64,000 nucleotides of DNA from positions 1,488,001 through 1,552,000 of the forward strand of contig NC_134028.1 in assembly GCF_964204645.1 (NCBI RefSeq). Reading direction: 5' to 3'. The notes beneath the pieces are model-generated. The model worked only from the letters and a program-made list of their open reading frames with translations. It was not told where the DNA came from and did not search any database. The position numbers and the translations under genes were made by a program. The DNA is from Tubulanus polymorphus (lineage: Eukaryota > Nemertea > Palaeonemertea > Tubulaniformes > Tubulanidae). The first letter of the stretch is position 1, and the number at the start of each line of letters is the position of its first letter. Positions 1 to 64,000 of the stretch are shown piece after piece.

Positions 1-121
1 CAAATACGTACAACATGGACAAAAACTGTTTGATTTCAAATTCCCTGACTTTTCCCTGATTTTTAGATTTTTTATAAAATTCCTCAACTATTCCCTGTTT
101 TCAGGTAAATGGCCACCCTGC
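1..121. repeat. probable end of a dispersed DNA element
   Basis: The first 120 bases contain a repeated TTCCCTGA/TTCCCTG motif and, read on the minus strand, begin with CAGGGTGGCCATTTACC. Repeats built on TTCCCTGACTTTTCCCTGA that end in GGCCACCCTG occur widely in invertebrate genomes; I recognise the pattern but not a named family. It lies in an intron, or just past an exon, of the MPRIP-like gene. Only one end is visible. Confidence 0.35.
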
Positions 122-151
122 TTGTAGAATGTAGTGAACAATGAATGTTAC

Positions 152-895
152 CTTTGATTTATTAGTAAATGCAGCGATTGACCCGGAGTCGACGGAGAAA
201 CTGCGAATACCTCTGTTTTTCTCAGTAGTTCGACTCTTGTCTGATGCGTCTGCGCTCCTCACACGACTGTGACGATCGCTATTTGAACGTTTCATTCCTG
301 TCAAATTCTCTAAATTCGCGATCTTCGAAAATCCGAAACGCGTTTGCACGACGATGTCGTTGTCGCTACTGGCAACGACGGAATTCCCCGCCGAGGAACG
401 CGTCATCGGTAACGAACTGAATCGACCTCGCGAGTCACGACGCGTCGTCGCGTCAACCGCGTCCAGTCCGTCGTCCCATGATTTACGGATATCCGACGGT
501 ACCGAGCTGACCGATTCCCCGCCATCCGTCCGTAAATCAGTAAAACTATTACTCTTACGTAAAGAATCCTGATATCCGCTGTCACTTTTATGTTTTAAAC
601 TGCGTACGTTACGATAAGAAGTCGGTGTTGATGATTTTGCGGTACTTTTCATCGGGGACTGAGATTCGGACTCGCGCGATGATCCCGATTGTTGCGTATA
701 TCCGACACCGGAATCACTGTTCAGTTTACGTCTCGTAGTGATATTACTTTTATCCTGCGTAGAATGATTATTAGTGATCGCAGTTTGTATATGGTTTGTG
801 TGACAGCTGTCTAACCCTGTCTGATGACTGTCTAATCCTGTCTCGCTGATATTCCTAGTTTTAGGCGTAATAACCGATCGTGTAGATAAAGCACC
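152..895 (-). CDS. MPRIP-like exon 6: Ser/Thr-rich linker
   Basis: A 744-bp exon of 248 codons with acceptor TTTCTAG at its start and donor GTAACATT after AAATCAAAG. The product is low-complexity, rich in Ser, Thr, Arg and Asp, with no folded domain visible, as in the linker that follows the first PH domain in MPRIP. Several R-x-x-S motifs could be phosphorylation sites (inference). The gene continues to the left of the window. Confidence 0.8.
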
Positions 896-3800
896 CTAGA
901 AATAAACGCACAATAAATACATAGGAAAATATGCTGTGATATTTCTCTAGCCCTACGTTAGCTCACAACAATGTCTGACATTTATTCTGATGATTTATGA
1001 ATTAGTCTTAGTGTTTGGTTGACTATAAATATATCTCATTGAATGAAGATAATAAACTGTGAACGGACGAGAAGCTACCGGTAACTGTCACCTATTTAAA
1101 ATGGTTTTTCCAAAAAAAAATGTCTTCAAGGAAACAGAGTGAAACCCGGGTCACTGGAATGAGTGTTGTTTCAGTCGCATTTGGAACACGTTTGTAGGTA
1201 AAATCGCTTGTAGGTAAAACCTGGATACTTACGGTAGATTCCGATCTCTGAACCGGTGTAGCCGGAAGAGTCCGTTTACGCTTTGTAGCGTTACTGCGAG
1301 GATACATGATCAGTACGTCGTACCACCTAAAAACATCAATTTAAAAAAAAATTTCAGATTCTACTCGTTGATGAAACACTCTGAATTATAAAAATCCCCG
1401 ACTAAGAATGAAAAATAATGTCTGAAAAGTTTATTTGAGCAAGGATTGTATTCCTGAACATGACATAGTAGGATATAGTTAAATACACTACATTAGCAAC
1501 ACTACAATACACTAGCTCAAGGAAACATTTCAAACTTTCCATTTTTACTGTGCAATTTCTATATGATATTATATACATTTTGGACTATGTAACTGTAGGG
1601 GACTGTAGGTCTGGGTCCTTATGTCACTGTAGCATAGATTACGGTATATAATACCAGCATGTCTCAGATTGTCTAGAGTCAGGTTGGATAATTAGACGTA
1701 TTCTATTAATGACACGCTGAGTTTCGCGTATGCAATCATTAATTCATATTACGGGTCACAATCTATTTACTCATTAATACAAGATAAGTCGTATTTGATA
1801 TGAAAGTGAATTTGACAACAGAATGGATCGAGTTCTAATCTTATAACTCTTAGTAAATATATTAAATTAGTGCTAGTGAACTGATACACACTGGTATTCT
1901 TATACAGACTATCGGTACGTCAGAGTGACTGATTAGTGAAAGTGGGTTTCGATTCTTAGAAGCTTACTGGTAATTTGTAATTACCTCAGGGATTTACGCA
2001 TTAAACTGATGAGTAGAATGTGAAATAAATCATTGAACCGCGGAGATAAATGTACTATACTTAATACAACTACTGTCAACGACTCATGGTTCGAAAACCG
2101 ATATCCATTAACCGGAAAATCTGTATGAAACTACGCTCTGGGGTTCATTGTTCCACTCGACCCCGGGACAGTTAATACACAGTCATCAAGTCCAAAAGTG
2201 GTCTAAATTCTTTTAAACTAGTCTCAAGTTGTTAAATTGACTATAGTTCTAAGTTGTAAGGTCTAAGACTGGACTTAAATCTAAGCTATAGCTGTGGAGC
2301 CTATCCCTGCAGTTTTAATCTATTATTCCAGTGGTTTATTTTTACCTGTTTATTTCCTCTTTACAACTTGCTTTGATGTAATCAGTTTTTTGAGGTAAAA
2401 CGATCGCTATTGAGAATTGATGTCCACTGATCTCTTCGGCGTCAAATACATCATCACAAACATTCATATCCAGTACACCTTGAGGTACAGTACCGACCTA
2501 CACGAGAAAACAATATATATCATACCTCGCGGCACGGTCACCGTGTCGGGGGCTCAGTCTCTTTACTTCCTAGTTTTATAAACTCCACTTAATTCAAAAC
2601 TGATTTACTCATATATTTACCTAATTAGCTGACCTATTTAGTCTTTACATCCCAAAAGTTTATAAAACCAAAATTCATAGGAATTTCCATCTTCCTTTTT
2701 TTAGTAAGTACATTCCAATTTTAGCTAAATATTTGATCATAGTTGATGATTTAACAATTTATTCTGAGCAGTTTTGAAGATTTGACTAAACTTCATCATC
2801 ATAGAAACAAATGATGAAGTTTACTAAAATCTTCGAAACTGTCAGAATAAACAGTTAAATCATCAATTGTGGTTTCTGCTCATTAACTCTTGAAATATTG
2901 AGATTAATATCAGTCTTTACGAGTCAAAAAACATCATCTATTTCATTCAAGTTATTTGTAACGCAGACCCGCTACGTGATATTTATACATTTAGTGATAT
3001 TTGTTGATGGTAAGCTCAGAATTTATCACATCGAAAGGGTTTTAACTACCATATGAGACCTTTCAGAATCACATTTATTTAAATCCGTTCGACAAAATTG
3101 TGACTATGAATTTTTTTCGAGGCACCTCGTCTGGGTAAAATCTACAATATGTCACAGAACGATGGAAACAGGTGCAACATCTACTTTTACCAACACCAAT
3201 CAATACATAATAGTATATATATATAGATAATATATATATACATGAGTGTATGTCACAGATAAAGGTTTTCAATAACAGAATGAGCTACAGTTTATATCTC
3301 GATATATATGATTTAATGCTATTACCAGTGAGAGGGGAGAGGGAGTGAGAGGGAGAGAGAGGGGAGTGAGACTGTTGGGATAGGGAATAATAATCACTGT
3401 AGCAAATTCAGTCCACTTAGAAACATAAGCAGCGATTACACGAGTGTTTTTGGGAATCATATCATACCTATAAACCTATAGACTTTGTAAACACTTTTAC
3501 AATTTAAATCTACATAAACATATCTTGCACTCATTGACATGCGCCGTGGTGTACACAGTACGGCTGGGTGGGCAGGTGGACGACGGGCTGGGTGGGCAGG
3601 TGGACGACAGGCTGGGTGGGCAGGTGGACGACGGGCCGCGTGGGTTTCAAACTGTTAATTACACAATGATTCAAGCGTTACTTAAAATATAGTTTTACAA
3701 CAACTAAACAGTTCTGAGAAAACTTGTAAATTCTAGCATTAAGCATCGAAGGTTCAGCTGAATCATTGTCTATCCCATTCATTCCTGATGAAGAAGGAGG

Positions 3801-6800
3801 CAGTTTTTATCCCGGCCTCCCTCACGGCTATACAGATATCTGAAGAATCCTCGACTATCTCAAAATGTTTATAAATAACCTTCAAACAGATAAAGCTGTC
3901 TTTATTACGAGTGAGAGTGTGTACATGTATTCTGATCTTTACAATGAACGCGCAGGGTTTTTTTTAAATCATATAATGATAGATTCACGACAAAGCGCGA
4001 TGAATCAGAGACAGAAATCATTGAACAATGAAACGATAAGAACATCAGCAGCAGCAGACGCTATCACCTCACAATACAATCACACAATCACGTCACTGCA
4101 GTTTCTTCATGTGCGAAAGAGATTTTCTTTTACTTTAACCCTCTAAATACCAGCGATATCCAAAACCTTATCATTGACGCTGGTGGGGTGGGGAGGAGGG
4201 GGGTCAAATACTTACATTTTCATCGACGGAATAACTTAATTCACCATCATCGTACAACACAAAGAAACGTCTCTGCCATCTCTGAAAATAACAAGGCATT
4301 ATTTATCTCTGAAATTAAGGAATTACATTTATTCAACCGTCCTTACATAACAGGAAAAACACCAAACATATACGCAAAGAAATTCTGACTTGTTTTCTGA
4401 TGTGACTCTTAAAAAATGACGTTCTAGGTCTAAATGTTCTTCTTCAGGGTAAACTAAGTTTAGAGGAATTCAATCTTGAAGTAATTTCAACAAAATCTTA
4501 TATTTATATTTATATAAAAGTTGAAAAATTTATATAATTCAATTCATCTAATCTATTCAAAGTCCGGTGTAAATAACATAAGCTGATTAATAATAAATTT
4601 CTCGTAAAGATCTGTGTGAACTTTATTCGAAATAATCTAATTCATAAAACAAGTCAACGCTATATTGTAATTACACGCGTTACTCAGTGAAGCGAGTTTA
4701 AATTCGTCAATCAGGACAACAGCGTTTTAAATCTCTACCTCAGACAACGCTCAGAATAAATCATCCTATAAAGTCTAACTCACCTTAATTAAAAGATTAA
4801 ATCATATTATGAGATATTCAAAATATAGACAGACCTCAGTCACTGAACTAAAGCCTTAATTTCATAATACTTCTCCAGCACTTCATATACATAAAATATG
4901 AGAAGGATTTTACAGCGAGTTTCTGTGAAAATATATTTGTACAACGCGTTCAAGCAAGCATGGAATTTTCAATAGAAACGATAATAGACTGTGAATAAAC
5001 GTAATATCTGTGAAATTGTTCAAGTCTCATAACAATAATGTGTTAAGTTCATGTAGACTTGCTGATATATAATAAATAATAGATCAATAGCTATTTACAG
5101 TTAGACAGATACTAGACATGAACAGAGTGACAGTGACATAAAAAAAACCAATAAAAATTTCATTTCTAAAACTTTTTAAGCAGAATTATCCTATGAAGAT
5201 ACAAATATCTATAAATAGATGAAATGAATTCATAATTTTGGATGAGGGCAGTAGACAGGCTATAGGGATGAACCCAAATTATGTCCCGGCAACAAAATCT
5301 GATATTTCAATGTCAGGACTTGCTACCAGATACCTATATAATAATTAGCAATGGTTAAGTACATTCGACCTATTTAAAAAGGGTCTTGTTTGAGAGAATC
5401 ATTGTCAGTAGCTGTGGCCCGGAAAATTACATTACTGGCAAATTGACAGAAAAACTAAACAATGTCGACAGATAAAACAACAATTTAGGCCTAACATCTG
5501 AATAACATGACAGCCAGAACAAGATTACAATCATCCCTGATTTCACTAAATCTTTCTGTCATAATTGTATAAATCATTGAAAATACTAAATTGCAATCAT
5601 TCATTTATATCGTTGTAGTCTAGACCCGAGTGGTTTTCAGCGACAAATAAAAACTAGACAACGTGCTGGGAGTGTTGAGTAGATTGAAAAATTCAATTCG
5701 AGCTTTTGAAATAAGTTTATAACGTGTTTGCGGTTTTCATACAGGATTGCTGTTGAATTTATACGAACAACGCAAAAAAATCTGAATGGAATTTTATAGG
5801 AAAGGAACGAACGAGGCGCTGACTAAGATAAAGAGTTTCATTCATATATTAAAACTGTAGTAAAATAGCGAAATTCCGTTTTTAAAACGTGACACACATT
5901 AGTCTACAGTACTGTAAGGGTCATGTCATGTCACTGCTAGTATTTCTATGAAACTCCATGAGGTGACACAAAGCCTAGAATACAATAACCACGTACCACC
6001 ACATTCTCAAACAGTCACAACTTACACTATTACCGACATAGAATGATAATTAATTTTTTCTGAGAATATAATCAGGGAAACTCAGAAAACACAGAAAATT
6101 ACAACCACTAATGGTAATCTAGACAGCCACAATATATAATGGCTGATCTGGTAAACCAATAATTTAGTTTTTTTTCTCAGAATAGAAACTTCCAAAAAAT
6201 GAAACTATTAGAGCAATTTGAAGTGTTTGTCTTTCCCGGAACGAATCTGTAATAGCTACGCGTCGAAGTTGTGAGAAAGCCTTAATTTCTTATCACATAA
6301 ACCTGTTCAATCTTCACACCAAAAACACGCCAAATAGAAACACGCAATTCATTCACAATTTATTCGTGCAAATCAAAATCATCGCAGCTGACGACAATAT
6401 AAATCAAAAGTCGAACATTGAAAACGATGTCAAAGAAATAATAAAATCACCAGATCATTAATTTGAGGAGGGCAAATATAATTTTAAACGGGTCATCGCT
6501 TAATTCAAAACTCGATGGGAAAATAAAAAAGAATATATATAGGTCATAAACATAAAAGGACAATCGTAATGTGAAGTTTTACGGGGTAGGTTAATTATTT
6601 TACTGGAAAATAGCCCGTAATTCCAGTTTTCATATAGTTGATATATTCAGGTATTTTATATGTCGACGCGTGATTCTGTCGACACATACTTGAAATTTGA
6701 CATTTCTTCACATAATTACAAGACTTTTAACAAATACAAGTTACATGAGAACAAATACTGAATAGACAGCACCACGTCAGAGAGGGAGGGAGGGGGAAAG

Positions 6801-8101
6801 GGGGAGGGGAGGGGGAAAGGGGGAGGGGATGGGGAAAGGGGAGGGGGAGGGAGAGGGGATGGGGAAAGGGGAGGGGGAGGGAGAGGGGAGGGGGATGGGG
6901 AGATGGAGAGGGAGAGGGAGAGGGGGAGGGGGAGGGGGAGGGGGAGGGGGAGGGGGAGGGGGAGGGGGAGGGGAGGGGGAGGGGAGGGGAGGGGGAGGGG
7001 AGGGGGAGGGGGAGGGGAGGGGGAGGGGGAGGGGGAGAGAGAGAGAGTTTAAAAATTCCACTCATATTCGAGTCCCTCAGCTTTAAATGATTGTATTCTA
7101 ATCACAGAAGGAACTAATTTGTGTTCGGTTCGTGTCGGAATTCTTGAATTCATTAATATGATAAAATGAGTGTTCCGTATATAAGCTTCATCTAAACAGT
7201 GAATATATTTGAATGAGTAATTTTGCACCAGGGACCTAGAATTAAATTTGTCGTTATCGTAGCTTTAGTAACGTTCCCAGGGACCGGGGATTAAACTTAA
7301 CCCTACTCGGCCTATGAAACAGGTTCAGCGTTCAAATCCCTTGATACTTATCGATAAGATATCAAACGTAGACAGAAATCTATACGTCATCTAGACAAGG
7401 CTATACTCAATTTACTTAATCAATTCCTAATCTTGTTTTAAGTACATTTCGTAATAATTTATACAGAAAATAAAGTCAGCCTCAATAGAATATAATACGA
7501 AGATTGCTGAACTCAGTTACAAGTCATATTGAATAACTATTTACCTACGATATTGGTTTTGTGTATTCAGATAATACGTTAAGTGACTGATTTTTAAATT
7601 CTTCTTGCTGAAGAGATAAAGTTTTGTTATTCTAACAACTAACTGTAAAACTCACCCGTGCACTGATATCTGGAGCTATGAACAAATATCCACATTTTGT
7701 CACTTTTCGTGCAGCCTGCAAAATTAAGCCAAATCATAATTTCAGCAATCTAATTGATTAAATTAATCACAGCATCATAGTTTTAGTCAAAAATTCATTT
7801 TAAGTCTTTACGAATCTAAGCTACAGTTAATGCTGGGTTAAAGAACACGTAAGCTTTTCAAACCTTCAACTTTCCACATCTACAACTTTCTTATAGCAGT
7901 TTGTAAAGATTAGTTTTGCTTTGATTTAAATTTAAGAATTATGGACATTCTTAATGAAGTTGAATATTTGATTGAAATAGTTACCTTGGCACATTCCAGT
8001 GCAGCGGCGCTATGTTCATGTTTTGATCGGAAACAAACCCCGCACTTATTCTTGTTGAAAATATTGGCGTCGAATTTCTTACAATTTGCGACGAAAGCCA
8101 T
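152..8101 (-). CDS. MPRIP: MPRIP/outspread-like protein, 5' part (partial)
   Basis: Six exons join in frame on the minus strand: 7985..8101, 7656..7715, 4216..4281, 2346..2497, 1233..1326 and 152..895, giving 411 codons; the 3' part lies beyond the left edge. The product opens with a Cys-rich segment ([13 protein letters not shown]) followed directly by a PH domain ([17 protein letters not shown], then [14 protein letters not shown], ending [10 protein letters not shown]). This order and these motifs are those of vertebrate MPRIP (p116Rip/M-RIP) and insect outspread, cytoplasmic proteins that bind F-actin and link RhoA/ROCK signalling to myosin phosphatase. The expected second PH domain and coiled coil would be outside the window. 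The ATG at 8101 is chosen because it opens the conserved N-terminus. All introns are GT-AG with matching phases. The family call is from motif memory. Confidence 0.88.
1233..7715 (-). CDS. MPRIP-like exons 2-5: first PH domain
   Basis: Four exons, 7656..7715, 4216..4281, 2346..2497 and 1233..1326, encode one PH domain of about 110 residues. The first carries the beta-1 strand ([11 protein letters not shown]), the second beta-2/3 ([12 protein letters not shown]), the third beta-4 to beta-7 ([17 protein letters not shown]) and the fourth the C-terminal helix with its Trp ([10 protein letters not shown]). PH domains bind phosphoinositides or protein partners. Exon phases 0, 0, 2 are consistent from one exon to the next. 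Confidence 0.85.
2743..2866. repeat. imperfect inverted repeat, MITE-like
   Basis: Two arms of about 55 bases face each other: the left arm begins TTGATGATTTAACAATTTAT and the right arm ends with the near reverse complement (AAACAGTTAAATCATCAA). They can fold into a long hairpin with a short loop around 2800. This suggests a small non-autonomous DNA element or a folded remnant; no clear target-site duplication is seen. Confidence 0.55.
3562..3640. repeat. 24-bp minisatellite, three full copies plus part
   Basis: The unit GGCTGGGTGGGCAGGTGGAC plus GACG repeats at 3562, 3586 and 3610 with a single change, followed by a partial fourth copy. It lies inside an intron of the MPRIP-like gene and is GC-rich compared with its surroundings. 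Confidence 0.85.
4282..7655 (-). other. large MPRIP-like intron
   Basis: This 3.4-kb interval separates the first two PH-domain exons. Its only notable content is the purine-rich tract at 6780-7047. I found no exon-like segment with splice signals in it, and the frames of the flanking exons join directly without one. Confidence 0.6.
6780..7047. repeat. polypurine GGGGGA microsatellite
   Basis: About 270 bases of almost pure G and A on the plus strand, mostly GGGGGA or GGGGA units, ending in a short GA run. The transcribed strand of the surrounding gene is this G-rich one, so the RNA would be C/U-rich. Long G-runs of this kind can form quadruplexes or triplex DNA. The Pro/Ser- and Gly-rich open frames over it are artefacts of low complexity. 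Confidence 0.95.
7985..8101 (-). CDS. MPRIP-like exon 1: start codon and Cys-rich N-terminus
   Basis: 39 codons from MAFVANC to ECAK, followed by a GTAACT donor. The segment holds Cys residues in a CxxC arrangement (KCGVCF) plus His residues downstream (SKHEH), a small zinc-ribbon-like motif also found at the start of vertebrate MPRIP (NIFNKSKCQNCF). Phase 0 at its 3' end matches the next exon. Confidence 0.85.
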
Positions 8102-9634
8102 GTTTCGATATTAATAGCGGCTTTCAGGAAAACGGACTCCGATAATGCAGTTAAAACGCGCAGTGGAAACCGGTATTCATGACGAGGAATATCAGAATTG
8201 TCAAATCATCCTTCGTGAAGACGAAAACCCGGAAATGAAATAAAATTCAACTTTTAAACGTTGATTTCTCGTGTTTCGATGTCTAATTATCGCGTACACT
8301 TTCATTTCTAGACGAAATATTAGTGAAACTGAACGTCGCAGTTCATTCTGTGTAGATATATCCTCTTAGTCAGTCGAAAAGTAACTTTAAACGCGGAACG
8401 CCGCACGAAAACAACGAAACACGGCCGTCGGTTTTGTTTACATTAAGTAGGTCAATTTAGCTCGTATAGATGGCGGCACCTGACGGTCATAGATAGATAA
8501 ATAGTTTTTTTCGCGGGGCTTCGTCAATCGCCATTCGCTAATCGCTAATCGGTTTTCGTCATTCGCTAATCGTCACTTATGCTTCGCACATGCGCATATA
8601 CACCGATACACCGGTAGATTGGTTACCGGTCTCTCTTCCAGGCAACCAGTCTATCCGGCGCCAAGCGGCAATTCGCAAAAGAAAAAAACTAAAGCAATAT
8701 TTCAGAAAAGAGCGATTTTACCAATGAAATGAATTGTCCCTGAGGAAAGACTGGTCAATTCTGCGCCCGAGGTGTATTTGAGTGCAAAGTAACCACGAAA
8801 ATTATTTTCGTCGCCCACGCCACCGGTCTTTCTCAGTCCCGTACCCTGCAATACACAGCTGACCCTTTAAGTACAAGTTGTCCTCAGCTGCTAACGGATC
8901 GGCAAGGTCCAAGAGAATTAGGCAAGGTTCATATATTCATACTTACACTGCAGTGAGTGCCTGATATTGCCGGGGTGGCTGCATGATTCAGTACGCCATC
9001 AAAACACCGCCACCGTCTGCATCATTTCCGGCAGGAACTGATTACAAATCTTATTGCAGCTTACAAGCATAACAAGGCATCATTACTCAGTAGGCCTACC
9101 ACCATAGTATCTTCGAAATCACAGTGTAATTTCCACATCTTGAAACTAATCCTCTCTCCGAACCCAAAGCAATTACAAAAACTAACGACATGTAAAATAA
9201 TGATGAAACGTTTATCTAAAAACAGGATTACACACCGTCCTTTATCACATCATATCTTATCACAGAAAACATATACATTTGTTTGTACAAGACAAGTACT
9301 CCGATTTTCGTAAATTCATGTTTGTCTGTGCAGTTCTACTATTTTCGAGCAAATTATGAATTACATGAAGATGCGTGCATGACTAAATCATTGAGAACAC
9401 AAACGGAATGAATATGAACAAAGCATTTTAAAAATAGAAGTATAAAAGCTACTGACTAAAAGTGACGGAATATAAATTCAAAGAATTTCATACGCGCAGA
9501 AATTGATATTCTGACACGTTCGCTCAAGAAGCAATTGTTACATAGAAGAAAAATATATGTATGAAGGCTATAAATGAATTTCGTTGTATCGAAATCAATC
9601 GAAACAATATTTTCAGTTTCGGACGGCGATGTAT
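8102..9634. other. intergenic: 5' side of MPRIP-like gene, 3' side of mucin gene
   Basis: Both flanking genes are on the minus strand. The part nearest 8101 presumably holds the MPRIP-like promoter and 5' UTR; a short repeated CGCTAATC motif lies near 8533-8570. I found no AATAAA on the minus strand within 600 bases after the mucin stop codon, so its polyadenylation site is not located. No gene is recognised. Confidence 0.5.
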
Positions 9635-10898
9635 TTAATCTCCCTCCGCCACTTGTGGAAGTCGAGCGAGTAGATTTTTCGAGTAAAGACCGAACTGAGA
9701 ATCGTCACTCGGTTCTTCATCGTGACGAGTCAACGAAGTTCGTCTCGAATGGCTGCTACCTTCGAACAATGTCAGTTGACTGACGCTCGCGATGCTATCT
9801 CTTTCTCGTGAAGGGAAATTATGTATAACAGTTCCAGTATTTTCATGTATTTCGTCCTCTGGTTTCACTTTTTTCGCCGATTTCTTTTTACATTTCACGA
9901 CCAAAATAACGATAGCGACAATAAGCAAAACACCTCCACATCCGGCGCAAACAGCTATTATAACAGTCTGTGTAGAATCTACATCTACAAATGATGGTAA
10001 ATAGATTTTATTCATTTTATTGATTCAAATGAGAATTCCGTTTCAAAATATCAAGATAATTGAGTGGAACCGTAGTTTGAAATGGAAAGGTAAATGAGTG
10101 GAAAAGAGAGAAGATACACGTAGAATTAGGGAGGGAGATGTTAGACAGATAACACATACCTTGGCCATTTTCGCAATGAGGCCCTTGGAATCCAGACAAA
10201 CAACTGCAACAGAACGTATGATATTAAATAATTCAGTAACTTGATTAGATTTTATTAAAAATCCTTCGATGTTTGCTATGAATATTTACCGGCATGTGTA
10301 TCCGCCTGCATTATCTAATATACATTCACCTCCATTCAAGCACTTCCAATTAGCACACGGGTCTTAAAAATAAAGTACAACACGTTATTTGAATTGCGAA
10401 GAGAAAGTAAAATTCGGGTATTCGCATTATTTTAAGGATTATGACAATGGGAGTTATTTTGTTCGTTACCGTTTTTACATTCTGTAGTGTTCGGATTCGG
10501 ACTCGTAAAACCGGTCTCACAGGTACATTGATAACTACCGGGTGTATTCTTACATACGCTACGTGGTAATTTACACCAGTTCAGGCATTCGTCAATATCT
10601 GAAATAAATATGATAATAATTTGACGTTGAAATAAATGCTTGACTCTTGCCAGGAGACGAAGTTAGACGGAATTTAACCAATCTATGTTGCCGGATCATA
10701 TGAATCAAAATCTTCATTAATTTTTATCGTAATGACAAAAGATACCTTGACATTGTGGAATTGTAGTGTTGTCAACTGTTTTATTGGTAACTGTGTCATA
10801 CCCGGGGAGACAGACGCATTCATAAGCCCCGTTAGTGTTTTTACACATTGTATCTGCTGAACAGTGGAACGTACTCGGCGAGCCACATTCATTGAAAT
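9635..10898 (-). CDS. mucin: last EGF domains, transmembrane helix and cytoplasmic tail
   Basis: Exons 10746..10898 ([13 protein letters not shown]), 10470..10598 (DIDECLNWC), 10290..10362 with 10160..10203 ([14 protein letters not shown], then GFQGPHCEN) encode three EGF domains. The last exon, 9635..9984, has a hydrophobic helix ([20 protein letters not shown], then ILVV) followed by a basic stop-transfer stretch ([11 protein letters not shown]) and a tail of about 80 residues rich in Ser, Arg and acidic residues, ending VAEGD. The tail holds R-x-S/T sites but no signalling motif that I recognise. Confidence 0.87.
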
Positions 10899-13800
10899 CT
10901 GTTTAAAATGAATCATTTTTGGGTTTTACATTATCCAGATATCGATAACAAAAGAATGATAAAACAATAATATTCGGCTAAAACTAGCCAACTATAATTT
11001 GTAAGCAATTGAAAGAAATTACTCGAGATGAACATACCAGTGACAGGAACATTGCAAGCGACTACTCCTATATTAGGCAAATAGCAGGACGTCGATAATT
11101 TCTGAGTGGCGCCAAGTAGTGTGTAAGATGTACCGATCAGGGTAGGTAGGTTGCCGGTCGTAATTCCCGAGGTATCGAAAAACAGCGTCAACATCACTTT
11201 GATACTTCCTTGTCTGAATTGTTATATGAAATTGAACAGAAATAACGTCTTAAATCAGCTGATTCGTAATGAATAACACTTCCAAAAGATTGCGAGCAAT
11301 TATGAATATGATACAGTGAATCGGAACATTGAGATCCTAGAAGAACGCACTCATTCAGTGCTAGAAGAGGACACATTTAACATCTACTAAATAAGGACTA
11401 CTTTCGAGGACGATGAATAAAAAACGTACGTGATTGAAGTAATGGACGCTGTCTGGTATGTTTCAGGGTATCTCTCCTTATAAATACTATCAATCTGAAA
11501 ACCAATTGTATTGAGATGAAATGAAATGTGATATTTCGATACGAGGGACGTTGATTACTCATAAGACTTTGGAAAAAAGAGCCGAATGTATATCTTACTC
11601 CACTGACGATTTTCTCCTCTAGCTGAACTCTCTCAATCGAGTTCACATCGCTCAATCTGTTATCCCAAGTAGCAATGAGTAAAATACTTGCTTCGAAACG
11701 AAGATTTGCTGAAAGTTGCGGTAGATTCAAATTAGAATTTTTCGGTTTGGCATTCAGCAGTGATTTGGAATTAAAATTCGTTCATATCCTAATCGATGAA
11801 CTTACATTTTATTTCAGTGCACGCGATTCCTTGTACCTGATAACCTGCTGGACATTTACAAGTGAAATTACCAGGTTTGTTTATACATGTAGCTTTGGCT
11901 GGACAAATCGTACCCGTTTGGCATTCGTCAACATCTAGAAATTTGAAAATGTGAAAATAAAATTAGATGACGATATAAATGAAGATGATCCTTTAACGTC
12001 CCGGCACATACCTTCGCATGATTTTCCATCACCTTGATATCCGGGTTTACATTGACAGGCATACGAGCCATCAGTATCAGTACAGACACTGAGATCGCCA
12101 GCAGCGCAAGGGTAAGGTGTCAACGAGCATTCGTCGATATCTGTAATAAATACATACATTCATCAAGAGTTGCTGAATGATCAGAATTCATTCATTTTCT
12201 TCACTTTTATCTACAAATACTCACTGGAGCAGGACCGTTTGTCAGCTTCCATTTTGAATCCTGTTCTGCAGCTGCATGTATATCCACCATCAGAGTTGTG
12301 GCAAATTTGTGAACATTTGTGGGTAGTGTCATTACATTCATTAATGTCTGAAACGTACGTGATAAGGCAAATAACTGAACAAGCAGCATATTAGGGTCAT
12401 AGATATGTAATCATGTAAAATTCAAAAGAAGACATAGATTGGGTGGTGTCAACTTTATTGATACTCACCGACGCATACAGAGCCATTCATAAGCATGTAA
12501 CCGCTACGACAGGTGCACGTATCCGCACCTCCTTGTTTGTAACAGTCCTGATTGCATTTAGAAGTATTCGTGCACTTCGATCCATCTTTGACTAGGAATT
12601 TCAATAACGATGATAATATAAACGCATCGCCGAACAAAATAGTTGTACCATATACAATGACCAGAAAATTAGTGAACTCTTAAACTCTTAACGTATATTC
12701 GAATGAAAGAATTTGAAGTCAGAGGTTATTGGATACTTAACGGTTCATTTTGTGGAAATAATGTAGATATGTTGGAAAAAGAAGGCGATAAGACTTAACT
12801 AACCTATGCAGGTCCGGTTATCAGCGCCAAGATCAAAACCTTGGTAACAGCTACAGTTAAATCCACCGACAACGTTATTACACAGTTGACTGCAATTGTT
12901 CAGACGCGTGATTTCACATTCATCGATGTCTGTAACGATCAAAGAGTGTCAATCAGATTTACATTACGGATATCATTAAGAAGACACTTCTATTTTCCTT
13001 CATTATAATCATGATTAATGTTCTGACCAGATATGTTTGTAAGAATTTATGGAAAAATAGAATAAGACCACTATGCATGTTAAACAATGAGAACAGCTTA
13101 TTATTTACCCTCGCAATGAGTTCCGTTTCCGTAGTAGCCACTTTTACATTCACATTTATATGATCCAGGAATATTAACGCATGTAGCATCGCGATGACAA
13201 TCATTCAGTCGATCTAATCCACATTCGTTAACATCTATGAAAACAGAAACAAAATAAATCATCGCTACTTATTCTGTAGAATTAACAAGATTAATAAAAT
13301 CTGTTATCTGAATTTCAGTTTGAAATGGTCAAACAGAGAAAATATAGTTAAAGCATTTTACCATCAAAACGAAACACGTACCGATGCATTTTCCAGCTAG
13401 ATTCCTACTTCTTCCAGGCAAACAGTCACACGCGTATGCCCCAATAGTATTTCGGCATTTCTCTATATCAGTACAGTTATGGGTTCCAGTTTCGCATTCG
13501 TCGAAATCTGTGGCCGAAATATAGAAAATATGCACATAATTAGCAGTTGCTTTTATCTGTGATCTCTTAATTCAAAGATGTACAAACTTATTTGACACCA
13601 AAATCAAATGCTAAACAGCGAATTCTCAAGCGGCTGACCTTGTTGCCTAGTCGTCGTTCCTATATGTGATAAATAAATGCCGAAGTTTTCAAGTGAAGAG
13701 GAACTGACTTACCCACACACAAACTCTTATTGAGAGCTGATACGATTTTCCCCGGTGACGTGCACTCGCAGCGATAACCGAATTCAACATTGTGACAATT

Positions 13801-16800
13801 TTCTTCACAAATATTTGGCGTCTCAACACATTCATCAATATCTATAGAAAAAATATGTTTTTTTGCGATCTCTTTTTTACGGAATCCCTTTCTGACGTGG
13901 TTTTATACAAACGTACGTACCATAACACTTTATCCCATCGCCACGATGACTATCAGGGCACTGGCCACACTTAGCTGTCCCGTTAACTACTGTACAGGAA
14001 ACGCCTTTGAAACACCGTTTCGGTTCTACCATGCAGGGATCTATTTCACAATGTTCTCCACCCCATCCTCCAGCACAGTCACATGTAGCTACATAGAATC
14101 GATCTGAAAATATCAATTGGTGTATTCATTTCAATGGATATATGCTTTTTATCTTTAGATATATACAGTAGACTTCGCTTAAGTCGGATGTTTTGGGATT
14201 GTAAAAATGTTTCGACTTGAGTGATATCCGAGTTGAATGTTATGTATTTCATATATAGTGTCACAAAAAATGTTTGAAAATACATCTGAGTTGAACAGTA
14301 ATCGCCGAGTTGATCAGATAAGACTTGGGCGGAGTCTAGTGAAAAAAACATTGTTTTCGTATTGTAATGCATATAGCAGACCTGGTCGAGTTTCACGGTT
14401 AGAATTGCCATAATCGCACGTTCCATTGTTGCGGCAGTCACAGTATTTGATTTCCGGTTGATAGGTCGAGGAAGCGCCCAGGTTATCAATGGCCACCACG
14501 TCTATCGTTATCGGTACGTCGTTAGTTTTCAATATCGTCAGCTCGTTGTTCTTCAAAGTCACCTCCGATGTGACATTTCCGTCGAGTATTAACGATATCG
14601 ACTGATTTTCATTCGGATCAGTCACCTCTAATTGAATAGTTACTGTTACATTCGGCTTTAATTCGATCACCTTAAGCGTCGTATTTTTGAAGGTCGGAGG
14701 GAAATTTCCTGTTCCAACAAAAGAAAATACATGAATATGATTGTAATCGGTGTATTACGTATTTATACAACGTCTTCAAATTACCCAGTTCCTCCATTTG
14801 TTTCTGGAAATTATTTTCGGATGATGAGGCGGAACTACCAGCTTTTGGCGAAGCCATTTGTGCCGAGTCGTACATACATGCCATGTAGTTAGAACTACCC
14901 GTACAAGTCTATATAGAATACAGTAAAAAGTAACAGATACTCATCGTCTACTTAAACCTTTGAATGATGTTGATAATGTGAAGTGAGTTCGGTAATATTT
15001 TCAATCAAATGGTTGCTTACAGCGTTAGATGAACGAAGTAATTCGCTGTTGTTGTGAAATAATTCTAGAAGTTTATCTTCATATTCATCCAGGAAAAGCG
15101 GTTTGAAGTTGGCATCATAATATTCGTCAAATGCCTTTGGCAAATCAGTAAATAATGAATCAGAAATTTGTTTTATACGCCCTGAAATGTATAAAATATG
15201 CAGTTTTTCAAGTTCTTTTATTCTTGTAGTCCTGAATACAAAGGCTAAGAAGTGGAAGATGTAACTGTACGTACAAGAGGTACCGAAATCGAATAGTTGT
15301 CTTTCAGTACTGGAAGCTGGCAATGTTTGCCCGTCTGATTTTCTAAAATCATCGGCCTTATCTCCATTCCAGAAGCCGAGGAGACCTCGCACATGACCCT
15401 GGTACTGACGAGGTGCGCTTACACCTATTGTCAACAGTTTGTAGCCAAGAATCACCTAGGTTTCAAAGAAACATTAGGAGTTAGTTGTAATAGTTGTGAC
15501 GTAACGGTCAGGCTCCGGTTAGCTGGCTTTCTTTTTACACATTTTTGGTAAACTGCAACTACTTTACATACCTCAACAGAAAAACCATTCTCAAAAGCTG
15601 CTACAATAGTTTCATTCTCAGTTTTTTCCAAGCTGACCTTGTTATAGTCGGTTGAATTGGTAGTCATTTCATCTAGCGTCATTTTTATGGTGGAATTGAT
15701 CGTAACTTCCATACTCATTCGATTCGCAGATAACATTACCTGAATTGTGTCAGAGTCATTCGATTTCATCGCAAAACCCGTAAATATAGTCGCTTCTACT
15801 GTATTATTTCCATCGGTAGATGCCTTCTCTAAAAGTGTCTGTATGACGAATTTAGAATCGGCAACTTTGTTGTCGTTGCCGATATCTGACTGGGTCGTGT
15901 TTGATGTGATGACCAGATCCGCTTGTTTAGGAGACAGATCGAACGTCTCTAGCATTACATACTGACCGATGCCATTGAAAGTATAATGCACGCCATCCAA
16001 AGTTCTGATATGGGGATCTCCGAGGGCCCAGCCTGAAATTATACGGATTACATTCTTAGATGAACACAATTTTCACAGACCTATAATGAACATACGTATG
16101 GGCCTACATGATGTAAATAAAGAGCTTTGAGATTGTTTCTTAATTCAAAGCGTTTTTAAGAAATAAATAACAATTATTATAATTATAATGAGTACATTTT
16201 GTAATGGATATCATTCACTAACCTTCAATTGGCGGCTCGTATTTTTCACAAGTCGTGACACGACGTAATGAATGGTACAAATCACAATTAGAACTCTTGA
16301 TACAACAATCCATTTGAGCTTTTCTATCTCGGCGGTATGAGAATATCATAGATCCGGAGTATGGTGCACTTGTAATCAGTGAAGCTAAAGTTTCATTACC
16401 ATTTATCCATTTATGTAGATAACAACAGGATTCTCGCCTGTAGAAATATCGAATCTTCCTCCTACCGGTATTTTCGCTGTATGAGTCCAGTGCTATAAAT
16501 CTGCTGAACCTACTGATGAAGCAGAATCGATAAGAATAATCTCCTTCCGAGTCTCTTCCCATCCAATACCACGAATACCAAGAGAAACGTCGGTCACGGC
16601 GAGCTTGCCAGAACGAACACGGACACGTATCAGGTGAATCAAACCTCGCCAGTATTTCAGACATTTCTCTTTCATCTTCGTACCATTCATTACAGCGTAC
16701 CGTATACTCGTCGAACCCAGATGTATCAGCGCTTACTTTATACAGCCATTGACCTATCACACCTATAAAGGAATAGTTCTCACATAAGGTATCTTAAGGT

Positions 16801-19800
16801 ATGATTTTCATCTTCGGGTATATCACAGAGCATTCATTTTGATCGTGTAGAGAGCTAGATAGGTTGGGCTTGTCATCATAGTAGGCGAGTAGGCACATCT
16901 AAAATCTGAATGCTCAACTGGTTTGGATTATAGAAGTGTTATGTAAGGAAATGGCAGTTCCAAAAATGTAAAAACATAATTGACTCAATCATCAAAGTGT
17001 GATATATGATTATACCTGTGTTACCGGTAACCTTGTCAATATCTAACGCTTCTGGCGTGAGCGACATACTATTCTCGTGATAGACCTCATAACCAGTGTA
17101 TGATTTATCCGCGTAACCGATCGCTATCTGTCTCCAATATTTATCAACGTCCAGATTTATCTGACCAGGCTGATAGTTGAACAGAGAAAACGTGTGGTTT
17201 TTATCGGCGATCAGTATAGTTTGAAACGATGCGTCCTGAAATGACATATTGGTTATAAACCTATGATTTGACGAAATTCGGAACCAAACTTTCAGATTTT
17301 GTTTCATCTTTACAAAAGCCTCAACTGAGTTTCTCAAGGAGTTTTCTGAGTTTTACATATTTCAAAACGTTAAGCTAATGATTACCTGGAGTTACTAAAC
17401 TTAAATATTTTCAGGTTTTCAGGAAAGGCTATCCAAAACGATTGAAAACAAAAAGAAAAATCTATTACCTCAATGTCCTTGTAGTATTCGGAAGGATATG
17501 GAATTCCGTTATTCCAGTTCACGATAAAAACCCACCTTAAAAGAAATAGATGAGAAATATGTCAGAATCATGAATATATTTGCAGTACCGCGTGTCTAAC
17601 TGATCAGAAATATTGCAATCAACATTTATCAGTGCTGAGCAACGACTTGGTGAGCAGAAACATTTGCTCTCATGTCATACATACCTAGGTTCAAAATTCT
17701 TGAAGTCTGACGATTCATCTTGTGACACATCTTGACCGTGGCTCCTCACAATGTTCTGGGCTGCATCGTAAACGGCGTGGTAATCGGGTCGATTCTTGTA
17801 GTAAACATCGCGATACCTTTTGTAATAACTGGAGAAATAGTAAGAGCAATAAGTTACAGTCGAATTCCTGCTGCTGTATGGAAAATCTAAATCGGTCCAG
17901 AACGGCGCCACTAATCCCATCTTCAAGTTAAAATCTTCAAACGATACAGGTTTACTCGTGCCTCTCATACGACGGAGATTGTCCCCAAATACAATGAAGC
18001 CGTTCGTATTGACCTGTGAAATGAGAATAGATACATAGATATTATAGCGATTATGAAATGTACACATAGATAAGCGCAAATTTCTTTACAATTATTGATT
18101 CTTTGTTGATTTTGCAGATTTCTCAAATGAACATATTACAAATGAATATATTACTTTCCCGTTAAAAGACGTATCTTACCCGAAGGTATCTGTGGGTTTT
18201 GTATCCTAGTTTCACCGACGGAACGTAGTAACGCCACGAGAACCTATCATCACCTTTTAGGCGGCGATAGTAGCGACATTCCGGAAATAAGATCTTCTCT
18301 GAAAACAAGAACAACAAATCGTCGTAATCAAGCCTGTTGACATGTAGTAGACTGATGCTTGACATAGTGACTGATTCGGTATTTAGAAGTTAAAAGATAT
18401 ATTTCTTCTATTGGATCCTCTACTACCACTTTGGACAGGTACCATACCCAAGCGACTTCGAGTCAATCAAACCTAGCAGTTACATGACCGCTAGCTGGGT
18501 CAGTTAACTTTCTTTGCGGGCAAACGTTAGCAATAATTGCGGCATCGAGGCCAGTGAAATGAAGTTCTTACTGTTGCAAGTATTCGGGGGTTTTCCATCT
18601 CCCTCATAGCCAGCTTTACAGGTACATGTGTAGCTCCCTATTGTATTTTGGCACACGGAATTTCCATCGCAGGCGTTTATTCTATCACACTCGTTCACAT
18701 CTGAAGTAATAATAAAGAAAAGTTATTCGGCTAAATGACTACATTATAAGTGAAACTTTCAACATTGGCAGTTCCCTGGCTTTCACTGAGCGGATATGCT
18801 TGAATAGTTATTCGAAGTAATCTCACTTACCTGTACAACTAGTTTCAGGGTCAGAACCGTAGTAACCGTCATTACATCTACATTCATACGACCCAGGTGT
18901 ATTAATACAATGAGCATTTACAGCACATTGGTTCAATGTTGGGTCTGCACATTCATCTCGATCTGCAAAGGCAAATTTCATAGATCGAACTGTTTTGAAT
19001 AGTTTTTCCAGAGACATAAGGCGGTTTCTTGCCATTCATTACTTGTTTTCAAAGTTTTGAATGGCACATATATTATGGTGTAGGTTTAAGGTAACCTATG
19101 CTTGTTATTGGTCTGGACGAAAGGTTTTGGACGACATAAACATCATTCTAAAGGTGGAAGATTAAGCTGTACCAATGAAACGAACATGAAAAAAATCTGT
19201 AGGAGAATGTTAACATTTCGAATCAAATCCTTGCGCCATTTTGAAATAAAAATTGAGTCGAAAGGTCAGAATCCTCAGAAGTTTTTCTTCAATTGTGGAT
19301 TACATCCATCAATTGGATTAGAAAGTGACTTATACACATATATGTATAAAAAAACCAAGTGACCGTTTGTGTCTCAACTTTGTATTCAAATCAACTCGAA
19401 ACCAAGCAGACTCTCGCGAGTCCTGGACTAAACCCCAATGAACAATGTGATCTGTGCGCTGGCCACAAATGCACACAGATCACACTACACTACCCATTAC
19501 ACACTCCATTACCCACAGCTTTCATATATCCATCCAAATATTTAGTGGCTTTCTTCCTGGGTCTTACTCGAGATATAGATGCAAAAACTCACACCATGAC
19601 CATTGCGTAAATCGTAAACTGATTTTTCTAATGTCGAACCATGGACTCTAAAACGTTTAACTCTAATCGTTTTACAGTCCATGAGTGAACCGACTGTTAC
19701 ACTGTCGACCGCCCGAACAATTCTTCATCAAACAACATCATAATGATGCATGATTCCGCCTTACCGTAAACTTTAGTGCTATCGCATTGCACATCATGCC

Positions 19801-22800
19801 CATCTAGAAGACATTGGCCGTTGGGCTGACGGACTGCTTTCATGAAAGTCTCTTCTATATCCGACAGCGTAGGTAGCAAAGCCGGATTAACTCTTGTTTC
19901 ATCGAATAACAGCGCCATATGAACCAATACACTTGACTTACTGTAATCAAGATATTCATAGTTGCAAAAACGAATTTCGAGGTTTATTCCGAGTTTGTTA
20001 ATTTGGAATATACTGGTTTTATCTGTTAAAACTAATTTCAAGTTCACTTTATAGAGATGTCCCTAGTACGATTCCCGTAGTATTGGCCCTGAAATATGTT
20101 ATCTCCATTTCCATTTATAAATTATTCACATGAAAATTATAATGAGACAAAAAAGTAAAAAAATCAAAGTGCTGTCAAAAATGGGATGATTTGTTCTTTG
20201 ATACACGTTTTCAGTATACACAAACGATTTAGAATATCTAAATCATTGATAAATTTCACATGAGTCCAAGATGTATATGTAAATCGGATTTCTTATAATG
20301 ATATTACTCTACCTAAACATTGTAACCAAAGCCGCTTCGAAACCTAAAGCTCTCATTTCCGCTTGATAATATGCTTTCACCTAAAAAAAATAATCAATAA
20401 CTTAAGAGAAGGTTTAATCTTCATTATTCAAAACCATTTCTTGATTTGAGATACGTACAGCTTTTTCCAGTTCCAACTTTAACTTGATACTTTCAGTAGT
20501 ATTGAGATTTGCGTATTGGACAATCCACCCCAGATCTAAGGTAAACTGTAGAGTCAATGACGTACGTACTGTAATAAATATCAAATAATAAGAACAGAGC
20601 ATCACTAGAATACAAAATTTATTTGACTAAAACTTGTATAACTTGTACGAGAGGGTTAGTTGAAAAATGTCTATACTGAGGTCAGTATGCTTTTTCAACT
20701 TATCTTGGTGCTGGCTCGAAACGAGTTGTTTCTGAAAGGATTAAAATCCAAAAGGTTTGTACCTTTCTTGCACGAGTTGACACCATCACCGGCGTACATA
20801 TCGCGACATTGACATATCACCCCGAGTTGACTCGATATACAGTTAGCATCACTGTGGCATTGATTACAGTTTCCATGCACTGGAATACATAACAAATATC
20901 ACGAGAATCAATGGTACCAATCTATATGTGAAAACAAACTAATCTTAATTAGGTAATTACTAAAGGGTATCTCATACCTGATTGACTCGTAGTTGACACG
21001 TCAGCTGATGTAGTGGGTCTAACAGTTGATGATGAAGTAGACGAATCCGTCGGTGATGTCGTCTCGGTGCTCGCCGAGCTCGATGCGTCTATCATCGTTG
21101 AGCTGACAGTCAAGGATGAAGTAGACGAATCCGTTGGTGAGGTCGTCTCGGTGCTCACCGAGGTCGATGTGTCTACCGTAGTGGAGGTGTCAATCGAGGA
21201 TGAAGTAGACGAATCCGTTGGTGAGGTCGTCTCGGTGCTCGCCGAGGTCGATGTGTCTACCGTAGTGGAGGTGTCAATCGAGGATGAAGTAGACGAATCC
21301 GTTGGTGAGGTCGTCTCGGTTCTCGCCGAGGTCGATGTGTCTACCGTAGTGGAGGTGACACTAGAGGATGAAGTAGACGAATCCGTTGGTGATGTCGTCT
21401 CGGTGCTCGCCGAGGTCGATGCGTCTACCGTAGTTGAGGTGACACTAGAGGATGAAGTAGACGAATCCGTTGGTGATGTCGTCTCGGTGCTCGCCGAGGT
21501 CGATGCGTCTACCGTAGTTGAGGTGACACTAGAGGATGAAGTAGACGAATCCGTTGGTGATGTCGTCTCGGTTCTCGCCGAGGTCGATGTGTCTACCGTA
21601 GTTGAGGTGACACTAGAGGATGAAGTAGACGAATCCGTCGGTGAGGTCGTCTCGGTGCTCACCGAGGTCGATGTGTCTACTGTAGTGGAGCTGACACTAA
21701 AGGATGAAGTAGACGAATCCGTCGGTGAGGTCGTCTCGGTGCTTGCGGATGTCGATGTGTCTACCGTAGTGGAGCTGACACTCGAGGACGAAGCAGAATT
21801 TGAGGTATCTACGGTAGTAGTAGTTGCTTCTTCGGTAGTCGTAGAATCAGAATGTGTAACATTAACATCACACATTATAGGCCCGAGTGAACCCAGAGAA
21901 CACCCATTTGCCGATTTGGTGTAGTTGGAAATGGCAGAAGTAATATCATCCATAGATGGAACAATGTTTGAGAATGCTACTTGCATTCCAACTATAACAC
22001 TGCCTTGTCTGAAAAATGAACACACATGCGATGATGATATACGTCTGGTGATACGTCTCATGTATATCTCATTCAGCTGAAATGTATTTTACCGAATGAC
22101 AATTTCAATATAAGACCATTAATGTAACGGTTCAAGGGGATATTTGTACGGTTCAAGGGGGTATTTGTTTCCTTTGCGGTTCTGCGAATAACATACCTCA
22201 ATTCTTTTACAGTTCCTCCGATATAGCTCCACCCTGGGTATGAGTTGAAAATGACGCTAATCTGTAAAATAGAAGTTTTATCATATCATACACAGTTGTT
22301 TCAATTTTGCAATGTTTTAAATTCAAAGAGATGAAATAGAAGTTTAAAATGCATTTTATAATTCGTTTTTTTACCTCGTAAAGTAAGTTTGCGACCATTG
22401 ATTTATGCTTATATGAGTTTGGATCCTGAAGACTCGCCGACCAAGACGATAGAATCGATAATCGAAGATCGAAGATTTCATCGGCTATATAAAGAATTAG
22501 ATATTGAGCAAAAATAAAAATGACAACTTTCTGTGAATGTCGATCTTCGTCAGTAAATAGAGCCAAATTATCGCAACAGACCTTGAGAACACGAGGATAT
22601 ACCGTCTCCGTAGAAAGTAGGTTTGCAAATGCATTGATCGTCACCGTTGCATTGAGCATCTTTGTGGCACATCGAGCATGCTACAACGAAAGTGAAATAA
22701 ACATGCGATCAGTGAGTTTTCAGAGTCAACCCGCAAGCAGCATTACAGCACGTTTAGAGAGATTTTAAAATCATGAAATGAAAGATTATGATCATATACA

Positions 22801-25800
22801 AACCAGATACTTGAGAACATGAATCAAGAGGAATAGAAAATGTCGCCTGACTGATATTTGGTATATACATCCGTAGAAGTTTCGGTATTAGTTCAAACAT
22901 CGGGCACGAACTACTTTCACCATTCATAACACAGCCAACGAGTTTACCGCCAAAATTGGTTTTATTTCTTTAATATGGAAATATCAAAATAATTTATGAA
23001 TCACAAAGAAGACAGAGAAAATTACGAGACATTTGGTTAATTCTACTCACAGAAGACGCATTATCGGACAAGTAAGGTTCATGAGGTTCTGTATGGTAGT
23101 AAGCGTTAGCGAAGGGTTCGGTATCGTAGGATTAGTGATCATATTTATGACTGCCGGATCGTTTAGAATATCTGACAGTCCCCTGACGAGATGATATAGC
23201 ATCGGAACGAGTTCTGCCGCTGATGACGATGACATCGTGCAATTGAAGACTTCGATAATTTCTCTCACAAAACACACCCAACGTCCTATATGACGGAAAA
23301 TGTATCGATGATATTTGATAACAGTAGAGTTGATACGGTAAATGACGAAGCCAATTCATAACATGAATTACCTGACCACACCGTATCCGTGCACATATTC
23401 TTGATTAGTTGAGACATTTTGAATTTAGGAGGTACCAGGTAGAAAACACCGTTTGCCTTTGCGCTACACGAGTCGATCGTGTCTATGAGATCCTTTGTAA
23501 AGTAGCTAGAAAAATATTACGCATTGCTGTGAATAATTATGAAACAAATTACATTTTATCAATACACATTGTACTTTTCTTGAAAATAAGGATCGTCGAA
23601 ATGCAGAGGTTAATTTTTCACTGTATTAGCTACCTTTGAGACGATGAACACAGCTCCGATTCAAATTTCTGTGGGTCTGCTATCAATTGTTTCGCGTGGA
23701 ATTTGAAACTAGCAACTTTTCCTCTCATTTTACCCAATATACAAGATAGGAACTTCCGGTTGGCATTCATTAACGACGTTAGGTTTAAATCAGTAACTAC
23801 AATATCAGAATGTACATTATTTAGCCGGTTTAACCATGGATTGGTATTATATATACATGTATATAAAGACCGTTCACCCAGAATTAATTTGCATTTACAG
23901 AAATTAAATCAATTGTAAGTTAGTTTGCTAATGAAGGGGTAGAGAACTTACACATAGTAGGTTCAGGTACAGCCATACACGACATTTCGGTAAATGGTTT
24001 GATAATATCAGGTGTGACCATTTTGAATATTTGAAGCTCTCTAGATGGTATCGGAACGATATCGCTAGTTAAACACGTACTTTCGTTCATCACTTTGTAA
24101 AAGCAGTTTGGTAACTTTGCAGTCATATTGAACAAAGCTACGCTAAAAAGAGTTATGAATGATAACAATTAATTGATCGTGAACTTCAGGGTAAGGATCA
24201 AAATCCATCCGATCGATGTATTATGTATAGTATAACGTACCTCCACGACGAATCACACAGTTGTTTATATGCTTTTACTCCCTCAGCAACTAGTCTCAAC
24301 AATTGCGACGTGTTTGTAGATGGTTTACCAGTAATGATCGACGGTCCTATGATCGATGCAGCATTCGCCGATAGATTCCCGAATTCAACCAAGAAGTTGT
24401 AACCGGCTCGAGGCATGGCGCATTTCAAAACTTTTGGTACAAACTCCCACAAACAATTTAACGAAACATTTGCGTCTACGTGGATATGAAATGGTGAAAA
24501 CGTGATGTTTTACAAGGTATACTTATTTCGTCTATTCTTATCGGTAAAATAAAACGATATGAATAATTTACCTCTTCTGCTGCACCAATTGTTGTATAGT
24601 GACTTGATCGACCGTATTTCATTGGTTATATTGGCTGAACAATTTCTCACACACGGAATTATACTGTCAAACATGATGAGGATGTCACGTCTTGAAATAG
24701 TTATAGAAATAAAAACGATTCATGATTAGCTAAAAAAACTTCAATTAAACACACTTCACTCCAAATTGTTAAAAAAGGCTTTCATTTATACTGACCTTTT
24801 ATCGGAGCAAAGAGTCCTATTTAAGGTTGCACCGTCGGCAGCTTGTATTATCGGAATTATTGTCTGTACCCAGCCGGAAATACGTCGATTGATACATGAA
24901 ATTGCTCTGCCCATTTCGCAAGGTCCTGTTGCATTTTGTGATTCCGAAAAAGAAACGTAGCAGTCATTACTTTAATTTAGGCATGTATATAATTACCGTT
25001 GTTAAAACGTCATAAGATACATCTCTTTCGATCTCTAATCGCCTAAACACAAAATAGAGACGGATAAAATGGATCTCATACCTGATGTGTCAGGTTGTCC
25101 AGTCATTCCACTAGTAGTTGCGTGAGAAGATGAAGATACCGTTGATGAATCGGTTGGAGATGATTCCGTTGGTGAGGTCATCTCGGTGCTCGCCGAGGTC
25201 GATGTGTCTACCGTAGTTGAGGTGTCAGTCGAGGATGAAGTAGACGAATCCGTTGGTGAGGTCGTCTCGGTGCTCGCCGAGGTCGATGTGTCTACCGTAG
25301 TGGAGCTGACACTCGAGGATGAAGTAGACGAATCCGTTGGTGAGGTCGTTTCGGTGCTCGCCGAGGTCGATGTGTCTACTGTAGTGGAGCTGACACTCGA
25401 GGATGAAGTAGACGAATCCGTTGGTGATGTCGTCTCGGTGCTCGCCGAGGTCGATGTGTCTACCGTAGTGGATGTGTCAGTCGAGGACGAAGTAGACGAA
25501 TCCGTCGGTGAGGTCGTCTCGGTGCTCGCCGAGGTCGATGTGTCTACCGTAGTGGATGTGTCAGTCGAGGACGAAGTAGACGAATCCGTTGGTGATGTCG
25601 TTTCGGTGCTCGCCGAGGTCGATGTGTCTACCGTAGTGGAGCTGACACTAAAGGATGAAGTAGACGAATCCGTCGGTGAGGTCGTCTCGGTGCTCGCCGA
25701 GGTCGATGTGTCTACCGTAGTGGATGTGTCAGTCGAGGACGAAGTAGACGAATCCGTCGGTGAGGTCGTCTCGGTGCTTGCGGATGTCGATGTGTCTACC

Positions 25801-28800
25801 GTAGTGGAGCTGACACTCGAGGATGAAGTAGACGAATCCGTCGGTGAGGTCGTCTCGGTGCTCGCCGAGGTCGATGTGTCTACCGTAGTGGAGCTGACAC
25901 TAAAGGATGAAGTAGACGAATCCGTCGGTGAGGTCGTCTCGGTGCTCGCCGAGGTCGATGTGTCTACCGTAGTTGAGGTGACACTAGAGGATGAAGTAGA
26001 CGAATCCGTTGGTGAGGTCGTCTCGGTGCTCACCGAGGTCGATGTGTCTACTGTAGTGGAGCTGACACTAAAGGATGAAGTAGACGAATCCGTCGGTGAG
26101 GTCGTCTCGGTGCTTGCGGATGTCGATGTGTCTACCGTAGTGGAGCTGACACTCGAGGACGAAGCAGAATTTGAAGTATCTACGGTAGTAGTAGTTGCTT
26201 CTTCGGTAGTCGTAGAATCAGAATGTGTAACATTAACATCACACATTATAGGCCCGAGTGAACCCAGAGAACACCCATTTGCCGATTTGGTGTAGTTGGA
26301 AATGGCAGAAGTAATATCATCCATAGATGGAACAATATTTGAGAATGCTACTTCCATTCCAACTATAACACTGCCTTGTCTGAAAAATGAACACACATGC
26401 GATGATGATATACGTCTGGTGATACGTCTAATGTATATCTCATTCAGATGAAATGTATTTTACCGAATGACAATTTCAATATAAGACAATTAATGCAACG
26501 GTTCAATGGGATATTTGTTTCCTTTGCGGTTCTGCGAATAACATACCTCAATTCTTTTACAGTTCCTCCGATATAGCTCCACCCTGGGTATGAGTTGAAA
26601 ATGACGCTAATCTGTAAAATAGAAGTTTTATCATATCATACACAGTTGTTTCAATTTTGCAATGTTTTAAATTCAAAGAGATGAAATAGAAGTTTAAAAT
26701 GCATTTTATAATTCGTTTTTTTACCTCGTAAAGTAAGTTTGCGACCATTGATTTATGCTTATTGGAGTTTGGATCCTGAAGACTCGCCGACCAAGACGAT
26801 AGAATCGATAATTGAAGATCGAAGACTTCATCGGCTATGTATAGAATTAGATATTGAGCAATAAGAAATTTATAACTTTCTGTGAATGTCGATCTTCGTC
26901 AGTAAATAAGGCCAAATTATCGCAACAGACCTTGAGAACACGAAGATATACCGTCTCCGTAGAAAGTAGGTTTGCAAATGCATTGATCGTCACCGTTGCA
27001 TTGAGCATCTTTGTGGCACATCGAGCATGCTACAACGAAAGTGAAATAAACATGCGATAAGTGAGTTTTCAGAGTCAACCCGCAAGCAGCATTACAGCAC
27101 GTTTAGAGAGATTTTAAAATCATGAAATGAAAGATTATGATGATATACAAACCAGATACTTGAGAACATGAATCAAGAGGAATAGAAAATGTCGCCTGAC
27201 TGATATTTGGTATATACATCCGTAGAAGTTTCGGTATTAGTTCAAACATCGGGCACGAACTACTTTCACCATTCATAACACAGCCAACGAGTTTACCGCC
27301 AAAATTGGTTTTATTTCTTTAATATGGAAATATCAAAATAATTTATGAATCACAAAGAAGACAGAGAAAATTACGAGACATTTGGTTAATTCTACTCACA
27401 GAAGACGCATTATCGGACAAGTAAGGTTCATGAGGTTCTGTATGGTAGTAAGCGTTAGCGAAGGGTTCGGTATCGTAGGATTAGTGATCATATTTATGAC
27501 TGCCGGATCGTTTAGAATTTCTGATATTCCCCTGACGAGATGATATAGCATCGGAACGAGTTCTGCCGCTGATGACGATGACATCGTGCAATTGAAGACT
27601 TCGATAATTTCTTTCACAAAACACACCCAACGTCCTATATGACGGAAAATGTATCGATGATATTTGAGAACAGTAGAGTTGATACGGTAAATGACGAAGC
27701 CAATTCATAACATGAATTACCTGACCACACCGTATCCGTGCACATATTCTTGATTAGTTGAGATATTTTGAATTTAGGAGGTACCAGGTAGAAAACACCG
27801 TTTGCCTTTGCGCTACACGAGTCGATCGTGTCTATGAGATCCTTTGTAAAGTAGCTAGAAAAAAATTACGCATTGCTGTGAATAATTATGAAAGAAATTA
27901 CATTTTATCAATACACATTGTACTTTTCTTGAAAATAAGGATCGTCGAAATGCAGAGGTTAATTTTCCACTGTATTAGCTACCTTTGAGACGATGAACAC
28001 AGCTCCGATTCAAATTTCTGTGGGTCTGCTATCAATTGTTTCGCGTGGAATTTGAAACTAGCAACTTTTCCTCTCATTTTACCCAATATACAAGATAGGA
28101 ACTTCCGGTTGGCATTCATTAACGACGTGAGGTTTAAATCAGTAACTACAATATCAGAATGTACATTTTTTAGCCGGTTTAACCATGGATTGGTATTATA
28201 TATACATGTATATAAAGACCGTTCACCCAGAATTAATTTGCATTTACAGAAATAAAATCAATTGTAAGTTAGTTTGCTAATGAAGGGGTGGAGAACTTAC
28301 ACATAGTAGGTTCAGGTACAGCCATACACGACATTTCGGTAAATGGTTTGATAATATCAGGTGTGACCATTTTGAATATTTGAAGCTCTCTAGATGGTAT
28401 CGGAACGATATCGCTAGTTAAACACGTACTTTCGTTCATCACTTTGTAAAAGCAGTTTGGTAACTTTGCAGTCATATTGAACAAAGCTACGCTAAAAAGA
28501 GTTATGAATGATAACAATTAATTGATTGTGAACTTCAGGGTAAGGATCAAAATCCATCCGATCGATGTATTATGTATGGTATAACGTACCTCCACGACGA
28601 ATCACACAGTTGTTTATATGCTTTTACTCCCTCAGCAACTAGTCTCAACAATTGCGACGTGTTTGTAGATGGATTACCAGTAATGATCGACGGTCCTATG
28701 ATCGATGCAGCATTCGCCGATAGATTCCCGAATTCAACCAAGAAGTTGTAACCGGCTCGAGGCATGGCGCATTTCAAAACTTTTGGTACAAACTCCCACA

Positions 28801-31800
28801 AACAGTTTAACGAAACATTTGCGTCTACGTGGATATGAAATGGTGAAAACGTGATGTTTTACAAGGTATACTTATTTCGTCTATTCTTATCGGTAAAATA
28901 AAACGATATGAATAAATTACCTCTTCTGCTGCACCAATTGTTGTATAGTGACTTTATTGACCGTATTTCATTGGTTATATTGGCTGAACAATTTCTCACA
29001 CACGGAATTATACTGTCAAACATGATGAGGATGTCACGTCTTGGAATAGTCATAGAAATAAAAACGATTCATGATTAGCTGAACAAACTTCAATTAAACA
29101 CACTTCACTCCAAATCGATAAAAAGGATTTCATTTATACTGACCTTTTATCGGAGCAAAGAGTCCTATTTAAGGTTGCACCGTCGGCAGCTTGTATTATC
29201 GGAATTATTGTCTGTACCCAGCTGGCAATACGTCGATTGATACATGAAATTGCTCTGCCCATTTCGCAAGGTCCTGTTGCATTTTGTGATTCCGAAAAAG
29301 AAACGTAGCAGTCATTACTTTAATTTAGGCATGTATATAATTACCGTTGTTAAAACGTCATAAGATACATCCCTTTCGATCTCTAATCGCCTAAACACAA
29401 AACAGAGACGGATAAAATGGATCTCATACCTGATGTGTCAGGTTGTCCAGTCATTCCACTAGTAGTTGCGTGAGAAGATGAAGATACCGTTGATGAATCG
29501 GTTGGAGATGATTCCGTTGGTGAGGTCATCTCGGTGCTCGCCGAGGTCGATGTGTCTACCGTAGTTGAGGTGACAGTCGAGGATGAAGTAGACGAATCCG
29601 TTGGTGAGGTCGTCTCGGTGCTCGACGAGGTTGATGTGTCTACCATAGTGGAGCTGACACTAGATGATGAAGTAGACGAATCCGTTGGTGATGTCGTCTC
29701 GGTGCTTGCTGATGTCGATGTGTCTACTGTAGTGGAGCTGACACTCGAGGACGAAGCAGAATTTGAGGTATCTACGGTAGTAGTAGTTGCTTCTTCGGTA
29801 GTCGTAGAATCAGAATGTGTAACATTAACATCACACATTATAGGCCCGAGTGAACCCAGAGAACACCCATTTGCCGATTTGGTGTAGTTGGAAATGGCAG
29901 AAGTAATATCATCCATTGATGGAACGTTGTTTGAGAATGCTACTTCCATTCCAACTATAACACTGCCTTGTCTGAAAAATGAACACACATGCGATGATGA
30001 TATAAGTCTGGTGATACGTCTCATGTATATCTCATTCAGCTGAAATGTATTTTACCGAATGACAATTTCAATATAAGACAATTAATGTAACGGTTCAAGG
30101 GGATATTTGTACGGTTCAAGGGGGTATTTGTTTCCTTTGCGGTTCTGCGAATAACATACCTCAATTCTTTTACAGTTCCTCCGATATAGTTCCACCCTGG
30201 GTATGAGTTGAATATGACACTAATCTGTAAAATAGAAGTTTTATCATATCATACACAGTTGTTTCAATTTTGCAATGTTTTAAAATCAAAGAGATGAAAT
30301 AGAAGTTTAAAATGCATTTTATAATTCATTTTTTGACCTCGTAAAGTAAGTTTGCGACCATTGATTTATGCTTATTGGAGTTTGGATCCTGAAGACTCGC
30401 CGACCAAGACGATAGAATCGATAATTGAAGATCGAAGATTTCATCGGCTATATAAAGAATTAGATATTGAGCAAAAATAAAAATAACAACTTTCTGTGAA
30501 TGTCGATCTTCGTCAGTAAATAGAGCCAAATTATCGCAACAGACCTTGAGAACACGAAGATATACCGTCTCCGTAGAAAGTAGGTTTGCAAATGCATTGA
30601 TCGTCACCGTTGCATTGAGCATCTTTGTGGCACATCGAGCATGCTACAACGAAAGTGAAATAAACATGCGATAAGTGAGTTTTCAGAGTCAACCCGCAAG
30701 CAGCATTACAGCACGTTTAGAGAGATTTTAAAATCATGAAATGAAAGATTATGATGATATACAAACCAGATACTTGAGAACATGAATCAAGAGGAATAGA
30801 AAATGTCGCCTGACTGATATTTGGTATATACATCCGTAGAAGTTTCGGTATTAGTTCAAACATCGGGCACGAACTACTTTCACCATTCATAACACAGCCA
30901 ACGAGTTTACCGCCAAAATTGGTTTTATTTCTTTAATATGGAAATATCAAAATAATTTATGAATCACAAAGAAGACAGAGAAAATTACGAGACATTTGGT
31001 TAATTCTACTCACAGAAGACGCATTATCGGACAAGTAAGGTTCATGAGGTTCTGTATGGTAGTAAGCGTTAGCGAAGGGTTCGGTATCGTAGGATTAGTG
31101 ATCATATTTATGACTGCCGGATCGTTTAGAATATCTGACATTCCCCTGACGAGATGATATAGCATCGGAACGAGTTCTGCCGCTGATGACGATGACATCG
31201 TGCAATTGAAGACTTCGATAATTTCTTTCACAAAACACACCCAACGTCCTATATGACGACAAAATGTATCGGTGATATTTGAGAACAGTAGAGTTGATAC
31301 GGTAAATGACGAAGCCAATTCATAACATGAATTACCTGACCACACCGTATCCGTGCACATATTCTTGATTAGTTGAGACATTTTGAATTTAGGAGGTACC
31401 AGGTAGAAAACACCGTTCGCCTTTGCGCTACACGAGTCGATCGTGTCTATGAGATCCTTTGTAAAGTAGCTAGAAAAATATTACGCATTGCTGTGAATAA
31501 TTATGAAACAAATTACATTTTATCAATACACATTGTACTTTTCTTGAAAATAAGGATCGTCGAAATGCAGAGGTTAATTTTTCACTGTATTAGCTACCTT
31601 TGAGACGATGAACACAGCTCCGATTCAAATTTCTGTGGGTCTGCTATCAATTGTTTCGCGTGGAATTTGAAACTAGCAACTTTTCCTCTCATTTTACCCA
31701 ATATACAAGATAGGAACTCCCGGTTGGCATTCATCAACGACGTTAGGTTTAAATCAGTAACTACAATATCAGAATGTACATTTTTTAGCCGGTTTAACCA

Positions 31801-34800
31801 TGGATTGGTATTATATATACATGTATATAAAGACCGTTCACCCAGAATTAATTTGCATTTACAGAAATTAAATCAATTGTAAGTGAGGTTGCTAATGAAG
31901 GGGTAGAGAACTTACACATAGTAGGTTCAGGTACAGCCATACACGACATTTCGGTAAATGGTTTGATAATATCAGGTGTGACCATTTTGAATATTTGAAG
32001 CTCTCTAGATGGTATCGGAACGATATCGCTAGTTAAACACGTACTTTCGTTCATCACTTTGTAAAAGCAGTTTGGTAACTTTGCAGTCATATTGAACAAA
32101 GCTACGCTAAAAAGAGTTATGAATGATAACAATTAATTGATTGTGAACTTCAGGGTAAGGATCAAAATCCATCCGATCGATGTATTATGTATGGTATAAC
32201 GTACCTCCACGACGAATCACACAGTTGTTTATATGCTTTTACTCCCTCAGCAACTAGTCTCAACAATTGCGACGTGTTTGTAGATGGATTACCAGTAATG
32301 ATCGACGGTCCTATGATCGATGCAGCATTCGCCGATAGATTCCCGAATTCAACCAAGAAGTTGTAACCGGCTCGAGGCATGGCGCATTTCAAAACTTTTG
32401 GTACAAACTCCCACAAACAGTTTAACGAAACATTTGCGTCTACATGGATATGAAATGATGAAAACGTGATGTTTTACAGCATATTCTTATTTCGTCTATT
32501 CTTATCGGTAAAATAAAACGATATGAATAAATTACCTCTTCTGCTGCACCAATTGTTGTATAGTGAATTGATCGACCGTATTTCATTGGTTATATTGGCT
32601 GAACAATTTCTCACACACGGAATTATACTGTCAAACATGATGAGGATGTCACGTCTTGAAATAGTCATAGAAATAAAAACGATTCATAATTAGCTAAAAA
32701 AACTTCAATTAAACACACTTCACTCCAAATCGATAAAAAAAGGATTTCATTTATACTGACCTTTTATCGGAGCAAAGAGTCCTATTTAAGGTTGCACCGT
32801 CGGCAGCTTGTATTATCGGAATTATTGTCTGTACCCAGCTGGCAATACGTCGATTGATACATGAAATTGCGCTGCCCATTTCGCAAGGTCCTGTTGCATT
32901 TTGTACATCTAGAACATAACAAAATATATGCATTTTAAGGCTGTCTTCAATAGCTATTTTGCTACTCCTTCAGCGATCCTATACTTACATGAACATTCTG
33001 TTGGAATTTGTAGAGCGATATTTTGTAATGAATTGATATCGGCACCCATGAGTGGGACTATCAGATTCATTATCTTTCGACCGACGTCCATAAATGGACA
33101 AGGTCCTTTTCCTGCATTCAACACGCAATTCACCAGCCTCCCGGTAACGTTTGCTTTATTCCTGGAAAATTTTTTAGGAAAGTAAAATCATTGCACAAAT
33201 CTACTGGATAGTAATGACATTCGTTGAAACGAGAAAGGTTCGTACATAATGTTGATCATCGGACACATCTTTGACATGATTTTTGCATTAAGGTGTGAAA
33301 TAGTTGAGTAATTTCCATTGAGGATTGCTGTAACCACGTTGTCATTCGATATCTCATCAGAAATAATTTTTAGTAATTCATATAAAACCGGAACGAGTTC
33401 CCCCGCGGAAGACGATATCGTGCAGTTGTATATTCTAATCATTTCCGTCAATATACACACCCAACGTCCTATATAGCGAATAAAAAATCAGTTATCAGTT
33501 ATCAGATATCAGTTATTAGTTATTAGGTATTAACTACGTGATACGAGACAGATCGATAGACATCTCCGGATCAGGGACTACGCTGAATATCTCAACGTTT
33601 CTCAATCTACGAGGGTGACTCAAGGACTGACTCCAGCTTCTCGTGATAAAGCGAATTTTCGTGGATCCCGGCTTACGTCTAACCCAGAGTTGTCAGAACA
33701 ACCCTCAAAAATGATTCTCACATAGTGTTCATTATAGATATCTAATCTAATTGCGGATTTTACGGTAAATTATAGTACGTTACGCAGGACACTTTTTCGA
33801 ATTTGTCCTGCTGCACTAAATTCAATAATATTTCCATAACTTAGTATACTTATTTTACTTTTGATTGTAGTTTTGTAAACTCTGCGAATAATTGCAAATA
33901 ATTCCTTCAATTAATTTAAAAGGAAAAATTACCTGAACGATTTGTCGCAGTGCACATGCTGTCGATCACATCGACAAGCTTTAATTTAGGCGGAATTAAA
34001 GGGCATATTTTATTTGTTTCAACGCTGCATTTATCGAATTCTGCCAGGAGATTCTTTACCACCGAACTGAAAAGGTATAGTTGAGAAAATGATTCGGTTG
34101 TTATGTACTCATCAATGAAATTGATGATTTTTTTATAAGAAATACATACTTTTGGTTGATACAAAATAGTTCGTCGGTTGAGTCGGGATTGGCGGCAAGA
34201 ACTTCTGCAAGTTTTTTTAAGCTGGCTAAGTTCAAGCTGACATAATCAACAATGCATGATAACTGCTTTTTTGCAGCATTTAGCATACATTTAGGATCGT
34301 TATTACGCACTGTAACAAATGAAAACATACAAACAGAAATGAGAAATAAACATGTTATGGAATTCACGGAATTCATTTATAAACATTTCCCCATACCTGG
34401 TACGACGATCTTGATTTCTAATGTATAGCTATTAAAGATTATGAAGTTATATAGACAACTTAGAGCGGAATATGATAATTCTATTGAGATTGAATTGAGT
34501 GAATCCCCGAGTTAAAATAGTAGTAAATAAAAACCAGGTTTTTTAAAAGAGTCATCTATATTGTTGTTCATAGACATTCGTGGTCATAGACATGTTCGTC
34601 AGGTGTGATTTCCATTATTTTTTGTAAAATAATCTAGGGCATACGAATGGCAAGCCACGGGAAAACGTACGTAGAGTTGGTTCGGGAATAGCCATGCACG
34701 CGAGTTCAGTAACCGGTTTGAAAGCTTCTGGAGGGAATCCGTCTAGAAGCTGTGCTGCAGCTGGTGGTATAAAATGGTTTATACAAGTGGATTCGTTCAT

Positions 34801-37800
34801 TGCTATGTGAAGACATCGCGGTAGATTGGCTATCATATCAAACGTGTTTATGCTGAAATAGAAATACACGTTGTCACAAATAACTGCAAAACAGCGACAG
34901 CTAGTTTCTGACTACACATTCGAATTATCAATAGTTGATTCGAAACTTGTAGAAAATATACTCTTGATCACTGGGATTTTAAGCTTTAAGAACGTTTTTG
35001 TTAAAGAATCATTCTGCAGTTTCCAGTTTCTAGGCGCCATTTTGTGGTGGTCCTTCGAGGTCCCCATTTTTGTGAAATCTTGAATTGAACATCAATTAGC
35101 ACAGTAGTCCCTTACTTGATATCATATTTCTAAAACTATTCTACCTCATCATTGACGAACTACAAAATCTATTCGCTCCGGTCATCATGTCACCCAATGC
35201 TGACAGTAGTGCAGTCTGGTTAAAAGGCGTATACGAAGCAGAGAACGGCGAAGAAAAATCCATGAAATCCAACGTCATATTCAACCCTAAATAACCAACT
35301 GGGACCAAGAATGAATATCCATCTGGTGGCGTGGCACAGCGTAATGTCGTCGGGACCAACTTCCACAGACAGTTTAACATTTCCGATTTTCCTTCAATCA
35401 ATCAGAATCGTTTAGATAAGATACTTTTTTCGTGAACTCATAATGATACTTTCGTATTAGGTGAAATTCACCTACCTGGCCTTCCACAAAAAGAATCATA
35501 AAGCGCTTTTATTTTCACCATTTCCATCCTTGTATCAGGCGCACAGTTCAGCAAAGAATTTGTCACCTCGTCAAAAATGCCATATACCGCAGACCTACGT
35601 AGATGTTGAAATAATGATGGGTTATAGTTAAAAAATGTAGAATTCCGACACTAATTCGATCGCACCAAACAGAATCTACCTGCTTTCATTACAAAACTTT
35701 GTGTTGAATGTTGTTTTATCGTTTGTCGAATCGATGATGGGAATGAGCGTATTAATCCAAGACTCGTAATGTAGGTAGATAGAATCGATGGCGTTATTTA
35801 CGGAACAGGGTCCGGTAACCTCCACTGAATCACACACAACAGGCCCAACTGAAGCCATCGAGCAGTTTGACGAGTCTGATTTCGTAATCAGGTTTTCGAC
35901 AGTTGTTTTGACTTGTTGCTCGGTTGGATATGTACCGGTCGGGCTCGATCCGAAAAAGACTTCTAACGACAAATAAACATAACCATTCTTCGGCATCCTA
36001 AAAGAAGAAGTTGAGCTTTCTATTTTCATTAACTGCGAGAATGTTTTTAGTCACATTTATTACGTACCCTTGAGTAGCGCCACCTACTACTTTAACCGAG
36101 TTGTATATTGCAGACAACGCTGAGTATAGCTGAAAATTATATACCGTATTCGTTTTATCTCCAGCATTTTTCATCCACAGTTTGTGAGCATGATTGGATA
36201 TTTTGAATACTAAACTATGTTTATGTACGAACCTTTTTTCGGATAAGCATCGAGTACAGACTGTGAGCGTTCCATAAACTTCCGCCGAATGCTACATGAA
36301 CCATCATGGATTTTGCGGCTAAAGGCATAATAATGGACAATTACATAACGGGAATCGATCGATGTCTTCAAATTGACCTAGTTATACTTTTTTATTCTAA
36401 ATTCATCATTTGACAGTATAAGGCCTACGTAGATCATGTTTCCTTTTCTCCCCATAGATTAAGACAATATGAATTGTTATGTCTGAATGCATGGATCTAT
36501 GATAACATAACAGTACTATACGTTCTTTCATTCTATTTGTGAATTTGAATTTTACAATAGATGATGTGTGCCCTGCTGGATGCAAATAAATAGTGACATA
36601 GAGAAGAACGACGTTATAAAAGGCTTCAACCATACTATACCTTTTGTGCAGTTCGTGAACCCATCACCGTAGGCACCGCTTGGACATTTGCATTCAAACG
36701 CAAAACCGGATACGCCAGCGATACTTTGAGTGCTGCATTTTGTGTTTTTCATACAATTCGAACAGTTAGAAACTGAAAAATCGAGCCGGCAAAATTAGCC
36801 ATAATGTATTCATAGATTATCTTCTTGGAAACCGGTAGAATACATACTGTGAACTGAAGCCGAGCCACATTTTACATGGACGGCTCCTATTTGACAATCT
36901 GATGATCGATTCTTATAGGAATTTATCAAAGTTTCTTCAACGTCCACCAATGATACCTTGCCATGGCCGAGGTTGAACATGATAATGATGGTCACCGGTT
37001 TAGGCGTTACCCAGCTGAAAATATAAGAGGAAAAGGAAAAGATGCAGAAGCATTAGTTGTGACATGGCCGGCGAAAAATCTTAAGCTGTACATCTTAGCG
37101 ACGTTGTTCTAAATACTTACCCAAATGAATCTACTTTGGCTTCAATGAATCTATTTGGGAAGGCAGCCGAGTATATTTTGGTTAACTATTTTGAGAGAGA
37201 AAATTGTAAGCAACTTATAAATTGATCGATTATTTCCATCCAACCAATATTCATTTCATCGAACAATCTTATGCACGTAAGAATCATTATTTATACAGAC
37301 ATATGTATAACCAACCTACCGCCGTTTTTATCGATTGCGACCAATTTCCATGTTTGTTGATGTAAGAGTTCTTCAAGGTGGTTGTGACGACGAGTTTATG
37401 GTAATAATCAGCTAGAAAAAGAACAAAAAAATCAACAATCTATCAAATCTTCAAATAAAGCAAATTGTACGGTATTTACCGGTATTTTGTATACCCTACG
37501 CTTCTATTGTAGTACTGTATACATACAATACTGAGTACCGGTATACAAATCTTTTACATTACAGGATCATGAGATGATCATGATCATTCCATGCCGATAT
37601 TTTCGATAGCTTACAATAACATAAAGTGAAACCCCGATATACCGGGGTTGACTGTATATCCTATATGATGTCATAGTGTTCCCGTTACTGCCAAAACCTA
37701 ATGTCAAACTCACTGCCGGTCATGAATTATTCCATCATTATTTTTAGAAATCCTATATAACGTCTGGTTTTAGTCATTGCAGTGGGCATCTTAGTAATTG

Positions 37801-39194
37801 AGAGAACACTAAAGCCACAATTATTTGTATCGTCAGATGGATTAATTATCTGGAAGAATATTTGTAGTTTATTATGAGGAAGGTGGTATTTGTCGCGTGA
37901 ATAATTTCGCTATCAGTCCGATTTTGGGTGCTATGGTGTGTTTTAATCTGCTGTGAGTTTTGTTTCTTATTTTTGATGGATAGCAATCAATATTGAACAA
38001 AAAAGCTTCAAAAGGAAAAATCGAAATATCGGCTGAACGCACCTTTTTTGCATGGCTTTATTCCATCACCATAGTAGCCTGGAGGGCAATCGCAATAGCG
38101 CCGAAAGTTTTCGCCGAAAAAACATGTTGAGCCATTAACGCAGTAGGAACAATTATATACTAAAACGAAAAAGATGATATGAAACTGATGAACACTGAGA
38201 TGGGAAGAAAATTCTAAAAATCATTTTGGAATTTGTTTTGCTTTTTCTAACGCAATAATTCTCGCGCAAAACAGAGTAAGAAATATGTTATGCGTTGAAT
38301 GATCTATACCCATCTTCCATTGAAGAGTATATTACCTTTTACATTTAGCGTACTTTTATAAAGGGAACATGTATTTGCTATAAAGGGACCAACATCCGAT
38401 AACATATCACTGACCGACAGAACTAGATCCTCCTACCTGTGACGTCGACTGAAGTACAGTGCACACCGATGGAGGCGAACAGACACTGTGATTGAGTCTC
38501 GATTAACGATGCGTTGATAGTATCAAATACTTCTTGCATAGTGGGAATCTGAGACGCCGTATTATCATTGAACATCAGCCCAATGACCAAAACTGGTCCA
38601 ACCGTACCGTACCTAGGAAACGTATTCTCTATTAACAGACCGATATGTGCATCTCCAACATGCATACTAGCTGCGTTCACACTACATTATTAGGTAAAAA
38701 AAATTGATACCTTATTTCTCCGCTCTGCTGGGCTTAAAGAGTTGACCCGGCCGGTCGCCTATCTACCCTATACATTACTTTTTTTTAAAAATCGTGAACA
38801 ATTTTACCATAACAGACCCGACCGCTATAGAAATGAACTGTTTACAAATTTTATCATATTTTACAAAAATGACCCGGCCGCTGCGGAGAAACAAGGTATC
38901 ATTTTTGTTTAGCCTTACAGTAGTTTGAATTTGGTAAGTGCCAATTTCGAACGGACCGAGCATTTACACAGAGAGTACATTAACAAAAAGTACGTTCTAA
39001 ATGTGTCCTTTCCATTTAAGACCGTACCAAATTGGATCGACACCAACTCGAGGTGGTTAACTTACTGAATATTGTCGAACGAAGCCGCCACAAACGTTTC
39101 TGGGTATTTCGTTTTCAGTATGTGCCTCGTCTGGAAAACGATAAACACAGATTCATTACTGTATTTAAGGATATCATAAACCGTCTTAACTTTC

Positions 39195-39229
<35 letters not shown>

Positions 39230-40645
39230 TATTTATTTTCTGAAAATTATAGCAATTTATAACAAATAATATACAATTTATAAATTTTCATGTTTTTGCA
39301 CAAATTAAGTATAAATTGACATAATTTTTCAGAGGGGAAGATATAAAAAAGCATAGCTTGTAGGATATACCACCCCCCCCCCCCAAAAAAAAGTGTTACA
39401 TTAGAAAAGGAAAAAAGATTCATTCATACTTCCATGCACTCTCTCACACTCTCTCTTATCCTGAGTTGAGCGTGATTATAAATTAATGAAACTCGTTCAA
39501 AAAGGAAGCATTTTCATCAGAGAAGAATGATAGATATACGGCCAGGAAAGATAAAACGACAATTTTCGTCGATAGTTTCCGTGGTTGTAATATTTGAAGA
39601 TAAATACCGCATTTTCCATTGGTACAGATATATCCCTGTATTCCACACTTGTCGGTTGCATAAAACTATACCTCCACGTTTCATTTAGATTCATTACCAA
39701 TTTATAAAGTACGTCGGCTAAAACGGTAATTATTAAGCATTGTTTTAATGATTCTTTTTTGTTAAACAGAATCGGATAATCCTTGGTTGATACTTCTTTT
39801 GATCGTGTTGTCGCTAGTTATTCGCGCATATTCTGAAGTCATGAAATTGATTTTTTTTTCAGTTGAATTCCCAATTTCAATTAAGATTTTCCAAGTCGTG
39901 ACCTTGTTTTTTTGTTTAAATTTCTATGAGCATGCCGATCAAGATGAATGCAACTTACGTTTCGTGCACGTAGTCGTTCCATCGCCGTAATATCCAGAAG
40001 AACACTGACATTCATATTTTGTCAATGAAATATTTACATACTCCATATGACATTTCGATTTATTTGCTACACAGTCAGAACAACTTGACGGTCCTGAAAT
40101 AGAGTTTTAATTATCAATTGAGAAAAGCGATGAGAATCCGGAAGTGTGGTGGTGACGAATCACATTATCAATTTCGGCATTTAACGCACTATTATTAATT
40201 GATCATCAATATATTGGTGTGCCATTATGAACCTACGACCTGCGAACCAATAGAAATAGCCGAATGATTCCAGGCCGATTCGCGGCTCATTAAGTGCGTG
40301 TCAATATGATAAATAGCAATTAATAATCATTATCTTTACTTCGAGTAAAGCCATTGAGCTTCGAGATTTCCTTTTCATTGATATCTTATCAAAACGAAAT
40401 ATGTGCATAAAATCAAGATGCAGTATTTAACTGCTTTTTGAAGCAAATATCATTCATTGGTCAAATCCGTCCTTATCTAATGTAATAAAACCTAATCATT
40501 GTTCTCCGTTAAATCAAATATGTTTTTGTTTATTTTCAAACTCAAATCGCAATTTGTTATACAAACCGGTAGTCGTCGCATTCACCAACACAACGAAGAA
40601 AACAACAGCGAGTAAAGATAACCGATAATTGTGTAAATGATACAT
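9635..40645 (-). CDS. giant MUC4-like membrane mucin (NIDO-AMOP-VWD-EGF-SEA), complete
   Basis: I chained 89 exons on the minus strand from the ATG at 40645 to the TAA at 9637-9635. Every junction has a GT-AG intron and a matching phase, and the total of 16,353 bases is divisible by three (about 5,450 residues). It has a signal peptide, eight SEA domains, many EGF-like domains, four copies of an unrecognised Cys-rich helical module, three Ser/Thr repeat arrays, the ordered trio NIDO-AMOP-VWD, one transmembrane helix and a tail of about 80 residues. NIDO-AMOP-VWD-EGF-TM is the signature of MUC4; insect Mesh and vertebrate SUSD2 share AMOP-VWD. The product should be a type I surface protein with a very long O-glycosylated ectodomain. 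The upstream modules exceed anything I know in MUC4. Function (barrier, adhesion or mucus layer) is inferred. The model is by eye; alternative splicing of phase-compatible exons is possible. Confidence 0.85.
11038..11708 (-). CDS. mucin: membrane-proximal SEA 8
   Basis: Exons 11599..11708 ([15 protein letters not shown]), 11430..11494 ([13 protein letters not shown]) and 11038..11213 ([14 protein letters not shown], Cys pair [11 protein letters not shown]). The Gly-Ser-Ile-Lys-Val sequence fits the SEA self-cleavage site, where SEA mucins such as MUC1 split into two non-covalently held chains. The three-exon plan repeats that of SEA 1-7. Confidence 0.8.
11806..14103 (-). CDS. mucin: EGF array of nine exons
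   Basis: Exons 13921..14103, 13713..13841, 13382..13507, 13109..13234, 12804..12929, 12469..12591, 12225..12347, 12012..12140 and 11806..11934. The first finishes the EGF begun upstream ([12 protein letters not shown]) and adds another. Most of the rest open with D-I/V/F-D/N-E-C and are probably calcium-binding; 12469..12591 lacks that start (VKDGSKC). All are phase 1-1 exons of 123-129 bases. Such arrays form stiff rods when calcium is bound. Confidence 0.87.
14166..14341. mobile_element. small DNA transposon remnant with terminal inverted repeats (MITE)
   Basis: Within an intron of the mucin gene. The left end CAGTAGACTTCGCTTAAGTC and the reverse complement of the right end (CACTAGACTCCGCCCAAGTC) are similar inverted repeats. 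The CAGT start, the RAGTCGGA-like motifs and the flanking TA on the left recall pogo/Tigger-type elements; the right TA is not intact. It is 176 bases long with no coding capacity. Confidence 0.6.
14382..14908 (-). CDS. mucin: post-VWD linker and cadherin-like module
   Basis: Exon 14785..14908 ([16 protein letters not shown]) and exon 14382..14708. The latter starts NFPPTF and has a [14 protein letters not shown] strand pattern typical of the cadherin/Ig-like segment that follows VWD in MUC4 and Mesh relatives, then opens an EGF domain ([12 protein letters not shown]) completed in the next exon. Confidence 0.75.
14958..16032 (-). CDS. mucin: von Willebrand factor D domain
   Basis: Exons 15572..16032, 15275..15455 and 14958..15181. 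The start [20 protein letters not shown] is the canonical VWD opening (GDPH, YTFNG). The second exon carries [16 protein letters not shown], matching the G-L-x-G-x-x-N-G-D-x-x-D-D/E motif, and the third begins [11 protein letters not shown], matching the family's W-x-x-x-x-x-x-S-L-F. The GDPH site is one at which some VWD proteins self-cleave after Asp. Confidence 0.9.
16223..16762 (-). CDS. mucin: AMOP domain
   Basis: One 540-bp exon. It has the AMOP cysteine plan: C-x-W (CNEWYEDE), CPC, a CCY pair, a CC pair followed by C-x-x-Y ([11 protein letters not shown]), and a final CEKYEPP leading into VWD. A stretch rich in Arg, Trp and Tyr in its middle is unusual. AMOP domains are known only from a few extracellular adhesion proteins, including MUC4 and SUSD2. 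Confidence 0.85.
17016..18298 (-). CDS. mucin: NIDO (nidogen-like) domain
   Basis: Exons 18180..18298, 17685..18013, 17469..17535 and 17016..17235. The domain shows the hallmarks of NIDO: an LFP start, [19 protein letters not shown] and a later WVFIVNW / [16 protein letters not shown] beta core. NIDO domains occur in nidogen, MUC4, Mesh and tectorin. Its position directly before AMOP is the MUC4/Mesh order. Confidence 0.88.
18572..18962 (-). CDS. mucin: two calcium-binding EGF domains before NIDO
   Basis: Exons 18831..18962 ([25 protein letters not shown]) and 18572..18700 ([23 protein letters not shown]). Both have the D-x-D/N-E-C start and the G-S-Y aromatic of calcium-binding EGF domains. 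Each is a single phase 1-1 exon. Confidence 0.88.
19640..19683. repeat. short perfect-stem hairpin
   Basis: The sequence CATGGACTCTAAAACG is followed after a short spacer by CGTTTTACAGTCCATG, a stem of 15 paired bases out of 16. It lies in the 800-base intron before the NIDO-proximal EGF exons. Whether it is a transposon end or a folded RNA element cannot be told. Confidence 0.5.
19765..20879 (-). CDS. mucin: EGF-like 7 and SEA 7
   Basis: Exon 20763..20879 encodes an EGF-like domain ([25 protein letters not shown]). Exons 20459..20568, 20313..20380 and 19765..19940 encode SEA 7: [14 protein letters not shown], then [14 protein letters not shown], then [13 protein letters not shown] with a Cys pair ([10 protein letters not shown]). 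The cleavage Gly is replaced by Ser (KSSVLV), so self-cleavage is doubtful. Confidence 0.82.
20978..24925 (-). CDS. mucin cassette C: CRH, EGF, SEA, mucin array
   Basis: Exons: 24796..24925, 24572..24690, 24241..24475, 23952..24142, 23634..23796, 23372..23505, 23051..23285 and 22804..22967 (CRH); 22582..22680 (EGF-like); 22375..22484, 22197..22261 and 20978..22008 (SEA with RQGSVIVG, then nine 28-residue Ser/Thr repeats). Its 3' end differs from A and B: after the array it reads STTSQS and joins the next EGF, whereas A and B end in TGQPDTS and join a new CRH. It is therefore the C-terminal member of the array. Confidence 0.83.
21015..24939. repeat. tandem duplication unit C (about 3.9 kb)
   Basis: The low-coordinate member of the triplication. 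Homology with unit B runs from about 24939 down into the Ser/Thr array and is lost near 21015, just before the exon end. Introns are as similar as exons, which points to recent duplication or ongoing gene conversion. Confidence 0.88.
21027..21790 (-). repeat. mucin minisatellite array, cassette C (nine 84-bp units)
   Basis: In-frame 84-bp units encode 28 residues of the type [20 protein letters not shown] plus a variable end ([11 protein letters not shown] or SFSVSS). Nine copies of PTDSSTSS are counted. About three quarters of the residues are Ser or Thr, the usual substrate for mucin-type O-glycosylation. Confidence 0.95.
25082..29273 (-). CDS. mucin cassette B: CRH, EGF, SEA, longest mucin array
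   Basis: Exons: 29144..29273, 28921..29039, 28590..28824, 28301..28491, 27983..28145, 27721..27854, 27400..27634 and 27153..27316 (CRH); 26931..27029 (EGF-like); 26725..26834, 26547..26611 and 25082..26379 (SEA with RQGSVIVG, then the array of eleven full 28-residue Ser/Thr repeats plus a partial one). The coding sequence is almost the same as in cassettes A and C, with a few substitutions per exon. All exons keep open frames, so this copy looks functional. Confidence 0.83.
25135..26162 (-). repeat. mucin minisatellite array, cassette B (eleven units plus part)
   Basis: Eleven full 84-bp units with the variants SFSVSS, SSSVSS, SSSVTS and SSTDTS in a mixed order, then a degenerate end ([19 protein letters not shown]) shared only with cassette A. 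The plus strand is also open throughout because the unit length is a multiple of three. Confidence 0.95.
29288..32904. repeat. tandem duplication unit A (about 3.6 kb)
   Basis: This segment matches unit B at an offset of 3,614-3,617 bases over its whole length, introns included, with only scattered substitutions by eye. Homology stops abruptly at about 32904, inside the bases preceding the first CRH exon (A reads TTGTACATC, B reads TTGTGATTC). The unit is shorter than B because it has nine fewer 84-bp repeats. Confidence 0.9.
29430..32908 (-). CDS. mucin cassette A: CRH, EGF, SEA, short mucin array
   Basis: Twelve exons: 32761..32908, 32536..32654, 32205..32439, 31916..32106, 31598..31760, 31336..31469, 31014..31248 and 30767..30930 (CRH); 30545..30643 (EGF-like, [16 protein letters not shown]); 30338..30447, 30160..30224 and 29430..29971 (SEA with the Gly-Ser motif RQGSVIVG, then a Ser/Thr array with two full 28-residue repeats). 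Its first exon uses an acceptor 18 bases upstream of the one used in cassettes B and C, adding VQNAT and avoiding a stop codon. It is the N-terminal member of the recent triplication. Confidence 0.83.
29478..29752 (-). repeat. mucin minisatellite array, cassette A (two units plus part)
   Basis: Only two full 84-bp units remain, with the same flanks as cassette B. The nine-unit difference (756 bases) accounts for the length difference between units A and B once the 21-base indel and a few single bases are taken into account. Confidence 0.95.
32989..35997 (-). CDS. mucin: CRH module copy 0 (divergent, oldest)
   Basis: Exons: end of 35680..35997, then 35476..35594, 35145..35391, 34671..34852, 34150..34309, 33933..34066, 33246..33468 and 32989..33161. 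Together they give about 450 residues, predicted mostly helical, with one to three Cys per exon. Each exon matches one exon of the three later copies in order, size and phase, e.g. [15 protein letters not shown] against [15 protein letters not shown] and IPEPT against VPEPT. Sequence identity is clearly much lower than among the later copies. I do not recognise the fold from any named family. Confidence 0.75.
35680..36772 (-). CDS. mucin exons 10-13: EGF-like 3, SEA 3 and start of CRH copy 0
   Basis: EGF-like exon 36641..36772 ([25 protein letters not shown]) precedes SEA exons 36233..36318, 36068..36129 and 35680..35997. The last exon is a fusion: it completes SEA 3 ([10 protein letters not shown], Cys pair [11 protein letters not shown]) and, without any Ser/Thr array, runs straight into the first CRH segment ([13 protein letters not shown] to KFCNES). 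In the later cassettes the SEA end and the CRH start are in separate exons. Confidence 0.8.
36848..38159 (-). CDS. mucin exons 6-9: EGF-like 2 and SEA 2
   Basis: EGF-like exon 38043..38159 ([25 protein letters not shown]) is followed by SEA exons 37320..37411, 37121..37185 and 36848..37014. The second SEA half reads [10 protein letters not shown] and ends with a Cys pair ([10 protein letters not shown]), as in SEA 1. The first SEA exon is 92 bases, 18 shorter than the usual 110. No Gly-Ser cleavage motif is present. Confidence 0.82.
37627..37654 (-). mobile_element. solo terminal repeat of a Tigger-like DNA element
   Basis: On the minus strand the sequence starts CAGTCAACCCCGGTATATCG and continues with GGGTTT, preceded by TATA. 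This resembles terminal repeats of Tigger-like elements. I could not find the partner end nearby, so only a fragment is claimed. It lies in the intron between EGF 2 and SEA 2 of the mucin gene. Confidence 0.35.
38437..40093 (-). CDS. mucin exons 2-5: EGF-like 1 and SEA 1
   Basis: Exon 39959..40093 encodes an EGF-like domain ([11 protein letters not shown], then [15 protein letters not shown]). Exons 39608..39717, 39066..39130 and 38437..38681 encode a SEA-like domain: a first half with a Trp ([10 protein letters not shown]), a helix with KTKYPETF, and a second half ([12 protein letters not shown]) closed by a Cys pair ([10 protein letters not shown]). The three-exon plan of 110, 65 and about 170-250 bases recurs in every SEA of this gene. 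The self-cleavage Gly-Ser is not conserved here, so cleavage is not expected. Confidence 0.82.
39197..39238. repeat. ATT trinucleotide microsatellite
   Basis: About a dozen ATT units in an intron of the mucin gene, close to the second SEA 1 exon (39066..39130). A short run of ten or more C residues lies nearby at about 39371-39384. Confidence 0.9.
40567..40645 (-). CDS. mucin exon 1: start codon and signal peptide
   Basis: 26 codons plus one base: [20 protein letters not shown] then VNATTT. A short polar N-terminus, a hydrophobic core and a small-residue end make a classical signal peptide. Donor CG|GTTTGT leaves phase 1, which joins GA CCG of the first EGF exon at 40093. No upstream exon is needed; the 5' UTR end is not defined. 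Confidence 0.85.
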
Positions 40646-41088
40646 TCCGCTTCTTTATCGTATCACATTCAACATAGCGTAGAACCAGGAGATCCGAACG
40701 ACTTTACGAAACGGAAGTTGTTTCGTTACTGAACCAAACGTGTTCTCGAATTTAACCCAATAAACACAACCAGACAATAAAATATAGTACGTGAATGAAT
40801 AAATAAATTCGACCCGAAATGAAGTAATCGTCGTGAGCTGAATTGTAAAGCTGGTTGAACCAGAATTTATCTTGTTTTTGCAATTACAAGTTATTCCAAG
40901 AAAATTCTGTACAAAGTCACCTTCCCAAAAGAAGAGGCATATAATACAATGAGAAAGCGATAAAAGGTAGTTTGTAAAAGGCATGTTTTCCCCAGTTATA
41001 TTTTCATGGATTTACGTTTGCACTGATTGGTGCACTGCAACAAGCGGTATCTAGAACGATGACCACACTCAAACGTGGTGAACGGATA

Positions 41089-41310
41089 ATAAGATAAAAT
41101 CCCACTATTTACAGATTAAAAGAATTTAAAAACCAGAATTTATTTATTAAATCTAAAATATATATAAGACACGACGTTTCGATCTCACCCTAGAGATCAT
41201 CGTCAGGTGTGACGTCGTGAAACGTCGTGTCTTTTAAATATTTTAGATTTAATAAATAAATTCTGGTTTTTAAATTCTTTTAATCTGTAAATAGTGGGAT
41301 TTTATCTTAT
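41089..41310. mobile_element. hairpin MITE with TA target duplication
   Basis: A 222-base near-perfect palindrome: the left arm starts ATAAGATAAAATCCCACTAT and the right arm ends with its reverse complement (ATAGTGGGATTTTATCTTAT); arms are about 90-95 bases. TA dinucleotides at 41087-41088 and 41311-41312 flank it, as expected for Tc1/mariner-type insertion. The short centre contains a second inverted repeat, AAGACACGACGTTTC against GAAACGTCGTGTCTT. No coding capacity. Confidence 0.8.
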
Positions 41311-42135
41311 TAAGCGGTACCTACATTATCAATAACCGAAACTACTCTAGAAATAAATGTTTGACGTGTTCTGTAGCTTTAATCGCGGCCCTACAGCAGA
41401 TATTTTACCGTTTTCCAAATCTGAATTCCCAATTCGACGCTCGTTTCTTCAACTCAAAACAAATATACCAACAAAATTGACGTTTGTAACCCAAAAAACA
41501 AGATTGATTTAGCCATAGGTGTTTATTGGATGTAAAGTTTGACATTAGATTCATAAAAAGATTCATGGAGAAACATGATTAACATGCGGTATAATCAATT
41601 TCATTCATAATGATCTGTAAGCTATGGGTGTGAAACACACAAAATCAAACTCTGTTAGAATATATTCTATTTTTTTTTCATTTTCAGTTATCGAGGGCGA
41701 AAGAAAACCCCAATTACGTGACATATCGTGCTGAGTTCAACTTGTTTATGTCTGGAATGTAGTCATGAGACCGACGGCCAAAATATTGACGCAATACAGT
41801 AAACACTTTTTTGTGACATTGTTGTTATATGGTTTTCAATATCCCGTCTAAGAACCGCGCTTTAAGCCGTTCTGAATTGAAACTATACTTACGAATATAA
41901 AGGCCAAAAGAAAAAACAGCAATACCTTGATAAAACGATGTTGGCTGAAAAAACTTATTCGAAAATGTTTTCACGAAAAAGAAATCTACGAGTCAAAAAC
42001 ATCTTTAATCAAACCAACTACCTTTTTCGTCACCGATATTTTGATTCATAGATTTAGATTTAGATCTCGTGTACATAATGGACCTCACCCCCCTCGTAGT
42101 AAACTGAATCATGCCTATTTTCGTATATTTTGAAG

Positions 42136-42136
<1 letters not shown>

Positions 42137-42201
<65 letters not shown>
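42137..42201. repeat. TA dinucleotide microsatellite
   Basis: About 32 uninterrupted TA units. The Tyr-Ile repeat frame across it on the minus strand is an artefact. Confidence 0.97.
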
Positions 42202-42208
<7 letters not shown>

Positions 42209-43537
42209 TATCAGAAAGAATAGTTAAACAGATCAGGCGCTAGTACTTGGAGTTTCAGTAAAATTGTTTTTCATGGGACAAACATTTCGCAATATCTGAG
42301 ATTTTTGATAGATAGAATGTGACAAGAAACTGTCAACAGTTTGGAATGCGAATGATCCGGTGCACGTACGAAGGAATTGAATTGATCATAATGAAAATGA
42401 CCTACTCTGCAATAACCATGTTTATTCTTTATATTATGTACCTTTCAATCGAAAGCTCTCAACTATACGAAGTAAAGGTGTGGTATCTGTAAAGAGAACA
42501 ATACTATGGGAATTCCTAATACGCGGTAATTGACAATTCAAAACTAGTTTTACTTTTTTACCATCAATGAATAATAAGTAAAAGCAACTGAAAAACTTGT
42601 TTCACGAATGTTTATTTGCAGCCGTATAAAATGGCTGCAGTGAACATGAACTTTTTTCGTTTATATGGCGAGTCCATGGAGATGATTGGAAAACATGAAA
42701 ACAATTCAATTCAATAAATCTTTATTTTATCCATAATCCATACAACGTGACGCAATACGATTAAGACTCGATCATTGAGAGCACATTTACATAAATACCA
42801 GGTTCAAAAATAGGACGGGCAGCACGATGAAAATAATTAAGAAAAAAAATAATATTACCGCAGTGTTATTTACATTGTAATAATATCGAGACTTAATCTG
42901 CACAGGTCAGCAGAAAAATGTATGATATAGTGATATCGTGATTGACATTCGTAGCGATATGTATTAAGATTTGAGGTACTTTCTGACTTGAGTAACCTCG
43001 ATGACCTCTACTCATAGATAAATTTCGCTATTTCACAGACTTTCTGTTATGACGTGGCTTAGTGAAGGGACAAGGAGCAAATGATACATTTTCATTTCAT
43101 CAAGTTTCTGACACAAACGTGAGTTCTTCAGTTCAATGTTATATCGAGGACTTGTTGTTCCTTGTCGAAAAATATGCCAGTCCTATCACTCTACTTAAAG
43201 TGTTATATTATAAAAATTGTATTCACTTAACCTTCATAAGAAATTCTAATGTGAGAAGAGACGTTGACGATTGAATGCGTACATACAATGGCGCCATTAA
43301 TAATATTCCACGTTTTATTGTCGCATTTCCATGCTTAAAATAGTATAACAATTACGACCTACTGCAGTTTCTTCAGAAGAATTTAGATTAAGGTCTAATG
43401 ATTGACAGGGTTTGGGGCTGAAATAGCATAAACAATTCCTCTGTACGATCATCATACATGTATCATTATTCATCAGCGGAGAATGAATTCGAACAGTCGT
43501 TTCATTTCATACATTCTAAAATACTTATTATATACAG

Positions 43538-43543
43538 TTTATT
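43538..43543 (-). terminator. polyadenylation signal of the receptor guanylate cyclase
   Basis: AATAAA on the minus strand about 58 bases after the cyclase stop codon (43603-43601). Position and strand fit a cleavage/polyadenylation signal. Confidence 0.6.
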
Positions 43544-43600
43544 CTTTTGAATGTATCCGCCACTTAATAGAATATACACCGAAAATTGTGGTAAACATTT

Positions 43601-45461
43601 TCAAATAAAACTGGATGTCTGCCGTGTTGATGAGTTTTTCGTCGGTCCATCCGTTAACCAATACGTTACCATCGTTCCTTTTCCCTGTAAGTAAATCCAC
43701 AGGATTTCTCACAAGCAAAAAATACCATTCAAACTCACAGAGCAGAAACTCTAACTTGTTTCGGGGACATAATGTAATTTTCATGATCTTTCTAGACAGG
43801 TTTTGTGGCTTTATACAAGTATTTTATTATGAATGTATTCAACTTACTTTCACGTCGATTTCTCCACGGCGTTCAGTGACGTATCCTGGTATTTTGCACA
43901 ATAAATCACGCGTGCTTGAACTAATGTGTATTCTCAATGCTATAAATAGATATAAAAACCTATATTTCAAATATAATCTATGGCAGATAACGTTATAAAA
44001 TCATCATTAATTTGTGGTATATAACCTTCACCGCAGCTCTCCATCCGTGAGGCTGTATTGACAGTATCTCCAAATAGGCAGTACCGAGGCATTGTCAGTC
44101 CTACGACGCCTGCTACGCATGGACCTTTAACCAAACAACGATACTGATAATCAAATAGCCATTTAGGAAATAGAACATTTTGAATGTACATAAGGTAATT
44201 AATACACATAAGGTAACATATAAAATGGGATGAAGTGCTACAATCAACTGACGCGTAATGAGCATTACCGGAATGTATTCCTATTCGAAGTTGTAATTTC
44301 AGTTCGGGCATATGGATGGTTTGGAATTTATGTACCGATTCCAGTAAGTTCAAGGCAAGAATAGCAATCTCAGATGCGTGGCGATCCTCATTCAATTCGG
44401 GTAATCCCGATACAACCATGTACGCGTCACCGATCGTTTCAACCTAAATACGTAACACAACTAATTCGTTCATTCGTGATTTTAACAAGATATTTTTTGG
44501 ACACTTATTTTGCGAAACAGATTATAATCGAATATTTTGAATATCTTTGTTTTTCGGCTTATCATCAAATGAATGGAAATAGGTTCGATATGGAAATATG
44601 GAAATTATTTAGTGTAGGTCTTCAGGAATGTTTGTTCAGATCTTTCGATATTCTGTTTCTTACTTTGTAGACATCTCTTTTGTTTGTGATATCGTCGAAT
44701 ACTGTGTACAAATCGTTTAACATGCCGACAATCTGAAATCACGCAAATACAAAAACATAATAAACCAAGTCTCTGAATGCAGAATTCAACCTGACGACGC
44801 CTCGGTAATCTGAGACACGACACGAAACCCGTAGCCTATTTTTCAGTTTGCAATGATTATGGTTTCGATGTGATTATTTGGAGACTCGCACAGTCTCACA
44901 AACCTCAATGCCATCAAGGAGACATATCTGCATGGGAAGATAGCTGAATACACACCTGCATTGGAGAACTGGCCGAAGATATTTTTGTAAAGCCAACAAT
45001 ATCGCTGAAATAAATCGTGACACACTCGAAAGTCGAAGGAGCCACGTATCCATTTTCGAGAATCTGTTTAGCTATAGACCTGTGGATTGAAATACGATGA
45101 AAGTTAACGTATGACGACGCAAGGAAACACAGAAACATGGAAACAAACGTGTTTGATCTCGGAAATCATGTTTCTCGTAAACGGACACGACGCAGGGAAA
45201 CGCTCGGAAACATGTTTCTGTTTCCTGTTTCCGCGTCTCTCTCTGCGTCATGCGGGTCGGGCTTTACATACACGATTTTGTATGGTGGACATGTAAAGTA
45301 TAGGTGGTCATACGTACTCTGGCAGTAACCTGTGTAATAGATCTTCTGCTCGTTTTTTCTCTTCTAGATATTTTCCTGTTCGCTCTTCCACAATACTTTC
45401 TAGATTTTCTGCGTACTGCTCCATCCTAGCGATCATGTTGTCTAATATGTTAGACTTGCCT
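43601..45461 (-). CDS. guanylate cyclase exons 19-25: dimerisation and cyclase domain
   Basis: Exons 45318..45461 (coiled segment, [20 protein letters not shown]), 44956..45079, 44664..44732, 44269..44443, 44026..44124, 43848..43939 and 43601..43684. The cyclase core reads [63 protein letters not shown] and [10 protein letters not shown]. The C-terminal tail after TYWL is short (about 20 residues). Confidence 0.92.
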
Positions 45462-48400
45462 CTGCGGAGAATAGAAAAATCCCACGTTACCGTGTACGAG
45501 GGCCAATAAAATGAATCAACGTCACGATCTCCGTTATGTTCGGGATCAAGTTAAGCTTACCACGCATAAGAATTATTTACCTTCTATTCAAAGCAGTCTC
45601 GATATCGCGGTAAACTGTTTTGATGGTCGGTCTATCGGCTGGGTATTCCGACCAGCATAGATGAACCAATGCACACAATAACGGCGTGCATTGATCGTCA
45701 GTTAAAGTCGGTCGGAAATTTCTATCTTTTTTTACATGTTCAGTAATCTCTATTCATAAAAAAAAAACAGAAAATTCAGTTTAAAAATGAATAATTGATT
45801 ATTTCTATTGAAAATTATTGAGCCTATGCCTGAAATGGTAGTTTTATTGGTGCACTACCTTCACTGGTGAAATCAGGATCGTCGGATTCAATGTAGAACA
45901 CACCATTTCTTTGTATGATCTCTTGAATGATAATCGCCAGGCTATATATGTCCCCTTCCTTACTTCCTGTGTAGTTCCCCGAACGTAGAAACTCGGGTGC
46001 CGTCCAAAGTAAGTCTGGTAACAAAACACATATTTTAACTTCTCAAGTTGAAAAATATTACATAAGCAATCTTCCACAAAAACGTGAAGTGACTGAAAAA
46101 AGTATCAAAGTCAGTATAAACCTTTTGATTCTCTTTGACTTTTCAGCCAATCAGCAGGCGCAAAATCACACAATTTCACCGCAAAACGTCCATCTACCAA
46201 ACAGTTCGAACTTTTCAGATTTCCATGACATTCAAAATAGGATTCGTGCAAAAATAGTAAACCCTATAAAATCAAATGACACACAGGTCTAAGCAATACG
46301 GCACATTGATATTGTCGCCGCATTGGTACATTGATGAAAATCTAATTCAGAATTCATGATAGATTGATCTGTGAACCTACCCGCAAAATATCGTCGATTA
46401 AAGAATATCGAAATTCTAAATCCAAATGAATATCTGCATTTTCCAGAACGTCCTGTAAACGATATAAGACACATAAAATGATTGGAACTTGGTGGGTACA
46501 AAAATAACAATGATAGATTCGATGGTTTGACCGTGCTACCTACCTGTAAACTGCCCTTAGCGCAGTATTCCGATACCACGCTCACGTTCCCGGGTTCAAC
46601 GCACGCACCGACAAACCGACAAATATTCTGATGGGCAATGTCGTGAAGCTTAAAATTGGAAGATAAGCAAACGTTGATAAAAAAACGGATACGATGTTAG
46701 CATTAACGTTCTGTTGATGGACAAGCCTGATACAGTGTAGATAGTCAGACAAAATAACAATATGCTGAGTTGGAATTGGAAGGACTCATAACAGCGATAA
46801 ATAGATAGGATTAGCATTCGTAAATACCTTGAGTAACTCCTCCATGAGTTTTCTTGTGACAGTGCAATTTTTTATATCCGAAATGTTTTTAATAGCTACA
46901 TAAGTTCCCTGAAATAAACAGGTTCATATCGCAATATAGGATTGTATATACTTTACCATATACTATGGGAAATGGGGGGAAAAGCTCATTTAACCATATA
47001 ATTAATTCTGGACGTTTGTCGTTTAAACTGTAATCCTTTAAAATCAATGAATCATACACCGGTGCATCTAAAACTATTGCAGTAAACAGACAGACTACTC
47101 CCAGGTTCCACAATCCTATTTCATCCGCATCTCTACTCTATCTATTCATTTTTCATACAGTTTTGATGGTTCTCTATTCCGGGTGCTTGGATCTCTGTGG
47201 GACGCAGCATCTATTGGCTTGCCAAGCATCAAGTCGAATAAACACTATACAATATCATAATCGAGAAGTAGGCTATATGTAAACCGTCGGGCCCATTCTT
47301 GACTGTACCTTAAACGTTCCTCTCTTGATGAAAGCCTGTTCTATCGGCTCCGTTGAAATCGTTAACTGAAGAAAAAATATTTCAGTTTAAAATCCATTCG
47401 TAGAAAACGAGTCATAAACATTCTATTACTTCGCCAGACCTACCCTTGATAACAGAGTACTTTGAGCACCCGCGTAATGTTTTTCCATTAATTTGAGTTC
47501 GTTTACTGACAGTTTCCATCTCATTTCATTCACTGCTCGTTTCCAAATTAATTTCCTGGTGAAGGTCAATATTTGATATGTTGTTTACAATAGTAATAGT
47601 AACGATAGTAATGATAGAATAGCTACTGTAGTTTCACTTATTGTGTATCAGAAATTTACTGTTTGGCAAAAAAAAAAACTAGAAAAAGAAGACTAGAAGC
47701 TTGGAAACAGATATCATCGAAATGCAGAATGTTAGGTGGGAAATGTCTAGGAAAGAACTAGCCCATTGACTTTAATTCGTAGACCAGTACTGTACAGTGT
47801 CATTAGTTATGTTACCTGCATACAGCAATCGTCGTGAGACTCGCCGTGAGAATAATTATCAGCAACGAACCAGAGATACTTCCAACCAGAACATAAAAAT
47901 AACGTTTTTCATCTGAAAGGTTATGTTAGATTGATTCGCTTTCGCACGAATGGATGTAAGCGTTGAAAAAACATTTCAATCGGTTTGTTCCGGAACTAAC
48001 CTTCGTAACAAAATTCATTTTCATAACCGCACGTTGGTCCGTCGGGTGGAGGGTTTGCTCTGCCACCAGGCCAAATAATTTTTACTCCATTTATCATTTG
48101 GTATCTGCCTATGTGACTGAAATAATTTGCCACCGCCTAAAATGAATCATTCAAATATATTCACACATCTAGAAATATTAATTTTAAGAATATTCAAAAT
48201 ACTTCAAAATATCATTGGATTCTATTAAGTTCATCTCGTGTGTATTATAACAAAAAATTTTTATTTCTTATTTGAAATATTGCCTTGATCAATTTGTATT
48301 TCATTTTTGTGTTTGAGATAACAAAGTCTGCTAGGAGAATTGAAGTTCATCTTCTGCATTCCCTGTTGTTTTATCTTATTCTGCATAAGTTTTTATAAAT

Positions 48401-51400
48401 CGTGAATAAGATAGTTCTTTGTTAATCGTGATTCACTCGGATATTGAAATGAATTTATACAAAATAATTTATGATAATGGTTTATCTCGTTCATTATTTA
48501 GTTACAATGGATGGAGCTATATGAATGAACCTCGTCATGATCGCCAGTTTGTAGTTGTGATATTGTATACCCTTGTTCTCTGTCGCCGTTACTGTTCAAC
48601 GTTACTCCTCCACTGACACCTATAGAACAAAAATCCTACATATAGAATTCCGAAAGGAAATGGACATCGTAATTTCAACAATTAATCTGTTTCTTATATT
48701 TACTTTGAAATGTCCTTCCCCAAAGTCGCTGAGAAAGCTGTTTTCCATTAGATATATTGTGACCGGCTGCTAGTGATTCGTTGACGGCAACTGCGTATAA
48801 ATACACGGCTTCATACAGATTCACCGCTGGATACGGGATCTAAAAGTTACAACCAAGTCACGCTGTAGAAAATGAACCCCACAAAAGAACATTTGTCGCT
48901 ACATTTGTTGCGCTTGTTCGTGGTAAAACCCATATTTTGGGTTCATGTTTCGTGTGCAATTTCGAGATCAAATTATCGCAAGATCAAATTATGATCACGA
49001 GAAATCACTATTGTAAAAGTGTCAGTCTATTTTATCAATTGCAAATTAAGACATCATTACATCAGTTACTATCAATATTCTGGTTTAGACGTCACTTCAT
49101 GATGTGTCTGATACCGGCTTACCATTTCCCCAGGTCGGTACGTGAAATTAAAGTACTGAAGTGACATGTTACGGACGTCTTCGACGAACTGGGAATAACG
49201 CGATGATTTCCTCGTGTAGTAGGAGATAAATAGCATCGATTGCCAAGCTTTCTTCGCCTGTTCATTGAACGTGTCATTCTGAAATTAAGTAATAAGTAAT
49301 AATATTCTATTGCTCCAAAGTTCTTCGTAGAAAATTAGGAGTTCGAATCAAACTGTGATCTTCGATTGCGATCGGTAGAAAATCTATGATTCTAAAACGA
49401 ATGAATATATCTTAACGAACCTGTCGCTTCCAGGTAAACTTTCCGAAAACTCTTTCTTGCAAATAATACTTCAAAACTAGAAATATGTATTCTCCATTGT
49501 CCATCTGTAACTCATTAATCAATACTGCCAGTTGACGTAACGTTTCACCCATCACACACAGTACGATTACTATATGTAAACGATAAATGTTGGTATCTAT
49601 TGATGAAATTTGTTTCGGGAGGTTTGCGAGGACTAAATGATACACCGTTCCAACACTTACTTCTACTGTTTCCTTTGTGTTCCATTAAAATCTGTCTCAT
49701 ATCTTTGTTGTTGTTATTTTGTTGTAGCATACTTATCTGCGAGATTGTGATATTACGTTTTGGCAATGTTTCGGTCAATGCACCCTTAGTGAATAGCCAT
49801 ACTTTGTCAGAGGCGTTTTCCCAAATAATGCTTACTCGTTCCCAACCGAAATGATTGAGGACACTGTTTACGCATAGGGCAGTCATCTCAAACGGCCCGA
49901 GAAGTCTCGTTAATGTCTAGAAATAGGAAAAAATATCTCGATATATTTGTACTGAAACATAAAAACTAGAGTACACGTGTAATACATGTAAGAACACGGC
50001 ACTTGCCTGAAATTCAGTTTTATCCAACATCTCAACTCCTTGACAGACACCAGAAAAACAGGCAATATTGAGATAGGCAGCTAGACGAGCGACCATGTTG
50101 CAAACTTGAGAACACTGAGGACCAATTATAGCGCTGTAACTCTCATAGCGTAACGCGTCAAATGAACTACCTGCGAAAATAATAGGTACGTTAACATAAC
50201 TTCTGTATTTCCAGTTTATCTGCGGCTGCAGAAATATGTAAAAAGTTCATTACTGCACGAATTCAACCAACGTTACTTCAAGTTCATTTTCAGCTAAACG
50301 GTTCCGTAACGTATGACTAGATTATGTAAACATACGACATAGATTTGTGACATTCCAGTCTGATGTCCAAACACGGAATCGGTTCGATCTCGGGAACATT
50401 GTTTTCCGAAACTGCGTTTCTCGTTTCACGTAAATGCAACACGACACACGGAAACACACGGCAACATGTCTCTGTTTCCTGTTTCCCCGCACCGTGTGCA
50501 TGCGTAACAGAAAAAAAAACAAAAACCATAAATATCATCCTCAAAATTACAATTTCACTCATTTGACTCCTTTCTAAGGTTACTAATTGTACACTTGAAA
50601 GTGTTTGTCTCGAAAATGGGTGAGTTGTAATCGATTATAACTTCACTGATGTTATAGATAAAGAGGCAACTTCGCAACAAACTAGCTGACAGTATTCTAA
50701 ATGCATATAACCGTGAGGCTATGTCAAATAGATATGTCAAAATTATTATCTGTGTTCAAATGATGAACACGATAGGTAGAATAGAGATACCAAAATACTA
50801 TCATTCGTTATCTTTATATTACTTGAGATCTGAGATGAAGTAATTGATAGTTGTGCCCAAATAAGTCATGCTACAGCCAAGTTCTGCTACTAAGATTAAA
50901 TTTCAATTGGTAGATATAATTTTCAACCTAGACACGCTGAATAGCCGCCAGTCGGCAGGCAATTATTCACAGGCAAATCTGAAACTTTTTGATATCATCT
51001 GAATTGTTAATTGTACCACGTCCATGATAGTAAACACCTTATCTACTAACCGAATTTAGAAAATTGTACAGATAATTATTAATTTTCTTTATTGGGATAA
51101 TGAGACATAAAAATGGAGTGTTATTTCGGGCTGCTTTTCCCGATAATTCGTATAAATCGTATTAAATCGTGATCGGTTCTAAGGTTCCTCTTACCGAAGC
51201 CGTACACGCTGTTACATTTAGAATTGGCGAAGTGTGCTTTCAGCTTGTAACCCGATATTAGTTCCGACTCGTGGATGTCGTCGATCGCTTTGTAAACTGA
51301 AATGAAATATAAAGCATCCTCTATACAGAATACGAAGAAATACGATATATACATTGATTTCGAAAGACCTGTCTCCTCCTCATTTACGCGTATTATCTAA

Positions 51401-54103
51401 ATCGCTCCCAATCGAAGTAATCGCTAAGAATCTATTTCGCGAGAATGGATGGTTCGAGGATGGTGCAAAATAACGGTAAAATCCATATTTTAGCGATAAA
51501 GAGAGTAAAGTAAGGGGCATGCATGTATATATACACTGTTTCGGAGAAACATTATGTGACGAGGCGGCCCTGTAACTTCCGTTAGACGCCGGTTACCATT
51601 ACTTCAGCCTGGCTCATAATGTCGGTTTTAAAATGCTAGTTTTCAAAAAGCTCGTTTTAGTGACTGCACAAAACTGAAGCATGCTTAACTAAGACCTATA
51701 CGAAATCGTTATTCGTGTGACCCACTTGCAGCAAATGGAATCGAGTGATAGAAAAAGTGTTCATGTATGAAGTATGTCGACAAAAAATTCATTTCGTAGA
51801 TAAGATTGACGATAGAGTCACGGGTACAATTACATATCATGTAGTTTTTTATATTCATATGTGTTTATATAAAGATTAAACTTCAATCACAAACAAAAGT
51901 GTGCAGTATTTACCTGTAAAAATCTACGTGTGAAATATCTGTCTCGAATTGTTCGGATAATGAAAGGAGAATTCTGAAATTTCTGAATGTCTGCTCTTTG
52001 AATTAGGGAATTGTCGACAGATTTAAAGTTTGCGAGATCTATCTTTGATGAGAAAAGGTCATAGCTAGAAATACTGTACACTTCAGCAAGATGATTTAGA
52101 ATATTACGTAGTACACCAGCGCTGCTCTCGACTATCACAGTCTGGTTGGTGAATATAAACTGAGAGTGAAATTAACGAACGTCCGATGTTACTGTTGTTT
52201 AATACAACAATCTTGACAAGTTAGGTTCAGACGATTCGAATGTGTCCGATAAGGCAGTTTCGGTTGTGTTCTGATGGCTTTACGCCATGCTATAAATACA
52301 CTGTTTATGTTAGGATTGAAATGATCCCATAGGATACAACCGTACAAGTATTTTCGCAAGACCTACATCTATAAGAAAATTATACAAAACCGTTATCTTT
52401 TTACTTGATAAAAGTTTTCCGTGATGGTGTAATTGATTAACGATCTATCTTCCGAAACGATTCATCACACCGGAATACTGACACGTGCTCGTACCGCAAT
52501 AATCTAATCAGGCTGACAGAATGGTCGGTAAAAAGACATTTTTCTGAAAATCTATTTTCAGAAGTGTTGATTCCATTGACATTTTGCTTAGACGGGAAAA
52601 GGTGTCACACTTTCCACAGTCTCTATTGTCATTGGTTGGCATTTCCTGCATTTTCAAGTTGATCGCTAGAACATTGGGACGTGTCTACTGGCAAAAAAAT
52701 ACAGTTAGAATGCTCTTGTTTACAAGTCATTTTATCAATGTCGCGACATTAGTGCAGCTCAGAAAGAAGTTGATTAATTTCTAATCGATTGTATATAGTC
52801 AGACCGAATCAGGAAAACCCTTTATTGCTATGCGATGGTACTGACAACGTAATAACGAGAATCCCACAATAATGACGAAAAAATGAAGTCCCTGAGTAGT
52901 AGTCCTTGGTAGTTTATTCGTCTAACAGCTCAAGGAAACCGAGATAGCGTCTTATCAATCGTAACATAAAATAGTCTGCCGAGTTTTAGGATGAAGACTA
53001 AGAACTTGAAACCAAAATAATTTCTTCTTTTTCCAATTATTTACGTTCGATCGGACGTGGATCAGCGGGTGTTTGCGATGTGACAATTAACACTAACGAT
53101 GTATACATACGTGTATTATGTTTAGTGCGATAATATCCGATGAAATCAAACACTTTCCGTTTCCATTCGCGAGTGTCTTTGTTCAAACGGTTCATCTCAA
53201 TTAACACCCGGTTTAGTAAATCTCACAGGGAAACAGTAAAATACTCCCTGTATATCGATATACCATATAAACGCAACTCCCGTTAAACAACGTAATCAAA
53301 AGATTCGTTGATTAAAATAACAGAAAAAACGAAAATAGAAAAGGTCCGATTATGTTTTGGGTGATTATCGATCGACTCAATGATACCCGTCAATTTCGAT
53401 ATACTTTTCGTCGTATTCATTTTACTTTTTTTTCGACGTTTTGTCATTATTTGAGTTTTTCAACGGATCATTTTTTTCAATTCTCCAGAGGTCTAAAATG
53501 GACCGAGAAACTGGAGGGTATAAACTGCTGTGTCTTTAAACAAAACAAACATTCATTGGCATTGAAATAATCAGACAAGCGAATTTATAACATAGAGCCA
53601 TTCTATAGCGTATGAAGGCCTGGGGTTTGTTGCTCAAAGGTTTGTGAGAGTTAACCAGTGGATAGTTAACAAAGTGACAACCAAAACTTTATTGTTACTA
53701 TTGCTGCCAATATTTCATTATAAAAATACAACAATATTTTCAACAGTGTGTTTATCAACCGTTTATTTCAAAACAACTTTTGAGCAACTGTTGTCCCTGA
53801 TTAGTAATGTTTTTGAAGTAACTTTCGTTTTATTTAATCGCACTTACTCGACGAAAAAAAATCGCTTATTTATTAATTCGCTTATTTTCTAATCATTCTT
53901 CGACTCTGTAATAATCATCATGTGCAATAGTACTTACTCGCGGCGCCAGACATCTCCATTCCGAACGGGAACTTAAAACTTCCATCAGTAGCCGGCAACA
54001 GGATTAACAATTTCAGTTCCTTTTTTTGATCCGCTGTGGATTTTGTTATAATTGTTCGCGCGGTGACGACAAACAAAATAATATAGTAAAAGCTCGACTC
54101 CAT
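43601..54103 (-). CDS. receptor guanylate cyclase, natriuretic-peptide-receptor type, complete
   Basis: Twenty-five exons join in frame from ATG at 54103 to TGA at 43603-43601; their sum, 3,132 bases, is divisible by three (1,043 residues, close to the usual 1,050). It converts GTP to cyclic GMP on ligand binding. Order: signal peptide, ANF-receptor ligand-binding ectodomain, one transmembrane helix (about residues 455-480), kinase-homology domain (about 510-780), coiled dimerisation segment and guanylate cyclase domain (about 830-1020). Catalytic residues are intact: both metal-binding Asp ([15 protein letters not shown]), the guanine-specifying Glu and Cys ([15 protein letters not shown]) and the Asn/Arg pair (NTASRM). 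The ligand is unknown. All introns are GT-AG except one GC-AG after 50007. It is transcribed away from the GPCR gene. Confidence 0.92.
45110..45260. repeat. GGAAAC/GTTTCC interspersed repeat, copy 1
   Basis: Lies in the 238-base intron 45080..45317 of the cyclase gene. It contains GATCTCGGAAATCATGTTTC and GGAAACATGTTTCTGTTTCC, both of which recur in altered form near 50390 and 50460. Multiple GGAAAC and GTTTCC motifs give internal palindromes. Confidence 0.6.
45581..47555 (-). CDS. guanylate cyclase exons 11-18: kinase-homology domain
   Basis: Exons 47444..47555, 47309..47365, 46828..46908, 46544..46648, 46381..46452, 46122..46263, 45859..46014 and 45581..45749. The fold of a Tyr-kinase-like domain is clear ([55 protein letters not shown]), but the catalytic HRD is HGN and the DFG is DFA, so it is a pseudokinase, as in all known receptor guanylate cyclases, where it relays ATP and ligand signals to the cyclase. 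Confidence 0.9.
47816..47912 (-). CDS. guanylate cyclase exon 10: transmembrane segment
   Basis: Encodes [20 protein letters not shown] followed by [12 protein letters not shown], one hydrophobic helix in the expected place between the ectodomain and the kinase-homology domain. Phase 1 in, phase 2 out. Confidence 0.88.
48001..54103 (-). CDS. guanylate cyclase exons 1-9: signal peptide and ligand-binding ectodomain
   Basis: Exons 53938..54103, 51195..51296, 50007..50170, 49661..49916, 49421..49569, 49123..49278, 48704..48839, 48531..48619 and 48001..48136. The first exon holds a hydrophobic leader ([14 protein letters not shown]) and the first strand ([11 protein letters not shown]). Family motifs follow: [55 protein letters not shown] and a juxtamembrane Cys pair (CGYENEFC). 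The 49.4-49.9 kb exons cover the central hinge region of the ANF-receptor fold. Confidence 0.87.
50335..50505. repeat. GGAAAC/GTTTCC interspersed repeat, copy 2
   Basis: Lies in the intron between cyclase exons 2 and 3. It shares with copy 1 the order GATCTCGG, TTTCTCG, ACACGAC, GGAAAC and ATGTCTCTGTTTCCTGTTTC, in the same orientation and spacing. The family is not known to me. Confidence 0.6.
51914..52141 (-). other. exon-like open segment inside cyclase intron 1 (unexplained)
   Basis: A 228-base open segment with an acceptor-like CCAACCAG before it and a CAG|GTAAAT donor after it, encoding 76 residues ([20 protein letters not shown] and so on). Its phases are 0-0, while the flanking cyclase exons join in phase 1, so it cannot be inserted between them in frame (phase 1 reading meets a stop after about 12 codons). 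It may be chance, an alternative exon or a relic. Confidence 0.3.
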
Positions 54104-55557
54104 GTGTGGAGACGACTGACTCGTGTGACACGGTGTATAATTACTGGTCTCGCCCTCGCCTCCTTGTGTGCAGGTGATAACTGTTACTTGTTACTCGTTC
54201 GCTAGCTTTATGAAGGGGCGCATCGGCGTAAGCAAGTTTCCGTTTCCGAATCTACATGTCTAATTAGTTAAATCACTGTCTATCATTATTACTCGACTCT
54301 TTCAGTTTACAGTTTAACGTAGTTAAATTAAGTAATGATCGTATATGATACATACGTTTATTAAGTCTAATCATTAAAATGAGGAGAGGTCAATACATAA
54401 TTGATTTAATAAAGCTGAATCACGGCCTCTCCGATATGTCCTACATTTCCCTTACGTAATTTAATTGACCAGACTTTTATCGAACAAAAATTGCCTACGT
54501 TTAACAATGCTAATTACGGAAGAACGGCCGTTAGAAGATTTTTTACACGAACCGGAAGTGAATTTCCAATTACGTAACTCACTGGCGATATCATGTTTGT
54601 ATCACTCAGTTTTCTATCAGGGTCTTGTTTGCGAGAAACTACCGGATATCATTTTACTACTTTCAAAATGTGACAGTAGCGGCCCGAAGTGTACCCAACC
54701 TTGAAACGGTTACAATCAGTATTTTTTGGGCACAACAAACGATGCATCCTTAGAGGAAATATAGTAGATGTATACATGATAAATATATATGAACAAAAGA
54801 CTCCGCCAAGCAGTAAACCTGTTGGAATCATAAAAGTTGAAAGTCTTTCAAAAAATGTCTTTGCATATTCTTCAACTTCTGCGCGCTCATATTTTTGCGC
54901 ATCAATTTACAATCGTGTTCGCTTCTTCACTTCGGTGTCTCTCAGTATCATTTACGACTTGTTTACGACAATCAGCGTCGTAATTACTGCGTATAGGCGA
55001 CGTCACCAGAAAATTAAGATAATCACATCTTCTGACGGTTGGTTGAGGACTGTTTTAATTGGTTCGTTTTGAATGTTGCGTCGTGACGATCGATAACCGT
55101 CTCCGTAATTCATTTTAATGATTTCCATTCCGCGTCATATATATAGTATATCAGTAAAGCATCATTGACTGTTGACCTTAGTTCATTCGCCCGGTAAAAA
55201 GATATCTCCATTCGTTGTAAATGATATGGATACTTCGTACTAGTATTCTATATAGATTTCCCATTTTCCGAATGGACAGTCATTGAATCTCACGAGCAAA
55301 TGTATCGTCATGAATGCAATGGAAATTCTCGCGTATAGATTCGCAATGATGCAATTCCAGATAAAATTTCAGAATTGATTTTAGCCGGGGAAACATTCTA
55401 ACTTTTTTTTTCATGTATTAATGTTTTATATATACAAGTATAGAATTTTCTAAATGATCGATATTCTGAAAAATACTATTTTCCTAGACTATATATGATG
55501 GTTTTAATGATTCAACCATTTACGTATTTTTGCAATTTTCTCTATTCTCAGTTGTAG
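54104..55557. other. divergent intergenic region between cyclase and GPCR
   Basis: 1.45 kb between two genes transcribed away from each other, so it should hold both promoters. A TATA-like run (CATATATATAGTATATC) lies near 55136. Some open frames of 60-127 codons exist on both strands at 54465-55072, but they overlap each other and show no domain or splice context. Confidence 0.5.
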
Positions 55558-56628
55558 ATGTATAATCGTTCGGACGAAGAATACATAAAATGGCTTTTCG
55601 TTTTACACAAACGATTTGACGATTTCTACAGTATATCGCTGTGGGTAATGATATGTTTTGACCCGTTATTTTTCGTGTTTAATTCCATTACAATCGTTAC
55701 TCTAATGAAATGTCGCAGGTCGCAATCTGTGCGAACTACGTTCGTTTATTTGATAACGTTAGCCGTATCGGACGAAGTTTACGTGTTGAATAGTTTAACC
55801 GACTTCCCGAACTCTATTTCCAACTTGATTCTCCGAATGCTTGAACTGTATCCCCATAAATGTTATATATGGATGTGGACTTTACGGGGGCTGTTGTGTC
55901 CGACTATATTAAAACGTTACTTATTTCATGCGCGTATTTTCAGAATCAACAGACCGGGTTGTAGGGGTATACCGGGAGCGTTATCACGGGTTCTTTCACG
56001 CTCTTTATCTAATTGGATAGTAATAGCTCTCGCCGCTGAGAGATTTTTGTCCATTTCGCGACCATTGTTTCACAAGAAGCACGTCACTAACCACCGAAGA
56101 TTCGTGCTAACTATTATAATCATATTCATCTGTTTGTCACACAACAATAGCGGACTTCTAATGACTTATCTAACATATGGAAATTCAACACGCTGTGTGG
56201 ACGTAGTGTCCAGTTTTGGTGTACATCGTTTGGGAGTTTTTCTATCGTATGGCATATTCCGAACTATGCAAGGCGTGATACCGTGTTTCATCGTTGTGTT
56301 GATATCAGTTTTAACCGCTCGGACAAGACATAAAGCTATTAGAAATAATGCCAGTAAACGAGCGAATAAAACATTACATTATATCGTATGTATTTTTCTG
56401 ATAATAGTTTTACCTTATGAATTGACGAGTTCCCTTCCCCCGTATATTCGCTACGATTCGAGATGGCAGAAGCTTCGCGCAGTTGAATATTACACAGTCA
56501 GTTCAATTATCAAATCTTTGCTGGACATCCCGCGTCAATTAGTTTATCGCACTAACTTCTTCATATACCTACATACATTGCCCATTTTCCGCAGGACAGC
56601 CCTAGGACAGTGCAAGTATTACATGTGA
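55558..56628 (+). CDS. rhodopsin-family G-protein-coupled receptor (orphan)
   Basis: A single open frame of 356 residues with seven hydrophobic segments. Landmarks: Asn42 in TM1 (FVFNSITI), Asp72 in TM2 (LAVSDE), Cys102 and Cys213 for the extracellular disulfide, Glu161-Arg162-Phe163 in the DRY position (NWIVIALAAERFLSISRP), Pro243 in TM5, Pro286 in TM6 (IVLPYE) and Asn333-x-x-x-Tyr337 (NFFIY) in the NPxxY position. The pattern is that of invertebrate peptide-type receptors such as FMRFamide-receptor relatives; the ligand cannot be named. The distance from Cys102 to Arg162 is 60 residues instead of about 25, so about 35 residues (roughly 107-141) are extra or are an unrecognised short in-frame intron. 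A TATTCTCAG acceptor just before the ATG hints at a 5' UTR exon. Confidence 0.75.
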   Translation: MYNRSDEEYIKWLFVLHKRFDDFYSISLWVMICFDPLFFVFNSITIVTLMKCRRSQSVRTTFVYLITLAVSDEVYVLNSLTDFPNSISNLILRMLELYPHKCYIWMWTLRGLLCPTILKRYLFHARIFRINRPGCRGIPGALSRVLSRSLSNWIVIALAAERFLSISRPLFHKKHVTNHRRFVLTIIIIFICLSHNNSGLLMTYLTYGNSTRCVDVVSSFGVHRLGVFLSYGIFRTMQGVIPCFIVVLISVLTARTRHKAIRNNASKRANKTLHYIVCIFLIIVLPYELTSSLPPYIRYDSRWQKLRAVEYYTVSSIIKSLLDIPRQLVYRTNFFIYLHTLPIFRRTALGQCKYYM

Positions 56629-58959
56629 ATTATCGCAAATTTTGACGTTCATATAATGTATATATTACATATTACTTACAGCTATTTATCCGAGAGAATG
56701 CACAGAAAGTTACAATCACACAAAAAGTCACAAACCAGAAACTTGAAATTTAAGTTTAATTGAAATGCACCGCGCATGAAGCGCAAACCTCAAACTGTTA
56801 CTATAGTATTTATCACGAGTACAATATCGTTTCCACAACATCCGCAAACTTTTTTGATCTGGATTCCACGAGATGGCGCCTTGTATGTAGATACCAAATC
56901 CACCCGTTATTCAAACTGCGTATGTTCAACTCTGCGACCACGTTTTGCTTATGGACCCGTTCAATCGGGTTTATTTTAGATTTGAAATAAATTGGAAGTC
57001 ATAGTCATAAAACAGGGACTATCAGGAGCGGCACTAGGATCTTTTAGAGGGGATTCAGCTGAACTTTATGCCATGCTTTGCGCCGTATCCGCCGAGCACC
57101 GAAGGCAAACGAGCATTTCGGAATTCATGAATTTCTTACATGCTCTTCAATTAGTTTCAATTTGTAAAATTCGCGAGGTTTGAGACGGACGTTTTCTGGA
57201 CCTTTTGAGGAAAAATATCTATGAAATTTCCGGAATGTGAAAAAATAAAATTTGGGACTAAAAATGCGGAACTTGGATTTAATAAAGGGGGTTGTCCATA
57301 CCACCCCCTCTCCGACCCCCTTCTTATGACAGCCGTGACTATATACATAGAAAAGGACCCCATTTAAAGCAACCTTTTCTATAGCGCAGATAAGATGAAA
57401 GTGTGCAGAATTGAACATGGTCGAGACCAACAGTTGAACCAGAAATGAAATAGGTATGATTCGAAAAGGTAAAAATCGTGAACTGAAATGAGAGCCAAGA
57501 CGTTTTAACGGACACGACTGACGGCTCATTCACTGCTTCTAAGATATTATCATAAAGTTTTGATTATGCAATATCACGACTGCGCGTAGACCTTCTTGCA
57601 ACACTCCTTTGTCCGCCTAATGTACATTATTTCCTGCTAATATATGCACTGGATAAACTAGTAAATTAATCCAGCGAATAGAAATCTATAGGATCAGTCA
57701 ACTCGGTCTATTGAAAACTTTCAATACCGCATTCCACATTGTTCAGTAGTAATTTCCTTGGGTAAACAAACCCACCTTCTTGCTTTTCAGGCATGATCAA
57801 GAAATAAACACTCATTCTACGGACAGAATTTCCATAGAGTTTAAGTCGTTTCCAACGAATCAAAAACGTAATCCGCTTCGTCGTGACCGCGTACCGCATT
57901 AGACTAATTCAGTTCTAATGTATATTTAACGTCTAAACAATTCGAGCTATATTTTTCACACCTAACGCGTCCCGGCCGCCATTATAATACCGAAATAATT
58001 CACCCACGCCATTAAAACCGAGATGCACCCAAAAGCATTTCCCCAGACAAACTTCTCGACATTTTTTCTGAATGAATTACCAAAACTTCATTCATCTTCT
58101 GGTTAGACATAGTATAAAAAGCGGCGATTATATTAGGGACAGGTGATTGAAGCTTTTTGTAACAGAGAGGATCAAACCAATCCTAATCCATTCCATTAGA
58201 AGACCATTGATACGTAGTACTTGAGAGTTTACTGGACCCCAAACCTTTGTGACACGACGAGCTATTTTAGTGGCAATGCTTTCTTCCCGAATATGGGCTT
58301 CTCCGTATGCTTCCGAACATTGTGTCTGGTATAGACGGAAAAGAAGCGAATACGAGTAAAAAATTGAATGAAATCTCACTCGTATAACTCGGCGACAGTC
58401 ATTTCATCCGCATTTTACTGGAAATAAGGAGACATTTTGTGCACGAAATTAACTACCCGGTAGCTGTTATTCAATTGGTTGTGACGTGAGCGCATATTTA
58501 AAGGTAACGCCTCCTATGTGTGAAGAAGAGCATTGTAAGCTCTCGGTGCGCTCTATTATACCACTGATTTTAGCTGATACGTTTACATATGGCTGAACGG
58601 GAGAAAACGTATCTATCACCACACGTGTCTTCGCCGCAACGATTTCGTTACTGTCTGCTAGTAAATTCTTGAAAAAAAGTTGGAAATAATCTGCTGAAGA
58701 TTTCATCAAACTCGATCGCGTCTTCGGTTGGTCAAATAGAATTCAAATTGGCCAACAATAACTATAACAAGGTAGATATTCTCATCTGAAAATTCTCGGA
58801 TTCGCGTCCGTCACAACTGAATAATATCTTATCAGGTTTCAACGACAATGAGCGCACAAAGGATTACGTATTTGTAAAAGAACAGCGACAAAAATACAAA
58901 ACTAAAGTTTTTAAAGTTCCGAACGTAAATTTGGATTAAAGTTTCAGATCGTAACGTAT
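56629..58959. other. intergenic: GPCR 3' side and netrin 5' side
   Basis: Holds a plus-strand AATAAA at 56986-56991, the best candidate polyadenylation signal of the GPCR. Open frames of 60-134 codons on both strands (for example minus 58467..58709 and 58128..58379) show no motif that I recognise and no consistent splicing. A pyrimidine-poor AAAGTTTCAG at 58940-58949 may be the acceptor of the netrin exon. Confidence 0.45.
56986..56991 (+). terminator. candidate polyadenylation signal of the GPCR
   Basis: AATAAA on the coding strand about 360 bases after the GPCR stop codon; no closer AATAAA was noticed. Confidence 0.4.
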
Positions 58960-60064
58960 ATGACGGTTTGTAGAGAATTTCTAACAATCGGGACAATGAA
59001 CGGGGTAAGTTACTCATTTTCGCCGAGCATCCAACGAGGAAAAAGGATACATATTATGCTTGTGATCGTTTTACTGATCGGATTTTTGTCGTCTTACATC
59101 GATGCTTCTGCCGCCGGACCTTACCTGAATATGTTTGCTGGCCAACAAATTCCACCGGATCCTTGTCAAGACGAGAACGGAAATCCACGAAGATGCATTC
59201 CTGATTTCGTGAACGCGGCTTTCGGCAAGTTGGTAAAAGCTTCGAGCACCTGCGGTAAACCGATAACCCGTTACTGTAAAACCTCTTCCAACGATAAAGA
59301 CGGGAAAAAGACAACTCAGTGTTATATTTGCGACGATACGCACCCGAAACGGAAACACCCAGCTATGTATCTGACTGATTTAAATAACCCGAATAATCTT
59401 ACATGTTGGATTTCAAAACCTGACGTCAAAAACCAAAACATAACTCTGACTCTGTCGTTGGAGAAGAAATTCGAGCTGACCTATGTTAGTCTACAGTTTT
59501 GTCACACCAGACCGGATTCGATGTCAATCTACAAGAGTATGGATCACGGAAAATCGTGGGTCGAATTTCAGTATTACTCGTCGCAGTGTAAGAAAATGTT
59601 CACCAAAAATCCGAAAGCTATCATTACGAAAGCGAACGAACAAGAGGCATTGTGCACTGATGCCTATACCAACATCGACCCCTTGAGCGGCACCAGGGTG
59701 GCGTTTAGTACCCTCGAAGGTCGTCCGTCAGCTTACGACTTCGAAAATAGTCCCGTGCTGCAGGACTGGGTTACGGCCACCGATATCAAAGTCGTATTTA
59801 ACCGACTGTATCCGTACGAAATCGAAAAGGAATTCGACGAAAAGGAAGAGAACGACAGCTATTTTTTCTCGCTGTCCGATTTTGCGGTCGGCGGTCGATG
59901 TAAATGTAACGGCCATGCATCGCGGTGTATCAAAGACCGCGAGGGTAAGCTCGTCTGCGATTGTAAGCATAATACGGCTGGGGTCGACTGCGAACGATGT
60001 AAACCATTCCACTACGATCGGCCGTGGGCGCGGGCAACGTCTACCAAAGCCAACGAATGTGTGG
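58960..60064 (+). CDS. netrin, first coding exon (laminin-N domain and first EGF-Lam repeat)
   Basis: Secreted axon-guidance and adhesion protein that binds DCC/neogenin and UNC5 receptors. The exon encodes a signal peptide ([19 protein letters not shown]), the laminin N-terminal domain VI with netrin hallmarks ([89 protein letters not shown]) and the first laminin-type EGF repeat up to ANECV, ending at donor GTAAGT (60065) in phase 1. The ATG at 59056 gives the cleanest signal peptide; in-frame ATGs at 58960 and 58996 would add 32 or 20 residues. The remaining EGF repeats and the C345C/NTR domain must lie beyond 64000. The open frame continues 47 bases into the intron and should not be used. 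Confidence 0.95.
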
Positions 60065-63000
60065 GTAAGTCGATGTACACCGATATCACGTTGCGGCGCT
60101 CTAAAGAATAATCTTAATTTTCAGCTCAAAAGGAAAAAATTTCAGAATCAGATTCGACAGAATTAACGCATTGTATTTTCGAGGAGCATGTTGTTTTTGT
60201 CATCACAAATACGTTTATCCGTTTCAAAATTGAAAATATTTCTAATCTAACCAAATACATCAGGTAAATTCTGCGTGATAGGATGTAAGAAGCGGAATAA
60301 ATTTTCAAATCACTCGCTAAATTCTCAACGGATCGATGAAAAATTCAATTTCATTAATTGAAAATCCGCCATTGTTTCACGTTGCTAGCGAGTTATATTC
60401 TTTGGCTTTCGCGCATGTTTCATTAATCAACAAATTGTGTTTTTGTGTCAGGCGTTTTCATCGAAATATCGTCTCCGTCAAGTCAAACGAGTGTGAAATC
60501 CTCGCGATAAAAATACGCAGTGAGTTCGTCAAATCATTTACGAATGCTTAACTATAGCTTAATTCAATTTCATCTTAGTTTCTAATCTCGATGAGAGCGG
60601 ATCAAAATATGGTAGGTTAACTCTATTATTATTCAAATTCAATGCGAAAAAAAATAATACACACGCACGTAGTTTTATCACTTGAAACGTTTGAAGTTGC
60701 GTTCATCAGGAAAATATTGACATCTCATATTTACGGTTATTCGGTTGTGTTAGAGGCATTGTATGCCACAGTCTCGCGCTATACGTTAACAGTACGTGTC
60801 CATTATAACAATAAGATGAAAAGCATAGCTCTAGGCCTGCTAAAATATCGACCTTTCTATTCGATGATGTTTTAACATTCCTGGGGAAAAATACAAGTTT
60901 AGAAGAGATGAAACCGTATCATTAAAGCGCTGTAATTTTCTATTTCTATATGCTAAAGTTGACTTAAGTTGAATATGTCCTTTTCGGCGCCCGTATCTTT
61001 AAAAACGGCATTCACAATGGTTTACTGGTGGTCTTATACTGGTGGTCTCGTATTTTTGTATGTGATGTTATTTAATTTCCACATCTCAGACGTCGCATAT
61101 ATAGATATGTTATAAACTAGACGCAGCGTGTCTGAGGAATCATTAACACTCTCAGAAAGGACGGGCGACATTTGAAAATTCACTTAACAGCACAGGGTCG
61201 ATATACTGCACTTTGATTATCAACCTAATTGGCAGCCGACTCGATCAAATTATGGAAACCTCTCCACAAGTAAATTGAGAGAGAGAATGTCTCGATATTT
61301 TCGGTGTTTGCCTCAGATGCAGTTGTGCAGGATGGGTATATAAGTTTGTAAAGTAGGCGATTGATATGTATTTACCTTTTGCATCGCATTTTTCTGTTAA
61401 AGCTAATGTAAGAGAATGCAATTTAACTTTAAAACTACGTTATTAGAGGTTCAAGATATCTTAAATGAAAACGTATTCAATTCTTATGGATATATCTTAT
61501 CTGAATTTGAAGAAAAGCTGCCACGTATATAGCTATCACGTGTATCTATAGGAAAAATAGGAAGATTAGTAAAATGTTAGTAGGTATTATTATCATTACA
61601 AATAACAGATAGAGATTTTATCGTTTGTGTAACGATTCAGATATCATCTTCACATCGGATAGATTCCGAACAGCTACGCTTTTAGGGACAATAATTAGCT
61701 GTATCCGGTGTGAAATATAGCTTCATATTCTACCGCTTCTTACTCGTGAATTGCCGAATAATGTTTGGTTATTGAGAAACCGTTACGACGGCGAAACTGC
61801 GAAAACCTTAGCAAAATAATATGGCGGAATTCCTGCCAGGCGCAAACCGAAACAGCTCAGTATGAGACGGTAACGGAGTTTATTACGAGCTTAAAAATCT
61901 ACCTATACGCATCACTACCTTACAGTAAAATCCTACTCGTTGAATCTACGCGCTTAAATTTCAATCAGTTTCGCGCGATGGTTCCCTCTCGTACTATATA
62001 GAATAAAGTTAGATGTGATTTCATAGAATTCTCAGGTTTAATCATCCACCCGACGGACTTAACGTTGAAATCGATCGTATCGAGAACTATCTCTTATCAC
62101 CGCGAATATGCGGAAAATAATAAATTTTCTCCGGAGTTTCTATCTAAAACGATAATCAGCTCGCGACACGATGGTTGTTGTTAAAGATATAGGAGATAGC
62201 AACGAGGTGAATTTCATTTTCATCGTCGATACTCTGTTTGAACAGCAAACACTAGACTCGATTGATGTCTCGTATCCACGTTCAATCGCCCGGTTATACA
62301 AAGTGCGTTCGCCGTAAAATTGCAGTTTTCTTATCGTAGAATTTCATGCTTGTTTTCACCATCAGACGATGCTATGAAGTGTTTATCGCCCTCAATCACG
62401 ATGAGACATTAAAGGTGCTTCTTGGCACTTCATTAAAACATGTATACGATTCATTTGCGTATCTATATATGTACCTGTTTACAAATCGTGTATACTGAGT
62501 GTGAGGAAGATTTTTTTGTGACATAAACAAATACTGGTCAATTCTTACATACTCAGTCTACATAACTACGTATATTTGGTAATATCTAAAAGGTCCATGA
62601 ATATTTTTCACGTATATATTTCAAGCACATCGCTAGGACTAGAATAGAAAGAAATTTATTTTCATTAAGATGTTAAATTCTTAGAAATTATTGCAAAGAG
62701 GTTTGGTATGAGGACAAATATAACGAGGTAATGGGGCTACGCCTGATCCGTAGGAAATCTTGAATTGAAATTTGGTTAAACCCTTCGATTTATGTATAGA
62801 TTGCGCAGGACGATCCCTTGAATTTCCATTCACAGCTGGTGTATCGGAAGGATATAGCTGTCTGTTTATATATACCTGCAGAACTTACCGAATATGAATT
62901 CGTTCTTCCCTTCATATGATTGGATTTCATATTTGGCAACGTTTATTTAAGCTATCAGCGGGATATGACCCTCGTGAGTTTCCCTCAAGTGGTCCGTTAT

Positions 63001-64000
63001 TTTACGCCATCAAAAGCTCGGAAAATTCTACAATACTGAATGAACCTATATACGGCGGTTGTAATTCTTTTCGCGTATGAAAATTCTTAGAGTTGTAAAG
63101 CGATATTCAGGTCTTCGACAACTTTTAAAAACCGTTCAAATAGTGTTATTTCGAAGTTAGAGTTGTATTCTATCCCGTGTACAAATACGTATTTTTAACA
63201 TTTTATTCGGTTTTGGTTTCATAAGCCGATTAAACGAATTGATTTTTAACCTACATATCTTTACTTGAAACCTTTTTATGATAACTTTGCAATTCAACTA
63301 TATTCGTTTATAGAATATGAAAAATGCGAGATGTACACCCGACACCATTACGGATATGTTCGTGTTTGTGTACAAATCCATATAAAAACTGTAATTATTT
63401 TACTTCGATTCTAAGTGTGCAAACATTTGATCATAAGATTATTTTCCATTTCTAGCTTCGACGTAGCGCGCAAATATTGGACATATAGCGCATATAAATC
63501 GTGAGTAATTAGTATGTATAACCATAGAGTCGACTGTCCGGGCTCTACTCGTTAACGGAGTTCAAGTATTCTCGAGAAGGCACACCTGCAAAAGGCCAGC
63601 TCTTCTCAGCCACTTCCATCGAACAAGTAGATCTAACCCGAAAAAATAACTACTTCAACAAACTATTCAATGATTTCTCTATCGATGTCACGTCGAAGGC
63701 TTATACTATACGTGTAACTAAATCACAAATACGTCATTAAACGTTTACAATTGACATATTTGACGCAAAGTGAAGATATTTAACATCCGAATTTCCCATA
63801 AAACTATAGTAAATTATTCATATAGAAAAGATAGTCAATCGAGTAATACAGTTACCAATCTTGCTAAAAGAAATAATACTAAAAAGAAAATGATTTGATT
63901 TTACAAGATGAAAAAGAGGAAAATAACAGAGATCTAAAAATAGTCACTAAGTTTCTGCGAGTTCTGTGGAGTTCAAAAGTTGACTAAGTTTTTTTTTTAG
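60065..64000 (+). other. netrin intron 1 (5' part)
   Basis: From the donor at 60065 to the window edge I found no sequence matching the next expected netrin exon (second and third EGF-Lam repeats). The stretch is AT-rich with short random open frames and no clear repeat or gene, so intron 1 is at least 3.9 kb. Confidence 0.6.

Follow-up and report, generated by a model that had tools for sequence, protein, structure and literature searches.

What is the repeating element of the cysteine-rich module that occurs four times in one mucin-like gene of Tubulanus polymorphus, and does it belong to a family that already has a name? We analysed a window of 64,000 nt from contig NC_134028.1 (GCF_964204645.1), within which all positions given here are counted. 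We consider it reasonably probable that each module consists of four tandem extracellular six-Cys domains, with the disulfides and the spacer or binding-head role proposed below. The building block itself is probably small, helical and cysteine-bridged.

Module layout and duplication history

The minus strand of the window carries four modules (0, C, B and A), each of eight exons (E1-E8) and stop-free throughout: copy 0 (35824-32989, 460 aa), C (32908-30767), B (29291-27153) and A (24943-22804), the last three of 462 aa each. The exon number, copy number and coordinates of the repeated Cys-rich module described in the initial annotation are all upheld. Its size estimate of 430-450 residues gives way to 460-462 aa by the present gene model, and of its one to three Cys per exon the presence of Cys in every exon stands, while the actual range is two to three.

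In copy 0 the exons are E1 35680..35824, E2 35476..35594, E3 35145..35391, E4 34671..34852, E5 34150..34309, E6 33933..34066, E7 33246..33468 and E8 32989..33161. Those of cassette C are E1 32761..32908, E2 32536..32654, E3 32205..32439, E4 31916..32106, E5 31598..31760, E6 31336..31469, E7 31014..31248 and E8 30767..30930. Cassette B has E1 29144..29291, E2 28921..29039, E3 28590..28824, E4 28301..28491, E5 27983..28145, E6 27721..27854, E7 27400..27634 and E8 27153..27316, and cassette A has E1 24796..24943, E2 24572..24690, E3 24241..24475, E4 23952..24142, E5 23634..23796, E6 23372..23505, E7 23051..23285 and E8 22804..22967.

Module exons are bounded by GT donors and AG acceptors, with two exceptions at E1. 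In copy 0, E1 is the tail of a longer exon (35997-35680) and lacks a separate acceptor; by eye, this longer exon also contains the end of a SEA-like stretch. In cassettes A and B the E1 start initially assigned reads CGG, and the true acceptor is likely the CAG 18 nt downstream, also in phase 1, which places the likely starts at 24925 and 29273, respectively. For E1 of cassette C an alternative acceptor is possible, with the start at 32890.

Judged by divergence, A, B and C are recent duplicates and copy 0 is old, in agreement with the initial annotation. Copy 0 shares 37% amino acid identity with C and keeps 20 of 24 Cys columns, and among A, B and C the introns are 2.4-2.7% different and the exons have pS 0.010-0.017 and pN 0.007-0.009. 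A cassette of four units, EGF, SEA and mucin segment has been triplicated recently. Its three copies, which differ by about 1-3% in the module, illustrate how a mucin gene lengthens via whole-cassette duplication.

The repeat unit

We divide each module into four units, U1 (E1+E2), U2 (E3+E4), U3 (E5+E6) and U4 (E7+E8), giving 16 in the host gene. The seven inner introns have phases 2-1-2-1-2-1-2 in all four copies, so that odd exons run from phase 1 to phase 2 and even exons from phase 2 to phase 1. The intron before E1 is in phase 1 in C and, once the acceptor is reassigned, in A and B as well; copy 0 has no intron there. The intron after E8 is in phase 1. An unguided MAFFT alignment of 11 units yields six Cys columns, occupied in 11, 11, 10, 10, 10 and 9 of the 11, a column count matched by none of 300 homology-preserving shuffles. 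Two-exon units exceed chance likewise (0/200 shuffles equal the observed Cys columns). The alternating phases and the two-exon Cys period therefore argue for a module of four tandem two-exon six-Cys domains. On the other side, Cys columns of even exons taken alone stay within shuffles (61/200). A shifted register (E2E3/E4E5/E6E7) is equally good, with six Cys columns and 0/200 shuffles, and because of this the choice of register rests on the phases, the module ends and the Cys losses.

The initial annotation had instead read the eight exons as variants of one helical hairpin, with the single exon as the primary unit. Every exon does contain two or three Cys, 15 exon pieces can be aligned by MAFFT on two invariant Cys, and the contexts of C2 in odd and C4 in even exons are alike (z 3.6, 0/1000 shuffles). 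However, the Cys columns of a single-exon period stay within shuffles (33/200 as good), the C3 and C6 contexts are unlike (228/1000), the third Cys sits at different positions in odd and even exons, whose phases also differ, and paired Cys losses tie an odd exon to the next even one. We regard a single-exon unit as quite unlikely. The C2 and C4 contexts retain a fainter sign that odd and even exons arose by an older duplication. Of the earlier interpretation, the amphipathic helices and the lack of a known family hold, whereas the repeat becomes a six-Cys domain of two exons, with four copies in every module.

Outside the cysteines, units resemble each other around C2 and C4 (1/1000 and 0/1000 shuffles as good), and similarity around C3 and C6 is not significant (104/1000 and 56/1000). 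Profile comparison of unit against unit, with few sequences per unit, leaves five of six pairs within shuffles, only U2-U3 standing out (0/100), and MAFFT on one representative per unit finds only two common Cys columns, within shuffles. The spacing in U2-U4 is C1-x10-C2-x30..61-C3-x14..18-C4-x7..11-C5-x16..35-C6; U1 is shorter. The amphipathic helix-like stretches noted earlier between the cysteines are borne out by a raised helical moment at 100 degrees ahead of C2, C3, C4 and C6 (z 5.2, 3.0, 2.2 and 3.1), and at 170 degrees the moment is not raised ahead of any of these four. The proposed domain would span about 83-150 extracellular residues, carry six Cys and four stretches of amphipathic-helix character, and be encoded by two exons that a phase-2 intron separates and phase-1 introns flank.

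Proposed disulfide pairing and fold

Which cysteines are bonded to each other? In U1 of copy 0, C2 is missing from E1 and C4 from E2; in U3 of A, B and C, C1 is missing from E5 and C5 from E6. These paired losses, two events with one Cys lost per exon, suggest the pairings C1-C5 and C2-C4, and with those taken C3-C6 follows by elimination. The most likely disulfides are thus C1-C5, C2-C4 and C3-C6, a pairing deduced from two loss events and open to direct testing as a disulfide map. The two AlphaFold2 models, of U4 of copy 0 and U1 of A, are of poor quality (pLDDT 41 and 50, respectively). Tentatively, the domain may represent a new extracellular family with its own four-helix, three-disulfide fold, occurring in two forms, a secreted four-domain protein and the repeated, cassette-multiplied head of a giant membrane mucin; we see this as possible, at somewhat less than even chances.

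Further occurrences in the genome

Besides the host gene, two further loci of the genome carry the block: the C3 locus, with a signal-peptide-like start followed by U1-U4, and the C8 locus, with U1-U2. In the C3-locus gene the phases of E1, E2 and E4-E8 are those of the window modules; E3 starts in phase 1, but an extra intron splits it, and a search for the further exon with its second half found none. Under the criteria used, no exon was found after E8 within about 6 kb. Used as a query, U1 of this gene gave three matches, itself and one chance place, and did not recover the window; its putative family membership is argued from where it lies, its phases and its Cys pattern. Since the block directly follows a signal-peptide-like start, it may also work outside a mucin, as a secreted protein, and the compactness of the gene recommends it for expression and structural studies. 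L028 (C10, E 2.1) was a short tandem repeat and was discarded as chance; L050 (C6, E 2.8) arose with U1 of the C3-locus gene as query.

Searches for a known family

The earlier view that no family can be assigned is supported by our searches. Pfam scans, including saposin, FAS1 and GDNF, gave no match over cut-off where bit scores were given, and the lowest E among 11 units was 0.0092 (DUF7428, in one of the 11), members 2-11 being judged by E-values without bits. PDB sequence and profile searches returned nothing (best E 0.33, 0.13 and 0.74), and IMG/VR and GTDB scans no relative. Among the open-licence PMC papers listed, no title or abstract start describes such a module, which is weak evidence. 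The distant kinship with DUF19 suggested in the initial annotation found no support, PF01579 being absent from Pfam matches at E<=10.

The units might nonetheless be divergent members of an established family of helical, Cys-rich proteins (DUF19-like, saposin, GDNF/GAS1 or DUF1397), too far removed to be picked up by single-sequence HMMs. The block is helix-like, Cys-rich and extracellular, and the C3-locus protein has a chance-level DUF1397 match (E 1.4, 8.7 bits against 25.7). Yet apart from this trace none of the named families appears in the Pfam scans, and weak matches vary between members, the DUF7428 match being the best, so that we judge such an origin unlikely.

The inferred disulfide order raised a further reading, in which the units belong, at great distance, to the Frizzled-like CRD superfamily and perhaps bind lipid or sterol. 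As we map the ROR2 CRD, its disulfides I and II agree with the proposed C1-C5/C2-C4 pairing (PMC11219042). The units are also helix-like, and U1 of cassette C has C1-x7-C2, as in 9 of 10 Frizzled CRDs of this genome. However, no unit among the 11 matches PF01392 at E<=10, and hhalign against the ten own-genome CRDs scores 10.07, no better than shuffles (73/200 as good). Beyond C3 the spacing differs, with C3-x8-C4-x6-C5 in 10/10 of these CRDs and C3-x14..18-C4 in U2-U4, and the units carry six Cys at most versus ten. A Frizzled-like ancestry is, in our estimation, highly improbable.

The host gene and a possible function

In its layout the host gene resembles membrane mucins of the MUC4 type, with EGF-like exons, SEA, Ser/Thr repeats, a NIDO-like part, VWD and a TM-like segment in order on the minus strand. 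In cassette C the module is followed by an EGF-like exon (30545..30643, phase 1->1; EGF_3 E 0.0024, 18.5 bits, cut-off 28.5) and SEA exons 1 (30338..30447), 2 (30160..30224) and 3, the last bearing a GSVIV motif and continuing into a mucin segment (29430..29971, 133 aa, 66% S+T, with 84-nt repeats). The adjoining SEA domain noted earlier is confirmed in spliced form (PF01390, 2.9e-7, 31 bits, cut-off 26.4); SEA-like exons scanned singly gave no SEA match. The corresponding SEA exon 3 and mucin segment lies at 25082..26379 in cassette B (385 aa, 71% S+T) and at 20978..22008 in cassette A (296 aa, 69% S+T; donor CAG|GTATG). Further along are the NIDO-like part (17678..18085, one open frame; PF06119 E 9.3e-5, 22.9 bits, cut-off 25), the VWD domain (15455..16072; PF00094 E 2.1e-6, 28.6 bits, cut-off 22.9) and a hydrophobic TM-like segment with a short basic stretch (9638..10024), seen by eye with no family over cut-off. 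The ORF 16793-16221 shows by eye an AMOP-like Cys/Trp stretch, its unspliced frame being without an AMOP Pfam match.

What could the four-domain block do in such a protein? Its putative function, proposed from sequence and position, is to serve outside the cell as a rigid spacer or a binding head: a stiff, disulfide-locked globular element placed between the Ser/Thr-rich mucin stalks and the SEA domains, which would lengthen and present the glycocalyx. Alternatively, the block could be mere filler, a fast-evolving, ligand-free spacer retained because it adds length and resists proteases. This would fit the modest identity of the copies (37%) with most Cys retained, and also the recent expansion of the cassette along with its mucin repeats. 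Against it, the block at the C3 locus occurs without mucin parts seen inside, and nonsynonymous differences among A, B and C (0.7-0.9%) are lower than intron differences (2.4-2.7%), although counts are small. We consider filler somewhat unlikely and favour the spacer or binding head. The non-repeat parts of mucins determine assembly and binding, and animal mucins would gain a new named building block, should the domain prove real and widespread.

Comparison with known systems

MUC4-type membrane mucins combine NIDO-AMOP-VWD with a TM segment, in some cnidarians with SEA (PMC9080433). The host gene resembles them in its EGF-like, SEA, Ser/Thr-repeat, NIDO-like, VWD and TM-like parts, but adds sixteen uncatalogued six-Cys domains and three recent module-EGF-SEA-mucin cassettes, and gave no AMOP match on the unspliced frame. 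With Frizzled-like CRDs (PF01392) the units share an extracellular, helical character and, as inferred, the C1-C5 and C2-C4 pairing, whereas they show no profile similarity, six rather than ten Cys, other spacings and a two-exon repeat structure. DUF19/T20D4.11-like proteins (PF01579) are helical, Cys-rich and secreted, a character that the units may share, but are absent from the Pfam scans. Elicitins (PF00964) are all-helical with disulfides C1-C5, C2-C4 and C3-C6; they are not among the Pfam matches of the units and their Cys spacing is quite different, but their disulfide order is like the one proposed here.

Results

The mucin-like host gene lies on the minus strand of the window and carries, among SEA-type domains, four copies (0, C, B and A) of the Cys-rich module (CRH). 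Each consists of eight exons (E1–E8) that are open without stop codons, as many exons and copies as the initial annotation had counted. The module of copy 0 comprises 460 residues and those of C, B and A 462 residues each. Copies A, B and C differ by 2.4–2.7% in their introns and by 0.7–0.9% at nonsynonymous sites. Identity between copy 0 and C is 37%, and the two share 20 of 24 Cys columns. Cassette C runs from E1–E8 through an EGF-like exon and a three-exon SEA domain, which exceeds the Pfam cut-off when spliced, to a mucin segment. The mucin exons are built of 84-nt (28-codon) repeats with a Ser+Thr share of 66–71%. By eye, the exon opening module 0 also holds a SEA-like end upstream; Pfam gave no match for the SEA-like exon preceding module 0, tested alone. 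In cassettes A and B, the assigned start of E1 (24943–24925 and 29291–29273, minus strand) has CGG instead of the AG acceptor used in C, and a CAG 18 nt downstream of the assigned E1 start preserves phase 1; a duplication breakpoint probably lies at this E1 start.

What is the repeating element of the module? The seven inner introns alternate between phase 2 and phase 1, with phase 2 at the end of every odd exon and phase 1 after every even one, which suggests four repeats (U1, E1+E2; U2, E3+E4; U3, E5+E6; U4, E7+E8) of a two-exon domain flanked by phase-1 introns. The E8 donor of copy 0 has the same phase (1) as the E1 acceptor of cassette C, so modules 0 and C probably form a single row of eight units. 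An unguided alignment of 11 units (three each of U1, U3 and U4, two of U2), leaving out cassettes A and B as near-copies of C and the U2 of a relative on contig C3, half of whose E3 is uncertain, gave six Cys columns (C1–C6), filled in 11, 11, 10, 10, 10 and 9 of the 11. None of 300 shuffles, in which the columns of each unit family were permuted together, reached this result. C1 and C2 are spaced C-x10-C in all eight U2, U3 and U4 sequences having both. The initial annotation had read the exons as eight variants of one helical hairpin; single exons yield two Cys columns, a result equalled in 33/200 shuffles, whereas two-exon units yield five (0/200), and the repeat period is therefore two exons. 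Three units without E1E2 also gave five columns (0/200), odd exons three (0/200), even exons two (61/200) and a shifted two-exon register six (0/200); the unit register follows from the intron phases, the limits of the module (E1 as first and E8 as last exon) and the Cys losses described below. Counting against a two-exon repeat, early profile comparisons with fewer sequences fell mostly within shuffles, and four single representatives of the units gave no alignment. Among 10 unit sequences (U1 of copy 0 omitted), residues neighbouring C2 and C4 are similar between units (1/1000 and 0/1000 shuffles); for C3 and C6 similarity is not clear (104/1000 and 56/1000).

The amphipathic helix-like stretches noted initially are borne out: the hydrophobic moment at 100 degrees is raised before C2, C3, C4 and C6 (0, 4, 38 and 3 of 2000 shuffles), but not at 170 degrees. 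These counts come from nine six-Cys units (eight for the first segment), without U1 of copy 0 and U3 of C, which have fewer than six Cys, and U2 of the contig C3 gene; they treat related copies as separate and so overstate independence. Two AlphaFold2 models from intron read-through translations were all-helical, of quality too poor for use. In copy 0, U1 is without C2 and C4, whereas six Cys occur in the U1 of C and in the U1, assigned by position, of the contig C3 gene. In A, B and C, C1 and C5 are missing from U3, although the U3 of copy 0 and that of the contig C3 gene have both. Each case removes one Cys from an odd and one from an even exon of the same unit. From these two loss events we infer disulfides C2–C4 and C1–C5, and hence C3–C6.

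The CRH unit is a real domain for which Pfam gave no match here. In agreement with the initial annotation, every Pfam match to the modules with a printed score was below cut-off, and the best E values in PDB searches were 0.33 with a single, approximate copy 0 as query, 0.13 with a profile of the module and 0.74 with a profile of the unit. For the 11 single units the lowest Pfam E was 0.0092 (DUF7428, one of 11), a family not listed among matches of exact copy 0. The distant DUF19 kinship once considered found no support.

The search of the species' own genome (267.8 Mb, 77 contigs) scored only the best candidates, so that locus numbers are minima, and there may be further CRH loci. Copy 0 returned at least 29 matches: 27 in the host gene, one true relative on contig C3 and one on contig C10, on inspection a chance repeat. 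Cassette C returned at least 32 (30 on contig C4, which bears the window cassettes, and one each on contigs C3 and C8), and a query from contig C8 at least 10 (three on C8, one on C3, six in the window). E3–E8 of the contig C3 gene returned at least 11 (seven on C3, three on C4, one on C8), which cover exons of that gene, the cassettes of the window and the C8 locus. Its U1 alone gave three matches, itself twice and one chance place; the window was not among them.

The contig C3 gene (locus L030, plus strand) begins with what, judged only by eye and from hydropathy, resembles a signal peptide, in an exon ending in phase 1 near 3089. Its module exons are E1 (3618–3741), E2 (3891–4018), E3 (partial piece, 4643–4812), E4 (5659–5852), E5 (6189–6336), E6 (6673–6815), E7 (7650–7899) and E8 (8619–8821). 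Neither its joined E3–E8 protein nor its U1 matched a Pfam family at cut-off. Its neighbourhood (L033/L034) holds a glycosyltransferase family 11 frame (L033, 1996–3132; E 3.5e-37) as well as several GPCR-like frames that resemble each other; the one tested matches 7tm_1 (E 8.7e-9). The third CRH locus, on contig C8 (L046/L047, minus strand), has U1–U2-like exons: an E1-like exon by eye, an exon resembling E3 (E 1.8e-6 for a 20-kb search) and an E4-like stretch split between two frames, which may be decayed or reflect a sequence error. No convincing match to E5–E8 was found there within 20 kb.

Elsewhere in the window, the plus strand carries a netrin-like start (58915–60108; Laminin_N, E 1.5e-75, then laminin EGF) and a rhodopsin-type GPCR open frame (55558–56625; 7tm_1, E 2.8e-10). 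Receptor guanylate cyclase-like ORFs were seen by eye on the minus strand (49916–43970); the sole frame tested among them (44443–43970) holds the catalytic domain (E 1.6e-29). A TA dinucleotide run lies at 42141–42202 and, by eye, an inverted-repeat-looking stretch at about 41115–41310.

Discussion

Taken jointly, the best explanation is four tandem two-exon, six-Cys domains with the predicted disulfides and a spacer or binding role, which we hold with fair confidence, lowered very slightly because the U1 query from the contig C3 gene did not find the window. The block would form a disulfide-rigid globular unit that spaces and presents mucin stalks, and it may bind a partner. No mucin parts were seen inside the contig C3 block, which argues that the CRH block could have a use of its own outside mucin.

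How does the unit compare with known systems? In Cys numbering, we take disulfides I and II of ROR2 to correspond to C1–C5 and C2–C4. The probable C1–C5/C2–C4 order of the units resembles these disulfides of the Frizzled-type CRD (PMC11219042). However, the score of the units against ten Frizzled CRDs from the same genome was reached by 73/200 shuffles and the Cys spacings differ; therefore, we do not claim membership of that family. The context of the host gene is MUC4-like, combining EGF-like exons, SEA and mucin repeats with VWD and EGF_CA domains, both over cut-off, a NIDO-like part below cut-off and, by eye, a hydrophobic segment.
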